Assembly (NCBI RefSeq): GCF_009467825.1
Contig: NZ_WIOK01000005.1
Coordinates: forward strand, 124,001 to 188,000
Source of the DNA: Cyclobacterium xiamenense
GTDB taxonomy: Bacteria > Bacteroidota > Bacteroidia > Cytophagales > Cyclobacteriaceae
DNA length: 64,000 nt
Reading direction: 5' to 3'
The notes beneath the pieces were generated by a model. That model was not told the DNA's origin. It did not search any database and saw only the letters and a program-made list of their open reading frames with translations. The translations under genes were made by a program, and so were the position numbers. Below are positions 1 to 64,000 of this stretch, one piece after another. How positions within the stretch are numbered: position 1 is the first letter of the stretch; every line of letters starts with the position of its first letter.

Positions 1-1122
1 TCAGGTTGGGTAAGCCGGGTGGATTTCGATAACCGACTGCTGCACTTTCAGAAAGGAGAGGAGCTGCGTTACGGTACATTGATTCTGGCTACCGGATCCA
101 AACCCAATAAATTTGGCTGGCCGGGTCAGGACCTCGAGGGCGTGCAGGGCTTGTATAGCTATCAGGACCTGCTGTCCATGGAAAAACACACGCCCTCTAT
201 AACCCGAGCGGTGATCGTGGGAGGGGGACTGATCGGCGTGGAGATGGCAGAAATGTTTAGCTCCAGAAAGATACCCGTGACGTTTCTGGTTCGGGAAAAG
301 CGCTTTTGGGACAACATACTTCCGGATGAAGAAGCAGAATTGGTGGGGCGGCACATTCGTGAGCACGGCGTTGACCTGCGAATGGAGACCGAATTGACCG
401 CTATTCTGGATGACGGTGCCGGTAAGGTAAAGGCCGTGGAAACCAGCTCCGGTGAGCAGATCCCGTGTGAATTCGTGGGCTTGACAGCAGGTGTGAGTCC
501 CAATATAGCCATTTTCACCGATTCGGAACTGGCAACCAATCGGGGCATTTTGGTCGACGAGCGGTTTCGGACCAACCTGCCGGATGTCTACGCCATCGGT
601 GATTGCGCGGAATTTAAAACCCCACCCGGGCCTGACCGGAAAAACATCGAACAGGTATGGTACACTGGGCGAATGCATGGAGAAACCCTGGCGCATAACC
701 TGACAAGTAAAAATCCGGTTTCGTATAAGCCCGGGATATGGTTCAATTCGGCAAAGTTTTTTGACATTGAGTACCAGACCTACGGGCACGTACCGGCCAG
801 GCGCCGGGATGGAGAATGGTCCTTTTATTGGGAGGATGCCTCGGGTAAGATAGCCTTACGGTTGCTTTTTAGCAAGGCAGATCAACTCTTAGGGGTCAAT
901 GCATTTGGCTGGCGCATGCGGCATGCCTTTTTTGATCAGGCGATTCGGAAGGGATGGCCGGCAGACAAGGTTGTGTCTCGCCTGGATCGGGCCAATTTTA
1001 ATCCCGAGTTTTACCGGGATTTGCAAACAGAATTTATCCAGGCTTACAATCGGGAAACAGGAAAATCACTACCACTCCCGAAAAGGTCACTTATTCAACG
1101 GTTAATTGGTACAAGGGCATGA
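1..1122 (+). CDS. NAD(P)/FAD-dependent oxidoreductase, 5' end outside window
   Basis: The frame is open from base 1, so the 373 codons seen are the C-terminal part of a longer protein; the GTG at 19 is only the first possible start inside the window. The sequence shows a class I pyridine nucleotide-disulfide oxidoreductase layout: a first-domain motif LATGSKP, a second Rossmann fold VGGGLIGVEMAE for NAD(P)H, and the FAD-contacting motif YAIGDCAEF. No CxxxxC redox disulfide is visible in this part, which fits NADH dehydrogenase-like or ferredoxin reductase-like members better than thioredoxin reductase. The stop overlaps the start of the next gene by four bases (ATGA), indicating translational coupling with a membrane polyferredoxin. 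Together they could move electrons from NAD(P)H into a membrane Fe-S chain; the acceptor is unknown. Confidence 0.88.
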   Translation, partial: SGWVSRVDFDNRLLHFQKGEELRYGTLILATGSKPNKFGWPGQDLEGVQGLYSYQDLLSMEKHTPSITRAVIVGGGLIGVEMAEMFSSRKIPVTFLVREKRFWDNILPDEEAELVGRHIREHGVDLRMETELTAILDDGAGKVKAVETSSGEQIPCEFVGLTAGVSPNIAIFTDSELATNRGILVDERFRTNLPDVYAIGDCAEFKTPPGPDRKNIEQVWYTGRMHGETLAHNLTSKNPVSYKPGIWFNSAKFFDIEYQTYGHVPARRRDGEWSFYWEDASGKIALRLLFSKADQLLGVNAFGWRMRHAFFDQAIRKGWPADKVVSRLDRANFNPEFYRDLQTEFIQAYNRETGKSLPLPKRSLIQRLIGTRA

Positions 1123-2663
1123 AGTTCATACAAAATATCGGCCTGATTCTGGTAGTGGCTGGCTTGGTCATCTTTACGGCCGTCCCATTTTTGGGTACCT
1201 GGCAATTGGAGTCCGCCCAGGTAGAAGCGGCCACCAAAGACATGCACCGGGAGGTGATGGTGGATTTGTTGGCCCCGATGTACGGCCAATCATACGGGTC
1301 ACCCTTTGCCTTTATAGGAGATCTCAACGGATACATGGAGGCCCATAACGACTCCTTGAAAGCGGAGGAAAAATGGGATCAGGTGATTTGGGACGACTAT
1401 GCTTTTCCCTTAACAAAAACTGCATCCCAGGGACCGGTGCCCGCCTATCCCCTGCTTTTTCTTGCGCTTTCCGTGGGATTGACCGTTCTTGGCGGTTTGC
1501 TGTACATTCTACCCTTACATCGGAATGAAACGGCCGGTATCAAAAACGACGGCATTTATTTTTCGTCCATGAAGGCCCGGGGTTGGTTGGGCATGGTTAC
1601 GGGAACCTATCTGATCCTGTTTTACGTGATTCTGTATTGGTACCCCGAATACCTGAGTAATTCGGTAATTCTGGTGGATCCCATAAGTCAAGCCTTGTCC
1701 GGCGGGCCGGCTAGTCAGTGGTTTCTCTACGGACTGGTGTACACCTTGGCCATCTTGGTTATGGGTATCCGAATGTTTCGCAAATACAGGGGAAACAACT
1801 ACCAAACCATTCGAACCGTGTCGGTTATGTTCTTTCAATTGGCTTTTGCCTTTCTGATACCCGAAATACTGGTTTTATTCAACATGCCCTGGCACGATTT
1901 TAAAAATATCTGGCCATTGGACTATACTTTTTTTTACGAATACCGAATCGATGGCATGGTGAATTCCGGAGCTCTGGGAATGTTTATGCTGGTATGGGGG
2001 ATCCTACTCATCGTCATTGGTGTACCGGTAATCACCTATTTTTACGGCAAGCGCTGGTACTGCAGCTGGGTTTGCGGTTGTGGAGGGCTGGCGGAGACGC
2101 TGGGAGATCCGTACCGGCAATTGTCCGATAAATCCCTGAAATCCTGGCAAATTGAACGGTACCTGGTGCATGGAGTTTTGGCGCTTGCCGTAATAGTAAC
2201 GGGGGTTACCCTGCTCAATTATTTCATGAAATTTGGGCTGCTGGGTCAAGCCACTGATCAGCTCCATTCCCTCTACGGTTTTGCGATTGGATCGGCTTTT
2301 GCGGGGGTTATCGGAACTGGATTTTATCCCTTTATGGGGAACCGGGTCTGGTGCCGTTTCGGTTGTCCTCTGGCCGCTTACTTAGGGTTGGTACAACGAT
2401 TCAAGTCCAGGTTCCGGATTACGACGAATGGGGGGCAGTGCATCTCCTGTGGCAACTGTTCCACCTATTGCGAAATGGGTATTGACGTGCGCTGGTATGC
2501 GCAGCGAGGGCAAAACATCGTCCGTTCCTCCTGTGTGGGATGCGGGGTGTGTTCGGCCGTCTGCCCGCGTGGCGTGCTGAAACTGGAAAATGGCGAGGAA
2601 TCCGGAAGAATTAACGATTTGCCAATTATCATTGGCAACGATTCGATCAATTTGAATACGTAA
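1119..2663 (+). CDS. Membrane-bound 4Fe-4S polyferredoxin (NosR/NapH/CcoG-like)
   Basis: This 514-residue protein has several hydrophobic membrane segments (near residues 5-25, 108-130, 155-175, 195-215, 235-255, 280-305 and 345-395) followed by cysteine-rich clusters. A membrane-proximal motif CSWVCGCGG lies near residue 314 and a second one, CRFGCPLA, near 412. Two classical ferredoxin motifs follow: CxxCxxCxxxC near 441-452 and CVGCGVCSAVCP near 471-483. This is the architecture of NosR/NapH/CcoG-type electron-transfer proteins. The likely role is to relay electrons across or along the inner membrane, probably from the overlapping FAD oxidoreductase gene. The substrate reductase is not evident, so a specific gene symbol is not justified. 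The family assignment is firm and the role is inferred. Confidence 0.85.
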   Translation: MKFIQNIGLILVVAGLVIFTAVPFLGTWQLESAQVEAATKDMHREVMVDLLAPMYGQSYGSPFAFIGDLNGYMEAHNDSLKAEEKWDQVIWDDYAFPLTKTASQGPVPAYPLLFLALSVGLTVLGGLLYILPLHRNETAGIKNDGIYFSSMKARGWLGMVTGTYLILFYVILYWYPEYLSNSVILVDPISQALSGGPASQWFLYGLVYTLAILVMGIRMFRKYRGNNYQTIRTVSVMFFQLAFAFLIPEILVLFNMPWHDFKNIWPLDYTFFYEYRIDGMVNSGALGMFMLVWGILLIVIGVPVITYFYGKRWYCSWVCGCGGLAETLGDPYRQLSDKSLKSWQIERYLVHGVLALAVIVTGVTLLNYFMKFGLLGQATDQLHSLYGFAIGSAFAGVIGTGFYPFMGNRVWCRFGCPLAAYLGLVQRFKSRFRITTNGGQCISCGNCSTYCEMGIDVRWYAQRGQNIVRSSCVGCGVCSAVCPRGVLKLENGEESGRINDLPIIIGNDSINLNT

Positions 2664-2665
2664 TC

Positions 2666-4138
2666 ATGTGGATTTATCTGTTTTTGGGAGTGTATGGTTT
2701 GGCCATGACCTTCATATTGTTGTACAGTTTTGCACAGGCAAACCTGCTGTGGCATTTTTTTCGATTCAAGAAAAATGCCGTACCGCCGGCTTCTCTGCTC
2801 GATCCGGACCTGCCCAAGGTAACGGTACAGTTGCCGGTTTTTAATGAAAAATACGTGGTACAAAGGCTGATCGATGCCGTTTGCCGCCTGGAATATCCTG
2901 CCGAAAAGCTGGAGATCCAGATCCTGGACGATAGTACGGACGAAACATTCGACTTGGTTCAAACTGCCATTCGGGATTATCCGGAAATTCACATTCGCCA
3001 CCTACATCGGAAAATCAGGACCGGATTCAAAGCAGGAGCCCTGAAGGAGGGATTGGCCAGGGCGTCGGGCGAGTTGCTTGCCATCTTTGATGCCGATTTT
3101 GTCCCGGATCCCAAATTTCTACTAAAAACGGTGCCTCATTTTACTGATAAGAAAATAGGTATGGTTCAGTCGCGCTGGGGACATTTAAACGAAGACTACT
3201 CCCTGTTCACCCGGCTGCAAGCCTTTGCCCTGGACGCGCATTTCATGGTGGAGCAGATGGGCCGAAATGCACAACATGCCTTTATTAATTTTAACGGTAC
3301 CGGTGGTATCTGGAGAAAATCCTGCATCCTGGATGCAGGCGATTGGGAAGCCGATACCCTTACCGAAGACCTGGACCTGAGCTACCGAGCCCAGCAAAAG
3401 GGTTGGAAATTTCTTTATCGTCCGGATGTGGTCTCACCGGCCGAATTGCCACCAGTGATGTCTGCCATCAAATCCCAGCAGTTTCGCTGGACCAAGGGTG
3501 GAGCCGAGTGTGCAGTCAAGCACCTCAAACAGGTGCTGAAAGGGCCGTTTTCCTTTGCTGTCAAGATCCATGCAGCGGCCCATTTGTTAAATTCATTGTT
3601 ATTTATTGCCATTTTGCTGGTCAGTCTGAGTAGTTTGCCGGTTTGGTGGGGGTTTTACAAAGGACTCATTCCCGCGGAATTTTTCCAGGCAGCAGCGCTT
3701 TTTTTGGTTGGCTTTGTGGTAATTGCTGCCGTTTATTTCTTTGCCAATTTACAGTTGGCAGGCTATTCCCGAAAGGGATTCTTTCGGTATTTGTGGGAAT
3801 TGCCCGTGTTCCTTTCGGTGTCCATGGGGCTATCCGTTCACAATGGCCAGGCCGTCTGGGAAGGACTTACCGGTATCAAATCGCCCTTTATCCGAACGCC
3901 GAAGTACAACCTAAAGGAGAAAGATTTGGGCTGGTTTGCCAATGCCTACCATCTTCGAAACGTGCCGGCTACCAGCTATGTGGAGGGCGTACTCGCGCTG
4001 GTTTTTCTGTTGGTGGTTGGATTGTCCATCTATACCGGAACGTATGAGATGATCCTTTTCCATGGCATGTTGGCTTCGGGATTTGGCATGGTAAGCCTGG
4101 CTTCTTTTCGGAGCATGGGTCGCCCGGCCTCGGGTTAG
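2666..4138 (+). CDS. Processive GT2 glycosyltransferase, cellulose synthase-like membrane protein
   Basis: The 490-residue product starts with a membrane anchor (about 1-25), followed by a GT2 catalytic domain. Visible signatures are LDDSTDE near residue 90, the metal-binding DADF near 141, the acceptor-side TEDLD near 232 and QQFRW near 271-275, the QxxRW motif of processive GT2 enzymes. Further hydrophobic segments lie near 305-325, 345-370, 385-400 and 440-480. The enzyme is expected to polymerise or transfer sugars at the inner membrane from a nucleotide sugar; donor and product cannot be read from the sequence. It begins two bases after the polyferredoxin stop, so it belongs to the same operon. 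Confidence 0.88.
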   Translation: MWIYLFLGVYGLAMTFILLYSFAQANLLWHFFRFKKNAVPPASLLDPDLPKVTVQLPVFNEKYVVQRLIDAVCRLEYPAEKLEIQILDDSTDETFDLVQTAIRDYPEIHIRHLHRKIRTGFKAGALKEGLARASGELLAIFDADFVPDPKFLLKTVPHFTDKKIGMVQSRWGHLNEDYSLFTRLQAFALDAHFMVEQMGRNAQHAFINFNGTGGIWRKSCILDAGDWEADTLTEDLDLSYRAQQKGWKFLYRPDVVSPAELPPVMSAIKSQQFRWTKGGAECAVKHLKQVLKGPFSFAVKIHAAAHLLNSLLFIAILLVSLSSLPVWWGFYKGLIPAEFFQAAALFLVGFVVIAAVYFFANLQLAGYSRKGFFRYLWELPVFLSVSMGLSVHNGQAVWEGLTGIKSPFIRTPKYNLKEKDLGWFANAYHLRNVPATSYVEGVLALVFLLVVGLSIYTGTYEMILFHGMLASGFGMVSLASFRSMGRPASG

Positions 4139-4296
4139 CACAGACAGCAGCACCCGACTTCAACCGGTTTCCAAGAAAAAAATGCATTGGAAAGGCAGGT
4201 GCTCGGTGGCTACCCGAAACCCTGCACCAACATTAACGATCCTCGCCTGGACTAATTACACGTACGCATGGAGCCTGACTCCAAAACCAATATCCC

Positions 4297-5001
4297 ATGA
4301 ATACCAACGACGGAAGTTCCTTTGTGATAGATGTTATTATCCCCGCTTTTAACGAAGAAAATGCCGTGGGTAAGGTCATTGGTGACATTCCAGACTTTGT
4401 CCGAAACGTGGTCGTGGTAAACAACAATTCAAACGACGCTACCCGAAAGGTGGCCGCGGCTGCCGGGGCGGTAGTGGTCGACGAGCCCATACGTGGATAC
4501 GGAAAGGCTTGTTTGACCGGTATGGCCTATGTGACGCAGCAGCCGGTTCCTCCCGATATTCTGGTATTCCTGGATGCCGACTACAGCGACTATCCGGAGG
4601 AGATGGAAATGCTCCTCGCTCCCTTGATTCAGGAGGGGTACGATTTGGTGATCGGTTCCAGGGCAAGGGGCGAACGGGAGAGGGGCTCCATGACACTGCC
4701 GCAAGTATTCGGGAACTGGCTGGCCACCCGCTTGATGCGGAAGCTGTTTTCGGCGGATTTCTCTGATCTTGGCCCCTTTCGGGCCATACGTTGGGAAAAG
4801 TTACGCTCCCTGCATATGGAGGACGAGAATTACGGGTGGACCATAGAAATGCAGCTAAAGGCCGTCAAACATGGGTTGAAATACACCGAGGTGCCGGTCA
4901 CCTATCGGCAGCGAATAGGAAAATCCAAGGTGAGCGGCACCCTGCGCGGCGTCATTGGTGCCGGTTACAAAATCTTATGGAGCCTGTGGAAATACCGGTA
5001 A
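4297..5001 (+). CDS. DPM1-like GT2 glycosyltransferase
   Basis: A 234-residue soluble-type GT2 enzyme. The N-terminus has VIIPAFNEENAV, then NNNSNDAT as the nucleotide-contacting loop, RGYGKACLTGM, and LDADYSDYP near residue 92 as the metal-binding DxD. There are no transmembrane helices, as in the catalytic domain of dolichyl/polyprenyl-phosphate mannose synthases. It would load a sugar from a nucleotide donor onto a lipid carrier. The multispanning GT-C-like protein encoded at 5977 could use such a lipid-linked sugar, which is a coherent pairing but an inference. A 158-base gap separates it from the previous gene; I see no terminator or clear promoter there. Confidence 0.85.
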   Translation: MNTNDGSSFVIDVIIPAFNEENAVGKVIGDIPDFVRNVVVVNNNSNDATRKVAAAAGAVVVDEPIRGYGKACLTGMAYVTQQPVPPDILVFLDADYSDYPEEMEMLLAPLIQEGYDLVIGSRARGERERGSMTLPQVFGNWLATRLMRKLFSADFSDLGPFRAIRWEKLRSLHMEDENYGWTIEMQLKAVKHGLKYTEVPVTYRQRIGKSKVSGTLRGVIGAGYKILWSLWKYR

Positions 5002-5077
5002 GGTTTTGGGAATCGACTGACCAGAAAACGGAAACTGTCCTATATTTTCGTTAAATTACCACTAAAAATCAGCCACT

Positions 5078-5965
5078 ATGAAAAATCGATTGCTCTTGTT
5101 TACCGGAATTTTGTTGGCCCTATCTTGTAGCCGTCCCGAAAGAGAGGGCGTGGATTTTGATGCATGGGGAGACTATTGGTTTCAGGGAACCGCTGAGATC
5201 AGCAGTTTTGATCTGGTTCAGTACCGGTATGGACAGCCCCGCCAAGGTGAAGCGGTATTGATTTTTGTAACGGAGGATTTTTCCAGGAGTGAGCAGGTGA
5301 AGCTGGATGACCCGGCTTCGGCGGGTAGGGACAAAATCTCGGTGATCAAGATGAACCAGACCAGGGGTTTTGTTACGGGAATCTATCCCTACCACATGAT
5401 GCTCTCGGCCTTTACTCCTACCAAAGAAGCGTCTCAGGGGCTCAAGTTCACGGTATCTTCTCAGGAATGGTGCGGGCAAGCATTTGCCCAGGTAAATTTA
5501 TCCGGAGGGGACTCCTATTCCGGGGAGCTGTTCTCGTATTTTGAAGCAGAGGGCGACAAAAGTTTTTCCCTGAACGGGATGGCGGAGGACGATTTATGGA
5601 ACCTGATTCGGATTCATCCCGAGCAGGTGCCAACGGGAAGTGTGCAAATGTGGCCCTCCCTTATCTATCAGCGATTGACCCATGCCGATTTTATTGCGGA
5701 AGAGGCATTTATCCGACTTCGGGATATCAGTGATTCCCGTAGGCAGTTGGAGGTAACCTACAGCTCCGACCGCAGGGAGTTGACCATTGACTTTGAAAAA
5801 GAGTTTCCCCACGCCATCCTGGGCTGGGAGGAAACCCACACCAAGGAAAACGGAGAAAAAGAAATAACCAAAGCTACCCGCAAAGGAATGAAGGTCATCG
5901 ACTACTGGAACCGGAATGCACTGGAAGATGAATTTTTACGAAATGAATTGAACCTCAATCCATAA
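5078..5965 (+). CDS. Conserved lipoprotein of unknown function
   Basis: The 295-residue protein starts with a type II signal peptide: basic start, hydrophobic stretch, then LALSCSR, with lipidation expected on Cys17. The rest is soluble and rich in beta-type sequence, with no catalytic motif I can name. I have a recollection that Bacteroidota proteins of this type are sometimes labelled as septum formation inhibitor Maf, but the sequence lacks the features of the Maf nucleotide pyrophosphatase, so I do not use that label. It lies between a polyprenyl-phosphate sugar synthase and a membrane mannosyltransferase-like gene, with only 11 bases before the latter. That suggests an envelope-associated function. 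Confidence 0.75.
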   Translation: MKNRLLLFTGILLALSCSRPEREGVDFDAWGDYWFQGTAEISSFDLVQYRYGQPRQGEAVLIFVTEDFSRSEQVKLDDPASAGRDKISVIKMNQTRGFVTGIYPYHMMLSAFTPTKEASQGLKFTVSSQEWCGQAFAQVNLSGGDSYSGELFSYFEAEGDKSFSLNGMAEDDLWNLIRIHPEQVPTGSVQMWPSLIYQRLTHADFIAEEAFIRLRDISDSRRQLEVTYSSDRRELTIDFEKEFPHAILGWEETHTKENGEKEITKATRKGMKVIDYWNRNALEDEFLRNELNLNP

Positions 5966-5976
5966 ATCCCGCCCCC

Positions 5977-7323
5977 TTGAAAACGTTTCTGGGTTTTATG
6001 GGGATTGCCATTGGGCTGGTGGGAATAGCCTATGGGGTCCCAAGAACGGATTTCCCAACCCTGCTGGGCTTGTACGTGCTGGCCTTTCTGAGCTATTTGT
6101 ACCTGCTGTCGGTGCAAAAAAAGCAAGCGCTCTCGCCCCTGATACTGCTAAGCATGGCTCTGGGATTGCGCGTGCTTTTGCTGGGAGCCTGGCCGGAGTT
6201 ATCGGATGATTTTTACCGGTACATTTTTGACGGGCAGTTGCTGGCAAATGGAATCAATCCGTACCTGGAATTGCCCCTAACGGTGCGCGATTCGGGGCTG
6301 CTGCCTGAAAACCCGTACTGGGAAACCTTGCTGGATAGGATGAATTCTCCAGCGTATTTCTCGCTGTATCCCCCCTTGCACCAGTTTTTCTTCTGGTTGG
6401 CGGCGCTGCCGGGAGAAAACCTGTTCCTTAATGTACTTGTCTTGCGGGCAACCGTATTGTTGGCCGAAGGAATCAATCTCTGGTTGATCCAAAAGCTGCT
6501 TTTTCGGTGGCGCATGCCATCGTACCGACTTTCCTGGTATGCCTTCAATCCCCTGGTAATTCTGGAGCTTACGGGAAACCTCCACTTTGAAGGGTGGGTC
6601 TTAACCGGCCTGCTTTTCGCGGTGTACGCCTACGATGTGCAAAAGCCACCCTGGGCAGGGCTGAGCTGGGCGGCAAGCATTGGGCTGAAACTGACCCCAC
6701 TACTATTGGCGCCGGTCTGGATTCGTTTCTGGGGCAAGCACCAATTTTGGAAATTCACCCTGGTGTCAGTACTTGTTGTCTTGCTGCTGTTAAGTCCCAT
6801 TGTGATCGCCGGTGGGGCCGAAAACTTTTTCCAAAGTTTCCGCCTGTACCAAAGTAAATTTGAATTCAATGCCTCGCTATATTACCTGATTCGGGCCGCT
6901 TCCGGTTACTTTGTGGACTACAACCCCATCGCCTACGTGGGGCCGGCACTTCAGGGGCTGGCAGCTATAGCTTTGCTTACGATGGGGTTGTACCAGCGGA
7001 CATTTACACGGGAAGCACTTGTTTCTAAAATGGTATGGATGTACCTGGTTTTTTTCTTGCTTCAAACCACCGTACACCCCTGGTACCTGATTCCAGCAGT
7101 GGGGATCAGTGTGCTCACGACTAACCGGATTTTTGTTGCATGGAGTGGGCTGGTATTTCTGTCCTATCACGTTTACGCCCGGCCGGAATACACCGAGTCT
7201 ATGGGAATGGTCGCGACCGAATACCTCTTGCTAGCCATCGTCATCGTGCTCACTGCTTACCGGCATTTCGCAAGCCGGCGGAGACTTTCTTCAGCTAGCT
7301 CCGCAAAAAGCGAATCGTTGTGA
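5977..7323 (+). CDS. Multispanning GT-C-type mannosyltransferase-like protein
   Basis: The 448-residue product has about ten or more hydrophobic helices spread over its length. The loop after the second or third helix carries SDDFYRYIFDGQLLANG followed by INPY, the R-Y-x-x-D-G...NPY pattern found in GT-C and GT87-like polyprenyl-phosphate-mannose transferases. A periplasmic acidic residue (Asp in SDDFYRY) would be the usual catalytic base. The gene starts with TTG at 5977; an in-frame ATG at 5998 is the alternative and would lose only seven residues. It would transfer a sugar from a lipid carrier on the outer face of the membrane, matching the DPM1-like enzyme encoded upstream. The acceptor is unknown. 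Confidence 0.75.
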   Translation: MKTFLGFMGIAIGLVGIAYGVPRTDFPTLLGLYVLAFLSYLYLLSVQKKQALSPLILLSMALGLRVLLLGAWPELSDDFYRYIFDGQLLANGINPYLELPLTVRDSGLLPENPYWETLLDRMNSPAYFSLYPPLHQFFFWLAALPGENLFLNVLVLRATVLLAEGINLWLIQKLLFRWRMPSYRLSWYAFNPLVILELTGNLHFEGWVLTGLLFAVYAYDVQKPPWAGLSWAASIGLKLTPLLLAPVWIRFWGKHQFWKFTLVSVLVVLLLLSPIVIAGGAENFFQSFRLYQSKFEFNASLYYLIRAASGYFVDYNPIAYVGPALQGLAAIALLTMGLYQRTFTREALVSKMVWMYLVFFLLQTTVHPWYLIPAVGISVLTTNRIFVAWSGLVFLSYHVYARPEYTESMGMVATEYLLLAIVIVLTAYRHFASRRRLSSASSAKSESL

Positions 7324-7364
7324 TAATTCCGAGTAATTAGTTAATATTAGGTTAATTTGATACC

Positions 7365-8126
7365 ATGAAAAAAATTACGGTTCATCGCATGAAAAATTTT
7401 CTCTATGGTTGCATCCTCCTGAGCGGATGGATCGCCTGTTCCCCGAAAACTGAGGCGGATCGCATCATTGATCAATCCATTGAAGCGCATGGAGGCGACC
7501 TGTTCGAATCGTCCACCATTCGTTTTGATTTTAGGGAGCGGTCCTATGAGATAGCCAAATCGCCTGAACGGTTTCGGTACGTCCGGTCCTTTGTTGACGA
7601 ATCCGGGCAGGTAGTGGATGAATTGGATAACGAGGGGTTTACCCGCAAAATCAATGGGGAAGTGGTGAACCTGTCCGATAAGGACCGCAATGCGTATTCC
7701 AACTCGGTGAACTCGGTGGCCTATTTTGCCTTTTTACCTTATGGACTGAATGACCCTGCGGTAATCAAAACCTACCTGGGAGAAACGCAATTGGATGGAA
7801 AAACCTACGAATTAGTCAAAGTCACTTTTCAGAAAAACGGTGGGGGCGAGGATTACGACGATGAATTTTTGTATTGGATCAATAAAGAAAACTTCCGAAT
7901 GGATTTTTTGGCGTATACCTACCACACGGATGGGGGAGGCTTGCGTTTTCGGAAGGCCAAAAATCAGCGGGAAATCTCAGGTATTCTGTTTCAGGATTAC
8001 GACAATTACAAACCCGCGGACGAAACGGTCCCACTAGAGGAAATACAGGCCTTGTACGAAGCGGGATCGCTTGAATTACTTTCAGAAATCCTGTTGGAAA
8101 ATATTCGGGTGGATGATGCCGGCTAA
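7365..8126 (+). CDS. DUF6503-like outer-membrane or periplasmic lipoprotein
   Basis: A 253-residue protein with a lipoprotein signal ending in GWIACSP (Cys near residue 26). The ATG at 7389 gives a shorter and more typical signal peptide and may be the true start. The mature part resembles the LolA/LppX-like fold of the DUF6503 group: an opening helix with ADRIIDQSIEAHGG, followed by alternating strands such as IRFDFRERSYE and FRYVRSFVD. Family members are uncharacterised; a lipid- or hydrophobic-ligand-binding role is inferred only from the fold. It is followed 10 bases later by the patatin gene, so a connection with lipids is plausible. Confidence 0.65.
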   Translation: MKKITVHRMKNFLYGCILLSGWIACSPKTEADRIIDQSIEAHGGDLFESSTIRFDFRERSYEIAKSPERFRYVRSFVDESGQVVDELDNEGFTRKINGEVVNLSDKDRNAYSNSVNSVAYFAFLPYGLNDPAVIKTYLGETQLDGKTYELVKVTFQKNGGGEDYDDEFLYWINKENFRMDFLAYTYHTDGGGLRFRKAKNQREISGILFQDYDNYKPADETVPLEEIQALYEAGSLELLSEILLENIRVDDAG

Positions 8127-8136
8127 TTTAGGTAGG

Positions 8137-9060
8137 ATGGAAAAAAAACGAGCGCTTGTCATTTCCGGTGGAGGGAGCAAGGGAGCCTTTGGGGGAGGGA
8201 TCGCCGAATACCTGATACGGGATTGTCAGATGAACTACGACATTTTTGTTGGAACCTCTACAGGGAGCCTGTTGGTGCCTTTGTTGTCGATCAATGAGAT
8301 TGAAAAGATAAAGGCCATCTATACTTCGGTCACACAGGATTGCATATTCAGCACCAATCCCTTTATTATCTCCAAAAAAAACGGCGTATACAAAACCCGG
8401 ATCAATCATTTTAGCACCATCAAAATGTTTTTGAAGGGAAAAAAGACCTTTGGAGAAAGTAAAAATCTGTTTCATTTGATCAAAAAGATCATTACTCCGG
8501 CGGATTTTGACCGTATGAAAACCAATACGGCAGAGATTTACATAACCGTTTCGAACCTCAGCACCAATAGCGTGGAATACAAGCGGCTAAAGGATTGCGC
8601 CTACGACGATTTCTGTGAGTGGATATGGGCATCGTCCAACTTAATCCCCTTCATGAGTTTGTTGGAAAAAGACGGTTGTGAATATGCGGATGGGGGCTTT
8701 GCGGATTTGGTACCAATTTCCGAGGCCATCTACCGGGGAGCAAATGAAGTAGACGTCATCGTTCTAAAAGCCCGGGCAGGAAGGGAAATGAAGCGGCCCG
8801 TTCGGAATGCCCTGGAACTTACCACAAGGGCCTTTGATTTTATGCTGGATCAAATCTCCAGCGATGACATCAAAATTGGTGAATTACTGGGAAAAAGACG
8901 TCGGGTAAACCTTAACTTTTATTATCCGCCTGCGGTATTGACGGAAAATTCATTGATTTTTGATCCCTATCAAATGAAGAAATGGTGGCGTCAGGGAAAG
9001 CGCTTTGCAAAAGAACAAAACCCGGTATGCAAATGTATCGAAATAGGCGTTGATAAATAA
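8137..9060 (+). CDS. Patatin-like phospholipase
   Basis: The 307-residue product has the patatin catalytic layout. The oxyanion-hole loop SGGGSKGAFGGG is at residues 10-21, the nucleophile elbow GTSTG has Ser41, and the DGG motif (YADGG) carries Asp185, giving the Ser-Asp dyad. No signal peptide or transmembrane segment is visible, so it should act in the cytoplasm or at the inner membrane face as a lipid acyl hydrolase. An upstream in-frame ATG at 8071 overlaps the preceding gene by 56 bases and precedes the conserved N-terminus with unrelated sequence, so 8137 is preferred. It lies ten bases after the DUF6503-like gene. Confidence 0.88.
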   Translation: MEKKRALVISGGGSKGAFGGGIAEYLIRDCQMNYDIFVGTSTGSLLVPLLSINEIEKIKAIYTSVTQDCIFSTNPFIISKKNGVYKTRINHFSTIKMFLKGKKTFGESKNLFHLIKKIITPADFDRMKTNTAEIYITVSNLSTNSVEYKRLKDCAYDDFCEWIWASSNLIPFMSLLEKDGCEYADGGFADLVPISEAIYRGANEVDVIVLKARAGREMKRPVRNALELTTRAFDFMLDQISSDDIKIGELLGKRRRVNLNFYYPPAVLTENSLIFDPYQMKKWWRQGKRFAKEQNPVCKCIEIGVDK

Positions 9061-9065
9061 ATCGT

Positions 9066-9764
9066 ATGCAAAACAAAGGAATCAAAATAAAGCGACTATC
9101 GGTAGTAGTTTTGCTGGTACTAGTGGTGACCGCTGCCGATAGGAGGCAGCTACCGGAATTGTTTGTAATTGGCGACAGCATTTCCATGCAGTATGGCCCC
9201 TACCTGGAGCAGTACCTGGAGAGAAAATGGGCCTATGATCGCAAACGAAACGAGGGCGCCGACTCCTCAAACCTGGACAATCCCGCCGGAGCAAATGGAG
9301 GCGATTCGGGTATGGTTTTGGCATACCTTCAGCGGAAAGTGCAAGACCCGGCATTTCGGCCGGATCTGGTGCTGATCAATTGCGGGCTGCACGACATCAA
9401 GACCAATGTGCAGACGGGAGAGAAGCAGGTATCGCTGGATGCCTATCGGGCCAATCTGGAGCAGGTATATGCCCTATTGGAGGATAAGGGGATTCGCATG
9501 GTCTGGATACGCACCACCCCGGTAGACGATGAGACCCACAATTCGCGGCAGCAGTCCTTTCACCGGTATTCAGCCGATGTAGCCGTGTACAATGCGGTGG
9601 CCGATGTCGTTTTTACATCCCGAAACGTTCCAATCATCGATCTACATGGTTTTACGGAAAACCTGGGCAATGATCGGTTCATTGATCACGTACACTTCGG
9701 AGAGGAAACCCGTGCCGCTCAGGCGGCATACATTGCGGGGTTTGTGGATTCGCTTTACCGGTAG
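9066..9764 (+). CDS. Secreted SGNH/GDSL-type hydrolase
   Basis: A 232-residue protein with an N-terminal hydrophobic export signal (residues 8-24). Block I is FVIGDSIS with Ser38 as nucleophile. Block III is represented by INCGLHD, in which the usual G-x-N-D is replaced by G-L-H-D. Block V is IDHVHF with Asp207 and His210 completing the triad. SGNH enzymes de-esterify sugars, lipids or rhamnogalacturonan; the substrate is not determinable here. The gene starts five bases after the patatin stop. The next 259 bases contain no gene, so this is the end of the first operon. Confidence 0.85.
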   Translation: MQNKGIKIKRLSVVVLLVLVVTAADRRQLPELFVIGDSISMQYGPYLEQYLERKWAYDRKRNEGADSSNLDNPAGANGGDSGMVLAYLQRKVQDPAFRPDLVLINCGLHDIKTNVQTGEKQVSLDAYRANLEQVYALLEDKGIRMVWIRTTPVDDETHNSRQQSFHRYSADVAVYNAVADVVFTSRNVPIIDLHGFTENLGNDRFIDHVHFGEETRAAQAAYIAGFVDSLYR

Positions 9765-10023
9765 TTTTTTGTCATTTTTCATTCGCGGGATGTAAAGTCC
9801 CGGTCCGTGGGTAACCTGACGGGAGTCACGGAATGGGGTAAATCGCTTTCGGTATCAAGGTTTTTCTATTAAATATTTTGTTTTCATCCCGGTTTCAATG
9901 GTGTTTTTTGCTGCTTTGGTACAGGATTTTGTCATGTAAATTTTACTAGGTTTTTTATTGATTTTTCGGTAGGATACAGGTTTAATACCCCCTAAATTGC
10001 TGGTAATTTACAAGGTAGAACCT

Positions 10024-11217
10024 ATGATACCAGAAAATGAATTTGATCGATTGGTGCATTTGGCGGAATACGATTTGGATGCCACAGAGCTGGAAACCCA
10101 ATTACAGGATCTTGCCAAACTGGCGGCGAAGGTAGCCGGGACGGAAATATCCCTGGTTAATCTGATAGATGCGTTCACGCAATGGAGTGTTGCGAGTGAG
10201 GGCATACCGGTGATGCAGATGGACAGGGAGGACTCCGTTTGCCAATACACCATCATGGGTGATCAGCCTTTTGAGGTTCTGGATTTATCCAAAGACGAGC
10301 GGTTCAATCGAAAATTTTATGTAACGGATGACCCCCATTTGCGGTATTATTGGGGCGTTCCATTGACAAGTGAGGCCGGCTTAAATTTGGGTGCGCTTTG
10401 TGTGTTAGACAAAATGGCCAAAGAAATTAGTCCCGAGAAGGTGGCTTTATTGGAAATCATTGCCGACGAGATTGTTAATCGACTGAAAATCTCTAAAACC
10501 GTGGCTTCCTTACGATCCAAGCTACAGCATTCCGAAGAAAAGCAAAAACAGATTGCGCACGACATTCGGGGACCTCTCGGAGGAATCATAGGTCTGGCCC
10601 AGATCGTCAATGAACAGGGTGATCAGAATCGATTGGACGAAGTACTGGAGTTTATCAAGGTCATTCAAACCAGCAGTAAATCCTTGTTGGATCTGGCGGA
10701 TGAGATTCTCTCGAGTAAGGATGCCCTGGAAGTAAGACGGAGTGCTCCGGCCGAAAATGAATGCAGCCTGTCTATCCTGAAAAATAAACTGAAAAACCTT
10801 TACGAAATCCAAGGGAAGCAGAAAAACATTGATTTAGCGGTGGAAGTAAATTCCTGCAAAAGCGAGTTGACCTTCCCGAAAGCAAAACTACTCCAAATCA
10901 TTGGTAACCTGGTATCAAACGCCATCAAGTTTACGCCTGCAGGCGGTAAGGTATCGGTAAGCCTCGATCTTTTTGAAAAAGGTCAGCGTAGAGAGTTATC
11001 GGTCATCGTTAAAGATACCGGCGCAGGTATGCGCAGGGAACAGATAGATGCGATCCTACAAGGAGACGGAAAAACAACGAAAGGAAGCCTTGGGGAAAAA
11101 GGGTTTGGTTTTGGGTTGCCGTTGGTCAAGCATTTAATCGACGGAATGGGAGGAAGGCTAAAAATCGAGTCCGAGCCGGGTCGGTACGCTCGGTTTGAAG
11201 TGAACCTTCCGGTTTGA
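10024..11217 (+). CDS. Soluble GAF-domain sensor histidine kinase
   Basis: The 397-residue product lacks transmembrane segments. Residues about 25-155 form a GAF sensor domain (AKVAGTEISLVNLID, YWGVPLTSEAGLNLGALCV). A dimerisation/phosphoacceptor helix follows with IAHDIRGPLGG (His179), then an HATPase_c domain with N-box NLVSNAIKFTP, G1 VKDTGAGM and G2 EKGFGFGLPLVKHL. ATG at 10024 is preferred over a TTG at 9997 because the conserved sequence begins there. No response regulator is adjacent, so it is an orphan kinase. A cytoplasmic small molecule or redox cue is the likely input. Confidence 0.9.
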   Translation: MIPENEFDRLVHLAEYDLDATELETQLQDLAKLAAKVAGTEISLVNLIDAFTQWSVASEGIPVMQMDREDSVCQYTIMGDQPFEVLDLSKDERFNRKFYVTDDPHLRYYWGVPLTSEAGLNLGALCVLDKMAKEISPEKVALLEIIADEIVNRLKISKTVASLRSKLQHSEEKQKQIAHDIRGPLGGIIGLAQIVNEQGDQNRLDEVLEFIKVIQTSSKSLLDLADEILSSKDALEVRRSAPAENECSLSILKNKLKNLYEIQGKQKNIDLAVEVNSCKSELTFPKAKLLQIIGNLVSNAIKFTPAGGKVSVSLDLFEKGQRRELSVIVKDTGAGMRREQIDAILQGDGKTTKGSLGEKGFGFGLPLVKHLIDGMGGRLKIESEPGRYARFEVNLPV

Positions 11218-12153
11218 TTTTGCCGGCATTCCCTTTTCTAAAACATACGTTGAGCGACTTGCATCGCACCTTACAAACTGCCCCATTCTGGTAGACAAAT
11301 TTCACAGATGGGTAATGGTTTTCGAACAATTTTTTACGGCATTAACCCATGTGCTCGGAAAGAAATCGTACGGGTTTAACCTAACCGCTTTTGATGTGAA
11401 TACCGCCGCTTTCTACCCGGTAGACTACAGGGCAGGCGCATCCAATAAATCCGCCGTCAGGAGTTTGCAACGAAAAGCGGCGGTAAATCAATTTTGTAAA
11501 GAAAGTCGGCATGGTCGATTTCGCACCGGAAAATCGAATGGAAGTACGAACACGTACTGAGATGCGGCAAGCCGATCACCGGATTTGCACCCGTTACACC
11601 GGCCTACCTTTGCTATTCCACCGGAGAAATCGCCGGGGCGATATATTGCGGGGCTTCCTTCGGATCCATTTATTAATCGGCAAGGACCGGGATAATCAAT
11701 CGGCGAGGTACCGGTTTTTTTTTGAAGCCAAAAAGCGAACGTTTCTAACGCCCAGAACTGAACCCGGAAGGGACGGTTTTTTATTTTTTTTGGCGATTAT
11801 TTGGTTGAGAACTGCCCATTTTTTTCTGGGGTGTAGATAGGGAAAGATAGCAGCAGCGTGCATTTTGCCCACTGATATTTCGGAGTTTAGGCAACGGATA
11901 ATCTCTAGCCTGGACTACAGCCGTGCTGATCGAAATCAGAGCCGCATGGAAAACCTGTATACCAACAAGTATTTTTCGTTTCGTTTTGTAAAATAAAATA
12001 CATGTATTAGGGTATTATTTGGATCTAAACCAAATAAAAAAGATACGAAAATATCAATTTAAAAATATTACATTAAATATTCAAAAAACCTGATTTTTGT
12101 CAATAAAAAGGAAGGATAAATAGAAAAAAATCTATAGCTTTATTCGATTGTAA

Positions 12154-12174
12154 AAATGTATACGGTATTCAAAA
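12154..12174. promoter_or_regulatory. Candidate GntR operator upstream of susC
   Basis: The core GTATACGGTAT at 12158-12168 is the exact reverse complement of the core of the palindrome in front of the GntR gene (32329-32349). In matching orientation both sites also have TTT and a G in the left flank. It lies about 370 bases upstream of the first susC start. Shared control by the GntR protein is inferred. Confidence 0.45.
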
Positions 12175-12424
12175 AAATCGGGTAAAAAATTGAAGTTTTT
12201 TTGATTTAATGAATTGACTATAAACTTTTTAGGAAAGCGGTTTTTGACTCGTAAAAATAATTCAATCAAGCCAGAAAAAATGCAAAATTTGGCTTGGGTT
12301 AACGTGAATACGTGGGGTGCTGCATATGCGATAGGTACCGGTAAAGGAACCGGCGACCAGCTATAGATGATAAGTATAACTAAACCGTTTTGTGTATGAT
12401 AAAAATCCAGTTCAGTTAAAAAAA

Positions 12425-12449
12425 GCCGATTGGTAAAATACCAACCGGC
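12425..12449. promoter_or_regulatory. Stem-loop in the leader of the first susC
   Basis: GCCGATTGGT and ACCAACCGGC form a 10-base stem with one A/C mismatch around the loop AAAAT, ending 88 bases before the susC start. A run of seven A precedes it, so on the minus strand it would look like an intrinsic terminator. On the plus strand it has no T-run and could be a leader structure. Confidence 0.5.
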
Positions 12450-12537
12450 ATGGTCGTATGATAATGCTCATTGGGGAATGTACTTCTCATAAGACCGCTA
12501 TTCATTGAAGTCTTTCATTCAATAAACCCTTAAAATT

Positions 12538-15500
12538 ATGAAAAATTTATTACTTAAGGCAATCTTTTGGCTGCCTTGGTGCTTTCTTTTTTGCATTGGC
12601 TTGGCCTTTTCCTCTTCGGGGAAGGGAAACCCGTCGGAATTTTCGACGCCTTACGTAACAGAGCACCTCGCTAATCATCCCGTTACCAACCATGGGTCCG
12701 GGCCAACAAAGGCGGATTTTTTGGCTACCATCAGCGGTACTGTCATCGATCCCAACGGGGAGCCGATCCCCGGTGCCACGGTCGTTGTTGAGGGTTCCAG
12801 TCAGGGAACCGTATCGGATATCGACGGCAAGTTTAGCATTGATGCGGAGGAGGGAGCCGTGATTGTCATCTCGTTTATTGGCTACAAATCGGAGCGAATT
12901 ACTGTAGGAAATCAAACCCAGTTTACCATTATATTGAGCGAAGACCAAACTTCGCTCGATGAGGTGATCGTGGTTGGGTACGGAACGCAAATCGAATCCC
13001 GCCTTACGGGAAGTATGGCAAGAGCCGATCCGGAAGACATGGCGAGGGTATCGACCCCTACCGTGGGCCAGGCATTGCAAGGACGCGTAGCGGGTGTATT
13101 CATCAAAAATCAAAACGGCCAGCCCGGACAAAACAAGACGGCTATCAATATACGTGGATTTGGGGAGCCCCTGTACATCATCGATGGATTGCCTGTAGAT
13201 GAGGCGGTTTTCTCAAACTTAAATCCAAACGACATTGAAGAACTCACGGTACTGAAAGACGCGGCAGCCGCGGCCGTGTACGGGGCGAGAGCGGGCAACG
13301 GCGTTGTCCTGGTGACAACAAAAAGAGGAAGTACGGGCGATGTTCAATTTTCCTACCGGGGAGACGTTGGATTTCAGGGGCTTACCATGGTGCCGGATGT
13401 CATTGAATCCTGGGAATACATGACGCTGTTTAATATGCGAAACCTCGATCGGGGGCTTGGACTACGCTGGACGCCTGAGACGGTCGAACAGTTTAAAGTA
13501 CATACGGATGGATCGGACCCGGAAAATTACCCCAGCGTGCAAATGTATGATTTGATCGCCCGGGATGCAGCTCCCATGTTTACACACGATTTGTCCCTGA
13601 GGGGTGGCAGCGAAAAGGTTCGCTATTTTGTTTCCGGAAACGTATTTGATCAGACCGGTCTGGAACGCAATGTTTTTGGTGGAACCGATACGCGGTTCAA
13701 GCGCTACAATATCCGCGGTAATGTGGATGTGGATGTTTCAGAAAAGTTCACTTTTAACTTTGACATGAGTTATAACCTGCAGGATTTCACCGGTCCCAGA
13801 AACGCTTTTGAGGGGACTAGCTGGTCGCAGGGGCAGGGAATTTTCGCCCGAAGTGGACGCTGGCGTCCCTTTCATTCCATTGAAGAATTGCCCGGTGGAC
13901 ACCTGAATTTCCCCAGGGGAGCCCCCGAAGGACAGACGGTGAACCCGCTAAATTTGGCCAGTGCCGCTATCGGTGGGACCCAGGAGTTTCAGCGGGGATT
14001 CATTGATTTTAAGCTAGGCGGGGAGTACCAACTGCTTCCGGGATTGAGTACCCGGGCCACCATCAATTACCAGGGGACCAATTTGCAGGAAAAGATGTTT
14101 CAAAAGCGAGGTCCGGAATACCGCTACAATCCCACTACCGAAGCGCACGAATTTGTACGCGCCCTGAATGCGGACACGCGCGTGGAGCGAAGAAACAGTC
14201 AAACCGAAAATATAAATTTCCAATATTTCCTGAATGGCGATCATACGTTTGGAAAGAAGCATTCCCTGACCACAATGTATGTGTTTGAATTCATCGAGCG
14301 CCATTTTGAGCGAATTGATGCCAGCCGAATTCTTTACGATTTCCCGATTGCGCAATTGAGTGCTGGTCCGCCCAGCCAGCAATTCAACAACGATTTCATC
14401 AACCGAAACAAACGAATAGGGCATATTGGCCGGGCCAGTTACAACTATGCCGATAAATACTCCTTGGAGGTAAGTGCGCGCTACGACGGATCGATGCGTT
14501 TTCCAGAGAATTCCCGATGGGGTTTTTTTCCTTCCTTTTCGGGAGCCTGGAATATTACAGAGGAATCGTTTATGCAAAATCTTGGCCTGTCGAATGTCCT
14601 GACCTTTATGAAGCTTCGGGGTTCCTGGGGACGACTCGGCTTCGATGCGGCAGGCGATTTTCAGTTTTTGTCCACGTTCTCGTTTGATGATTTTTACATC
14701 TTTGAAGGGTCAACCCTGCAGCGAACGATCAGCACAGACGGGCTGCCGAATCCCAATATCACCTGGGAGAAAATGGATATCGTCAATTTTGGATTGGATG
14801 CCTCCTTTTGGGATGGCAAGTTGGAAGGCACCTTCGATGTATTTCAACGAAACCGGTTTGATGTACTGGGTCAACGGATACTGGATGTATCCCCAGTGGT
14901 AGGAGCGGTTTTGCCCCGCCAAAACTTTCAGGAGTTTCAAAACCGCGGCATGGAGCTCAGTTTGCAACATACGAATACCATCGCGAATAGCAACTGGAAT
15001 TATTCCATCGGAGGTAATTTTGGGATTTTTGAGGAAATCGTTGTCAATACCGACGAACCCGACTTTATTAACAAGGAAGTGGAACGCCGGGAAAAACAAA
15101 TCGGTCGGCGGGTGGTCACCGGTGGTCGAAATAACGTCAATATTTTCTACCTGGAAACCGACGGGCTATTTTCTTCTCAGGAAGAAATCGACAGTTGGGC
15201 AGACATCGATGGCAACGGAAACCGCTCCATCCAAATTGGTGACGCGCGGGTTATCGACCGAAACGGGGATGGACGAATTACCAACGAGGACCAATACATT
15301 GCCACATCCGGAACCCAGCCCAGGTTGACCTTTGGATTTCAAACCCGGATTGCCTGGAAGGGACTCGAGCTGGTCTCCTTCTGGCAGGGAGCGTCCCGCT
15401 TTGGTTGGAACCTGGCCTGGAGTGAGTTTGAGTCTCCCTTTCCAGCCAATGGGGTCGCTTTGCAGGGACACATCAGTGATTCCTACATCCCGGAAAATGA

Positions 15501-15822
15501 ATTTGGGCTTCCAGCCGTAAGCGCCGCAGATGCCCGATGGCCAAGGGCATCGGGACGGTTCAATAACAACTACGACATGTTTTTGATCGACGGCACCTAC
15601 CTGCGCCTCAAGCAGCTGCAACTGGGGTATACCCTCCCGCAGCAACTAATTGACGGTCTTGGTTTGCGAAGGGTGAAGTTGTACGCTGGAGGGACCAATT
15701 TGTTGACCTTTTCGGACATCGATTTTCTCGATCCGGAGATCGACGAAAATCCCAGGCAGTTTTTTGGAAACTACCATCCACAGACACGGGTGATCAACCT
15801 TGGGCTTGAGATCGATTTCTAA
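12538..15822 (+). CDS. SusC/RagA-type TonB-dependent outer-membrane transporter (first)
   Basis: The 1094-residue protein starts with an export signal (1-26). A carboxypeptidase-regulatory-like beta domain covers about 63-137 (ISGTVIDPNGEPIPGATV), and LDEVIVVGYGT near 140-150 opens the plug. The plug (VLKDAAAAAVYGARAGNGVVLVTT) and a long beta barrel ending in INLGLEIDF follow. It imports oligosaccharides with its SusD partner, powered by TonB. Unlike the other two complete SusC proteins in this window it has no STN (secretin/TonB short N-terminal) domain and no adjacent sigma/anti-sigma pair, so control must be different. A GntR-type site upstream is a candidate. It heads the large PUL running to about 28 kb. 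Confidence 0.95.
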   Translation: MKNLLLKAIFWLPWCFLFCIGLAFSSSGKGNPSEFSTPYVTEHLANHPVTNHGSGPTKADFLATISGTVIDPNGEPIPGATVVVEGSSQGTVSDIDGKFSIDAEEGAVIVISFIGYKSERITVGNQTQFTIILSEDQTSLDEVIVVGYGTQIESRLTGSMARADPEDMARVSTPTVGQALQGRVAGVFIKNQNGQPGQNKTAINIRGFGEPLYIIDGLPVDEAVFSNLNPNDIEELTVLKDAAAAAVYGARAGNGVVLVTTKRGSTGDVQFSYRGDVGFQGLTMVPDVIESWEYMTLFNMRNLDRGLGLRWTPETVEQFKVHTDGSDPENYPSVQMYDLIARDAAPMFTHDLSLRGGSEKVRYFVSGNVFDQTGLERNVFGGTDTRFKRYNIRGNVDVDVSEKFTFNFDMSYNLQDFTGPRNAFEGTSWSQGQGIFARSGRWRPFHSIEELPGGHLNFPRGAPEGQTVNPLNLASAAIGGTQEFQRGFIDFKLGGEYQLLPGLSTRATINYQGTNLQEKMFQKRGPEYRYNPTTEAHEFVRALNADTRVERRNSQTENINFQYFLNGDHTFGKKHSLTTMYVFEFIERHFERIDASRILYDFPIAQLSAGPPSQQFNNDFINRNKRIGHIGRASYNYADKYSLEVSARYDGSMRFPENSRWGFFPSFSGAWNITEESFMQNLGLSNVLTFMKLRGSWGRLGFDAAGDFQFLSTFSFDDFYIFEGSTLQRTISTDGLPNPNITWEKMDIVNFGLDASFWDGKLEGTFDVFQRNRFDVLGQRILDVSPVVGAVLPRQNFQEFQNRGMELSLQHTNTIANSNWNYSIGGNFGIFEEIVVNTDEPDFINKEVERREKQIGRRVVTGGRNNVNIFYLETDGLFSSQEEIDSWADIDGNGNRSIQIGDARVIDRNGDGRITNEDQYIATSGTQPRLTFGFQTRIAWKGLELVSFWQGASRFGWNLAWSEFESPFPANGVALQGHISDSYIPENEFGLPAVSAADARWPRASGRFNNNYDMFLIDGTYLRLKQLQLGYTLPQQLIDGLGLRRVKLYAGGTNLLTFSDIDFLDPEIDENPRQFFGNYHPQTRVINLGLEIDF

Positions 15823-15861
15823 GACAAAATTCATTTGATAACGACATTTATTTTCTCAGTT

Positions 15862-17625
15862 ATGAAACAAAGCAATTATCTATACCGTGCCTTGACACCT
15901 TTTCTCTCGCTTTTGCTGGTGTCATTGGTTTCCTGTGACGACCTTTTAAACCTCAATGAGGTTCCAAGAGACCTGGTAAATGCGGATCAGGTATTTCAGA
16001 ATGAGGCGTTTGCCGATGCATTGGTTGCCGACTTATATGCCGGATTTCCCTTTACCAGCTTCGACGATTTTGACGGAATGCTTGGTCACCACGATCTGGG
16101 TACCCAGCGGGGGGGCGGCTTCACTAGCTGCCGAACCCACGGGGGAATGGACATCAATAGCGATTGTGAAGGCTTGTGGGATTACGAATACATCCGGGAG
16201 CTGAACTTCTTTATCGAAAGTATCCGGGAATCCCCCTTATCCGAGAGCTTCAAACGGCAGCGCGAAGGCGAGGTTCGGGTGTTGCGGGCGGCTGTATTCT
16301 TCAAGATGCAAAAACGCTACGGTGGAGTACCACTGGTAAACGTGGTGCTGGATCCTTTTGAGGATGTTCCCGAGCAATACCGGGTTCGAAGCAGTGAGGA
16401 AGCGCTTGCTGACTTTATTGACACCGAATTGGAAATGGCGGCAGGAATGTTGATGGAAAATCCGCAAGAAACCGGTCGGGTCAATCGATGGACGGCCTAT
16501 GCCTACAAAGCCCGGGCAAATCTCTGGTCGGCCTCCATTGCCCATTTTGGAACACTTGCAGACAACCGGCTAACGGGTATTCCCGCAGGCAGGGCCAATG
16601 AATTCTACGGCAAAGCGAGTGCAGCTGCCAGGCAGGTGATTGATTCCGGAAGGTATTCCTTGCTACAAAGCAGTGACCCGGAGCGAACGTACTGGAGTGT
16701 TTTCGTTGAAGACGCAAACGACGAAGTCATCTTTGAACGCATTTACAACGGCGTTGAAATCCGGCATCAGTTTGCGCACCAGAATCAACCCACTCCTTTT
16801 TCTGAGGGGCAGGGATCGCAGATGAACCCCACACTGGAACTGGTCAATCAGTACGAAAACCTGGACGGTACCTTTAGCGCGCCCGATTTGGGTCCGGACC
16901 ACCTGTACCCGAGTGGAGTCAGTCCCTGGGCAAACAAAGATCCCAGGCTGTATGCGACGGTACTCTTTGAGGGAGATTTTTATGCCGGGAATTTGGTGGA
17001 ATTGTACGAAGGTATTGACCCCACCGTCGGAGGTACCAATCCAGATGCAATCATTTCGGAGGTGGGCGTCACCTACAACGGAAAAAACACCGTAGGTAGT
17101 GCCAGCCGAAGACAAGCCAATCAATTCTTTCCGTCTACGGGATTTTTACTCGAGAAATACATCGCAGAAACTCCGCTGATACCCGCCGGGACGGAATCCA
17201 ACAACTGGAAGGAATTGCGGCTGGCCGAAATGTACCTAATCGTTGCAGAGAGCGAGTTTGAGTTGGGTAACCCAGCCGAAGCAGCCATGTACCTCAACTT
17301 TACCCGTGAGCGGGTGGGACTCATTCCTTTGACGGAAGGGACCATCACCCGGGATCGGGTGCGCATCGAGCGAACCAGCGAGTTGATTTACGAAGGGCAC
17401 CGCTGGGACGACCTACGCCGATGGAGAACGGCTCTGGATGTCCTGGACGGACAAATCGTAAAAGGCGTTCGGGTGATTTACCACGATGATTCGGGACAGT
17501 ATTATTTCCTGGTTATTGACGGGGAAACCGTTCAGCGGGAGTTTCGACCGGAGCATTATTACAATCCGATCACGAACGCCCGACTCGAAACCAATGGCGA
17601 CCTGGTGGAGAACCCCGGTTACTAG
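15862..17625 (+). CDS. SusD/RagB-type glycan-binding lipoprotein (first)
   Basis: A 587-residue SusD family protein. The start at ATG 15862 gives a clean SPII signal (LLLVSLVSCDD, Cys near residue 25); an earlier in-frame TTG at 15835 merely extends it. Family hallmarks include the NLNEVPRDLVNADQVF opening, RVLRAAVFFKMQKRYGGVPLV in the TPR-like helical core, the LAEMYLIVAESEFELGN helix, RIERTSELIYEGHRWDDLRRW and a C-terminal NPGY. It caps the SusC barrel and captures glycan at the cell surface. The gap to susC is 39 bases. Confidence 0.94.
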   Translation: MKQSNYLYRALTPFLSLLLVSLVSCDDLLNLNEVPRDLVNADQVFQNEAFADALVADLYAGFPFTSFDDFDGMLGHHDLGTQRGGGFTSCRTHGGMDINSDCEGLWDYEYIRELNFFIESIRESPLSESFKRQREGEVRVLRAAVFFKMQKRYGGVPLVNVVLDPFEDVPEQYRVRSSEEALADFIDTELEMAAGMLMENPQETGRVNRWTAYAYKARANLWSASIAHFGTLADNRLTGIPAGRANEFYGKASAAARQVIDSGRYSLLQSSDPERTYWSVFVEDANDEVIFERIYNGVEIRHQFAHQNQPTPFSEGQGSQMNPTLELVNQYENLDGTFSAPDLGPDHLYPSGVSPWANKDPRLYATVLFEGDFYAGNLVELYEGIDPTVGGTNPDAIISEVGVTYNGKNTVGSASRRQANQFFPSTGFLLEKYIAETPLIPAGTESNNWKELRLAEMYLIVAESEFELGNPAEAAMYLNFTRERVGLIPLTEGTITRDRVRIERTSELIYEGHRWDDLRRWRTALDVLDGQIVKGVRVIYHDDSGQYYFLVIDGETVQREFRPEHYYNPITNARLETNGDLVENPGY

Positions 17626-17680
17626 AGAAAGGGTTGTTTTACGCTCAAATGAAATTAGTTGATATTAAAATTCGATAACA

Positions 17681-18394
17681 ATGAATGGTTTAGCATTTAA
17701 AAAATATTTGATGCTGGTAGCAATGCCAGTCTCCCTTGCGGTCTTTTCGGGATGCGAAGAGATTGTCACGGACTTCGGTTTTGATGGGCAGATCAGCGGA
17801 CTGATTCTGGATCAAAACGGAGATCCGGTATCCGGTGATGCCTCAAATCCGGCATTTACGGTATTCGTTTTAGGAGAGGAGGACCGGGTACCGCTGGAAT
17901 TGCGGGTCAATGGAGATGGTTCTTACGCGAATTTGCACCTGTATCCGCAAAACTACACAGTATGGGTGGAAGGCCCGGTGGATGGTCCCGGACAGGGGGA
18001 ACTGACCGTGGACCTCAGGGGTCGTCCCGTTGAGCAGCACATTACCGTAAACCCATTTCTCGTCATTCCCCCACCCACGGTCTCTGTTTCCGGGGGAGAG
18101 GTACAGGTCAATTATTCCATTTCCCCCAGTCAAGGGCATGGTGTTCAGGAAAGGGTAGTGCTGGTAAGCACGGTAGCAAAAGTGGGGATCAATACGGGGA
18201 ATGGTCCGCGGTGGCAAACCCGGGAGCTGGAGCTGCCGGAAAATTCGGGTACGGCGACGGTAACACTGGATGCCAACCTCCTGGCCATGTCTCGCGAACG
18301 GGGAGGGGGTAATTTACACATTCGCATTGCAGCCCGGTCCGATCAAACCACGGATTGGAACCATAGCCTGCCGATTGTAATTCCGGCTCCTTAA
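17681..18394 (+). CDS. DUF3823-type surface lipoprotein of the PUL
   Basis: A 237-residue lipoprotein (signal ending FSGCEEI, Cys near 25). The N-terminal half shows the DUF3823 pattern: GFDGQISGLILDQNGDPV and a beta sandwich with YANLHLYPQNYTVWVEGPV. The C-terminal half is a second immunoglobulin-like domain (TVSVSGGEVQVNYSIS). Such proteins are commonly encoded directly after susD and are thought to be extra surface glycan-binding proteins. That role is family knowledge plus position, not shown by motifs here. Its stop is followed by a structured intergenic region. Confidence 0.8.
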   Translation: MNGLAFKKYLMLVAMPVSLAVFSGCEEIVTDFGFDGQISGLILDQNGDPVSGDASNPAFTVFVLGEEDRVPLELRVNGDGSYANLHLYPQNYTVWVEGPVDGPGQGELTVDLRGRPVEQHITVNPFLVIPPPTVSVSGGEVQVNYSISPSQGHGVQERVVLVSTVAKVGINTGNGPRWQTRELELPENSGTATVTLDANLLAMSRERGGGNLHIRIAARSDQTTDWNHSLPIVIPAP

Positions 18395-18409
18395 TTTCGC
18401 GAAACGGAT

Positions 18410-18473
18410 AAATCGCCCGGGCTACCCGCAACGCCATGCAATGGCGGAACGGGTAGGCCCCGGGGTACGATTT
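18410..18473. repeat. Large composite stem-loop after the DUF3823 gene
   Basis: The two sides fold in tiers. AAATCG pairs with CGATTT, CCCGGG and CTACCCG pair with matching bases on the right with small bulges, and CGCCAT pairs with ATGGCG around the loop GCA. There is no T-run on either strand. It could be a REP-like element, an RNA stabiliser protecting the upstream susCD message, or a factor-dependent terminator. Confidence 0.6.
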
Positions 18474-18480
18474 CCCACAA

Positions 18481-18498
18481 CAATCCGAAATCGGATTG
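18481..18498. repeat. Perfect 7-bp inverted repeat
   Basis: CAATCCG and CGGATTG are exact inverted copies around a four-base loop AAAT, eight bases beyond the larger stem-loop. It may be an operator or part of the same RNA structure. Confidence 0.5.
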
Positions 18499-18671
18499 GG
18501 GTGAAACGGAAGAAGTAGGACCTTTTGTGGGGGTAATCTTCTTGGAAATGACGAAAGATCTGCCGAATATGGAGGAAACCTTTCCAAAACGGGGTCTGAA
18601 CCAAAAATAGAAAAACAAGTCCGATGGACGACCGCAATTATTAATTTTCACCGTAACGTAATTTGTGCTTT

Positions 18672-19181
18672 ATGAAAGGTATTGCTCTCGCATGTTTAGG
18701 TAGTATTCTCATCACCGTTTTCTTCCTCGTCCCTCCGGATTCCGGTTGGGCTGGGATAGCCCCATTCGTTGATTCCGCCGGATCGGTGGGAGAAAAACAC
18801 ACCGCATCTGCCGACACCACGGAAATAGAGATCGTTTCCAAAGGAGTAGAGCTAAGTTACTCGGTGTCAGAGATACGTGCCAAGGCGGGAGAGGTGCTGC
18901 GTATCCGGTATATCAACGAGAGCGACATGAGTCACAATATCGTCCTGGTACGGGAAGAAGCAGATATCCGACCGGTAGGTATTGCCGCGCTTCAGGCCAT
19001 GGCGACGGACTGGATCCCGGAAAAGGAAATGCACCGGATCCTCGCCTACAGCGATCTGGCCTATTCAGGGGATACCGTCGTGCTTTCCTTCAACGTTCCT
19101 CCGCCGGGTACCTATCCGTACATATGTACTTATTCGGCGCACTGGACACAAATGCAGGGGAGGTTGATTTCAACCGAGTAA
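18672..19181 (+). CDS. Secreted cupredoxin (azurin/plastocyanin-like)
   Basis: The 169-residue product has an N-terminal export signal (1-20) and a single cupredoxin beta-sandwich. The first copper ligand is the His of SHNIVLV. The remaining ligands are in the C-terminal loop YICTYSAHWTQMQG: Cys, His and Met in type I copper order. The family carries electrons in the periplasm or at the cell surface. It sits inside the PUL, 9 codons' distance from the next ORF region, which suggests an oxidative step in glycan attack or an electron shuttle. The partner oxidase is not seen. ATG 18672 is chosen over a TTG at 18663. Confidence 0.85.
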   Translation: MKGIALACLGSILITVFFLVPPDSGWAGIAPFVDSAGSVGEKHTASADTTEIEIVSKGVELSYSVSEIRAKAGEVLRIRYINESDMSHNIVLVREEADIRPVGIAALQAMATDWIPEKEMHRILAYSDLAYSGDTVVLSFNVPPPGTYPYICTYSAHWTQMQGRLISTE

Positions 19182-19250
19182 GCGGCTAATATGCCCGTCA
19201 ATTGGCCGGCAAGAATCGTGTATTTCAAAAACTACGCAAACAGACAAAAG

Positions 19251-20549
19251 ATGAAGTTAAAAAATAAGAATAAATCGTTATGCAGTTCGTTTGGCCTGGC
19301 CTGCCTGCTGCTCGTGATCTTTTCGGTTTCTATGGATGCCAGTTGGGCCCAGGGGAGTGTTAAAACAATTCAGTTTAGGACGCACATTATAGACGATTCC
19401 CTGATAGGAGGTGCTTTTTCGAATACCGGGCTGGCCGATATGGACGGCGACGGAAAGTTGGAGTACATCATGAGTTCGCGCGGAACGGGAAAAATCTACG
19501 TTTACAAATACCATGAGCCCGGCCATTGGTCCCGGTACATTGTGGGTGAAAACCCACCCACCGATGCCGGTGGCGCGGTACTGGACGTAGATGGTGACGG
19601 ATTGCCGGACTACCTTGTCGGGGGCGCCTGGTACCGAAATTCCGGTGACCTGCAGACTGCCTACGAGCGGATTGTATTCGATGACGACATCATGGATGGT
19701 TCCATCCACGATCAGGTAGTCGCCGATGTTAATGGAGACGGGCGCATGGACGTGATTACCATGTCGGATCGAAACAATCTTCGCTGGTACACCATTCCCG
19801 ATAACCCGAAGGATCCCTGGAAAAGGCAGGACATTGGTGCTGCGGTACACGGTGGGGTCGCGCCAAAGGGACATGGCGACCTGGACGGTGACGGGGATAC
19901 AGATATTGTCCGGACGGATGTATGGTTTGAAAATTTGGACGGCAGCGGCACCAGGTGGAAAAAACACGATTTGGGACCCTTTATGCCGTTGCCGGAGGGG
20001 GAACCAAGCTGGGCGGATAAAGCAGCCAGGTCCTGGGTTGCGGACATCAACGAGGATGGGAGGCTGGACGTGGTACAGACCGTTGAAGAAATGCGCGGTG
20101 GCAGGGTATGGTGGATGGAAAACCTCGGTCCCGATTCCGGGGGAACGATTCAATGGTTCCGGCACGAAATCGCTGGATGGGACCGTATCATGGGCGGTTT
20201 GCACTCCCTTGGCGTGGCGGATTTTACCGGAAATGGCAAACTTGATGTCATCACGGCGGAACAAGACTGGCAGCGGGCGCGCCCGGGAGCAAAGGGCGAG
20301 GAAAACCCGCGGTATTACCTCTGGGAAAACCTTGGCGTAGGTCCCTCCTGGTCCAATAATCCGAAAGTGGAGTGGAAGGAGCATGTAATTGCCGACGTAA
20401 ATCTAGGTGGTCATGAGATTGTATTTGGGGATGTCACGGGAGACGGAATGCTAGATATCGTTGGAAAGCCCTGGAGCCCTTCCGATGACAACGCGCTGGG
20501 GGGCAAAGCCTTTGTTTTGTTTCTTGAAAATAAATCGATTCTTGATTGA
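19251..20549 (+). CDS. Secreted FG-GAP/VCBS-repeat beta-propeller protein
   Basis: A 432-residue protein with a signal peptide (start MKLKNKNKS, cleavage near SWAQG); ATG 19251 is preferred over 19191 because the signal begins there. Seven calcium-binding repeats of the D-x-D/N-G-D/N-G type are visible: DMDGDGKLEY, DVDGDGLPDY, DVNGDGRMDV, DLDGDGDTDI, DINEDGRLDV, DFTGNGKLDV and DVTGDGMLDI. This predicts a seven-bladed propeller. Possible roles are carbohydrate binding or a propeller lyase/dehydratase like that of aldos-2-ulose dehydratase. The fold is well supported and the activity is not. Confidence 0.82.
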   Translation: MKLKNKNKSLCSSFGLACLLLVIFSVSMDASWAQGSVKTIQFRTHIIDDSLIGGAFSNTGLADMDGDGKLEYIMSSRGTGKIYVYKYHEPGHWSRYIVGENPPTDAGGAVLDVDGDGLPDYLVGGAWYRNSGDLQTAYERIVFDDDIMDGSIHDQVVADVNGDGRMDVITMSDRNNLRWYTIPDNPKDPWKRQDIGAAVHGGVAPKGHGDLDGDGDTDIVRTDVWFENLDGSGTRWKKHDLGPFMPLPEGEPSWADKAARSWVADINEDGRLDVVQTVEEMRGGRVWWMENLGPDSGGTIQWFRHEIAGWDRIMGGLHSLGVADFTGNGKLDVITAEQDWQRARPGAKGEENPRYYLWENLGVGPSWSNNPKVEWKEHVIADVNLGGHEIVFGDVTGDGMLDIVGKPWSPSDDNALGGKAFVLFLENKSILD

Positions 20550-20715
20550 CATGCATCGTTCCGTGCTTCTTTGTTACCGGAATTCACCTGGGCTGCTTTC
20601 AGCAAGCGTTTATCCTTACTTTCTGGCATACCAACTGACTAAAAACTAAAACCAAACAACTGCGAAAAAGGGAATCTTTTTGGCAGTTGATCCAAGGAAG
20701 ATTACCGCAAGACCC

Positions 20716-23121
20716 ATGACAAATTTGATTAGACAGCGTTTATCTCGTTTCTTGTTTGCCCTCGCGGCGAGCTCTTTTACCCATGTGCCGTTACAGGCCC
20801 AATTTCAACCTTCCGATAACATGAACCCAATGGATCACGGGCCATTTGTTACGTCCACGATGACGCACGATCCGCTGGTAGCGAGTAGCCTGTTTGTAAA
20901 CAAAGGAATTGCCGTCAAGGTTGGAAGGGATCCGCAAGCCGTCATTACCTTTGATACGGATTTATTGCGTGTTGCAAGCGCCTGGACTGGAGGATTCCTT
21001 CATTGGTACCTGGAGCGGGACGGGCTGGAGAATTGGCCCAGTCCGGATGGAATTACCCATTTCGAAACCAGCAAAACCCCTGGGTGGTCACTTGATGGAG
21101 AGTTTGAGGATCCAAGAAACTGGCCCTATGGACCCATCCCGAAGGAACAAGCACATTACAAGGGACTGTATATGCACGGAGAAAAGGTTCTTTTTTCTTA
21201 TACCGTTGGCAAAAGTCAAGTTCTTGAACTACCCGGATTTTCGCAGGTGGAGGATCGGCCTGTTTTTACCCGGACGTTTACTTTGAGTCCCACGGAAGAA
21301 ACCCTGTCTTTGCGGGTGCTACAGGTCCCGGAAAATGCGGAAATCGAACGCATACCGCTTGCCGATTCCCGGGGATACCTGCGCATTCGGGTGGGTAGCA
21401 GCACACGCATGCTTGGCATACAGGGAATTTTCGATTCAGCCGCAGAATGGCGCATCCAAAACCGGCACCTTGTACTGGATCTTCCCCAAATCGGCGAACC
21501 ACTGACGTTTTGCCTGGCTATCGGGCCGGTACTGTCTGGCGAAACCTCCAGCTACATGCAGGCCTACCTGGAACAGGCGGAAGACCTCCCAGACCTGTCT
21601 GAATACACCCAACCCGGCCCTGATCTATGGGAAACCTTGCAGACAGAGGCGGTGATGGGAAAGGACGAGGGGCCGTTTACCGTAGATGAGCTTACCCTAC
21701 CGGCTGACAATCCCTGGAAATCATTTATTCGCTTGATGGATGTGGATTTTTTATCCGACGGCAGGGCAGTGGTGGCATCCCTTAGCGGTGATGTATGGTT
21801 GGTAGAGGGAATCGGAGAAGAGCTAGGCACACTAAACTGGCATCGATTTGCTACGGGTTTGTTTCAGCCAGGCGGTGTAAAAGTAGTCGACGACCAGATT
21901 TACGTGACCGGTCGCGATCAAATTACACGATTACACGATTTGAATGAGGATGGATTTGCCGATTTCTACGAGAATTTCAACAATGAGATCATGGCATTCA
22001 CGAATTTTCATGCCTTCACCATGAACCTGGAAACCGATTCACAGGGAAACTTTTATTTCGCCAAATCGACTCCCTGGCCACCCTATCTCCGAAGAAACGG
22101 GCCTCCAGCCAACGCGGAAATAACCCCGCATCATGGGGTACTGTTTCGGCTATCACCGGATGGGGAACGCTTGGAAACCATCGCAACGGGTCTGCGGAAT
22201 CCCAACGGGTTGGATATTGGTCCGGACGGGGAAATGATCTATGCAGATAACGAAGGAAACTGGGTACCTACCAGCAAGGTGCACCGCATCAAAGAAGGTA
22301 AATTCCACGGATTTATCCCGGCTGCGCACCAATCCGAAACGCCGGAGTCTTTTGAGCCTCCGATGATCTGGACTCCGCATTACCTGGATAACTCTCCGGC
22401 CAAACCCCTTTTCATCAGGAGTACGCACTGGCCCAAAGAATTGCAGGACGATCTCTTGTTGGCTTCTTACGGGCGTGCATCCCTTTCGCTGATACTGAAA
22501 GAAGAGGTGGATGGGGTCTGGCAGGGAGCGCACGTAAACCTGCCATTGGTATTTAAATCCGGCCTGGAACGCGGACGCTTTCATACAGATGGACATCTGT
22601 ATCTAGCCGGGATGACCAGCTGGCAATCCATAGGAGAAGACTGGGGCTCGTTTCATCGCGTTAGGTATACCGGGCAGCCATTGGCCCTACCTGTGGCTGT
22701 CAACACCAAAGCCGGTGGTATTGAACTTCATTTTAACCAAAAACTGGATCCCGGGATCGCCACCTCGATGGACAATTTCCGCCTGCAGAAATGGACCTAT
22801 CCCTGGACCAGTCAGTACGGCAGCCGGGGGAAGGTTTATTCGGTGGACAACCCCGGACAAACCAAGCCCGACGCGGTACAGGTGGCATCTATCCGCTTGT
22901 CGGCGGATGGAAAGGTGGTTTTTTTGGAGATCCCCTCCCTGAAACCCGGTGCGGTGAACGCTTCCCTTGGTACACTGGAGGAACTGCCGGACATGATTGA
23001 AACCTCACTGGGCTGGGTGATGTCAATAAGCTACCAGATCGCAACGGAAGACGGAACCGAATTAACCCATATGATTCACAAAACGATCCACCGGGTTCCT
23101 ACCGAAGGATTCGCTGAATAG
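20716..23121 (+). CDS. Secreted DUF6797-like / beta-propeller protein, no haem motif
   Basis: An 801-residue exported protein; ATG 20716 opens the signal peptide (cleavage near LQAQF) and a TTG at 20680 is less likely. The first third resembles DUF6797 (LFVNKGIAVKVG, VASAWTGGFLHWYLERDG). From about residue 335 a propeller similar to glucose/sorbosone dehydrogenase-type proteins begins (DVDFLSDGRAVVASLSGDVW, GLRNPNGLDIGPDGEMIYADNEGN). Relatives often carry a C-terminal c-type cytochrome; no CxxCH occurs here. Electron transfer would have to use another partner, perhaps the cupredoxin two genes upstream. An oxidative role on sugars is inferred. Confidence 0.65.
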   Translation: MTNLIRQRLSRFLFALAASSFTHVPLQAQFQPSDNMNPMDHGPFVTSTMTHDPLVASSLFVNKGIAVKVGRDPQAVITFDTDLLRVASAWTGGFLHWYLERDGLENWPSPDGITHFETSKTPGWSLDGEFEDPRNWPYGPIPKEQAHYKGLYMHGEKVLFSYTVGKSQVLELPGFSQVEDRPVFTRTFTLSPTEETLSLRVLQVPENAEIERIPLADSRGYLRIRVGSSTRMLGIQGIFDSAAEWRIQNRHLVLDLPQIGEPLTFCLAIGPVLSGETSSYMQAYLEQAEDLPDLSEYTQPGPDLWETLQTEAVMGKDEGPFTVDELTLPADNPWKSFIRLMDVDFLSDGRAVVASLSGDVWLVEGIGEELGTLNWHRFATGLFQPGGVKVVDDQIYVTGRDQITRLHDLNEDGFADFYENFNNEIMAFTNFHAFTMNLETDSQGNFYFAKSTPWPPYLRRNGPPANAEITPHHGVLFRLSPDGERLETIATGLRNPNGLDIGPDGEMIYADNEGNWVPTSKVHRIKEGKFHGFIPAAHQSETPESFEPPMIWTPHYLDNSPAKPLFIRSTHWPKELQDDLLLASYGRASLSLILKEEVDGVWQGAHVNLPLVFKSGLERGRFHTDGHLYLAGMTSWQSIGEDWGSFHRVRYTGQPLALPVAVNTKAGGIELHFNQKLDPGIATSMDNFRLQKWTYPWTSQYGSRGKVYSVDNPGQTKPDAVQVASIRLSADGKVVFLEIPSLKPGAVNASLGTLEELPDMIETSLGWVMSISYQIATEDGTELTHMIHKTIHRVPTEGFAE

Positions 23122-23169
23122 CCGTGAATGGATAAGTTCAAGAGTAATAACACACAGGAACCAGCAGGT

Positions 23170-24057
23170 ATGAAATTTCGCAAACACTATCTTCTTATCG
23201 TTGCATTACTTTTCTCTTGCGAGGAAGGTGTGGAGCAGCTTTTGGACGTTACCGTCACCGAGGCGCAGCGTTTTGATTACCTGACCTGGAAGATTGAAGC
23301 AGCAAACGGCACCTGGCACTTTCAACGAGCCCAGGCCGAAACGGGTGAAACCGCTACCGGATTCAATTCGGCGGTCGACAAGCAAGGCCTTGATTGGATC
23401 GCCAACGATTGTGTAGCCAATCGGGAATGGCGGGGATGGCCCAATTTTGCTTCGGACGGATTTGGACATCCCTGCCGGGGAGGCGGAGGGACCTCCAGAT
23501 GGATAGACGCCACGGGCGATCCGGTAGCTATTGGCGATACACTTCGAGGAAACCACTTGATGCTGGAATCAAGCAACGAGAAATACCGGGTCCGCTATCA
23601 CTTTTTTAGCAGCCATGCCGCTATTGAAGTACTCGAAGCGAAGGATTTATTCGCTTTTCTATGGGAAGGGCCCGTCGGTGGAAAAATGGCCATTGAGAAA
23701 CAACATTACCTGCTTGAGGACGGTGTCAAACGCCCGTTTGAGCACGGCAAGGGGCTGGGTTACCTCAATCCGGAATTTGGCAACAACTTCCCCTCTCCCT
23801 TCTTTTATTTCCTGGATGAAGATGCCGATCAGATCCTATATGTAGGAGCCAGTGGTGTTGGCGGGGGAGGAGACGAGGGATGGGCCCAACCGGATAACAT
23901 GGCGATATTTAGTTTTGGGAGAGATGACGATAAGCACGCATTGCGCAACACCGATGCAGTAGCTGTTTTTGGGTTTTTGGATAAGTCAATGGGGCATACA
24001 CAAATCAGTAACTTTATTCGTGCACGCCTTGAAGCCCCCTTTAAACCAATAGACTAG
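23170..24057 (+). CDS. Unrecognised PUL lipoprotein
   Basis: ATG 23170 gives a 295-residue lipoprotein (MKFRKHYLL..., lipobox LLFSCEE, Cys near 17); ATG 23128 adds 14 residues before the signal and is less likely. The mature protein looks like a beta-sandwich with many aromatic and acidic residues. It has a conserved-looking segment ANREWRGWPNF, a glycine-rich HPCRGGGGTSRW and GVGGGGDEGW. I recognise no catalytic motif. Its position between the DUF6797-like protein and a glycosidase candidate suggests a surface glycan-active or glycan-binding role; a galactose-mutarotase-like sandwich is one possibility. Confidence 0.7.
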   Translation: MKFRKHYLLIVALLFSCEEGVEQLLDVTVTEAQRFDYLTWKIEAANGTWHFQRAQAETGETATGFNSAVDKQGLDWIANDCVANREWRGWPNFASDGFGHPCRGGGGTSRWIDATGDPVAIGDTLRGNHLMLESSNEKYRVRYHFFSSHAAIEVLEAKDLFAFLWEGPVGGKMAIEKQHYLLEDGVKRPFEHGKGLGYLNPEFGNNFPSPFFYFLDEDADQILYVGASGVGGGGDEGWAQPDNMAIFSFGRDDDKHALRNTDAVAVFGFLDKSMGHTQISNFIRARLEAPFKPID

Positions 24058-24200
24058 CTGATTTAAACGTCCCAGTAGAAGGGTTGCTGATCGTGTCGGC
24101 AACCGCGGCCATTTCCAATCAATTTATTGCGAAAATCGGTGACGCATTATCGGATGTGAGAAAAAACAAAACAGAATTGCAACAATAAAAACCAATAACC

Positions 24201-26174
24201 ATGAAAAAAATGACACGCATAACCAACGTTGTACTTTTGCTACTGACCTTTCAGGGGTTTCTAGTTGCACAGACGACGGGCCAGATAGATGGAGAGCTTA
24301 AAAAATGGCACCCCATATCGATTACATTTGATGGACCTGAGGTCAGTGAAACCGATGCGTACAATCCGTTTATGGGCTATCGCTTAAACGTTACTTTCCG
24401 GCACGAGGGCGGAGAACTAGTATACCAGGTGCCTGGATATTTCGCTGCAGATGGAAATGCCGGAGAGACCAGCGCTACTTCTGGAAACAAATGGCGGGTA
24501 CATTTCAATGTGCCCCAAACCGGGCAGTGGAGCTACCAGGCTTCTTTCCGAATGGGAGAAAACATCGCAGTAAATGCGAGCTCAACCGCTGGAGAACCGG
24601 TTTCCTTCAACGGAGCTACCGGGACCTTTTCTATTGCCGATACGGATAAATCCGGCGTAGACCATCGTGGGAAAGGGGTTCTCAGGTACGTTGGCGAACA
24701 TTACCTGCGATTTGACAATGGAGAATGGTTTATGAAAGGAGGCGCCGATGCGCCGGAAACGCTATTGGGATATGCAGACTTTGATGGCACCTATACCCAT
24801 ACCGGCCTTTCGAAGGATGCGGGTGATGTTTTAATTTGGGGAACGACCCAACACAAAGATGGGCGGGGCGCGACACCGCTTAAAAAGTACGAAGCCCACG
24901 TGCGGGACTGGAAGGAGGGAGACCCGGTTTGGCAAGGTACAAAAGGAAAAGGTTTGATCGGCGGGCTCAACTACCTGTCAGTAAAAGGGATGAATGCCGT
25001 CTCTTTTCTGACCCTATCCGCCGGGGGGGATGGAAAAAACACCTGGCCCTGGATCAGTCATACAGAGGTAGACCGATACGATGTTTCCAAGTTGGACCAA
25101 TGGGAAATCGTGTTTTCACATGCGGACAAACTGGGATTGTTTCTGCATTTTAAAACTCACGAAAATGAAAACGATCAGCTGCTAAACGGCGGAAAGCTGG
25201 GACCTGAAAGAAAGCTGTATTACCGGGAGCTGATCGCCCGCTTTTCCCACCACCACGCATTGAACTGGAATTTGGGTGAGGAGCACGACCTATGGGATGA
25301 ATTGAACGATCCGGAGCAACTAAATGCCAAAGCGGATGCCATGTACCTACATAGCCTGGATCCTTACGACCATCCCGTCGTAACGCATACCTTTCCCAAT
25401 CAATACCAACAAAGCTACACCCCCTTGTTAGGTTACGAGTATTTTGAGGGTCCTTCCATCCAGACCAATAGCATGCGTCCCTGGCACAACTTCGAGGTCA
25501 TTTCGTATTGGGTAAACGCATCCCGGCAGACGGGTAGAAAGTGGAACGTATCCATGGACGAAGCGGGCACTGGCGCGCTCGGGGTCACTACCGATGATTA
25601 CGACGATAATTACAACCAGGATGAAGCCAGGGCTACTTATTGGGCCACCATCGCCGCAGGAGGTGACGGCGTGGAATGGTACTTTGGCTATGCCGAGGAA
25701 CAAAATGACCTGAACATGGAAGATTGGCGGAGCAGGGATGCCCTGTGGGACTATACCCGGCATGCCATGGATTTCTTTAAAACCAACCGGATCCCTTTCT
25801 GGGAAATGGAAAATGCCAACGCCCTAACCCGGAGTGAACGGGATTTCGTATTTGCGGAAAACGGGGAGCTGTACGTAATCTACCTGCCGGCCGGCGGCGG
25901 TGCCGCACTTAACCTGCAGGAGCATGCGGGTACTTATACGGTGGACTGGTACAATCCCCGGACTGGTGGAGCGCTTCAAAAAGGCAAGGAAATGGTCATT
26001 GAGCAGACGTATTCCCGGGAGCCTGCCTCCGTGTTATCGGCCTTGCCTACCATAAAAAAGCCTCGGGTGCAGGGAGGAAACGTAACCGAAGTATCCGGAC
26101 CCGGTTGGGTAAACCTCGGAATGCCTCCTGCAGATCCAAAAGAGGATTGGGTGATTTTGGTTCGAAAAAAATAA
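24201..26174 (+). CDS. DUF5060-containing putative glycoside hydrolase
   Basis: The 657-residue protein carries a signal peptide (cleavage near LVAQT). An N-terminal DUF5060 beta domain follows (about 30-150: WHPISITFDGPEVSE, TGQWSYQASFRMGE). A TIM-barrel-like catalytic region spans about 170-560, and the C-terminus has a collagen-binding-type beta domain (TYTVDWYNPRTGGAL). Acidic residues in LNWNLGEEHD near 357 and in NVSMDEAGTG near 454 are the natural catalytic candidates. Proteins of this layout are frequent in PULs and some relatives are apiosidase- or agarase-like. The exact linkage cleaved is unknown. Confidence 0.75.
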   Translation: MKKMTRITNVVLLLLTFQGFLVAQTTGQIDGELKKWHPISITFDGPEVSETDAYNPFMGYRLNVTFRHEGGELVYQVPGYFAADGNAGETSATSGNKWRVHFNVPQTGQWSYQASFRMGENIAVNASSTAGEPVSFNGATGTFSIADTDKSGVDHRGKGVLRYVGEHYLRFDNGEWFMKGGADAPETLLGYADFDGTYTHTGLSKDAGDVLIWGTTQHKDGRGATPLKKYEAHVRDWKEGDPVWQGTKGKGLIGGLNYLSVKGMNAVSFLTLSAGGDGKNTWPWISHTEVDRYDVSKLDQWEIVFSHADKLGLFLHFKTHENENDQLLNGGKLGPERKLYYRELIARFSHHHALNWNLGEEHDLWDELNDPEQLNAKADAMYLHSLDPYDHPVVTHTFPNQYQQSYTPLLGYEYFEGPSIQTNSMRPWHNFEVISYWVNASRQTGRKWNVSMDEAGTGALGVTTDDYDDNYNQDEARATYWATIAAGGDGVEWYFGYAEEQNDLNMEDWRSRDALWDYTRHAMDFFKTNRIPFWEMENANALTRSERDFVFAENGELYVIYLPAGGGAALNLQEHAGTYTVDWYNPRTGGALQKGKEMVIEQTYSREPASVLSALPTIKKPRVQGGNVTEVSGPGWVNLGMPPADPKEDWVILVRKK

Positions 26175-26389
26175 CGAGGCACGGCCCTACCGTACCGGTA
26201 CATGCGTGGTAAAACTGGGCAGGCAGTCCGGGCGGATTTCCTTCAGCAGCGGGTGTGGGTTCCAGGAATAATTGCTACCCTTACCCGACGCTGGCTGGAA
26301 ACCATCCCTACGAGCAAAATACCGGAATGCGGTGAGGAATGCCGGGCAAGCGGCGATTTCCTATTGTTAACTGTTTGAAAACGAATCGT

Positions 26390-27493
26390 ATGAAAAAGAG
26401 AACCTATTTTATGTTTTATGCCTGTAGCCTGCTATGGCTTGGCTTGGTCGCCTGCGAAACGGCGGAACAACGAACGGTGGTCACTATAGAAGGCGAGGCC
26501 TTTCATGTGAACGGAAAACCTACCTACGAGGGAAGGACCTGGAAGGGTACTACCATCGAAGGATTGCTGATGAACTCCAGGATGGTGCAGGGAATTTTTG
26601 ATGATTTGAATCCCGAAACGCGCCCGCTTTTTGGATATCCGGATACCGGCGAATGGGACCCGGATAGAAATACAGCCGAATTTGTGGCCGCCATGGAGGA
26701 GTGGAACGCCTACGGGCTAAACGCATTTACCATCAACTTGCAGGGCGGGAGTCCCATTGGATATGGGAATAAGGATTGGTACAATTCAGCCTTCTTTTCC
26801 GACGGCCGGCTCCGACCTGAATACATGGACCGGTTGAAATTGGTGCTGGACAAAGCGGATGAGTTGGAGATGGTGGTGATGCTGGGCATTTTCTACTTTG
26901 GGCAGGACCAAAACCTGGACGACGAAGTTGCGGTAATCGAGGCGGTAAGAAATTCCGTGAACTGGGTATTGCACGAAGGGTACCGAAACGTGTTGATCGA
27001 GGTCAACAACGAATGCGATGTCAATGCCTACGATCACGAGATACTGAAACCGGCCCGGGTACACGAGCTCATTGACCTGGTCAAAAGCATGGAGTACGAA
27101 GGAAACCGCTTATTGGTTAGCACCAGCTACAAAGGGAATACGCCTCCCAAGCCAAACGTCGTCAAATCCTCCGACTATATTTTGATACACGGAAACGGCG
27201 TGAATACCCTGGAGAAAATGGAGAAGCTGATCGCGGATACCCGGCAGGTGGAGGGATACCGTCCCATGCCGGTGGTAATCAACGAAGACGATCACTACGA
27301 TTTTGATCAGGAACGAAACAATTTTACCGTCGCCGTAGAAAACTATGTTTCCTGGGGCTTCTTTGACTACCGACGCGATGGAGAACCGTACGAAGAGGGA
27401 TTCCAAAGCGTGCCCGTAGATTGGGGCATCCATTCCGAACGGAAACAAGGTTTTTTTAACCTGGTCCGGGAAATTACCGGAGTAACGAAGTAG
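26390..27493 (+). CDS. GH-A-clan-type glycoside hydrolase lipoprotein
   Basis: ATG 26390 gives a 367-residue lipoprotein (lipobox GLVACET); ATG 26339 adds 17 residues and is less likely. A TIM barrel is suggested by spaced beta strands: NAFTINL, MVVMLGIFYF, NVLIEVNNE and MPVVINEDD. The acid/base glutamate would be in VLIEVNNEC (the N-E at the end of strand 4 typical of clan GH-A), and the nucleophile glutamate in VVINEDDHY on strand 7. Cellulase- or agarase-type families are candidates, but I cannot assign a GH number. It follows the DUF5060 enzyme, so the two may act together on one glycan. Confidence 0.7.
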   Translation: MKKRTYFMFYACSLLWLGLVACETAEQRTVVTIEGEAFHVNGKPTYEGRTWKGTTIEGLLMNSRMVQGIFDDLNPETRPLFGYPDTGEWDPDRNTAEFVAAMEEWNAYGLNAFTINLQGGSPIGYGNKDWYNSAFFSDGRLRPEYMDRLKLVLDKADELEMVVMLGIFYFGQDQNLDDEVAVIEAVRNSVNWVLHEGYRNVLIEVNNECDVNAYDHEILKPARVHELIDLVKSMEYEGNRLLVSTSYKGNTPPKPNVVKSSDYILIHGNGVNTLEKMEKLIADTRQVEGYRPMPVVINEDDHYDFDQERNNFTVAVENYVSWGFFDYRRDGEPYEEGFQSVPVDWGIHSERKQGFFNLVREITGVTK

Positions 27494-27542
27494 CCGCTCC
27501 CTGGAGGAGCCCTTGTAAGATAGTCAACTAAATCGGATTCAA

Positions 27543-28136
27543 ATGAAGCAATTACCCGTTCAACTAGCTATACTCTTTTCGTTGGTACTCGCATCGGATT
27601 GGGCAAAAACACCCTGGCGATTCGGGGATAAAAACGGTGGTTTTGACATTTTGCGTCAGGAAATTAGTATTTTCCCGGCCGATTTCAACAATAGTCAGCA
27701 GCCCGAGAAGTGGAATTGGACCCTGGAAGGGTTCTCACCGGCCTACTACGACAAAGTCAGGGGAGCCATTGCCATCAATACCGTCGAACAACCGACCGAC
27801 CAGTGGGCTGCCGCCGCTACGGTATTCGGCCAGGATACCGGAATATACACCATCCGGTTTACCTCGCTGTTGGAGTCGGATGGAGAATGTACGTACATTC
27901 TGCGAATCGGCGACAAAAAGGTAATGGAGTTTCAAAACCCGCGCATTTACGGAAAAGGCATCGCCGAGTACGCGCCACATGAAGTCCGGGTAGCCGATGT
28001 TGCCATTGAAAAGGGCAGTTTGATTCTGGTAGAGTTTTTACCGCATTCCAACGGATTGGTACCGGAGGGGGAAGGGTTCGGTTTTGCCCGGGCCCGTTGG
28101 AAAAGCACCATTGATTTTATACCAGAGCAGCAATGA
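27543..28136 (+). CDS. Small secreted protein of unknown function
   Basis: The 197-residue product has an N-terminal signal (about 1-19) and then a compact beta-rich domain (GIYTIRFTSLLESDGECTY, ILRIGDKKVMEFQNP) reminiscent of carbohydrate-binding modules or the PA14/CBM6 type. There is no catalytic signature. It closes the extracellular part of the PUL; 42 bases later the cytoplasmic pathway genes begin. A role as an accessory glycan binder is inferred from position only. Confidence 0.6.
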   Translation: MKQLPVQLAILFSLVLASDWAKTPWRFGDKNGGFDILRQEISIFPADFNNSQQPEKWNWTLEGFSPAYYDKVRGAIAINTVEQPTDQWAAAATVFGQDTGIYTIRFTSLLESDGECTYILRIGDKKVMEFQNPRIYGKGIAEYAPHEVRVADVAIEKGSLILVEFLPHSNGLVPEGEGFGFARARWKSTIDFIPEQQ

Positions 28137-28178
28137 GCTGCCAGGTAACGAAATACATACCATACATAACTACATTTT

Positions 28179-29237
28179 ATGAAAACGTATCGATTAGCAA
28201 TTGTTCCCGGTGATGGCATCGGTCATGAAATCATCCCCGCAGCCCTTACGGTATTGGAAGCGGCCGCTAAAAAATTTGACTTTAAACTGGTTTACACGTT
28301 TTATGACTGGGGAGCGGGTCGCTACCTCAGAGAAGGGGCGTTTATGCCCGAAGATGGCCTGGACACCCTCAAGGGCTTTGATGCCGTGTTTTTTGGAGCG
28401 GTGGGGCTGACAGCGGTGGATGATACCCTGCCCGCTAAGTTATATACCTTCAAGGTACGAACCGCCTTCCAGCAATATGTCAATTACAGACCGGTAAAGC
28501 TGTTTAAGGGATTGGAAAGCCCGCTTCGCAACAAAACATCTCAGGAAATAGATTTTGTCGTTATCCGGGAAAATAACGAAGGGGAGTTTGTTCAATCGGG
28601 GGCCTTTTTCAGACCCGAAAGTCCCGAAGGGTTGGCGACTGATACCAGCATTTTCACCCGGAAAGGAATTGAACGGGTGGCCCACTTTGCCTTTTCCCTT
28701 GCGCGAAAAAGGCGTAAAAAAGTTACCAACGTGACAAAATCCAATACGCTGATTCACAGCCTGAAATATTGGGATGCAGTGATTAGCGAGGTGGGAGAAC
28801 AGTACAAAGACGTAACCCTGGAAAAAATGTACATCGACAATGCCAGCGCCAACTTCATCTTACACCCGGAATACTTCGATGTGATCCTCACCACCAACTT
28901 GTTTGGAGACATCCTGAGTGACCTGGGAGGAGGTATCATGGGAAGCCTTGGACTGGGGGGAAGTGGAAATATCAATCCAGAAAAGGACTTTCCCTCCATG
29001 TTCGAACCCATACACGGGTCGGCACCGGATATTGCGGGAAAGGGCATTGCCAACCCCGTCGGAACTATTTGGTCCGGGGCGCTTTTGCTGGAGCATCTGG
29101 GAGAAACTGCGGCAGCGGGGGAAATTGTCGGGGCTATCGAAGCCGTATTTCAACAAGGGATAAAAACCGTTGACCTGGGAGGTACTGCGCGGACGGAGGA
29201 GTTTGCCGGGCAGGTGATTCAGGCACTGAACCAGTAA
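28179..29237 (+). CDS. Isocitrate/isopropylmalate-family dehydrogenase (tartrate/D-malate type)
   Basis: A 352-residue beta-decarboxylating dehydrogenase. It begins with AIVPGDGIGHEIIPAAL, then VIRENNEGEF near 127, VTKSNTLIHSLKYWDAV, the metal-ligand region TTNLFGDILSDLGGG and the NAD-site loop FEPIHGSAPDIAGKGIANPVGT. The opening, YVNYRPVKLF and the spacing match tartrate dehydrogenase/D-malate dehydrogenase (TtuC/DmlA) more closely than LeuB or Icd. The expected chemistry is NAD-dependent oxidation of a 2-hydroxyacid with decarboxylation of the adjacent carboxylate. It is followed two bases later by a cyclase gene and then by an acid-sugar kinase, suggesting a phosphorylated or free sugar acid as substrate. 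Confidence 0.88.
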   Translation: MKTYRLAIVPGDGIGHEIIPAALTVLEAAAKKFDFKLVYTFYDWGAGRYLREGAFMPEDGLDTLKGFDAVFFGAVGLTAVDDTLPAKLYTFKVRTAFQQYVNYRPVKLFKGLESPLRNKTSQEIDFVVIRENNEGEFVQSGAFFRPESPEGLATDTSIFTRKGIERVAHFAFSLARKRRKKVTNVTKSNTLIHSLKYWDAVISEVGEQYKDVTLEKMYIDNASANFILHPEYFDVILTTNLFGDILSDLGGGIMGSLGLGGSGNINPEKDFPSMFEPIHGSAPDIAGKGIANPVGTIWSGALLLEHLGETAAAGEIVGAIEAVFQQGIKTVDLGGTARTEEFAGQVIQALNQ

Positions 29238-29239
29238 GG

Positions 29240-29875
29240 ATGGGTTGGATAGACCTTACACAGACCATTGGTCCGGGGATGCCCGGTGTGGCCCTGAGCG
29301 AAGCGAAAAATCTGGAGCGGGATGGGTGGAATGCGGTAAACCTCGAGATTTACAGCCATGCCGGCACGCACATGGATGCCCCCATTCATTTTGGGGTGGA
29401 GGGGCCCACCATTGATCAAATGCCTCTGGAAAGCCTCTTTGGCGTTGCCAAAGTCCTCGATCTGACTGGTATTGCACCCTCGGCACGGATCACTATTGCG
29501 GACCTGGGACACCTTGAGGAGCATTTGAACAGCGGCGACAGCCTGGTAATCAAGACGGGTTGGAGTAAATTCTCCCGTTCAGATCCCGGTAAATACCGCA
29601 ACCAGCTGCCCAGAATCAGTGAGGAGCTGGCAAACTGGCTGGTAGAAAAGAAGGTAAGAATTTTGGCAGTAGAACCTCCCTCCGTAGCCAACGTCAATGA
29701 CCTGCAAGAAGTCACCTTGATTCACCGCATTTTGTTTTCGGGTCAGGTCATTATTGTTGAGGGGATTTGTAATTTGGACGAAATCCGGGTGGATGTGGTG
29801 GAACTGATGGTAATGCCCCTGAAAATTGCGGGTGGCGACGGAGCACCTGCCCGGGTTTTGGCCCGGCCGATATAA
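29240..29875 (+). CDS. Cyclase-family metal-dependent hydrolase
   Basis: The 211-residue protein belongs to the kynurenine formamidase/isatin hydrolase-like cyclase family. The metal motif HAGTHMDAPIHF (H-x-G-T-H-x-D-x-P-x-H) is complete at residues about 36-47. Members hydrolyse C-N or ester/lactone bonds. In an operon between an acid-sugar dehydrogenase and an acid-sugar kinase, opening a sugar lactone is the most economical idea, but it is inferred. The gene is tightly coupled on both sides (2 and 13 bases). Confidence 0.85.
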   Translation: MGWIDLTQTIGPGMPGVALSEAKNLERDGWNAVNLEIYSHAGTHMDAPIHFGVEGPTIDQMPLESLFGVAKVLDLTGIAPSARITIADLGHLEEHLNSGDSLVIKTGWSKFSRSDPGKYRNQLPRISEELANWLVEKKVRILAVEPPSVANVNDLQEVTLIHRILFSGQVIIVEGICNLDEIRVDVVELMVMPLKIAGGDGAPARVLARPI

Positions 29876-29888
29876 AAAAGAATAGCGA

Positions 29889-31268
29889 ATGATGACTACT
29901 GAAGATTCCTTGAGCAGGCCCTACAGCAATCAAATTAGGAAAGTATTTCTGGAGCAGCAGGTATCGCTGGTAATTGTGGACGATGATCCCACCGGTACCC
30001 AGACGGCCCATGATGTTCCCGTTTTGGGCCATTGGACCCGGGAAGCGTTTATTTATGAATTTACGCAGCAAACACCCTTGTTTTTTGTGTTGGCCAATAC
30101 CCGAAGCCTGCCCAAGGCAAGCGCTACCGAACGCGCCCGGGAAATCGGCCAAAATCTGGTTTACGCGTCACAAAAAACCGGCCGGCGCTTCCTGCTGATC
30201 AGTAGGAGTGATTCCACGCTGCGGGGCTATTTTCCCTCAGAAGTCGAAGCCCTGAGCCAGGGGGCAGGCCTGGGTAATCTTCCAACCTTACTAGTCCCCG
30301 CTTTTTTTGAAGGGGGAAGAATCACCGAGAACAACGTACATTACATCGTGGAAAGCGGGCACAAGGTGCCGGTATCGGAGACGGTTTTTGCACAGGACAA
30401 GAGCTTTGGCTACACCCATTCCGACCTGACCAAATGGGTGGAGGAAAAATCAGGTGGGAAAATAAAACAAGAAGCCGTGAAAAGCCTCACGCTTTCAGAT
30501 ATCGCCGCAGGAGAAGCAGCGATTTTCGAAAAATTGCAGGGACTTACCGGCAATGAAGTGATGGTGATCAACAACACGTCCTACCGGGAATTGGAAAAAA
30601 CCTGCCTGGTGCTGCATCAATTGGTAAAAAGCGGAAAGGGGTTTAATTTCAGAACCGCCGCTTCCTTTGTTTCTGCATTCAGCGGGATGGGTGCCCTGGC
30701 CTGGACACCTTCGGCTGGGATACCGGGCAGGGGCGGTTTGGTCGTCGTGGGCTCGTATGTAAAAAAATCCACCGCCCAACTTGAGCAGCTAGTAAAAAAA
30801 CCAGGTATACAGGCCATTCCGGTTTCTGTGGAAGCAGTCATTGATTCCGAAGGTGCCAACCGGGATCTTCTACAACAGGTAGTAGAGACCGTCGAAACGT
30901 GTTTGGACTCGGGTGTACACGCCGTGGTGTATACTTCTCGTACCCTCGTTTCGGGAGACAGTCCGGAGGCCAGCCTGGCCATCGGCGAAAAGGTAGCCGG
31001 ATTTTTGGTGGAAATGGTTGATATGCTCGGTATTCAGCCCGGATTTTTGATTGCCAAAGGTGGCATCACCTCCAACGATATCGCCGTCAAAGGGCTGGGG
31101 ATGAAGCGAGCGGTGGTTTTGGGGCAGGTGATTCCGGGCGTTCCGGTATGGCAATTGGGAGACGAAACCAAGTTTCCAGGCATTCCCTACGTGGTGTACC
31201 CTGGAAACGTCGGGGATGAAGAAAGCCTTGCCCGGGTGTACGATTTGTTTACCTCAACCCATCGCTGA
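29889..31268 (+). CDS. Four-carbon acid-sugar kinase family protein (DUF1537)
   Basis: A 459-residue kinase of the OtnK/DtnK type. The N-terminal sugar-binding domain starts with VIVDDDPTGTQTAHDVPV, with LISRSDSTLRG following. The C-terminal nucleotide-binding domain starts near residue 280 (GLVVVGSYVKKS) and ends with AKGGITSNDIAVKGLGMKRA and PYVVYPGNVGD. Characterised members phosphorylate D-threonate, D-erythronate and related aldonates at O4. Known pathways then use a PdxA-like dehydrogenase or an isomerase/aldolase pair. None of those is visible here; an isocitrate-type dehydrogenase is encoded upstream instead. Confidence 0.9.
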   Translation: MMTTEDSLSRPYSNQIRKVFLEQQVSLVIVDDDPTGTQTAHDVPVLGHWTREAFIYEFTQQTPLFFVLANTRSLPKASATERAREIGQNLVYASQKTGRRFLLISRSDSTLRGYFPSEVEALSQGAGLGNLPTLLVPAFFEGGRITENNVHYIVESGHKVPVSETVFAQDKSFGYTHSDLTKWVEEKSGGKIKQEAVKSLTLSDIAAGEAAIFEKLQGLTGNEVMVINNTSYRELEKTCLVLHQLVKSGKGFNFRTAASFVSAFSGMGALAWTPSAGIPGRGGLVVVGSYVKKSTAQLEQLVKKPGIQAIPVSVEAVIDSEGANRDLLQQVVETVETCLDSGVHAVVYTSRTLVSGDSPEASLAIGEKVAGFLVEMVDMLGIQPGFLIAKGGITSNDIAVKGLGMKRAVVLGQVIPGVPVWQLGDETKFPGIPYVVYPGNVGDEESLARVYDLFTSTHR

Positions 31269-31269
31269 A

Positions 31270-32307
31270 ATGAAGAAACTAAAAGGGGTAATTGTAGGAG
31301 CGGGATACTTCAGTCAGTTTCATGGAGACGCCTGGTCGCGTATGGAGGAGGTAGAAATCACCGCGGTCGCCGACAAGGATATCCAAAAGGCCAGGTTGTA
31401 TGCAAAGAGCTTTAGAATTCCCAACGTGTATGCGGATGTAGCGGCGATGTTGGAAGAGGAAAAGCCCGACTTTATCGATATTGTAACACCTCCCGTAAGC
31501 CACAAGTCGCTTATCGAGCTCGCGCTAGCGAAAGGGGTCCACATAATATGCCAAAAACCGCTGGCTGATACGTACAAGGAAGCCCGGGAAATCTGCAACC
31601 TGGTAAAAGGTGCCAAGGTTCGTTTTATGGTCCATGAAAACTGGCGCTTTCAGCCCTGGTACCGGGAAATCAAGTCCCTGATACAGGCCGGTAAGATCGG
31701 CAAAAAGGTTTTTCAATATACCTTCAAGATGCGCCTGGGAGATGGCTGGGGCGAGAACGCCTACCTGGACCGGCAGCCTTATTTTCGGACCATGCCTCGC
31801 TTGCTAATACACGAAACGGGTGTTCATTTCGTAGATACCTTCCGCTATTTGGAAGGCGAGGTTACGGAGGTTTTTGCCAACCTGAAAACGCTCAATCCCA
31901 TCATCAAGGGGGAGGATACGGGCATGGTTTTTTTTCGCTTTAAGTCCGGCTGTACGGCGCTCTTCGATGCCAACCGCTACAACGAACCCCTGCACAACAA
32001 TGTCCGCTTTACCTTTGGAGAAATGCTGGTCGAGGGAGATCAGGGCAGTCTGATACTGCATACCAATGGCGAAATTTCCCACAAACCTCTGGGACTTGCC
32101 GCCTATAAAATCCCATTTAAACCCACCGAAAATGGGTTTTCCGGAGACAGTGTGTATGCCTGTCAGTTACATTTTATCCAGGGTATTGTCACCAATTCCC
32201 CATTCGAAACCGGTATTCAGGAATACATGAAGACCCTAAAAGTGGTCGAAGCGATTTATCAATCCAACCGTTTAAAAAGTAATGTGCCAATAAACCGGAT
32301 AAAATGA
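31270..32307 (+). CDS. Gfo/Idh/MocA-family oxidoreductase
   Basis: The 345-residue product has an N-terminal NAD(P)-binding Rossmann fold (GVIVGAGYFSQFHGDAW) and CQKPLADTYKEA, a variant of the family EKP motif with Gln before Lys-Pro. The C-terminal substrate domain contains HETGVHFVDTFRYLEGEV. It should oxidise or reduce a sugar or sugar acid in the cytoplasm. ATG 31270 lies one base after the kinase stop and opens the Rossmann fold; an upstream in-frame start at 31216 would overlap the kinase. It ends the four-gene catabolic operon. Confidence 0.87.
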   Translation: MKKLKGVIVGAGYFSQFHGDAWSRMEEVEITAVADKDIQKARLYAKSFRIPNVYADVAAMLEEEKPDFIDIVTPPVSHKSLIELALAKGVHIICQKPLADTYKEAREICNLVKGAKVRFMVHENWRFQPWYREIKSLIQAGKIGKKVFQYTFKMRLGDGWGENAYLDRQPYFRTMPRLLIHETGVHFVDTFRYLEGEVTEVFANLKTLNPIIKGEDTGMVFFRFKSGCTALFDANRYNEPLHNNVRFTFGEMLVEGDQGSLILHTNGEISHKPLGLAAYKIPFKPTENGFSGDSVYACQLHFIQGIVTNSPFETGIQEYMKTLKVVEAIYQSNRLKSNVPINRIK

Positions 32308-32328
32308 GTGAAAATGCGTATTTTGGTA

Positions 32329-32349
32329 TTTGGTATACCGTATACTAAA
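32329..32349. promoter_or_regulatory. Palindromic GntR operator
   Basis: TTTGGTATAC and GTATACTAAA form 10-base arms around a single C with one mismatch, 29 bases upstream of the GntR start. A partial copy of the left arm (TTTTGGTATT) precedes it. FCD-subfamily GntR proteins bind palindromes of the TGGTATACCA kind, so autoregulation is likely. The core recurs upstream of the first susC. Confidence 0.7.
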
Positions 32350-32378
32350 GGTTTTTGTGCCAATCGAATCGTAAGAAG

Positions 32379-33029
32379 ATGTTAAAAAACGATGAATTAG
32401 GAATTCAGGCCTACCGTGAGCTACGGAAGATGATTATTCATGGAAAATTGGCCCCCGGGCAGAAAATCATCCAGGAAAAGTTGGCCGCCCAAATGGGGAT
32501 AAGCCGTACGCCCCTGCGCGTGGCCTTGCACATGCTGGAGGCCGAAAACCTGATAGAGCCCAAAAACAAGACCGGATTTAAGGTCAAGACCATCGATGAC
32601 AAGGAGATTCTGGAAATATTTGATTGCCGGATAGCGCTGGAATCCACTGCTGCCGGCATTCTGGCAAAGAATTATACACCGGCAGAGGCGGCCAAACTCC
32701 GTCGTTTTTTTCACCCCCCGGCGGATGGTCAGGAAGAAGACTACGAAGCGTACAAAAAAGCCGATACCCAATTTCATGACTTCATTGTAGAAAAATGCAA
32801 GAATAACTACCTGTACAAGCTGTTTAAGCAAGGGAATCTCATCACCTATATCGAGCGAATCGGATTGATTCGTCCGCCCGAAGAAACCCTGCAAGATCAC
32901 CTCGATATTGTGGAGGCCATATTGAACAGAGACAGCGAAGCTGCAGAAAAAGCGATGAAATCGCATTTAACCAAATCCAGGGAGGTCATTGAAAAAAAAT
33001 TGATGCATGCCATGAATCAGAACACCTAA
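32379..33029 (+). CDS. GntR-family (FCD-type) transcriptional regulator
   Basis: A 216-residue regulator. The N-terminal winged helix (about 1-70) shows IHGKLAPGQKIIQEKLAAQ and MGISRTPLRVALHMLEAENL, the GntR signature. An all-helical FCD ligand domain follows (EILEIFDCRIALESTAAG, ADTQFHDFIVEK and HLDIVEAILNRDSEAA). FCD members sense carboxylic acids and sugar acids through a metal site, fitting the neighbouring acid-sugar pathway. ATG 32379 is preferred over TTG 32355. It lies between the catabolic operon and an MFS transporter, and is probably their local regulator. Confidence 0.9.
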   Translation: MLKNDELGIQAYRELRKMIIHGKLAPGQKIIQEKLAAQMGISRTPLRVALHMLEAENLIEPKNKTGFKVKTIDDKEILEIFDCRIALESTAAGILAKNYTPAEAAKLRRFFHPPADGQEEDYEAYKKADTQFHDFIVEKCKNNYLYKLFKQGNLITYIERIGLIRPPEETLQDHLDIVEAILNRDSEAAEKAMKSHLTKSREVIEKKLMHAMNQNT

Positions 33030-33108
33030 CCGACCCCCGTCCGACGCCGGTTGGGATCGATGCCTGATTTCTGCCGGGAAAATACGATCCACCTAACCCA
33101 AAATAGCC

Positions 33109-34389
33109 GTGCACACGTTACATCCCAAGCCCTTTATTCCCAGTAGGTACTTTATGGTCGCGGGTACCTTTCTCTTGTCCATGCTGGTCTACGTTGACCG
33201 CATCGGTATTTCCGTGGCAAAGGGTCCGATGACCGAAGCCCTGCAGTTGAGTGACAAGCAGTTTGGTTGGGTGTTGTCCATGTTTGCCCTGGGGTATGCG
33301 CTTTTTCAGACACCGCTTGGTATCCTATCCGATAGATTTGGTCCCAGGAAAGCCCTGGCTGCCGTGGTAAGTTTGTGGTCGCTGTTTACGGCGTTGACTG
33401 GGGCAGTCACCAGCTTTATCTCGCTGTTTGTCATCCGGTTTTTGTTTGGGGTAGGGGAGGCGGGCGCCTATCCCGGAATAGCCAAGGCCGTATACCATTG
33501 GATTCCTATTCGGGAGCGTGGCATTGTAAACGGGATCAATTTCTCCGGAGGTAGGTTTGGTGCCGCTTTTGCCCTTCCGTTCGTGGCGCTGGCGATTGAT
33601 TCCCTTGGCTGGCGAACCACGTTTTTTACCCTGGGTTTTCTGGGGATTCTGTGGGCACTGGCCTGGTACCTGCTTTTCCGGGATGATCCGGAGGAGCACC
33701 CACGGGTATCCGCGTTTGAGAAGGAGGAAATCCGGCTCTCCCGGTCGAAGTTAGGGGTGGAGGCGAAATCTACCTTTGCCGTGCAGTCGCTGGTGGAATC
33801 CCGCAACCTTTGGTTGGCCATGGGGCAGTATTTTGCCAGTAATTTCACGTTCTTCTTTTGTCTCACCTGGCTTTTTCCACACGTGAAGGAACAGTTTATG
33901 CTAAACAACCTGGAGGCCGGGGTATATGCCTCCCTGCCCTTGGTGGCGGGTGCATTTGGAAACATGTTTTCCGGCTGGCTGGTGGATACCATTTATAAAA
34001 ACGGTCATTTTAAGTGGTCGCGTGTAATCCCGGCTGCTATCGGGTTTACCCTGGCGGCAGGAGGCCTGCTAGCCAGCTTATTTGCAACGGAAGTCACCCT
34101 GGCGATTTTGTTTCTGTCGGTTGCGATCTTTGGAGCCGATATGACCATCAGCCCTTCCTGGACCCTGTGCAACGATATCGGGAAATCGCATTCAGGTGCC
34201 GTTTCGGGCACCATGAATATGGCCGGAAATATCGGATCCTTCGTTACGGCGCTTGCGTTTCCGTACCTGCGGGATTGGACCGGATCGGTCACCCCGTTTT
34301 TTATCATCGGGACCGTGTTGAATGTACTCGCGATCCTAATGTGGTTGAATGTCAAACCCGATCAGCCAATAAAATTCAAAAAAGTCTAG
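33109..34389 (+). CDS. MFS transporter, anion:cation symporter-like
   Basis: The 426-residue protein has twelve predicted hydrophobic helices. The loop after helix 2 has GILSDRFGPRKAL, the MFS motif A, and the sequence resembles the hexuronate/glucarate/galactonate (ACS) branch: MLVYVDRIGISVA at helix 1 and VGEAGAYPGIAKAVYHWIPIRERG. It should import a sugar acid by proton symport across the inner membrane. The GTG at 33109 is used; ATG 33154 is an alternative but falls at the edge of helix 1. Position next to the GntR gene supports co-regulation. Confidence 0.87.
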   Translation: MHTLHPKPFIPSRYFMVAGTFLLSMLVYVDRIGISVAKGPMTEALQLSDKQFGWVLSMFALGYALFQTPLGILSDRFGPRKALAAVVSLWSLFTALTGAVTSFISLFVIRFLFGVGEAGAYPGIAKAVYHWIPIRERGIVNGINFSGGRFGAAFALPFVALAIDSLGWRTTFFTLGFLGILWALAWYLLFRDDPEEHPRVSAFEKEEIRLSRSKLGVEAKSTFAVQSLVESRNLWLAMGQYFASNFTFFFCLTWLFPHVKEQFMLNNLEAGVYASLPLVAGAFGNMFSGWLVDTIYKNGHFKWSRVIPAAIGFTLAAGGLLASLFATEVTLAILFLSVAIFGADMTISPSWTLCNDIGKSHSGAVSGTMNMAGNIGSFVTALAFPYLRDWTGSVTPFFIIGTVLNVLAILMWLNVKPDQPIKFKKV

Positions 34390-34438
34390 GACTTTCATGC
34401 ATAAGCACCAATTCCGCTAGCTAAGAAAGGGGTATGTA

Positions 34439-34452
34439 ACGAAAACGTTTCG
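34439..34452. promoter_or_regulatory. LacI-type operator-like palindrome
   Basis: The site contains AAACGTTT within ACGAAAACGTTTCG, the central pattern of many LacI/CcpA-family operators. It lies 74 bases upstream of the aldo/keto reductase gene. No LacI gene is present in the window. This rests on pattern similarity alone. Confidence 0.3.
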
Positions 34453-34525
34453 AATTGTTTGGAGCTGGGGGTTTGATTTTGTGTGTAAATTCCCTTTTTT
34501 TGAAAAAAATCGTTGACTGATACCC

Positions 34526-35518
34526 ATGGAAACCTACCAATTGCCCCATTCCGATCTAGAAATTTCACGCTTGATTTTTGGCTGTTGGGCCATCGTTGGC
34601 GGCTTCAACTGGGGACCGCAGGACGAGCGGGATTCTCTGGCGGCAATCAAAACCGCCTTTGATCAGGGCATTACCACCTTCGATACAGCAGAAGCCTACG
34701 GGGCAGGCGCCTCCGAGAATCTGCTCGCACGGGCGCTGGGGGAGAAGCGGAAGGAAATTATCATCGCGTCAAAAGCCGGCCCAGCCGATTTTGCACCAGA
34801 AAACCTTAGGAAAGCCTGCGAACGGGGATTGAAAAATCTGAAAACCGATTACATTGATTTGTACCAGCTCCACTGGCCTAACCCGGAGATCCCCTTGGCG
34901 GACACGCTGGGAGCGCTTCAAGAACTCCGGGATGCAGGAAAAATCCGCGCCTACGGGGTGTCCAACTTCGGCAATCAAAGCCTGGATACCTGCAAGGAAT
35001 CCGGATTCAACATCAGCAGCAACCAAATGGCCTACAACCTCCTTTTTCGGGCCATTGAGTATTCGATACTTCCCCAATGCATCGCCGATGAGGTACCGAT
35101 TCTCTGTTATTCCCCGATCATGCAGGGATTGCTGACCGGCAAATTCACTTCTGAAATGGAAGTTCCGGATGACCGGGCGCGAACCCGGCATTTCACAAAG
35201 GAACGTTCGCAATCCCGGCATCAGGAGGATGGTTGCGAAGCGTTGACCTTCCAAACCATTACGAAGATCAAGGAGCTTTCCAAAGAGGCGGAGGTGTCGA
35301 TGGGGAACATCAGTTTGGCCTGGTTACTGTACCAGCAAGGCGTGGCGGCAGCCATCGTTGGTGGCAGAAATGCGGCACAGGTCAGGAAAAATGCAGCGAG
35401 CGCGCAGGTAACGCTTAGCCCCGCTCTACTAAACGCACTGGACGAGGCTACCCGTCCGCTCAAGGAAGCCCTGGGACCCAACGCGGATTTATGGCAGACG
35501 GACAGTAGAGTGATTTGA
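34526..35518 (+). CDS. Aldo/keto reductase
   Basis: A 330-residue TIM-barrel oxidoreductase. The tetrad is visible: Asp and Tyr in FDTAEAYGAG, Lys in IIIASKAG and His in YQLHWPNP. The C-terminus NADPH site has VAAAIVGGRNAAQVRKN. It reduces aldehydes or ketones of sugars, or works in reverse. It ends with PNADLWQTDSRVI, and the last 55 bases are repeated with 8 mismatches at 39376-39430 next to a helicase fragment, so a second, now deleted, paralogue once existed nearby. It could belong to the acid-sugar module. Confidence 0.9.
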   Translation: METYQLPHSDLEISRLIFGCWAIVGGFNWGPQDERDSLAAIKTAFDQGITTFDTAEAYGAGASENLLARALGEKRKEIIIASKAGPADFAPENLRKACERGLKNLKTDYIDLYQLHWPNPEIPLADTLGALQELRDAGKIRAYGVSNFGNQSLDTCKESGFNISSNQMAYNLLFRAIEYSILPQCIADEVPILCYSPIMQGLLTGKFTSEMEVPDDRARTRHFTKERSQSRHQEDGCEALTFQTITKIKELSKEAEVSMGNISLAWLLYQQGVAAAIVGGRNAAQVRKNAASAQVTLSPALLNALDEATRPLKEALGPNADLWQTDSRVI

Positions 35519-35690
35519 TTTCTTAGGGGACCGAGGTCGTTCTCATTCGTTGCTATAAAATAGAAATTTGAGCGGTTTGGGGATAAATAATTCGGCAACC
35601 AAAAAAAGATGACCGAAAATACTGGCATCATTTATGGTTGACATTCATGCAATTGATTCCATTTTTTAGATTTCTAAAATTAGTAAAACC

Positions 35691-36089
35691 ATGTTTGAAT
35701 TGGAGAAAAACGAAATCAAATTTCTTTATAACGGTAAAAAGTTGGAAGACAGGGAAGCCTATGCGTATGCTTTGACGCTACATAAGCATGTAATCAATGA
35801 ATTGGATGTCTCAAAAAATGATTTGACCCCAACCCAGATTTTAGAGTTGGCCAAAAAACTTAACAAACGGATAATCGATCTCTTCGACAAGAAATCTGAG
35901 CATTTCAAAGCAAAGATTCAAGGAAAAGATATGGATGAAACCGATCTGTTGACGGTATTGATTAAGGAGAAATCGACTTTGAAAACCCCTATTTTGATTT
36001 CAGCGAATGGGGCATCGGTTTTAGAATATCCAAGGGATACCATTAAGGTAGACATGGTATTCAATGAAATAAATGGAAAAGATTCCTGA
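35691..36089 (+). CDS. ArsC/Spx-like thioredoxin-fold protein lacking cysteine
   Basis: The 132-residue product resembles the C-terminal two thirds of ArsC/Spx-type proteins: LTPTQILELAKKLNKRIIDLFDKKS, ETDLLTVLIKEKSTLKTPILIS and a following short strand-turn-strand. Arsenate reductases need an N-terminal cysteine, but the whole sequence contains no cysteine, so redox chemistry of that type is excluded. It may be a regulator-like or stress protein. The coding sequence is clearly more A/T-rich than the AKR gene before it. Assignment to the fold is tentative. Confidence 0.55.
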   Translation: MFELEKNEIKFLYNGKKLEDREAYAYALTLHKHVINELDVSKNDLTPTQILELAKKLNKRIIDLFDKKSEHFKAKIQGKDMDETDLLTVLIKEKSTLKTPILISANGASVLEYPRDTIKVDMVFNEINGKDS

Positions 36090-36259
36090 ACTCCCTATTT
36101 CGGATCGTTTAGAATAGAAAAATTGGCTTTCCTAACCTTTAATTCTGTTTTTAACCTGGAATGAAATTTAATTTTTTCCTGAAAAGGCATTTTTCTTTAT
36201 TTCCTAAGTTTTTTGATGAAAATAATTTTTACTTTTTGCATTGATTTGACACGTACGAA

Positions 36260-37696
36260 ATGAAAGCCCAAATTATCAGTTGTTTAGTAGCTTTATTTTT
36301 GAATTTGTCCTCTCCTGAGGAGGCAAAAGGGCAGACTGTTGGAGGAAAACGTACGCCACCAAATATCGTACTCATCCTTGCCGACGATCTTGGCTGGATG
36401 GATGTGGGGTTTAATGGGGCCGAATTTTACGAAACGCCCAATATCGACCAACTCGCTTCCGAGGGAATGGTTTTCACCCGATTTTACCCTTCGGCTGCTA
36501 ATTGTGCCCCTACGCGGGCGAGTTTGTTGACCGGTATGTACTCGCCACGTCATCAGGTGTATGTTCCGCAGGGTTTGTCCAGGGGGGGCGATGTTTCGAA
36601 GATGCGGTTCAAAGTGCCCACTCAGGGCCAAAACTCCACGTTCAATACAATCCCGGTGAGCATCAATACGGTTTCACCGGAATTTGAATCACTGGCTGAA
36701 ATGCTTAAAAAGGCGAACTATGTATCCGCCCGGCTTGGAAAATGGCATATTGGGGACGATAATCAGGGTTTCGACGTGTTATCCGCAGCGGGTGAAATTG
36801 GGGAAATCACCAATTATTGCGGAAACGAAAAGCGCTACTACAACGATGATCATGTGGCAGAAAGGCTGACCGATGCGGCGCTCCATTTTATTGAAGAAAA
36901 TAAAGAACATCCGTTTTTTCTTTATCTCAGTCATTGGGAGGTTCACACCCCACTCGTAGCAAGACAGGACCGGATAACCTACTACAGAAACAAGCTCAAA
37001 GGCGGGTCAGCCAAAAAGTACGATCCGGTATATGCAGCAGAGGTGGAGCAGATAGACATAAGTGTAGGCAGGGTTCTGAACAGATTAAAAGAGTTGAATC
37101 TGGAAGAAAACACCGTTGTGATCGTCACCTCGGATAATGGGGGGCTTTCATCGGTTACGGACAATGCTCCCTTACGGGCGGGGAAAGGCACTTTTTACGA
37201 AGGGGGAATCCGGGTACCGTTTTGTATTAAATGGCCGGGTGTAACCCAAGCCGGTTCGAAATCCGACATTCCCGTAACGGGTGTTGATTTTATGCCCACG
37301 TTTGCAGAAATCGCCTCGGCGGAGTTGCCGCAAAACCAGCCGGTGGACGGTGATTCCTTTGTACCAATTCTTAAAGGAGAGCCATTCGACAGGGATCGTT
37401 CACTTTTTTTCCATTTTCCGCTTTACCTGGGAGGTAGTGTGGAGGTATTGCCAGCTTTCGATGGAACCAAAAATTTCTGGCGTGCGGTACCCTCTTCGGT
37501 AATCATGGCTGGCGATTGGAAATTGATTTATTATTACGAATACGATCGCTATGAACTGTTTAATCTGAGAACGGATAGTTCAGAGCAAGACGACCTTTCT
37601 GGCAGCGAAACCGGAATGGCACTAAAACTGTTGGAAAAACTTAGAAATTGGGTAGCAGCCGTACATGCTCCGGTGCCCAGTGTTTTAAATAAGTAA
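36260..37696 (+). CDS. Secreted sulfatase, Cys-type (first)
   Basis: The 478-residue protein has a signal peptide (cleavage near KGQT) and the sulfatase fold. Metal ligands are in ILADDLGWMDVG, and the formylglycine site is NCAPTRASLLTG with Cys82 in C-x-P-x-R. Later come KWHIGD, VTSDNGG and APLRAGKGTFYEGGIRVP. It should remove sulfate esters from a glycan in the periplasm or at the surface after conversion of Cys82 to formylglycine by a maturase not encoded here. It is followed by a ThuA gene after 75 bases. Confidence 0.93.
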   Translation: MKAQIISCLVALFLNLSSPEEAKGQTVGGKRTPPNIVLILADDLGWMDVGFNGAEFYETPNIDQLASEGMVFTRFYPSAANCAPTRASLLTGMYSPRHQVYVPQGLSRGGDVSKMRFKVPTQGQNSTFNTIPVSINTVSPEFESLAEMLKKANYVSARLGKWHIGDDNQGFDVLSAAGEIGEITNYCGNEKRYYNDDHVAERLTDAALHFIEENKEHPFFLYLSHWEVHTPLVARQDRITYYRNKLKGGSAKKYDPVYAAEVEQIDISVGRVLNRLKELNLEENTVVIVTSDNGGLSSVTDNAPLRAGKGTFYEGGIRVPFCIKWPGVTQAGSKSDIPVTGVDFMPTFAEIASAELPQNQPVDGDSFVPILKGEPFDRDRSLFFHFPLYLGGSVEVLPAFDGTKNFWRAVPSSVIMAGDWKLIYYYEYDRYELFNLRTDSSEQDDLSGSETGMALKLLEKLRNWVAAVHAPVPSVLNK

Positions 37697-37771
37697 CTTT
37701 ACCCTATAAATAGCCAAGTGGAACGGTTTTAATCAAGATTTCTTTATTCCAAAAAATCCAAAACGTACCCT

Positions 37772-38809
37772 ATGAAATTCCTGTCTTATCTTGTACTGTG
37801 CTTGCTTTCAATAAATTTTAGTGTCCATGCCGTTGCTAAAAGCTTCTGGATGGAGAATGGGAGCTCAACCATACGTCATCATGAATTGAGAGAAAAAGCC
37901 CCTTTAAAAGCGTTGATCGTTGACGGTCAGAATAACCATGAGGTTTGGCCAAAAGCTACGCTAATGATGAAGCAGTACCTGGAAGAAACGGGGCTTTTTC
38001 GGGTAGATATTTACAGAACAAGGTTTACCTGGAGAGCAGAAAGGGAAAGGAAGTACTTGCCATTGGCGGGACTGAGCGCAACCACAGAGCTGGAAACCCC
38101 GCAGCATGATCCGGATTTCACCCCCGAATTCAAAAATTATGACCTGGTGATTTCCAACTTTGGCTGGAAGGCCGCAGATTGGCCGGAGGAAACACAAAAA
38201 GCCTTCGAAGAATACATGTCCTCCGGCGGAGGCTTTGTCTCCTTTCACGCTGCAAACAATTCTTTTCCAGACTGGCTGGAATACAATAAAATGATTGGCC
38301 TGGGAGGCTGGGGTGACCGTACTGAAAAAGATGGACCTTATGTGTATTATACGAATGAGGGCGAGCTGGTACGAGATCCTTCACCGGGGAAAGGCGGTGC
38401 CCATGGACCTAGCCATATTTTTCCCATCACCATTCGTGAGAAAGATCATCCCATCACCAGGGGAATGCCGAAAGTATGGCTAACCACCAAGGATGAATGC
38501 TATTCTCAATTGCGTGGACCGGCCGAGAACATGACGGTACTGGCTACCGGTAAGGATGTTTCAGGCAAAGCGCCTACTGACCGGCACGAACCCATGCTGA
38601 TGGTGTTGGACTACGGCAAAGGGCGGGTATTTCATACCACGCTGGGGCACGATGATTTTTCAATCGAAAGCGTTGGTTTTATCACGTCATTTTTAAGAGG
38701 AGCGGAATGGGCGGCAACAGGAAAGGTTACTCAACCCATACCAGATGATTTTCCTACGGCAGAAAATTCCACCAGCAGGAAATTTACGTTGAAATTTGAT
38801 AATCAATAA
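37772..38809 (+). CDS. Secreted ThuA-domain protein
   Basis: A 345-residue exported protein (signal about 1-22). The ThuA domain is a class I glutamine amidotransferase-like fold: LKALIVDGQNNHEVWP, DLVISNFGWKAADWPE, GGGFVSFHAANNSFPDW, HPITRGMP, and the end GRVFHTTLGHDDFS. ThuA was named from trehalose utilisation in rhizobia; secreted copies in PULs are proposed to handle keto-sugars but lack a proven reaction. The neighbouring sulfatase implies a sulfated glycan. The downstream 140 bases lead directly into a broken helicase copy. Confidence 0.87.
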   Translation: MKFLSYLVLCLLSINFSVHAVAKSFWMENGSSTIRHHELREKAPLKALIVDGQNNHEVWPKATLMMKQYLEETGLFRVDIYRTRFTWRAERERKYLPLAGLSATTELETPQHDPDFTPEFKNYDLVISNFGWKAADWPEETQKAFEEYMSSGGGFVSFHAANNSFPDWLEYNKMIGLGGWGDRTEKDGPYVYYTNEGELVRDPSPGKGGAHGPSHIFPITIREKDHPITRGMPKVWLTTKDECYSQLRGPAENMTVLATGKDVSGKAPTDRHEPMLMVLDYGKGRVFHTTLGHDDFSIESVGFITSFLRGAEWAATGKVTQPIPDDFPTAENSTSRKFTLKFDNQ

Positions 38810-38948
38810 AATCAACTAGAAGCCTGAGGTTTTCGTATTCTCTTCTTTAAAGGAATCAGCCTGCCGATTGCCGTTTGGCTTATCATACATTCGGAACCTG
38901 TTGGCTTTCGATGTATTCGGTAATACACCGATACTAAAGAATACTACC

Positions 38949-38956
38949 TACCTTTG
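38949..38956 (+). promoter_or_regulatory. Bacteroidota -7-type box before the helicase fragment
   Basis: TACCTTTG matches the TAnnTTTG -7 consensus. The same box occurs before the intact gene at 46599-46606. It includes the TTG at 38954, so that TTG is probably promoter, with translation from the ATG at 38972. No clear -33 element is visible. Confidence 0.35.
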
Positions 38957-39427
38957 GCCAAAAATGTATCCATGGGCTTTACCGATCTCGGTCTTTCAAC
39001 ACCACTACAGGAAGCAATAAGCAAGGCAAAATACGAAAATCCCTTTCCCGTTCAGATCCAGGCGATACCTGCGATCTTGAAAAAGAAGGACCTTTGGGCC
39101 CTGGCGCCCACCGGATCTGGAAAAACGGCTGCCTATGTATTGCCGATCCTGGAAATGTTTCAGGGGAAAACTGCTGTAAAAAGTAGGGCTGTCGCTGTGC
39201 TGGTGCTGGTCCCTACCCGGGAATTGGCCATTCAGGTTGATCAAACGGTAAAAACCTTTACGAACGGCTTGCCAAGGAAGGTAAAATCCATGGCGGTGTA
39301 TGGTGGGGTGTCCATCAATCCCCAAATGATACACCTGTACGGAACCGACATCCTGATCGGGACCCCCGGTCGCTTAAGGAAACCATGGGACCCAACCCCG
39401 ATCCATGGCAGACGGACAGTCGGGTGA
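38954..39427 (+). pseudogene. Truncated DEAD-box helicase gene copy
   Basis: This is a 5' fragment of the gene at 46622-47755, shifted by exactly 7,650 bases. From 38950 to 39049 (100 bases) and from 39113 to 39375 (263 bases) the two copies are identical, while 39050-39112 has 12 mismatches. It keeps motifs Q, I (APTGSGKT), Ia (PTRELA) and Ib (GTPGRL), then breaks after CGCTT. Beyond the break the frame reads through aldo/keto reductase sequence in the wrong frame and stops at 39427. Without DEAD, SAT and the whole second RecA domain it cannot be an active helicase. Confidence 0.93.
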
Positions 39428-39432
39428 TTTAA
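39373..39432 (+). pseudogene. 3' remnant of a second aldo/keto reductase gene
   Basis: The codons from CTT at 39373 to TAA at 39430-39432 read LKETMGPNPDPWQTDSRVI in the proper AKR frame, against LKEALGPNADLWQTDSRVI at the end of the gene at 34526-35518. The stop is at the same codon. Over 39376-39430 there are 8 mismatches in 55 bases, so this is a diverged paralogue, not a recent copy. The junction with the helicase fragment sits on a shared CGCT. Confidence 0.88.
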
Positions 39433-39688
39433 GGACCTATATTTCATAGTTTTTTTTCGAAAATAGTAATTTCCACTATGTTTTTATTGTTGTATGTCAT
39501 CCTTTTTTAAAATAATCATTGGTATATTAACGTATATTGGTGAGTATTTTTATTATATTTTTTTATATTAACTACAATCAAAATTTTATTCTGATACAAA
39601 ATTTTTTAACAAAATAAAAAATTATGTGGGGTCGTTTTTATTGTTTTTTTCTCTTTATATTAGAAAGCCAACCTAAAATCTAAACCCA

Positions 39689-40315
39689 ATGAAACCCACA
39701 TCCAAAGAAGCTTCCGGGCGGGAACTTCCGTTTTCCTCGTTTCCCCATAGCGAACCCATTCATCACTTTCATACCAAAACCGACGAGGAAATCTGGATGG
39801 CGTTGAATGCAGGCAGCGAGTTGGCTTTTAATTATTTATATAGAATCCATATTGGTCTCATGTTCCGTTACGGTTGCCAAATTTCCACAGACAAGGGGCT
39901 CGTGAAGGATTGCATTCAAAATGTCTTCATACAGCTGCGCAAAAAAAGGGGGGATCTAACCAATGTGAAAAATTGCAAGGCGTACCTGTTTACCTGCCTG
40001 AAAAACGAAATACGAAAGAAAATCCGGGAATCCAATAGAGTGTATGTAGGTGTGAAGGAAGAGGAGGGGTTTCCGATTTCACTTTCACACGAGGCCATTT
40101 TAATACAGAAGGAGCAAGAATGCGAAAAAGTGCAGCAAGTTCAGGAAGCATTGAATCAGCTTACTACCCGGCAAAGGCAAGCCCTCCTATTATTGTACGT
40201 GGAGGGAATGAGTTATCAGGAAATTGCACAGGCTATGGACTTTAACGAAGTGAAATCTGCCAGAAAGTTGGTTTACCGTGCCTTATCCTCGATAAGAGTC
40301 CTTTTAAAAAAATAG
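39689..40315 (+). CDS. ECF RNA polymerase sigma factor, FecI/SigW-like (first)
   Basis: The 208-residue product has sigma-70 region 2 (GLVKDCIQNVFIQLRKKRG) and region 4 with the helix-turn-helix TTRQRQALLLLYVEGMSYQEI. It is the Bacteroidota type found next to FecR anti-sigma factors, and the FecR gene follows after 31 bases. It should direct transcription of the downstream susCD genes when the transporter senses its glycan. About 260 bases upstream are extremely A/T-rich and probably hold its promoter. Confidence 0.93.
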   Translation: MKPTSKEASGRELPFSSFPHSEPIHHFHTKTDEEIWMALNAGSELAFNYLYRIHIGLMFRYGCQISTDKGLVKDCIQNVFIQLRKKRGDLTNVKNCKAYLFTCLKNEIRKKIRESNRVYVGVKEEEGFPISLSHEAILIQKEQECEKVQQVQEALNQLTTRQRQALLLLYVEGMSYQEIAQAMDFNEVKSARKLVYRALSSIRVLLKK

Positions 40316-40346
40316 GGGTTGGTTAAAAACGTGATGTAACGGAAAA

Positions 40347-41381
40347 ATGAAATACAGCGAATACGATATTGTAGATTTCCTAATGGATGAGTTCTTCATT
40401 CAATGGATCAAAAACCCCAATCAAAATAACTGTCATTTTTGGGAGAAATGGATTCGGGAAAATCCAGATAAGCGAGCTATAGTGCTAAAAGCCGCTTCGC
40501 TTATTCGATCGGTGAAATACCGGGAAGAACCCGAAATCGGCAACGCCGCTTACGTAGAGATTTTTGAAAACAGCATCAAGTCCGATAACGACAACTGTGA
40601 GGACACTTCGGCAAAGGAAAAGTCCCTGCCGTTTTTTAAGTTCAAGAACATGGTCGCGTTGATTTTATTTGGTTTTTGTGCGTCCATGATATACGTGCAG
40701 ATATTTTATGAGGCAGGTACGGTTGCGAGCAGCGAAATAAACGAAGAGTGGATTACCAGGGCGGTACCGAAGGGAAAGAAATCCATTGTTACACTGTCAG
40801 ATGGCACCCGTGTGTTTCTGAATGCCGAAAGTGAACTGACCTATCCGAAAAACCATTCCGGCGAACAGCGCTGGGCGAAATTAAAGGGTGAAGCATTTTT
40901 CGAAGTAAAAAAGGATCCAAAGCGATTTAGGGTGCTAACCAAAGGCTCCGAAATCGACGTTCTTGGCACCTCTTTCAATGTGAAGGAAGAAGGACAGGGT
41001 CTTGAAATTGCCTTGGTTAGCGGTAAGGTGCGCGTGAGAAACAGCCAGGGAAACCAGGTGGAATTAGCGCCGCTAGAGATGGTCAAGGTAGACGCAAGTG
41101 GCATATCTGAAAAAAGGGGATTTGACCTTTTAGCAATTACCGGGTGGAAAGACAGAATATTGGTTTTTCAGTCTGATAATTTAGAGCAGGTGGTTGGTAA
41201 ACTTGAAAAATGGTACGGTATCGACCTGGTTTTTTCTGGAAAGGTATCGGATCACTGGAATTACTCCGGTACGTATCATAACGAAAACCTGGAAAATGTA
41301 CTGAAAGGTATTTCGCTTACTTCGGGTCTTAGGTATCGGATAGAAGAAAATCGTGTCTTGCTTTACAACGACAACCAATAA
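40347..41381 (+). CDS. FecR-type anti-sigma factor (first)
   Basis: A 344-residue single-pass protein: cytoplasmic N-terminal helices, one membrane segment near residues 100-119 (NMVALILFGFCASMIYVQIF), and a periplasmic FecR domain (VPKGKKSIVTLSDGTRVFLN). The C-terminal DUF4974 region contains LEQVVGKLEKWYGIDLVF and ENLENVLKGISLTSGLRY, resembling STN domains. It would hold the sigma factor inactive and receive a signal from the STN domain of the next SusC protein. It is followed by a perfect stem-loop. Confidence 0.93.
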   Translation: MKYSEYDIVDFLMDEFFIQWIKNPNQNNCHFWEKWIRENPDKRAIVLKAASLIRSVKYREEPEIGNAAYVEIFENSIKSDNDNCEDTSAKEKSLPFFKFKNMVALILFGFCASMIYVQIFYEAGTVASSEINEEWITRAVPKGKKSIVTLSDGTRVFLNAESELTYPKNHSGEQRWAKLKGEAFFEVKKDPKRFRVLTKGSEIDVLGTSFNVKEEGQGLEIALVSGKVRVRNSQGNQVELAPLEMVKVDASGISEKRGFDLLAITGWKDRILVFQSDNLEQVVGKLEKWYGIDLVFSGKVSDHWNYSGTYHNENLENVLKGISLTSGLRYRIEENRVLLYNDNQ

Positions 41382-41415
41382 AGCCTATGTGGAATTTAGA
41401 TTCAGGATAGCCAAA

Positions 41416-41452
41416 GGACAGTCCCCTTTCTGGGGAGATGCGGGGACTGTCC
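41416..41452 (+). promoter_or_regulatory. Perfect 11-bp stem-loop before the second susC
   Basis: GGACAGTCCCC (41416-41426) and GGGGACTGTCC (41442-41452) are exact inverted copies around a 15-base loop. It lies 57 bases before the susC start, after the FecR gene. A related GGGGAC/GTCCCC stem lies at the same place in the other sigma/anti-sigma locus. It may be an attenuator or processing site; no T-run follows. Confidence 0.7.
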
Positions 41453-41509
41453 AAACTGCCTTTTTCAGGCAACCATTCAAGCGATCTTACACTTAAATCA
41501 ATCAATATT

Positions 41510-44500
41510 ATGAAAAATAATATACAGAGGCAACTCATGACCTTTTCAAAACGAATGTTCCATGGTTTTCTGATTCAAATGATAGGCTGTTCGCTGTTAT
41601 TGGCGAATACAGGAAACGCACAACGGAAAACAATAGATAAAGTACGAATAGCGGTTTCTGGAGACACGCAGTCATTGATTACGTTTTTCAAAACAGTAGA
41701 AGCAGCAACCCCTTTTCGGTTTACCTATAATAGTGATTTTGTGGACCTGAGCCAGCAGGTGGCGTTGACGAAGAAAAGACCGACCATCTATGATGCATTG
41801 GGGGAAATCTCCCGGCAAACCGACCTAAAATTTGTACAGGTAAATGAAAACATCCATGTGAAAATGGAATCCAATCGAGAAGCCGCTGCGGTTTCCATTG
41901 AGGATCAACCGGTGCTCGACGTATCTGGTCGTGTGGTTGACAGTGAGGGAGAGCCGTTGCCAGGAGTTACGATCACGGTGTTGGGTACGAACGTGGGTAC
42001 CGTTACCGACCTAAATGGAAATTATTCCCTGTCGGTGAAGGAGGGAGCCGCCTTGGTTTTTTCCTTTATTGGATTTGAGTCTCAAACCATTCAGGTTTCC
42101 AACCAGTCCATTTTGGACGTTACCTTAAATGAGGACGTTGCCTCGCTGGAAGAGGTGATTGTTGTAGGGTACGGAACTCAAAAGAAGGCTAATATGACAG
42201 GGGCGGTTGCCACGGTTGGAGGAGATGAGATTATCAAGCGCCCCTTAAACAATGTTGCCGGGTTATTGCAGGGAAAAGTGGCAGGATTGCAGGTGTCTTC
42301 TCATTCCGGAAAGCCAGGTAGTGAAAATAATTCACTAAGAATCAGAGGCCTGGGCACATTTAGTGCCGCCGGAAGCGAGCCGCTTGTGCTGATAAACGGG
42401 ATAGCCGGAGACATGACCAACCTAGATCCCAATGATGTGGAATCCGTATCTGTTTTAAAAGATGCTGCTTCCAGTGCCATTTATGGTGCTCGGGCTGCCA
42501 ATGGGGTAATTCTGATTACCACCAAGAGAGGGCAGGAAGGATCGCTTTCCATTGACATTCATAGCAATGTGCAGGTTCACCAACCCACCCGTTTACCGGA
42601 ACTGTTGAGCAATTCGGCCGATTACATGATGTACTGGAATCAGGGAAGGGCTAGGGCCGGAGGTCAGGCACCTTATTTCAGTCAGGAAGAAATTGATGCC
42701 TACCGAAACAATCCAAACGACCCGATCAATTATCCCAATTTTGATTGGATTGATCATTCATTCAGAACCGCTGTTGCCAATATGCAATCGATTAGGGTAA
42801 GCGGTGGTAATGAAAAGACTTCGGTAGGTTTGTCTCTAGGATATTTTGACCAACCTGGCTTAACTAGCCTATATGAATTCAAAAAATACAATGCCAGGCT
42901 TACCGTTGACTCTAAAATTAATGATTGGATTTCGGTAGGAGGAGATATTCAGCTGGTCAACAAAGATATTCAACGAAGTAACTGGGATAACGGTAACGTG
43001 GATTATCAAATTCTGGCCATATATGGCGCTGGCCCCAATTATACGCCTACCATGACCCTGCCCGACGGTTCTACCGGATACGTAGCAAGGTACAGTTCAA
43101 ATATTGGGGAGTGGACCGTAAGGAATCCGGATGCACAAGATGCTAGTGGCATTCAAACGGACATCAATTATAACGTATTGCCTCAGTTTTATGTGGAGAT
43201 CAAACCTATGGAACATTTGACTTGGTACACGAAAGGGGCTGTTTCTTACGATAACCGTGCCCTTAAAAATCATGAAACACCTGTGGATAATTATTTTTTC
43301 GAGGACGGTTCTTATGCGCATAATAACTCCACCTGGCAATTGGGGGTAAGGGAAACCTGGAATACCGGTTTGTGGACCACCTTTTATTCCACCCTTAATT
43401 ACCGGCGGCTTTTCAATGAAACGCATAATATTAATATATTGGCCGGATACAATCAGGAATACAGCTCCAATCGTCAGCTAAGGGGATCAAGAGTGCATTT
43501 TCCAACCAATGTTCTGAAAGAATTGGATGCCGGAGCGCCTTTGGACCAAACCACCGGAGGATATTTGCAGGAATGGGCTATCATGTCGTTTTTTGGTCGT
43601 GCCATGTACGATTATAACGAGAAATACCTGGTGGAAGCCAATATTCGCTACGATGGAACTTCCAGGATTTCTCCCGATAACCGCTGGGGAGTGTTTCCTT
43701 CCATGTCAGCAGGATGGAGGATTTCACAGGAACCGTTTTTGCAGCAGAACGCCTGGATAGATAATCTCAAAATCAGGGGATCTTGGGGACAGCTGGGTAA
43801 TCAAAATGTAGGGCTTTATCCTTTTCAGGAAGTTTTGACCACCACCTCTTACCCTTTCAATACCGCCCATCCCGGTGCTTTTGTCAACCGATTGGTGGAT
43901 CCCAATTTGAGATGGGAAACCACCACCATGACTGACATAGGAATCGATCTTTCCATGAAAGAGGGATTAATTAATGTTACCTTCGATTGGTTTGACAAGG
44001 TTACGGATGACATTCTATACAATGTACCGATACCGGCGAGTGTAGGACTTTCTCCGCCCACAGTAAATTATGGCAAAATGAGAAATACTGGCATCGAGCT
44101 GGAACTGAGCTCCATGAAGCAATTCGGTGATTTTGGCTATAATATTAGTGCCAATTTCTCTACTTTCAGAAATGAAGTATTGAGGATATTGTCACCTGTT
44201 TATGGAAGTAGGTATACGATTCAGGAGGGGCTTCCTTTTAACTCTCATTTTATGGTGGAATGGGATGGTATTTTCCAGAATGAAGAAGAAATTGCGAACA
44301 GTCCCCAGCATCAGTTTAACCCCAAGCCAGGTGACTTGAAGTTTGTGGATCAAAATGACGATGGAGTAATCAACGCCGACGATCGCGTTGTTATGGATGG
44401 AGCCTATCCCCGGTTTCATTACGGAAGTACAATCAATCTTTCCTGGAAAAATTTTGATTTAAATGCCTTTTTCCAAGGTTTGGAAGGCTATAAGCAGAGT

Positions 44501-44893
44501 ACTCAGGGCTTATCATGGGGTTTGGTACCTTATATTCAGGGATCTCCTCCTCCTGTAGATTTCATTGAAAACATGTGGACTGGTGAGGGTTCTACCAATG
44601 CCCATCCCGCCATGTATATCTCCGGTTATGCTCCGGTGACCGGTACCCGGAATTCTTATTGGTTGATGGATGCCTCTTACTTTAGGTTAAAAAACCTTGC
44701 TATTGGTTATAACCTTCCTTCCCGGATAAGTGAGCAAATCGGGTTAAAGTTTGCCAGGCTTTACATGTCAGGCGATAATTTGTTTACCATTACCGATTGG
44801 CCGGGATCTGATCCTGAAAGGGCCAATACCCACTGGTTTCAGGCCTATCCTCAGATCACCAGTTACACTTTAGGCCTAAAAGTCACGCTTTAA
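41510..44893 (+). CDS. SusC-type TonB-dependent transporter with STN domain (second)
   Basis: From ATG 41510 the protein has 1127 residues. Order: signal peptide (about 1-37, ending GNAQ), STN domain (about 45-115: FFKTVEAATPFRFTYN, LGEISRQTDLKFVQV), carboxypeptidase-regulatory-like domain (SGRVVDSEGEPLPGVTITV), EEVIVVGYGTQKK at the plug start, the plug (VLKDAASSAIYGARAANGV) and a beta barrel ending YTLGLKVTL. The STN domain signals to the FecR protein encoded upstream. An earlier in-frame start at 41438 lies inside the leader stem-loop and is rejected. Its codons look more A/T-rich than those of the first susC. Confidence 0.95.
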   Translation: MKNNIQRQLMTFSKRMFHGFLIQMIGCSLLLANTGNAQRKTIDKVRIAVSGDTQSLITFFKTVEAATPFRFTYNSDFVDLSQQVALTKKRPTIYDALGEISRQTDLKFVQVNENIHVKMESNREAAAVSIEDQPVLDVSGRVVDSEGEPLPGVTITVLGTNVGTVTDLNGNYSLSVKEGAALVFSFIGFESQTIQVSNQSILDVTLNEDVASLEEVIVVGYGTQKKANMTGAVATVGGDEIIKRPLNNVAGLLQGKVAGLQVSSHSGKPGSENNSLRIRGLGTFSAAGSEPLVLINGIAGDMTNLDPNDVESVSVLKDAASSAIYGARAANGVILITTKRGQEGSLSIDIHSNVQVHQPTRLPELLSNSADYMMYWNQGRARAGGQAPYFSQEEIDAYRNNPNDPINYPNFDWIDHSFRTAVANMQSIRVSGGNEKTSVGLSLGYFDQPGLTSLYEFKKYNARLTVDSKINDWISVGGDIQLVNKDIQRSNWDNGNVDYQILAIYGAGPNYTPTMTLPDGSTGYVARYSSNIGEWTVRNPDAQDASGIQTDINYNVLPQFYVEIKPMEHLTWYTKGAVSYDNRALKNHETPVDNYFFEDGSYAHNNSTWQLGVRETWNTGLWTTFYSTLNYRRLFNETHNINILAGYNQEYSSNRQLRGSRVHFPTNVLKELDAGAPLDQTTGGYLQEWAIMSFFGRAMYDYNEKYLVEANIRYDGTSRISPDNRWGVFPSMSAGWRISQEPFLQQNAWIDNLKIRGSWGQLGNQNVGLYPFQEVLTTTSYPFNTAHPGAFVNRLVDPNLRWETTTMTDIGIDLSMKEGLINVTFDWFDKVTDDILYNVPIPASVGLSPPTVNYGKMRNTGIELELSSMKQFGDFGYNISANFSTFRNEVLRILSPVYGSRYTIQEGLPFNSHFMVEWDGIFQNEEEIANSPQHQFNPKPGDLKFVDQNDDGVINADDRVVMDGAYPRFHYGSTINLSWKNFDLNAFFQGLEGYKQSTQGLSWGLVPYIQGSPPPVDFIENMWTGEGSTNAHPAMYISGYAPVTGTRNSYWLMDASYFRLKNLAIGYNLPSRISEQIGLKFARLYMSGDNLFTITDWPGSDPERANTHWFQAYPQITSYTLGLKVTL

Positions 44894-44906
44894 ATACTAA
44901 CTCATT

Positions 44907-46439
44907 ATGAAATACGTCAAAAATTTATATGTCAACAACTTCCTTATTGGAGTTGTCGTGTTGTTTGCGGTATCATGTACGGATTTTTTAGAAAGGAATC
45001 CGACTACACAAATTTCCGGCCCCACTTTCTGGGATTCACAGAAGGATGCCGATTTGGCTTTAGCGGGGGTATATTCCAGGCTCAATAGCAATACCTTTAA
45101 TCATGAAGGTGTTTATGATCTGGCCATTATGGCAGGCGATGCGAATGAAGGAGGTCAAAGTCTGGGAGCGGCTTCAACCGGAACTTTTGCTACGGGTATA
45201 ATGGAAGCGGTTTCCGGCGGGCTCTTAGCTAATATTTACAATCAATGTTACCAAGGTATCGCTACCTGTAATTATTTTTTAGAGAACATCGAAAGAGTGA
45301 ATATGCCAATGGAAAGGATCACCCGGTACGAAGGAGAAGTTCTCTTTTTACGTGCTTTCTTCTATTTTACCCTCGCGGATTTTTATGGAGGTGTACCCCT
45401 CTATACTTCTACCGTGTCGGCTGAAGAAGCAAAAGTGCCAAAAAGCACCAGGGACCAGGTCATTGACCAGGTTTTGGCTGATTTGGATGTGGCCATTTCC
45501 AGTCTTCCCAATACAGATTACAGTTCAAGCGGACATGCGGTAAAAGGTTCTGCCCTGGCCTTAAAAAGTAGGGTACATTTATATGAGTCCGATTGGGCGG
45601 CTGCGGCTCAAGCTGCATCCCAGGTAATGACTGAAGGCCAGTTTAGCTTGTACCAAGACCAATGGCAGGACCTGTTCCTGGCGAAAGGTCAAAGCAACAA
45701 TCCTGAAATCATGTTTTCAACAAAATACCTGAACCCGGATAATTTCAGCAACCAAGATATCAGGATCCTATGGCATGGGAGATGGAATCCCAGAACAGAA
45801 TTACGGGATGCTTTTGAAACTGTCGATGGCCTGCCTATCTCGGAATCTCCTTTATATGACCCTGATAACTGGAAACTGAACAGGGATCCCCGATTGGGAA
45901 AAACCATGAGGGCATTTGAAGACCCGGCTGTCAAAGAATCAGGTGAAGTAGTGGAATTTGCCTATAACGGTGTTTCCATGACCGGACTAGTGCCTGCCAA
46001 GGGGGGCAATGTGGAGACCCTGCCAATCGATTATTCCACCAAAAGTGAGCAGGATTGGGTATTGATCCGATATGCAGAAGTGTTGCTTAATTTTGCGGAA
46101 GCTACCAACGAACTGAACGGCCCCACCCAAGCCGTCTATGATGCGGTGAACGCTGTCAGAACTCGTGAAAGCGTGGGTATGCCTACGCTCCCAGATGGCC
46201 TGACCCAGGATGAAATGAGGGACAGAATCCGAAATGAAAGAAGGGTGGAATTTGCCTTTGAAGGCATGCGGTACCGGGACATCAAAAGGTGGCGGCTCGC
46301 CGAAGAATACATTCCCACTTTGGTGGAACCCGGTTCTGGTGTCAGAAGGGCATTTGATCCGGCTAAACATTACCTTTTTCCATTTCCCCAGTCCGAAATC
46401 GATATCAATCCCGCATTGGAACAAAACCCGGGCTATTGA
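44907..46439 (+). CDS. SusD-type glycan-binding lipoprotein (second)
   Basis: A 510-residue SusD protein with an SPII signal (LFAVSCTDFLERNP, Cys near 23). Hallmarks are QKDADLALAGVYSRL, RYEGEVLFLRAFFYFTLADFYG with GGVPLYTS, WVLIRYAEVLLNFAEATNEL, IRNERRVEFAFEGMRYRDIKRW and the C-terminal NPGY. It partners the SusC protein encoded 13 bases upstream. A strong terminator follows the stop by 20 bases, so susCD form the end of this transcription unit. Confidence 0.94.
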   Translation: MKYVKNLYVNNFLIGVVVLFAVSCTDFLERNPTTQISGPTFWDSQKDADLALAGVYSRLNSNTFNHEGVYDLAIMAGDANEGGQSLGAASTGTFATGIMEAVSGGLLANIYNQCYQGIATCNYFLENIERVNMPMERITRYEGEVLFLRAFFYFTLADFYGGVPLYTSTVSAEEAKVPKSTRDQVIDQVLADLDVAISSLPNTDYSSSGHAVKGSALALKSRVHLYESDWAAAAQAASQVMTEGQFSLYQDQWQDLFLAKGQSNNPEIMFSTKYLNPDNFSNQDIRILWHGRWNPRTELRDAFETVDGLPISESPLYDPDNWKLNRDPRLGKTMRAFEDPAVKESGEVVEFAYNGVSMTGLVPAKGGNVETLPIDYSTKSEQDWVLIRYAEVLLNFAEATNELNGPTQAVYDAVNAVRTRESVGMPTLPDGLTQDEMRDRIRNERRVEFAFEGMRYRDIKRWRLAEEYIPTLVEPGSGVRRAFDPAKHYLFPFPQSEIDINPALEQNPGY

Positions 46440-46458
46440 TTGAATCTGAAAATTGAGC

Positions 46459-46493
46459 AAAAAACATGAAAACCTTAGGCTTTCATGTTTTTT
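46459..46493. terminator. Bidirectional-looking intrinsic terminator after susD
   Basis: AAAAAACATGAAA pairs perfectly with TTTCATGTTTTTT across a nine-base loop ACCTTAGGC. The T-run on the plus strand and the A-run in front make it work on either strand. It lies 20 bases after the susD stop. A diverged counterpart of the block from here to the helicase gene is seen from about 38820. Confidence 0.85.
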
Positions 46494-46621
46494 GCTTTAA
46501 AGGAAATCGGAGTCACAATTGCCGTTTGGTTGATTTCCATTCCGAACCAGTCGCCATTCCAACTATCCGGCCAAACACCGATCCTAATAAATAATACTTA
46601 CCTTTGGCCAAAAATGTATCC

Positions 46622-47755
46622 ATGGGCTTTACCGATCTCGGTCTTTCAACACCACTACAGGAAGCAATAAGCAAGGCAAAATACGAAAATCCCTTTCCCA
46701 TTCAGATCCAGGCGATACCTGCCATTCTAAAAAAGAGAGACATTTGGGGCCTGGCTCCAACAGGATCTGGAAAAACGGCTGCCTATGTATTGCCGATCCT
46801 GGAAATGTTTCAGGGGAAAACTGCTGTAAAAAGTAGGGCTGTCGCTGTGCTGGTGCTGGTCCCTACCCGGGAATTGGCCATTCAGGTTGATCAAACGGTA
46901 AAAACCTTTACGAACGGCTTGCCAAGGAAGGTAAAATCCATGGCGGTGTATGGTGGGGTGTCCATCAATCCCCAAATGATACACCTGTACGGAACCGACA
47001 TCCTGATCGGGACCCCCGGTCGCTTGCTGGATTTGCTTTCAAAAAAGGCCGTGGACTTGTCCGCATTGGAAATACTGGTTTTGGACGAGGCCGACAAAAT
47101 GCTGAACCTGGGCTTTAAGGAAGAAGTGGATGAAATCTTGTCCGGATTGCCCAAAAAACGGCAGAACATCCTTTTTTCTGCGACGACGGAGGAGTCAGTA
47201 GCCAGCTTATCAGCCAACCTGCTTTACCAACCGGTTCGGATAGAAATCGGGCAAGATACCGTTTCCCCTGCTCAAATCAAGCAATCGGCCTATTTGGTCA
47301 CGCCCGAAAACAAGGGGCCTTTATTGCGGTTTCTAATCAGCGAGGGAAACTGGACCCAGGTGTTGGTTTTTGCCAGTTCCAAACGGGCGGCAGATAACCT
47401 CGCCGCCAAATTAAAAAAACACGGAATACAGGCCCAGTCTTTTCATGGGGATAAAAGTCAGGCGGCCCGGACGGAATCGCTTCGGAATTTTAAACAGGGA
47501 AACCTACGGGTTTTGGTGGCCACCGACCTCGCCTCCCGGGGTATCGATATCCAGTTTTTACCCCATGTGGTTAATTACGAATTGCCTCGTTCCCCAAAGG
47601 ATTACATTCACCGCATCGGTCGGACAGGCAGGGCGGGTTCAGAGGGAGAGGCCATTTCCCTGATATCGGAGGAAGACGCGCATCATTTCAAGGTCATTCA
47701 GAAAAAAATGAAACGAATGGTCGAACTGATTGATTCAAAAAACCTGGGTTTTTGA
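46622..47755 (+). CDS. DEAD-box RNA helicase (intact copy)
   Basis: The 377-residue protein has both RecA domains. The first has the Q motif (PFPIQIQAIPAI), I APTGSGKT, Ia PTRELA, Ib GTPGRL, II DEAD in LVLDEADKML and III FSATT. The second has motif V TDLASRGIDI and VI HRIGRTGRAG. It unwinds short RNA duplexes in ribosome assembly or mRNA turnover. The ATG at 46622 is preferred over TTG 46604, because that TTG belongs to a TACCTTTG promoter-like box. The N-terminal 400 bases are duplicated at 38950-39375 with a mosaic of identical and diverged tracts. Confidence 0.94.
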   Translation: MGFTDLGLSTPLQEAISKAKYENPFPIQIQAIPAILKKRDIWGLAPTGSGKTAAYVLPILEMFQGKTAVKSRAVAVLVLVPTRELAIQVDQTVKTFTNGLPRKVKSMAVYGGVSINPQMIHLYGTDILIGTPGRLLDLLSKKAVDLSALEILVLDEADKMLNLGFKEEVDEILSGLPKKRQNILFSATTEESVASLSANLLYQPVRIEIGQDTVSPAQIKQSAYLVTPENKGPLLRFLISEGNWTQVLVFASSKRAADNLAAKLKKHGIQAQSFHGDKSQAARTESLRNFKQGNLRVLVATDLASRGIDIQFLPHVVNYELPRSPKDYIHRIGRTGRAGSEGEAISLISEEDAHHFKVIQKKMKRMVELIDSKNLGF

Positions 47756-47939
47756 TACGTCAAAACGTGGCTATAGTAGAAGTACGAATGTTTTCCATCA
47801 AAGTACCGATTCAATCCACTACGGGGTTGGAAAACGAGATGGTTGATTTTGTCCACGGGTTGTCCCCCTTGGTTGGTCTTGTTACAGACCTGCAGACTTA
47901 GTTTTTCAATAATCGATTAATTATTTTAGGGAATCTTTT

Positions 47940-49259
47940 TCAGGAATAAAGTGGGGTTCTTGTTTCCCACTTTCCTTTGGTAAAATCAGGAAAATCCACC
48001 GGTCTGCTTTTGTCAGCTACGGAGGTTCCGGTAAGCGGAATAATGGCAGCACTGGTTACCGAATCGTACACGTCCCAGTCCGGCTGTTTATTTTCCTGCA
48101 AGGCAAGTACCAGTCGGTGCCAGTTGATTGGCGTTTGGGTCATGCCTCCACTGCCATGTCCGCGGATGGCTCCTCCTTTGCGTTCGGGAGGAGCGTAGTT
48201 TTTCACAATTTCATGTGCATATTCTTCCAGATACGGCGCTGCGGGTTCCCATTGATGTTCCCTGGGACTTCTACCTTCAATATAAATTCGCTGGGCATCC
48301 CTTTCCTTTAAATAAATTCCCTTTGAGCCCTGAAGTCGGAAACTTTCCCGGGGGTGGGGGGTATGCGTGTCGTGGTTAAGGGTGACCATTTTCCCCTTTA
48401 CGGTTCGGATAAGTGAGGCATTGTAATCCCCTAGCGCCATCTCTTTCGTCGCATACGGATGTTTTTCTCCGTACTGGGCTTTGGCATATTCATTGAGCAT
48501 TCCCGATTTCGTACTCATGGAGACCAGGTAGTCAAACCGGTCCCCATGGTTGATATCCAGCACCGGCATCATGTTTCTCATGGGATGGTCGGGGTAGAGA
48601 TTGCCGTTTTTATCGATGGCGGGCTGCAATCTCCACGGTTCTTCTTCGGGATTAAACTTCACCATCCTCAGGTCATGTATGTAGCCACTTTCTACATGGA
48701 GGATATCCCCTAATAATCCTTTTCGCACCATATTCAACATGGTTAGGTCTCCAAAACCACCCAATACGATACTGGCCCACTTACCGGTGCTTTCAAAGGT
48801 TTCTACCAATTCCCATGCTTCTTCCAGTGTCTGGGCAATGGGCACTTCGCAAGCCGCATGTTTTCCATTTCTCATGGCCGCCAGACATACCGGAGCATGG
48901 GTGTCCCAGGGGGTGGCGCAAATCACGGCGTCCAGCTCTTCCTCCTCGCATAACCGAATAAAATCTGTTGGTCCCTTATCGTAAAGCCTGGGGCTCGGTT
49001 GACCGGATTCCTCAATCCACCGTTTGGCCTGGTACAGGTTTTTGGGATCGATGTCACAAATGGCAGGGATTTCTACCCCGGTAATTCCAAGTGCAGTGTC
49101 CAGGTGGTAAGAGCCTCTACCCCCAATACCCACAAAACCCAGTCTCAGATTCCGTTTGAGACCCAAAGCCATCGATTGATTGGATAGTAAGCCTGTTGTA
49201 ATACCTCCCAGTGCTAGCGTTGAAAGCTTTAGGAAATTTCTGCGGTCAAGATTATTCAT
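47940..49259 (-). CDS. GH109-like Gfo/Idh/MocA-fold protein with Tat signal
   Basis: A 439-residue protein with a twin-arginine signal (LDRRNFLKLSTLALGG). A Rossmann fold follows with LRLGFVGIGGRGSYH and AICDIDP. The segment NLYPDHPMRNMMPVLDINHGD near 220-240 aligns with the GH109 active-site stretch YPTHGLGP, keeping Tyr222 and His225 but with Asp at the Thr position. GH109 enzymes cleave N-acetylgalactosaminides through NAD-dependent oxidation and elimination. The clear Tat motif implies export with bound cofactor. It is the second gene of a minus-strand pair behind the amidohydrolase. The substrate is uncertain because the motif differs. Confidence 0.82.
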   Translation of the reverse strand: MNNLDRRNFLKLSTLALGGITTGLLSNQSMALGLKRNLRLGFVGIGGRGSYHLDTALGITGVEIPAICDIDPKNLYQAKRWIEESGQPSPRLYDKGPTDFIRLCEEEELDAVICATPWDTHAPVCLAAMRNGKHAACEVPIAQTLEEAWELVETFESTGKWASIVLGGFGDLTMLNMVRKGLLGDILHVESGYIHDLRMVKFNPEEEPWRLQPAIDKNGNLYPDHPMRNMMPVLDINHGDRFDYLVSMSTKSGMLNEYAKAQYGEKHPYATKEMALGDYNASLIRTVKGKMVTLNHDTHTPHPRESFRLQGSKGIYLKERDAQRIYIEGRSPREHQWEPAAPYLEEYAHEIVKNYAPPERKGGAIRGHGSGGMTQTPINWHRLVLALQENKQPDWDVYDSVTSAAIIPLTGTSVADKSRPVDFPDFTKGKWETRTPLYS

Positions 49260-49295
49260 CGTAATTTTTATTTGAAATGTAACACGTCGTGAAGT

Positions 49296-50450
49296 CTACT
49301 GGAGGATCCCCGGATACCATTTTTCGGCATTGTACCGGTAAATTTTATCTACCACCGTCTTGGGCAATTTCAATCCCTTGAAGGTACCGGTGACTTTTGG
49401 TACCTGCATTTCCTGGTCCCCGGTAAAAAATTGCCAATGTCGTAACCAAACCTGATGGGCATGTTCCGAAATCTCTTCCGGTTCCGTTAATCCCTTCGCC
49501 TGTATGTCCGATGCACCGGCGCGCAAATCCGTTCCATAGAGGAGTCGGTCCTGGTAGGTAATGATGAAGTCGCGCACCCCTTCCCAATCGGTGACAGCCT
49601 GGTGTTGCAGGTGAGAGATGCGTTCGGCCATATCCACCGCCATATTGGGAAAGGAATCCAGCCTCTTTGCCAGTTCATACACGTCGTATTCCAGGCTTCC
49701 CAAATGGGCTCCAACAAATCTCAGATCGGGATTATTGGCCAGCAGTTGATCCCGGGCAGCAATCTGTTCCTCATAGGAGGGAAGATCGGGAAAATTATAC
49801 ATGTGGTACTTGGGGTTTTCCCGAAAATAATCCCGGTCGCCTTGTACCGTCATTTCCTCCAGTGGCAGCCAGGTATTTTTTGGTTCGCCCAGGTGGCCCA
49901 ACAGGGTAATTTTTTTTTCCACCAACAGCTGCAGGATGGAATCAAAGGCAGGATCGGTAATCATTACCAACTCGCCTTTTTCATTTTTCAGCTCCATGCC
50001 TATATTTTTCCATACCTTTACTGCTATGGCCCCCTTGGCAATTGATTTTTCCAAATAGTCCAGGGTTTTCCTTTCCCAATCGTTGTTGGTAAATCCCTCC
50101 AGTGAAAAGGTCGTGCCATAGGTGACGATATCCGGATATTGGCCGATGAGTTTCAACGAAAAATTTTCTTGCGCTTCCGGCGTGAGTTTTGGAGAGGTAT
50201 ACACACTTACGTTCAGCAGTCTAAACTTATCCCGGGCTGCCTGACGTATAAAGACGGTATCGAAATCCGTTCTTAGGTGTACATGGGCATCGATTTTTTC
50301 TATTCGGTCAAAATCTTCCAGGGAATAGTAGCTTTCTTCCATGGTTTCAGGCGTTTCATGATTGCTTTTCGGTGATTGACAGCAGAAGGCGAGGGTGAAA
50401 AGACAGAAAGAAAAAATAAATGGTTTGCCTATTTTGGTCATTGTTTTCAT
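49296..50450 (-). CDS. Amidohydrolase-family lipoprotein
   Basis: The 384-residue product has a lipoprotein signal (FTLAFCCQSP). The TIM-barrel hydrolase of the amidohydrolase_2 type shows HVHLRTDFD with the two metal histidines, LLGHLGEP, FVGAHLGSLEYD and LLYGTDLRAG with the catalytic aspartate. Members hydrolyse or decarboxylate small molecules, sometimes lactones. It is first in a two-gene minus-strand unit with the GH109-like gene (36 bases between), suggesting an envelope role in sugar or lactone handling. Confidence 0.85.
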   Translation of the reverse strand: MKTMTKIGKPFIFSFCLFTLAFCCQSPKSNHETPETMEESYYSLEDFDRIEKIDAHVHLRTDFDTVFIRQAARDKFRLLNVSVYTSPKLTPEAQENFSLKLIGQYPDIVTYGTTFSLEGFTNNDWERKTLDYLEKSIAKGAIAVKVWKNIGMELKNEKGELVMITDPAFDSILQLLVEKKITLLGHLGEPKNTWLPLEEMTVQGDRDYFRENPKYHMYNFPDLPSYEEQIAARDQLLANNPDLRFVGAHLGSLEYDVYELAKRLDSFPNMAVDMAERISHLQHQAVTDWEGVRDFIITYQDRLLYGTDLRAGASDIQAKGLTEPEEISEHAHQVWLRHWQFFTGDQEMQVPKVTGTFKGLKLPKTVVDKIYRYNAEKWYPGILQ

Positions 50451-50857
50451 GGTTTTCGAAGGATTGTGGTAACGGCTTTTTTTCGGTTCTGTTCCCTTTA
50501 CTGTAGGATCGGACGAGGAAGTTTATCCCTGGTTTGGTATAATTTTAGAGAATTTATGGGTGAAAAGAAAGGACTGGCACTTATTTATGAGGGGATTGCA
50601 GCGTTCGCCCTGCCGCAAGGTATGCTGTTTATGGCGCAAAATGAGAAAACTGGATCGGGTTGTCTGAAAATACTCCGCTACAAAAAAAACGGTAGTGAAT
50701 GGATTATTTTGATGGCAACAGGGCCATTCCTTCTTTTGATCGTACGTCGGTTACTTCCGGTTAGCGAATAAATGGGTTTTTGTGAATAAGATTTGTTAAT
50801 TTTTCAAATTATACCGATTATTAGAAATTCAACTAGTAATAACCCAAAATATCCATT
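50451..50857. promoter_or_regulatory. Divergent intergenic region
   Basis: These 407 bases separate the minus-strand amidohydrolase gene from the plus-strand sigma factor gene and should hold both promoters. A plus-strand open frame of 131 codons spans 50376-50771 but overlaps the lipoprotein signal region and shows no recognisable protein. I see no clear TAnnTTTG box. Confidence 0.5.
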
Positions 50858-51454
50858 GTGAAATCCGAGGCAAACATAATTTCCTTTACCGACTACGATG
50901 GGCTTTGGCTATTGTTGCAAAAAGGAGATAGAAAGGGTTTGGAAGGTTTGTACCGGGCATTTGCCCATGAACTTTTTGTGTATGGATTGACTTTGGCAAA
51001 CGATACCGATTTTGTGCAGGACTGCATACAGGAAGTCTTTATAGATTTGTGGAAGTACCACGATACCCTGGGAAAGGCAGCAAATGTGAAGGCATATCTC
51101 TTTCGATCGCTGTCCCATAAACTTTACCGAGAAAGCAAAAAGAGATCCAAATGGAAAACGGAAGCGCTTCTGGAAAACACACTACCCGTTAGACTAGAAA
51201 GTTTCGAAAGTGAACAGGCCGGCATACAGCGTGAGCACTATCTTCAGGTAAAATTGGCCGGTAGTTTGGAAAAACTCCCTTTTCGGCAAAAGCAAGTCAT
51301 ACAGTTGCTATTCTTTGAACAGTTTTCTTACGAAGAAGTGTCCAAAATGATGGGAATCAATTTGCGTTCCGTGTATACCCTTGCCTGGAAGGCGCTTAGC
51401 AGTTTGAAGAAGCTACTGATTACGCTTGGATTGGTACTTCATCTCTTCCTGTAA
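50858..51454 (+). CDS. ECF RNA polymerase sigma factor, FecI-like (second)
   Basis: A 198-residue sigma factor starting with GTG. Region 2 has DFVQDCIQEVFIDLWKYHDT and region 4 has LPFRQKQVIQLLFFEQFSYEE with MGINLRSVYTLAWKALSSLK as the recognition helix-turn-helix. It precedes a FecR gene by 76 bases and should drive the third susCD set. It is a distinct paralogue of the sigma factor at 39689, not a recent copy. Confidence 0.92.
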   Translation: MKSEANIISFTDYDGLWLLLQKGDRKGLEGLYRAFAHELFVYGLTLANDTDFVQDCIQEVFIDLWKYHDTLGKAANVKAYLFRSLSHKLYRESKKRSKWKTEALLENTLPVRLESFESEQAGIQREHYLQVKLAGSLEKLPFRQKQVIQLLFFEQFSYEEVSKMMGINLRSVYTLAWKALSSLKKLLITLGLVLHLFL

Positions 51455-51530
51455 AAAAAATCAAAAATATTTCGCTTTCGGGGGATAACTTTTTACCCGA
51501 TACGTCTCTAGTAGACGAACACCGGTTGTT

Positions 51531-52625
51531 ATGTGTAAGCGAAGTTATAAAACAGAAGATTTTGTATTGGACCCCGAGTTCCAAAAATGGGTAGTGTCAC
51601 CCGATACGGGTACCAAATCCTATTGGGAGGCGTATCTTCGGGAAAATCCTGAAAAACACGCAGAAATCGTGATGGCTCGGAAACTGGTGCTACACCTGTC
51701 GAGAAATGTACGAATGGTAGACGATTCCCGTATTGAACAGGCTTGGGGAAACATCGATCATGCGCTAAACGAAATTCAACAGGGGTATTCCGACAAAAAG
51801 GTCATTCCGTTAGACTCCTCCAGTACGCTCAGGCAATTTGAGAAAAAGAAGGTGTCCAGTCAGCGCCGCTTCCCGCAATTTTACCGATTGGTAGGGATTC
51901 TGCTTTTGGCATTTTCGGTGTCTTTTTTGATTAATTTTTACTTTCCTCAGCCGGTCCCAAAGATAGCCGAGGTTCCGGTAATCTATGAAGAGCACGTTAC
52001 TCCCCCGGGAGTAAAATCCAACCTGACCTTGCAAGATGGCTCCAAAGTGATTCTTAACTCTGGGAGTTCGCTCCGGTATATCAAAAATTTCGAAACCCAT
52101 CAGCGCATTGTGGAGTTGCGGGGCGAGGCATTTTTTGATGTAGCAAAAGAAACCGAACGGCCATTCACTGTCAGAACGGGACCTGTTTCCACTACAGCAT
52201 TGGGTACCTCATTTAACATCAAAGCGTACGAGAACGAATCCATGAATATCTCGCTGCTTACGGGTAGGGTGCGTGTAAAGCGCGATTCGGTTCTTTCCCA
52301 GCCGGTTGATTTGCAAAAAGGAGAAGGGGTGGAAATTGATTTAAAAAAATTGGGGATGAAACGAGTAATTTTTGATCAGGACCGGGTCCTGGCATGGACC
52401 AAAAAAACGATTGTCTTTGACCACAGCCCCATGTGGGAGATAAAACGGGTGTTGGAAAACTGGTACGGTGTTTCCATTCGATTTTCCAATTCACCCCACC
52501 CGAATCTGGAAGTTTCGGGCCGGTTTCAGGACCAAACCCTGAAAAACGTATTGGAGGGGCTGAGCTACTCGGCTCGTTTTGAGTTTACCATCGAGAAAGA
52601 CCGGGTAACGCTGGTTTTTAACTAA
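51531..52625 (+). CDS. FecR-type anti-sigma factor (second)
   Basis: The 364-residue protein has a cytoplasmic N-terminal part, one transmembrane segment near 124-143 (FYRLVGILLLAFSVSFLINF) and a periplasmic FecR domain (VTPPGVKSNLTLQDGSKVILN, LGTSFNIKAYENE). It ends with a DUF4974 domain (IKRVLENWYGVSIRFSN, LKNVLEGLSYSARFEF). It would restrain the sigma factor encoded upstream until the STN domain of the next SusC signals. A leader stem-loop follows at 52665. Confidence 0.93.
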   Translation: MCKRSYKTEDFVLDPEFQKWVVSPDTGTKSYWEAYLRENPEKHAEIVMARKLVLHLSRNVRMVDDSRIEQAWGNIDHALNEIQQGYSDKKVIPLDSSSTLRQFEKKKVSSQRRFPQFYRLVGILLLAFSVSFLINFYFPQPVPKIAEVPVIYEEHVTPPGVKSNLTLQDGSKVILNSGSSLRYIKNFETHQRIVELRGEAFFDVAKETERPFTVRTGPVSTTALGTSFNIKAYENESMNISLLTGRVRVKRDSVLSQPVDLQKGEGVEIDLKKLGMKRVIFDQDRVLAWTKKTIVFDHSPMWEIKRVLENWYGVSIRFSNSPHPNLEVSGRFQDQTLKNVLEGLSYSARFEFTIEKDRVTLVFN

Positions 52626-52664
52626 GTACTGCCTATGAAGAAAAAATAAGAGTCAAAAAGGAAA

Positions 52665-52696
52665 GGGGACCTACCTGCGTCAACAAGTAAGTCCCC
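52665..52696 (+). promoter_or_regulatory. Stem-loop before the third susC
   Basis: GGGGACCTAC (52665-52674) and GTAAGTCCCC (52687-52696) pair over 10 bases with one mismatch, leaving a 12-base loop. It occupies the same place and has the same GGGGAC/GTCCCC base as the stem-loop at 41416-41452, 77 bases before the likely susC start. Confidence 0.6.
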
Positions 52697-52772
52697 GAAT
52701 TTAAGCGGAATGCGGGACGGCCATCCCTCATCCGACAACTGTTTATTTATGCAAAACAAACGCTGTAAAGAT

Positions 52773-55700
52773 ATGAAAAAATGCCTACTAAAGCATGTGA
52801 TCTACATGACGAAATTATTTACGCTCGCCTTCACCCTACAATGCCTCAGCATGAGCTTATTGCTTGCCTGGAACGGCAATGCACAGGTGAAAAGTATCGA
52901 AGAAGTACCAGTACACCTTTCGTTAACCGAGGTAAAGGTGGAAGAAGCCTTTAAAGAATTGGAACGCATCACGGAGTTCAATTTTGTATATGCCAGTAGG
53001 GAAGTCCGGGACAGTCCATTGGTGTCAGTCACTAGTGAGGGGGAGAGCCTCTACGAACTTTTACTTTCCATTTCCAGTCAGTCCGATTTGCGATTTAAAC
53101 AAGTGGACGGAAACATTCACGTAAAAAAATCCGATGAGGAAGCGGTAGTTCCCCTTGTTTTACTGGCAGCTAGTACCGTTTCCGGCAAGGTGACCGACGA
53201 AAACGGGGAGCCACTGCCGGGGGCAACCGTGACGGTACTTGGAACGACCTCGGGAACCGTGTCTGATTTGGACGGAAACTATTCCCTTACGGTGGAGGAA
53301 GGGGCAACCCTGGTCTTTTCTTACATTGGATACGTGGCGCAGCGCATTACAGTAGGCAATCAAACTACTATCGATATCAGTTTGGCGCCGGATGCCTCGG
53401 CACTGGAGGAGGTCGTGGTCGTGGGATACGGTGAGGTAAAGAAAAGCGACTTAACGGGAGCGGTGGGCTCTGTAAATTCAGAGGACATCATCCGGCAAAA
53501 TCCTGTACAGGCGGCAAAGGCACTGCAAGGTCAGGTAGCTGGAGTAAATGTGAACAAAATCAATTCCCGCCCAGGCGCTGATTATACCATTGATATACGG
53601 GGGCTGCAATCTATTGGCTTCAGCAACGAACCGTTGGTTGTAATTGATGGTGTCATGGGAGGGAGATTGAATACCTTAAATCCCAGTGATATCGCCTCCA
53701 TGGATGTATTAAAAGATGCCTCCTCCTCCGCGATATACGGTGCCAGGGGTGCAAACGGCGTGATCATTATTACAACGAAGAAGGGGGTTCAAGGGAAAAC
53801 AAAAGTGACGTATGAAGGGTACGCAGGGGTGAAAACCCCGGCTTTTTTGCCTGATTTGATGAATGCACAGGAATTTTACACGGCCTATAACGATGTCGTC
53901 CTGGCAGAAAACCCGAATGCCCAGGTGATTTGGACAACGGCCCAATTGGAAAATGTGCAAAACGGTAGGTCGGTTAATTGGGTGGATCAGGTTACTGACC
54001 CTTCCCTCCAAACCAGTCATGTGATTGCTCTTTCCGGAGGGAATGAGAATACCACCCATTATTTTTCGGCGGGTTACTTGAATGAAAAAGGCAATGTACT
54101 CCATACCGGTTTCGAAAGGTTTAACCTAAAAGGAAGTGCCGACAGCAAATTAAACGAGGTGGTAAAAGTGGGATTTAATACCTACTATACGTATAGTATT
54201 CTGAATACCGGTTCGTTTGAGACGTTGAGAAACGCTTACCGGGCAAGGCCAACGGGTACCATATACTACGATGATTTGACTAACCCTACGGAAACGAACG
54301 ATAAAAATGTAGATGGCTATGCCTTCTGGATGGGAATCAAAGACACACAGGTCAACAACCCCCTGACGGAGGTAGCTGCCAAAAACTTCCAGGACGAAAC
54401 GCGCGTTTCCAGCTTTTTAGGGAATGCCTACGTGGAATTGACTCCTTTTGAAGGCCTTAGCTTTCGGTCTTCCATGTCGGCTTCTGTATTTAATAGCCGA
54501 AGGGGCGAATTCCGTGGTTCCGATTCCAAAAGCAGGTTAAACCGACTTCCAAGTGCCGGAAATGACTTTACGTTTAATGGTTCCTACACCTGGGACAATA
54601 TTTTGAATTACAAGTTAAAGACCGGAATGCACGATTTTAATTTTACAGCCGTGCAAAGTGCACTTCAAGAAAGGTTTGAAACTTCTCGCATTCGGGTCGA
54701 AAACCTGGCCTATAATTCAAGCTTTTATGCCCTAAATACGGCGGCGCAGATCAATGGTGTGGCGAGTGACCTGGTGGAACGATCCATTTTGTCGTATATG
54801 GGTAGATTCAATTACATCTTTAATGAAAAGTACCTGTTTACCCTTACGGGTAGGTACGATGGCTCCTCCGTCCTGGCAGAAGGCAACCAATGGGCGTTTT
54901 TCCCTTCTGCGGCCATCGCTTACCGGATTGGAGACGAGGCCTTTATTCAGAACATGAATTTATTCTCCGATTTGAAAATCCGGCTAAGTTATGGACGGGT
55001 AGGAAATGACGTGGTAGCCCCGTATAGCACACAGGCATATCTAAACCGGACCGCATACGATTTTGACGGAAACCCCGCCTTTGGCTATGCTCCCAGGAAT
55101 ATCGGAAACTCAGAATTGAGATGGGAGAACAGTGAAGAATTTAACTTGGGCATCAATATGGGTTTTCTGGAAAACAGAATCAATGCAGAAGTTGAGCTTT
55201 ATTCGAAAGAAACCAATGATTTGATTCAAAACGTGGCCATCCCAACTTCCCTTGGTTTTGGAGCCGTGACGTCCAATGTGGGCAAGTTGCTTAACCGGGG
55301 AATTGAAGTGACCGTCAACTCAGTAAATGTGCAAACCCAACATTTCAGGTGGAATACCACCATTAATTTTTCATCCAATCACAACGAAATTCTCGAGTTG
55401 TATGGAGGTACGGTGCAAGCGGATATTGCCAACCGACTTTTTGTAGGACATTCCCTACGATCCAATTATTACTATGAATTTGATGGAATATGGCAGTTGG
55501 ATGAAGCAGAAGAGGCGCTGGCTTACGGGCAGGTACCCGGTTCTGTGAAAGTAGTGGACCAAAACAACGATGGGTTGATCTCCTCTTCGGAAGGAATCGA
55601 CGATCGGGTCATTCTGGGAAATCAGTTGCCGAAATGGATGGCTGGTTTCAATAATATGTTTACCTATAAGGAATGGGATCTATCCGTTTTCGTCTACACC

Positions 55701-56096
55701 CGTCAGGGAGTCCAGTTTCGAAACAGTTTGCTTCAGGGAACGATGGGAGACCTGACTAGTAATCGATACAACCGGTTGAACCTAAACTATTGGACGGAAA
55801 ACAATCCCACGAACGACTACTACGGCGTCTGGCAAAACAACCCCTTTCGGGAAGCCATTCAATACAAAGACGCCAGCTTTTGGCGTATATCAAACGTGAC
55901 CCTGGGCTATACCTTTCCTGCTACTGTACTTAATAGTATTAAATTCAGCAACTTAAGGTTGTATGGTCAAGCCAATAATCTTTTCGTTTTCACCAGAGAA
56001 AAAAATACATGGATGGATCCGGAATTCAACTCCGGTACCTATCAAGATGATGTACCGCATTCCATTTTCCAATTTGGGGTAAGTGCATCCTTTTAA
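52773..56096 (+). CDS. SusC-type TonB-dependent transporter with STN domain (third)
   Basis: From ATG 52773 the product has 1107 residues; ATG 52749 and 52710 are alternatives that only lengthen the signal. Order: signal peptide ending GNAQ near 37, STN domain (about 45-120: VEEAFKELERITEFNFVYA), carboxypeptidase-regulatory-like domain (SGKVTDENGEPLPGATVTV), EEVVVVGYGEVKK, plug (VLKDASSSAIYGARGANGV) and a barrel ending FQFGVSASF. It imports a glycan fragment with SusD and signals to FecR. Downstream lyase and sulfatase genes suggest a sulfated uronic-acid polysaccharide. Confidence 0.95.
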   Translation: MKKCLLKHVIYMTKLFTLAFTLQCLSMSLLLAWNGNAQVKSIEEVPVHLSLTEVKVEEAFKELERITEFNFVYASREVRDSPLVSVTSEGESLYELLLSISSQSDLRFKQVDGNIHVKKSDEEAVVPLVLLAASTVSGKVTDENGEPLPGATVTVLGTTSGTVSDLDGNYSLTVEEGATLVFSYIGYVAQRITVGNQTTIDISLAPDASALEEVVVVGYGEVKKSDLTGAVGSVNSEDIIRQNPVQAAKALQGQVAGVNVNKINSRPGADYTIDIRGLQSIGFSNEPLVVIDGVMGGRLNTLNPSDIASMDVLKDASSSAIYGARGANGVIIITTKKGVQGKTKVTYEGYAGVKTPAFLPDLMNAQEFYTAYNDVVLAENPNAQVIWTTAQLENVQNGRSVNWVDQVTDPSLQTSHVIALSGGNENTTHYFSAGYLNEKGNVLHTGFERFNLKGSADSKLNEVVKVGFNTYYTYSILNTGSFETLRNAYRARPTGTIYYDDLTNPTETNDKNVDGYAFWMGIKDTQVNNPLTEVAAKNFQDETRVSSFLGNAYVELTPFEGLSFRSSMSASVFNSRRGEFRGSDSKSRLNRLPSAGNDFTFNGSYTWDNILNYKLKTGMHDFNFTAVQSALQERFETSRIRVENLAYNSSFYALNTAAQINGVASDLVERSILSYMGRFNYIFNEKYLFTLTGRYDGSSVLAEGNQWAFFPSAAIAYRIGDEAFIQNMNLFSDLKIRLSYGRVGNDVVAPYSTQAYLNRTAYDFDGNPAFGYAPRNIGNSELRWENSEEFNLGINMGFLENRINAEVELYSKETNDLIQNVAIPTSLGFGAVTSNVGKLLNRGIEVTVNSVNVQTQHFRWNTTINFSSNHNEILELYGGTVQADIANRLFVGHSLRSNYYYEFDGIWQLDEAEEALAYGQVPGSVKVVDQNNDGLISSSEGIDDRVILGNQLPKWMAGFNNMFTYKEWDLSVFVYTRQGVQFRNSLLQGTMGDLTSNRYNRLNLNYWTENNPTNDYYGVWQNNPFREAIQYKDASFWRISNVTLGYTFPATVLNSIKFSNLRLYGQANNLFVFTREKNTWMDPEFNSGTYQDDVPHSIFQFGVSASF

Positions 56097-56126
56097 TGTT
56101 CCGCTGTTCCCTAAACTAGTAAAAAA

Positions 56127-57929
56127 ATGAAAAAATATAACCTTCCCCATGCCCTCCTGTTTTTGATGCTGATTTTCAGTACCACAGGATGTCAGGATTT
56201 TCTTAAAGAAGAATCCATTTCCAACATTACCACCGATTCCTATGTGACCACCGAAGCAGGCTATGAAGATTTGATAAAATCCTGTTACCCGCTTTTACGG
56301 GATTTTATCCTACAGTATCCCATCGCCTTGCCGGGAACCGACCTATTCCAAAACGGGTTATGGACGGAAAAAGCGGTGGGACAGGGACCAGCCCTGGATA
56401 CCTACCTAAACATCACCTCAGAAACCTTTATTGGCCCCTGGGATATCTTTTACCGGGAAATCGGTCGAACCAATGCGGCCATCAGCAGGGCTGAGAACGT
56501 GAACTATGCCAATCCCGCCCGTAAAGCGGCAAGGGTAGGAGAGGCAAAGTTTTTGCGGGCCCTGACTTATTTTTACCTGGTTCAGACCTGGGGAGATGTA
56601 CCCATGCCTTTGGAAGAGACCATTACGGCCAATACCAACGTCGTAAGGGAATCGGCTGCTTCCGTATACAGCCAAATTATCAAAGACCTAACCGAAGCCG
56701 AGGCCGATCTTCCGGAGATAGCCAGCGATTACGGCAGGGCGACCAAAGGGGCTGCCCAGTTTTTGTTGGCGAAGGTTTATTTGACGCGTGGGTGGAATTA
56801 TGACAATTCGCTGGGCGGGAGCCCCGATGATTTTGACAAGGCATTGGACTACGCCGACAAAGTAATCGAAGCCTATCCGTTAGTGGATGCGTACAAGGAG
56901 CTTTTCCCGATCCGTTCTGAAAATCCATTGACCCAATATTCCGGACCTCAGGATGCGAAAAACAGCGAAGTGGTATTTGCCATTCAGTTCAACAACGATG
57001 TCCTTACCAATGCCATGGAGGGAAATGGCCGGGAACCGGGGAATTATTACCATTCCATTTTTCCGGGTAACGGAGAACTGGTGGGAAGCAACGGGAGAAC
57101 GAGCGATTATAACCGGCACCTGGGTCAAAACGAGCCCACGCCTTCCGTTTACCGATTGTTTGATCCGCATGTAGACAGTCGGTATGCCCATAATTTTCTG
57201 CGGGTGATTTATGCCCTTCAGCCGGTAAGCAATTTCTCCTATAGTTTTGACGACCCAAGCCTGACGGTAAGCTACGATGTAGGAGATACGGTGGCGTATT
57301 GGACACCCTGGAATCAGCCAGCATTTGGGGCGGAAAAGGGTATTGACGAAGGGGGTACCAAAAAGTATGCGGTCATGAACCACGAACAGATAATCAGCGG
57401 TGAGGCCATTTCCAGACTTACGGCATTCAGACCCACGATGTGGAAGTTCTGGGAGCCAAATATTCCTTATGGAGACGGGCACGGAACCTTTGACTTTGCC
57501 TTGTTCCGATCTGCTGAAGCCTATCTGTTGGCTGCCGAAGCCATCGTCAAAGGAGCTACCGGCGGCGCTCTGGGTGGCGCGGAAGTCTACTACAATCGCG
57601 TATTGGACCGGGCGGTAGGCGCAGGAGTGGATCCCCAAAAAGCCAAGTTTCCAGAGATACTTAGTTCCCTGGAAACCGAATCCTACCGGGCCACAGCGGC
57701 GACTATTTCCATCGACATGATTTTGGACGAAAGCGCCCGGGAATTAATGGGTGAATTCAACCGATGGTTTGATCTTAAACGGACGGGAACGTTGTTGGAA
57801 CGAACAAAAAAATACAATTTCTGGACCAAGGCAAATGGAGCCTTATCCGAGATACACCTGGTTCGGCCCATTCCACAGCACGAAATAGACCGAACCCAGC
57901 CGCCTCTCCAACAAAACCCCGGATATTAA
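56127..57929 (+). CDS. SusD-type glycan-binding lipoprotein (third)
   Basis: A 600-residue SusD family lipoprotein (lipobox STTGCQD, Cys near 22). Signature stretches are EAGYEDLIKSCYPLL, VGEAKFLRALTYFYLVQTWGD with VPMPLEE, FDFALFRSAEAYLLAAEAIV, ILDESARELMGEFNRWFDLKR and a final NPGY. It is 30 bases behind its susC and is closed by a strong terminator. It should present the glycan to the transporter at the surface. Confidence 0.94.
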   Translation: MKKYNLPHALLFLMLIFSTTGCQDFLKEESISNITTDSYVTTEAGYEDLIKSCYPLLRDFILQYPIALPGTDLFQNGLWTEKAVGQGPALDTYLNITSETFIGPWDIFYREIGRTNAAISRAENVNYANPARKAARVGEAKFLRALTYFYLVQTWGDVPMPLEETITANTNVVRESAASVYSQIIKDLTEAEADLPEIASDYGRATKGAAQFLLAKVYLTRGWNYDNSLGGSPDDFDKALDYADKVIEAYPLVDAYKELFPIRSENPLTQYSGPQDAKNSEVVFAIQFNNDVLTNAMEGNGREPGNYYHSIFPGNGELVGSNGRTSDYNRHLGQNEPTPSVYRLFDPHVDSRYAHNFLRVIYALQPVSNFSYSFDDPSLTVSYDVGDTVAYWTPWNQPAFGAEKGIDEGGTKKYAVMNHEQIISGEAISRLTAFRPTMWKFWEPNIPYGDGHGTFDFALFRSAEAYLLAAEAIVKGATGGALGGAEVYYNRVLDRAVGAGVDPQKAKFPEILSSLETESYRATAATISIDMILDESARELMGEFNRWFDLKRTGTLLERTKKYNFWTKANGALSEIHLVRPIPQHEIDRTQPPLQQNPGY

Positions 57930-57946
57930 CCGTACGGAACTGCAGT

Positions 57947-57975
57947 AAAACGGGAAACTTTTGGTTTCCCGTTTT
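57947..57975 (+). terminator. Intrinsic terminator after the third susD
   Basis: AAAACGGGAAAC and GTTTCCCGTTTT form a perfect 12-base stem around the loop TTTTG, 17 bases after the susD stop. The stem ends in four T, and A/T symmetry may allow termination in both directions. Confidence 0.85.
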
Positions 57976-58100
57976 CATTGAGCATTTTACTCGGGCGTAT
58001 CTAGAGGTAGCGAAGTAGCATGGAAAAAATGCCTGAGTCGAATTTGAAAAACAAAAGTTTCACAAAAATAGGTTCGATTAAGGGAGATTTCCCATCTTAG

Positions 58101-58352
58101 GAAAAACAGTGGTTTTCGTCTGATTCAGCAATTGGAGCCGGGAATTCCGGTTTTATCAAAAAAATCCATACGCTCAGATTGGAAAAAGAGGATTCCAGCA
58201 TTCGCATGTTCATTGACGGTAGAAAAATCATCGATTGGACAGATGATGGGGGACGAGGTCCGGTTTTACAAGACGGTAAAATAGGTTTCAGGCAAATGCA
58301 ATGGACCCATTTTCGGTATAGAAACTTTACAGTATGGGAGCTACCCAAATAA
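58101..58352 (+). pseudogene. 5'-truncated DUF1961/DUF6250-like gene remnant
   Basis: An 83-codon open stretch runs from a TAG at 58098 to TAA at 58350-58352 with no suitable start. It reads as the end of a concanavalin-like (LamG-type) secreted PUL protein: LRLEKEDSSIRMFIDG, KIIDWTDDG, GPVLQDGKIGFRQMQWTHF and RYRNFTVWELPK. This matches the conserved C-terminus I associate with the DUF1961/DUF6250 family. The N-terminal two thirds and the signal peptide are absent, and the upstream 125 bases contain only the susD terminator and unrelated sequence. It is a deletion relic in front of the lyase gene. Confidence 0.72.
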
Positions 58353-58402
58353 AGATCCGCTTAATTATTGCTGAATCAGGCCGAAAAAACAAAACCTACA
58401 GG

Positions 58403-60994
58403 ATGCTTTCTACCTTCGGGTGCGGTTTTTTGTTGGGCTTCCTTCTTTTGGGCTGCGGGGAGCGTACTGGAAAACAGTCTTCGGTGAAAGCTGCCTACCT
58501 GCTGGATGCGGTATATCCCCGATACCTGGACTATCCCACACCTTCCGCAGGAAAAGTCGTACGCACAAACCCGCCGATTTTGAGATGGCCGGTAGAGAAA
58601 GGCCGGAACATCCGGTATGATATCCGACTATGGGCCGAAAATGAAGGTTCGTCTCCAGATCGTATCAACGAAATAAGAGATATTCCCTGGGCCATGTTTA
58701 ATCCTCATGAAAAATTGGCATCCGGAAATTGGTATTGGCAGTTTAGAAAATCCGGGGAAGAATGGTCTGAAAAGCAACATTTCCTGGTCGATTCATTGGC
58801 CGTTGAGATCGTTTCGCCTGACGCCAACGAATTTTTACAGGCGTTGCCAAAAGCGCATCCAAGGGTGTTGGCTTCCGCAGCTGATCTTTCCAGGTTAGGT
58901 AATTTGGAGCTTAACGAAGATATTCGGTTCATTTTAGCGAAAGCAGAAAAAGTACTTCTGGAGAGTATCCCTAACGAGCAGGAAGGACTACCAACGCGTA
59001 CAGGAGCAGACGAAAGCCAGGACAAAAAGCTCCGGCTTGATGCCAGTAAGGAACTGGGTAGTCGGGTTTACTATGCGGTAGTATCCCTATCCGAAGCATA
59101 CATTTTAAGTAGAAACGAAGAATTTGCCGAAAAAGCCATCCAAATTGCTTCCGAAGTAGCCACCTGGGAGCCCAGGGGAGTATCGAGTGTCAACGATTTT
59201 GGCGATTCACGCTGTATGGTAGCAATGGCGCTGGTTTTCGATACCTTTTATGACAAACTCAGTGATACTGAAAAAGAAGCGTTGATTCAGGCGATCAAAC
59301 CAAGGGCCTCCCATTTTTACACGAGTTGGATTAACAACATAGAGGCAAGGGTATTGAGCGGACATGTATGGCAGCATATTCTTCATTACTTTTTTCAAAC
59401 CTGCCTGGCCGTTTACGGGGATGAACCGGAGGCAGCAGAATGGTTGGCGTATGCCTATGAATTGTTTCTGGCAAGGGCACCTGTTTTGGGTGGCCACGAT
59501 GGAGGCTGGGCCGAGGGCGTTTCCTATTTCCGAATGAATATGGAAACGTTGATCGATATACCTTTATCCATAAAAAAAATCACTGGATTTGATTTCGTAC
59601 AGGCACACCCCTGGTACGCAAGTCAGGTAGACTGGATGATTTACCACATCCCCCCCGGTTCGGCTTCCGATGGTTTTGCAGATAATTCGGACGAACTGAG
59701 TAGTCCGGGTACAGATTATGTTGCCTTTGCTCTGGAGCTGGCAAAGCTCAGGAAGGATACCAAAGCCGCCTGGTACGCAAATGAATCCATGAAATACGAA
59801 CGTGCTTCCCTTGCGGAGCATCCCACGCTCCGGTGGGTACGCCTTACGAAAACCCGCGATTTGCCCATCCCGGATCCAGTCTCTTTTCCCGATTTGCCAA
59901 TGGGGAAGGCTTCCACTGATATTGGCGTGGTAGCCATGCACAGTGACGTTGCCAACAAAAAAAATAACCTGATGGTAGCCATGCGTTCCAGCCCCTTTGG
60001 TTCGTATGGGCACATGCTATCCGATCAGAATGTATTTAATATTTTAATTGGAGGGAAGAAGCTGTTCTACCGGACCGGTTACAAGGTATCCATGAATGAT
60101 CCCCATCGTACCGGCTGGTACCAGCATACAAAGAGTCAGAACGGGATAGTGGTAGATGGCAACGGACAGCCCTATAGTACGGAGGCTTTTGGGTGGATTG
60201 CCCGGTTCTTGCAGGGAGACGACCTTGCTTATGCCAAAGGGGATGCCTCCCGGGCCTACCAGAGTAAGGAGACCGAAGAGGATTATTCGGTCGTAAAAAA
60301 TATTAGGCACCTTGTTTTACTCAAACCCGATGTAATCCTTGTTTACGATGAACTTGAAGCCGGCGAAGCGGTGAATTGGTCTTGGCTTATCCACAGCCTT
60401 GAAGCAATGGAAATTGACACGAAAAATCAAACCTTTAGGGTTCAGCAGGAAAATGCAATTGGAATGGGACGGCTATGGGCTTCAGCGGACCTGTCTTTTC
60501 ATTTCAGGGATACGTTTGACGTAGCAGCCGTGAATTGGAGAAAATCGGTCGGGGAGGATGGTCGTGTGAAATCCTACAAAGATAACCAATTCCATCTCAG
60601 CGCAACCCCAACAAAAAAATCCACCAAGATGCGATTTTTTGGCGTGATCCAAGTCGCGGAGGAAATGGATGAATCCGAGTTACTTTCCGGCACGCTTCGC
60701 AATGGAATAGCAGAGATCGAAATTGGAAACTGGAAAATTAGCGCATCGTTGGATTCAGCATCAGCACCTGGCCTACTCATCCAAAATGAAAAAACAGAAA
60801 CGGTATTTTCATCCCATGGAAAGGCACTTCGTTTACGGGATCAATCCTTTTCCGGTAAGGATTCAGGAAGCAGTATCCTGGGAATTATCAGAGATGGTTC
60901 CCCATTGTTTATTGAAGCAAAGGACGAATTACCACCCGAAATGCAATCCAGACTCCGGTACTTTGAAAAATCATCCGGTAATTTTTCTCAATAG
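58403..60994 (+). CDS. DUF4962 / heparinase II/III-type polysaccharide lyase lipoprotein
   Basis: ATG 58403 gives an 863-residue lipoprotein (LLGFLLLGCGERT); the ATG at 58334 overlaps the relic's stop and precedes the signal, so it is rejected. The N-terminal part shows DUF4962 features (TNPPILRWPVEKGRNIRYDI), the middle an alpha-toroid (VYYAVVSLSEAYILSRNEEFA, GHVWQHILHYFFQTCLAVYG, HDGGWAEGVSYFRMN). The C-terminal heparinase II/III beta-sheet domain has MRSSPFGSYGHMLSDQN. Candidate catalytic residues are the His, Tyr and Asn/Asp in these stretches. It should beta-eliminate a uronic-acid-containing glycan; the exact PL family is not assigned. Confidence 0.87.
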   Translation: MLSTFGCGFLLGFLLLGCGERTGKQSSVKAAYLLDAVYPRYLDYPTPSAGKVVRTNPPILRWPVEKGRNIRYDIRLWAENEGSSPDRINEIRDIPWAMFNPHEKLASGNWYWQFRKSGEEWSEKQHFLVDSLAVEIVSPDANEFLQALPKAHPRVLASAADLSRLGNLELNEDIRFILAKAEKVLLESIPNEQEGLPTRTGADESQDKKLRLDASKELGSRVYYAVVSLSEAYILSRNEEFAEKAIQIASEVATWEPRGVSSVNDFGDSRCMVAMALVFDTFYDKLSDTEKEALIQAIKPRASHFYTSWINNIEARVLSGHVWQHILHYFFQTCLAVYGDEPEAAEWLAYAYELFLARAPVLGGHDGGWAEGVSYFRMNMETLIDIPLSIKKITGFDFVQAHPWYASQVDWMIYHIPPGSASDGFADNSDELSSPGTDYVAFALELAKLRKDTKAAWYANESMKYERASLAEHPTLRWVRLTKTRDLPIPDPVSFPDLPMGKASTDIGVVAMHSDVANKKNNLMVAMRSSPFGSYGHMLSDQNVFNILIGGKKLFYRTGYKVSMNDPHRTGWYQHTKSQNGIVVDGNGQPYSTEAFGWIARFLQGDDLAYAKGDASRAYQSKETEEDYSVVKNIRHLVLLKPDVILVYDELEAGEAVNWSWLIHSLEAMEIDTKNQTFRVQQENAIGMGRLWASADLSFHFRDTFDVAAVNWRKSVGEDGRVKSYKDNQFHLSATPTKKSTKMRFFGVIQVAEEMDESELLSGTLRNGIAEIEIGNWKISASLDSASAPGLLIQNEKTETVFSSHGKALRLRDQSFSGKDSGSSILGIIRDGSPLFIEAKDELPPEMQSRLRYFEKSSGNFSQ

Positions 60995-61043
60995 AATTCG
61001 ATAGATAAAACCCTGCGACGCCAAAATATTTAGCCCAATAATC

Positions 61044-62462
61044 ATGAAAAATAGCCGTTTGATCTTGTTGTTATTCGTTTTGCTGGTTTTCGGTTCCTCA
61101 GGTTCTGCTCGCTACCAGCTTACGAAGAAAGCAGCTCCTCCCAATTTCATATTTATCCTCACCGATGACCAGGGGTGGAGTAGCACTTCCATCGGCATGG
61201 ACGAGCGGATTCCAGCATCCAAAAGCGATTTCTTTGAAACGCCTTCCATGGATCGCCTGGCCCGGGAGGGGATGCGCTTTACTCGTGCCTATGCGCCTGC
61301 CGCCATCTGTTCGCCCACCCGAAGAAGCATCCTGTTTGGACAAACACCTGCCAGACTGGGGGACGAGACCTTCCCGGCTGCGCATGATCCCCGGTCGAAT
61401 GCTCCCCAGTTGACCATTCCATCGATGCTGAAAGGCATTGATACCCGGTACCGGGCCGCGCACTTTGGTAAATGGGATTTGCGGGCGGAAATTTTCCCCG
61501 AAGATTTGGGTTTTGACGAAAGCGACGGCGATACCCGGAATGCACACGGCAATTTAATGACCGGAAAGGACGATAAATGGGAGGCGGTATTTCTTACCAA
61601 TGATCCCAAACGTAGTTCCTCCATCACCCGAAGGGGCATCAACTTTATGGAAAGGCAGGTGCGTGCGGGAAACCCCTTTTACCTGCAGCTATCGCACTAT
61701 GCCGTACACATAGACATGCAAACCCGGGAAGCTACGCTGGAGAAATACCGGAACAAACCAAAAGGAGTGAAGCATAGGCATCCGGCCTGGGCGGGAATGT
61801 TGGAGGACATGGATCACACCATCGGGCAGGTTTTGGATAGGGTAGCCTCTCTGGGCATCTCCGAAAACACCTACATCCTGCTGATGGCGGACAATGGGTC
61901 CGTGGAAATGCTGCCCCCGGTGCCCTCTCTCCAAAAACTGCGGCATCCGGATACCTTCGATCGCCCCCTGCGGAATGCCCCGCTTCGTGCGGGTAAATGG
62001 ACCCTCTACGAGGGAGGGATACGCGTTCCCTTTATCGTAAAAGGTCCCGGGGTTTCAGCGGGCAGTACCAGTCGGGAACCGGTAGGCGGTTGGGATATTT
62101 TGCCAACGCTCGCTACCCTCGCCGGATATACCGGTCGGCTACCGGATAACCTGGATGGAGGAAGTTTTGTGGGCCTGCTGCAATCGCAAGGAAGCGGGGA
62201 GGTCCAGCGAAAAAATGATTTCCTGGTTTTTCACCGGTACAGCAATGGCTACCCCCACTCCGCCTTGATTCGGGGAGACGAGAAGCTGATTCGGTTTTGG
62301 AAAACGGGCAAACTGGAATTGTATCACCTGTCCGATGATCTGGGCGAAACGCAGGATTTGGCAGCCTCCCAGCCCGGAAAGGCGGAGGAACTGGACAGGA
62401 AGCTTCGGGCCTACCTGCAGGAAGTAAACCCGGAATTGCTCAAAAAATTAAGCGCCTACTGA
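61044..62462 (+). CDS. Secreted sulfatase, Cys-type (second)
   Basis: The 472-residue protein has a signal peptide (1-22). Sulfatase features are FILTDDQGWSSTS for metal binding, ICSPTRRSILFGQ with Cys89 as the formylglycine precursor, AHFGKWDLR, LLMADNGS and LRAGKWTLYEGGIRVPF. It lies 49 bases after the lyase gene, so lyase and sulfatase probably attack the same sulfated polysaccharide. The sequence differs widely from the sulfatase at 36260, so they belong to different subfamilies. Confidence 0.93.
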   Translation: MKNSRLILLLFVLLVFGSSGSARYQLTKKAAPPNFIFILTDDQGWSSTSIGMDERIPASKSDFFETPSMDRLAREGMRFTRAYAPAAICSPTRRSILFGQTPARLGDETFPAAHDPRSNAPQLTIPSMLKGIDTRYRAAHFGKWDLRAEIFPEDLGFDESDGDTRNAHGNLMTGKDDKWEAVFLTNDPKRSSSITRRGINFMERQVRAGNPFYLQLSHYAVHIDMQTREATLEKYRNKPKGVKHRHPAWAGMLEDMDHTIGQVLDRVASLGISENTYILLMADNGSVEMLPPVPSLQKLRHPDTFDRPLRNAPLRAGKWTLYEGGIRVPFIVKGPGVSAGSTSREPVGGWDILPTLATLAGYTGRLPDNLDGGSFVGLLQSQGSGEVQRKNDFLVFHRYSNGYPHSALIRGDEKLIRFWKTGKLELYHLSDDLGETQDLAASQPGKAEELDRKLRAYLQEVNPELLKKLSAY

Positions 62463-63180
62463 AGCGTTTCTATGGGGACGTCATGCCCGGTTTATTGCCG
62501 GATTTCGCTGTTCTTGTTTAGCGATGCCTTGGAGACAGCAGATGCCCGGTTCGATGCATGCGCTGGCAGCAACCGCTACCGACGGCGGGCGGTCTGAGCG
62601 TCTTGATCGCATCCGTTAAGGCATTTTTCTCCCAACTGGTCTGCTGAAAAACTCAAAAACAAGTTCTTAAAAACCAGCCCAGAGAGCTTTCTGGCCTGGT
62701 TTTGTGCTTTTTGGTTTTCCAGAATCTGGATTAATATGTTCTTGATGGTGTATTTCAGCCCCCTCCACGCTGAAAAACGCAGGCGCGGGAGTGCCATCCC
62801 CGCCAATTTGAGGAGGTTGAGCACAAGGATGATGGAAGCGATCCACGACTGGCCAGTGTTTTTGAACTGTACCCGAGAATGTATTGACGATACATGTTTT
62901 CGGTAATTTGGGCGATGGTTTCCCGGCCAGTCCTTTCCAGTGAGCGATTCGGTCGAGGTTTCTCCATGTCCCCTGGATTTCGGATCGGGGCTCGAAAGCA
63001 GTCTTCCACTTCACCTGGTAACTGCCAACCATTTGTACTGAAATATTTTTTTTGAGTAGTGGTGTCCCTACTCTTTATGTTTTGCTTGGCAGTAAAAAAA
63101 CATCCAGCTAACACGAACGATGCACGCCAGTAGAAAACCTTATCTTCGCTAATAATGAAAAATCGGCTGAAACGCCCCCT
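62463..63180. other. Gene-poor stretch with transposase-like relic
   Basis: These 718 bases hold no intact gene. The part from about 62576 to 63114 is occupied by overlapping minus-strand frames that look like remains of a transposase. The first 110 bases after the sulfatase stop show nothing recognisable. Confidence 0.5.
62576..63114 (-). pseudogene. Degenerate transposase-like remnant
   Basis: Minus-strand frames carry RETIAQITENMYRQYILGYS near the upstream end, resembling the N-terminal helical part of IS5/IS1182-type transposases. In a different frame follows WIASIILVLNLLKLAGMA and LRFSAWRGLKYTIKNI, like the C-terminal part of DDE transposases. A large internal deletion and frame changes separate them, and I could not find terminal inverted repeats or a DDE core. 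The identification is by resemblance only. Confidence 0.35.
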
Positions 63181-63186
63181 TAAAAA

Positions 63187-63219
63187 GAAAGCTGCCCCAA
63201 CAACGTTGGAGCAGCTTTC
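63187..63219 (-). terminator. Intrinsic terminator for the minus-strand SusD gene
   Basis: GAAAGCTGCCCCAAC and GTTGGAGCAGCTTTC form a 15-base stem with one mismatch and a three-base loop. Read on the minus strand it is followed by TTTTTA (complement of 63181-63186), a classical rho-independent signal 20 bases after the SusD stop. Confidence 0.88.
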
Positions 63220-63238
63220 ACCAGCAGCTTTGTAAACC

Positions 63239-64000
63239 TTAGTCGGCAGTGTCCCACCAAAGCGGTGTTTTTAGTCTTACTTCCGGGCTGTTATCCCCCA
63301 CGTTGTCACCGTTTCTAACCATCTCATTTCCTTCGTAGATCATGGCCCTCATCCATTCTCCCGGACCAAATAGCGGGTTGAGGTTGGAAGGCTGGCGTAG
63401 CGAAGGTCCGTAGATATCCTGGCTAAAGTCCATGCGGCGCATGTCTACCCAGGTTTCGGGGTTGAAAACCTGGGTAATGTATTTTTGCCGCATGATATGG
63501 CTGAGACCGGTTGTCTGGTCATTAAAATGGGCGTTCACCCCATCATCCAGTAAGGCCTGCCAGAAAGCATCCATCTCATCGGCAGGTACTCCCAATTTTC
63601 GCATATTGGCGCGGACACCTTCTTCGTAGGCTACCAATGCCCCCCCGTTGTCACCCGATCTCAGACGGGCTTCTGCTTCGATAAACTTCAGCTCTGAGTA
63701 GGTCATAAACGGAAAGGGTGAGTCGGGTCGGGAATAAAAGCCTCCGGTGACCCGGCCATAATCGTCCCCATTGAAAAAAGGGCCGGTTCCCTCACGCCCG
63801 CCCGGCACACCTTCGCCCGGAATGAGTCCGCGAAATTCACCATCTGCCGGAGCGGGGTTCATGATGATACCGATACGCGGGTCAGTGTACGTTGAATTGG
63901 TCACCGGGAGCGTTTTGAGCAGGTCCACAAAGAACTGGGTATAGGAGAAATAGCGCGGGCTGGTGGGGCTGGTAAATCCTCCGTAGCCTACATTGCTCCA
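63239..64000 (-). CDS. SusD/RagB-like lipoprotein (SusD-like_2 type), 5' end outside window
   Basis: The frame stays open to base 64000, so these 253 codons are the C-terminal part. Features match the SusD-like_2 group: PFMTYSELKFIEAEARLRSGD, a run with FWQALLDDGVNAHF, and IMRQKYITQVFNPETWVDMRR. The C-terminus ends KTPLWWDTAD, with the tryptophan pair frequently found in this group. It is transcribed towards the sulfatase and is therefore a separate locus whose susC partner should lie to the right. A GTG at 63926-63928 is only an internal codon. Confidence 0.9.
   Translation of the reverse strand, partial: WSNVGYGGFTSPTSPRYFSYTQFFVDLLKTLPVTNSTYTDPRIGIIMNPAPADGEFRGLIPGEGVPGGREGTGPFFNGDDYGRVTGGFYSRPDSPFPFMTYSELKFIEAEARLRSGDNGGALVAYEEGVRANMRKLGVPADEMDAFWQALLDDGVNAHFNDQTTGLSHIMRQKYITQVFNPETWVDMRRMDFSQDIYGPSLRQPSNLNPLFGPGEWMRAMIYEGNEMVRNGDNVGDNSPEVRLKTPLWWDTAD

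Follow-up and report, generated by a model that had tools for sequence, protein, structure and literature searches.

What does it mean when the first part of a helicase gene runs straight into the last codons of an aldo/keto reductase gene? This question is raised by a locus in the window, the stretch of 64,000 nucleotides of Cyclobacterium xiamenense DNA that we analysed. Window bases 38954–39375 are the 5′ part of a DEAD-box helicase gene (FRAG), and an intact copy of the gene (HEL) follows downstream (Table 1). FRAG aligns without gaps to 46604–47025; 12 of its 422 bases differ, and the match ends at 39375. The fragment is without the remaining DEAD domain and the C-terminal helicase domain, with no match to PF00271. 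Beyond the break lies the end of a second aldo/keto reductase (AKR) gene. Bases 39365–39430 are 83% identical over 66 bases to 35451–35516 of the intact AKR gene; chance similarity is ruled out by an E value of 1.7e-12 in a search of the whole genome. Read in the AKR frame, 39373–39432 translates as LKETMGPNPDPWQTDSRVI*. An open reading frame of 157 amino acids carries the helicase frame into this tail out of the AKR frame.

Table 1. Coordinates, strand and assignment of the features of the locus (window positions).
Feature	Position	Strand	Basis
Intact aldo/keto reductase (AKR), left flank gene	34526..35518	+	Pfam PF00248, E 1e-71
DUFx, small protein	35691..36089	+	no Pfam family at E 1e-5; conserved beside AKR
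Sulfatase (sulf1), version A cargo	36260..37696	+	PF00884; same place in C. roseum and C. salsum, absent there in C. jeungdonense
ThuA-domain protein, version A cargo	37772..38809	+	PF06283; 93% DNA identity to C. roseum
Intergenic igA, version-A helicase upstream region	38810..38953	+	94% to ThuA-HEL intergenic DNA of C. roseum
Helicase 5′ fragment (FRAG), codons 1-141	38954..39375	+	PF00270, to profile position 107 of 167 only
Divergent patch in FRAG	39050..39112	+	12 differences in 63 bases vs HEL
CGCT microhomology at joint	39371..39374	+	
AKR 3′ tail, last 19 codons and stop	39373..39432	+	
Sigma-70 family sigma factor (sigma1), version B cargo	39689..40315	+	PF08281; 67% aa to C. jeungdonense, same place
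FecR protein (FecR1), version B cargo	40347..41381	+	PF04773; 66% aa to C. jeungdonense
SusC-like TonB-dependent transporter, version B cargo	41438..44893	+	PF07715 plug domain; 86% aa to C. jeungdonense
SusD-like protein, version B cargo	44907..46439	+	PF07980; 78% aa to C. jeungdonense
Intergenic igB, version-B helicase upstream region	46440..46603	+	83.5% over 91 bases to post-SusD region of C. jeungdonense
Intact DEAD-box helicase (HEL)	46604..47755	+	PF00270 and PF00271; 95% DNA to C. roseum
GFO/IDH/MocA-type oxidoreductase (Oxr), right flank	47940..49259	-	PF01408, PF21252; 96% DNA to C. roseum
Amidohydrolase, right flank	49296..50450	-	PF04909; 92% DNA to C. roseum

The four bases CGCT at the joint are common to both parents, HEL and AKR. 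Taking the intact AKR gene as a stand-in for the lost copy, and judged post hoc, microhomology of at least four bases occurs at 0.47% of all distinct joints possible between HEL and AKR. A match at 8 of 11 bases, as in the wider context CCCGNNCGCT, is seen in about 0.16% of random pairs on the same terms. An earlier note on this DNA had described the break after 39375, the last 19 AKR codons and stop in their own frame with 8 mismatches in 55 bases against 35462–35516, and the shared CGCT; all of these descriptions hold. We searched 59 genomes, including the organism's own, with bases 38900–39460 and scored at most ten candidates per genome. Among these, no match in the 58 other genomes spans the joint. 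The 18 matches outside the own genome end at or before base 477 of the 561-base query, which is the joint. The fusion of a broken helicase and an AKR end is a clear but ordinary recombination scar.

The gene orders of relatives place this scar. We compared 12 genomes, the own draft assembly (97 contigs) and 11 congeners, among them C. roseum SYSU L10180 (G003), C. salsum SYSU L10167 (G006) and C. jeungdonense KCTC 23150 (G001). C. roseum has the order AKR-DUFx-sulfatase-ThuA-HEL-Oxr-amidohydrolase, which we call version A; in C. salsum a further cargo whose last gene is a sulfatase separates ThuA from HEL, and the order is otherwise the same. C. jeungdonense has version B, AKR-DUFx-sigma1-FecR1-SusC1-SusD1-phosphorylase-HEL-Oxr-amidohydrolase. 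The sigma factor is one that we take to be of the ECF type. In the window the order is AKR-DUFx-sulfatase-ThuA-[HEL fragment|AKR tail]-sigma1-FecR1-SusC1-SusD1-HEL-Oxr-amidohydrolase. FRAG thus sits after ThuA, where C. roseum has HEL, with 94% identity in the intergenic DNA, and the block 3′ of the AKR tail is the cargo that lies between AKR-DUFx and HEL in C. jeungdonense. The sigma-FecR-SusC-SusD order is found only in C. jeungdonense besides the window among the 12 genomes, and in none of the 12 do one AKR and one HEL enclose both cargoes. The similarity of FRAG to HEL, on whose upstream extent the earlier note was silent, reaches beyond the start of the gene (38820–38953, 73%), and the two upstream regions igA and igB are homologous at 73%. 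Because of these gene orders and upstream matches, the fusion falls at the end of one locus version and the start of the next. DUFx lies directly after AKR in C. jeungdonense, C. roseum, C. salsum and loci L067, L068, L070 and L071. It is missing between the AKR tail and sigma1 in the B copy and present there in C. jeungdonense, so sequence has possibly been lost near the joint.

Two further observations were made on these relatives. The carbohydrate phosphorylase (PF00343) between SusD and HEL of C. jeungdonense (L059:13700-16231) is another changed neighbour upstream of HEL. Right after ThuA in C. salsum (L058:9065-10180, minus strand), two minus-strand ORFs resemble one broken aldo/keto reductase-like gene of a different kind, and one of the two ORFs matches PF00248 weakly.

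On balance, and with little more than even confidence, we take the fusion to be the seam of two alternative locus versions that were stacked head to tail by recombination. Stacking of this kind would create the helicase/AKR joint directly. One parent would have been of version A, AKR-DUFx-sulfatase-ThuA-HEL, as in C. roseum and, with added cargo, C. salsum; the other would have been of version B, AKR-DUFx-sigma-FecR-SusC-SusD-...-HEL, as in C. jeungdonense. At 4–5 bases of microhomology, a DNA end within codon 141 of the helicase gene may have been joined to the last AKR codons of the other version. The exchange would have been closed at its other end through helicase homology, leaving one intact helicase. 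The stack would need one illegitimate joint (HEL codon 141 to the AKR tail) and one homologous exchange in HEL. It could have been reached by insertion-duplication, in which circularised or head-to-tail version-B DNA crossed over in the helicase, or by unequal crossing-over between sister chromosomes during import of version A. Gene conversion may then have made most of FRAG identical to HEL. The data show the structure, the gene orders of the relatives, the anomalous closeness of the ThuA-to-amidohydrolase part to roseum/salsum and the patchy identity; the order of these events, the intermediate, the direction of transfer and the conversion are what we infer. The outer structure would be the same after circle insertion, unequal sister crossing-over or plain tandem duplication, and so does not tell these apart.

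The earlier note had seen in the locus the fossil of a microhomology-mediated deletion between a helicase copy and a second AKR gene. Its components stand, namely a 5′ copy of the helicase, a second AKR copy and a microhomology joint; the deletion that would have fused two intact genes is only a proposal. It had proposed that a relative with the helicase and a second AKR gene, still undeleted, would support it. Each of the 11 congeners has one AKR match (E ≤ 0.001) and none has a second. No undeleted intermediate was therefore found, and the proposed deletion is not needed. The account can be recast as a stack with an intact helicase and an intact second AKR gene, from which microhomology-mediated deletion later took out most of the AKR gene together with the 3′ part of the helicase gene. 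This we regard as unlikely. The structure and the microhomology would fit it, as would the missing DUFx of the B copy. It would need two illegitimate helicase/AKR joints, one when the stack was made and another for the deletion, which is one event more. The AKR tail reads NPDPW, as expected of a decaying remnant, vs NADLW in the eight relatives whose ends were translated, which on the deletion account would mean that the second AKR gene had been decaying for some time. A later deletion at the joint, with some sequence lost near it, may still have followed the stacking.

The tail itself points to a local origin. It agrees with the own AKR at 55 of 66 bases, vs 36–49 of 66 at 20 loci of relatives (several of these are one genome from two collections), and it shares three sites with the own AKR against C. 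jeungdonense, C. roseum and C. salsum. At the 10 differences between tail and own AKR in 39371–39432, these three relatives all side with the own AKR at six and with the tail at one. Since the tail is closest to the own AKR and shares these three sites with it, the second AKR gene was likely a copy made in the own lineage, as far as the 66 bases suggest, which are little.

To see how the parts of the locus relate to those of the relatives, we compared their divergence. The background, taken from one stretch (window 1119–4138), is 77% DNA identity to each of C. jeungdonense, C. roseum and C. salsum, and AKR is close to it (80, 78 and 78%). Past AKR, identity to C. roseum is 88% in the sulfatase, 93% in ThuA, 94% in igA, 95% in HEL, 96% in Oxr and 92% in the amidohydrolase. 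It is 93–98% across ThuA-FRAG and HEL-Oxr, and 85% and lower past 50.6 kb. Synonymous divergence from C. roseum (dS, Nei-Gojobori) is 1.78 in AKR, 0.24 in DUFx, 0.46 in the sulfatase, 0.12 in ThuA, 0.19 in HEL, 0.16 in Oxr and 0.28 in the amidohydrolase. The values between C. roseum and C. salsum are 0.12–0.19 for six genes (AKR, sulfatase, ThuA, HEL, Oxr and amidohydrolase). The locus is thus much closer to C. roseum than the background is, with dS of 0.12–0.28 vs 1.78 in AKR. Because dS from C. roseum is so far below that of AKR, the part from ThuA to the amidohydrolase (ThuA, HEL, Oxr and amidohydrolase) is, judging from the sequences, one that has been exchanged between the own lineage and the roseum/salsum lineage. 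In the literature searched we found no paper naming C. roseum, which does not prove that there is none. ThuA (37772–38809) is 88% identical in DNA to G004 and 86% to G005, vs 73–74% at window 1119–4138, so this gene may travel between species.

The B block behaves otherwise. With the comparison covering genes other than DUFx, dS from C. jeungdonense is 2.0 in SusC1 and saturated in SusD1, sigma1 and FecR1; it is 1.19 in AKR, 1.04 in HEL and 1.42 in Oxr. The B block is thus diverged from C. jeungdonense at or beyond background. We had considered version B as the newcomer and dropped this, the ThuA-to-amidohydrolase part being the anomalously close one.

The identity between FRAG and HEL is patchy, on which the earlier note was also silent. 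There are no differences in 38954–39049, 12 in 39050–39112 and none in 39113–39375, which equals 46763–47025 as an exact repeat of 263 bases. Random mutation does not explain this pattern; all 12 differences fall in 63 of 422 bases, and none of 200,000 random placements was so tight. Copying from another DEAD-box paralogue of the own genome was rejected as well, FRAG and HEL being the only matches at E ≤ 0.001. Over its 22 codons the patch has a dS of 0.8 between FRAG and HEL with four amino-acid changes, and so resembles a piece of a working but diverged helicase more than the product of decay. At the 12 sites (G004, G005 and G011 left out), HEL agrees with C. roseum at seven, FRAG at two and neither at three, so that HEL leans to version A within the patch, although not significantly. 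Outside the patch, the identity of FRAG and HEL is most readily explained by conversion or by a recent source common to the two. The available text of PMC13344027 reports mosaic patches from transformation in Bacillus subtilis. For a reciprocal exchange the traces are mixed: igA and igB split into A and B, the patch leans the opposite way (seven vs two of 12), and 39113–39375 is identical in both copies.

The long exact repeat also bears on whether the joint is real. In a draft of 97 contigs, a misjoin could pass through the 263 bases common to FRAG and HEL, and the paths through this repeat could be swapped. We think such an assembly chimera very improbable. Apart from the intact AKR, nothing else in the genome matches the AKR tail, and both flanks match the gene orders of relatives. 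Swapped paths would give a clean version-A chromosome and a circle of 7,650 bases that would still carry the same HEL/AKR joint.

Several features speak against the stack of two versions. It needs further steps to account for FRAG, which would have a conversion tract (or a foreign patch), and for the B copy, which is without DUFx. Without conversion the two sides of the joint would seem to differ in age, as the AKR tail differs from the own AKR by 17% and 359 FRAG bases are identical to HEL. Version B is itself mixed. Copies elsewhere in the genus resemble its SusD, and its SusC from residue 158/160 on, more than those of C. jeungdonense do. Copies of SusC elsewhere in G003, G004, G005, G006, G008 and G011 are 90–92% identical in amino acids over the body of the protein (residues 158/160–1151) and align from residue 158 or 160 only; the SusD copies in the same six congeners are 87–88% identical, vs 86% and 78% for SusC and SusD of C. 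jeungdonense. No match to sigma1 or FecR1 was found in the stretches fetched around these SusC-SusD copies.

These copies elsewhere matter for a plain tandem duplication. In G004 and G005, SusC-SusD lies 3.2–3.4 kb before ThuA, followed by the amidohydrolase, with no HEL or Oxr between; in G011, SusC-SusD and ThuA are 6 kb apart. Because SusC-SusD is near ThuA in G004 and G005, the two cargoes have stood next to each other in some member of the genus, and a single combined cargo could have been reduced to version A in one case and to version B in another. An ancestral locus with both cargoes might then have been duplicated in tandem, with different losses from each copy. A single duplication that joined HEL codon 141 to the AKR tail would give the outer structure, and the own AKR and the tail do look like sisters. 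A combined cargo does exist within the genus, in G004, G005 and G011, although away from AKR and HEL. We nevertheless judge this course rather improbable. G004 and G005 have neither HEL nor Oxr between ThuA and the amidohydrolase, and the stretch fetched from each has no match to sigma1 or FecR1. The window shares its ThuA-HEL adjacency with C. roseum and its SusD-igB adjacency with C. jeungdonense, two different species, and how far the sequence has diverged from relatives is very different in the ThuA-HEL part and in the B block. The arrangement that the ancestor would have had, one AKR and one HEL enclosing the two cargoes, was seen in 0 of the 12 genomes. We also observed that at L168 and L169 (G004:C12:558001-570000 and G005:C34:53001-66000) the order is SusC-SusD, about 3 kb, ThuA, amidohydrolase on the opposite strand, and sigma2.

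In insertion-duplication of the Campbell type, linear DNA that has circularised enters by a single crossover, and the block that it brings in comes to lie between two copies of the target gene, one truncated and one intact. FRAG and HEL are such a pair here, direct repeats 7,650 bases apart with the truncated copy first. The locus differs from the known system in that the circle is inferred, that the block stems from within the genus and that the two copies of the repeat are for the most part identical. For E. coli, the available text of PMC3240628 describes how linear DNA is circularised by ligation and integrated by a single crossover. The same text describes homology-facilitated illegitimate recombination, in which insertion is coupled with deletion. 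Its illegitimate joint with a few bases of microhomology has a counterpart in CGCT. For a deletion in the recipient the traces are mixed: the helicase sequence here is duplicated, not lost, and DUFx is missing from the B copy. Merodiploids of Streptococcus pneumoniae carry tandem duplications that arise by unequal crossing-over triggered by imported DNA, according to the available text of PMC3784515. Those duplications are about 100–900 kb and formed on a repeat, whereas here about 8 kb is involved and the new joint has 4–5 bases of identity. Native polysaccharide utilization loci (PULs) are exchanged between Bacteroidota, as the available text of PMC13188876 reports. The likeness is that sigma/FecR/SusC/SusD and sulfatase cargo varies between species; the difference is that this genome retains two cargoes next to each other, and they share the helicase gene as right border. 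A tRNA-anchored island was rejected, as no tRNA or tmRNA is present within the window. The joint is best explained as the seam of stacked versions, a known kind of recombination outcome, and the processes themselves are known.

The stacked arrangement shows how two alternative sugar-use cargoes can be retained next to each other in one bacterium, and which scar results. Both likely parental arrangements are seen in named related species, and the case tempers the natural first reading of such a fusion as the fossil of a deletion.

C. roseum has a second HEL and amidohydrolase (L057:3726-6140; G003:C57:119726-122140), about 34 kb after the first and behind other sulfatase-bearing cargo. This 5.5-kb cargo-HEL block is 92% identical to the cargo-HEL block at the main locus of C. 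salsum and would seem to be another case of stacking in the four-species group. Immediately upstream of HEL lies ThuA in C. roseum, SusD in the window, the phosphorylase in C. jeungdonense, and a sulfatase both in C. salsum and before the second HEL of C. roseum. A second copy of the helicase is present in two of the 12 genomes, here as a fragment. Because the upstream neighbour of HEL varies and second helicase copies occur in these two genomes, one may speculate, although we think it unlikely, that in this genus the helicase gene serves again and again as the border where PUL cargoes are swapped and stacked, and that the 7.65-kb block is excisable. Recombination at the 263-base repeat would then excise the sigma-FecR-SusC-SusD block and restore one intact helicase, so that the cargo stack would be reversible and free of transposons.

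A near-perfect inverted repeat lies 3′ of SusD at window 46456–46496 and is perhaps an operon terminator. The same inverted repeat is also found 3′ of SusD in C. jeungdonense and in the SusC-SusD copies of other congeners.
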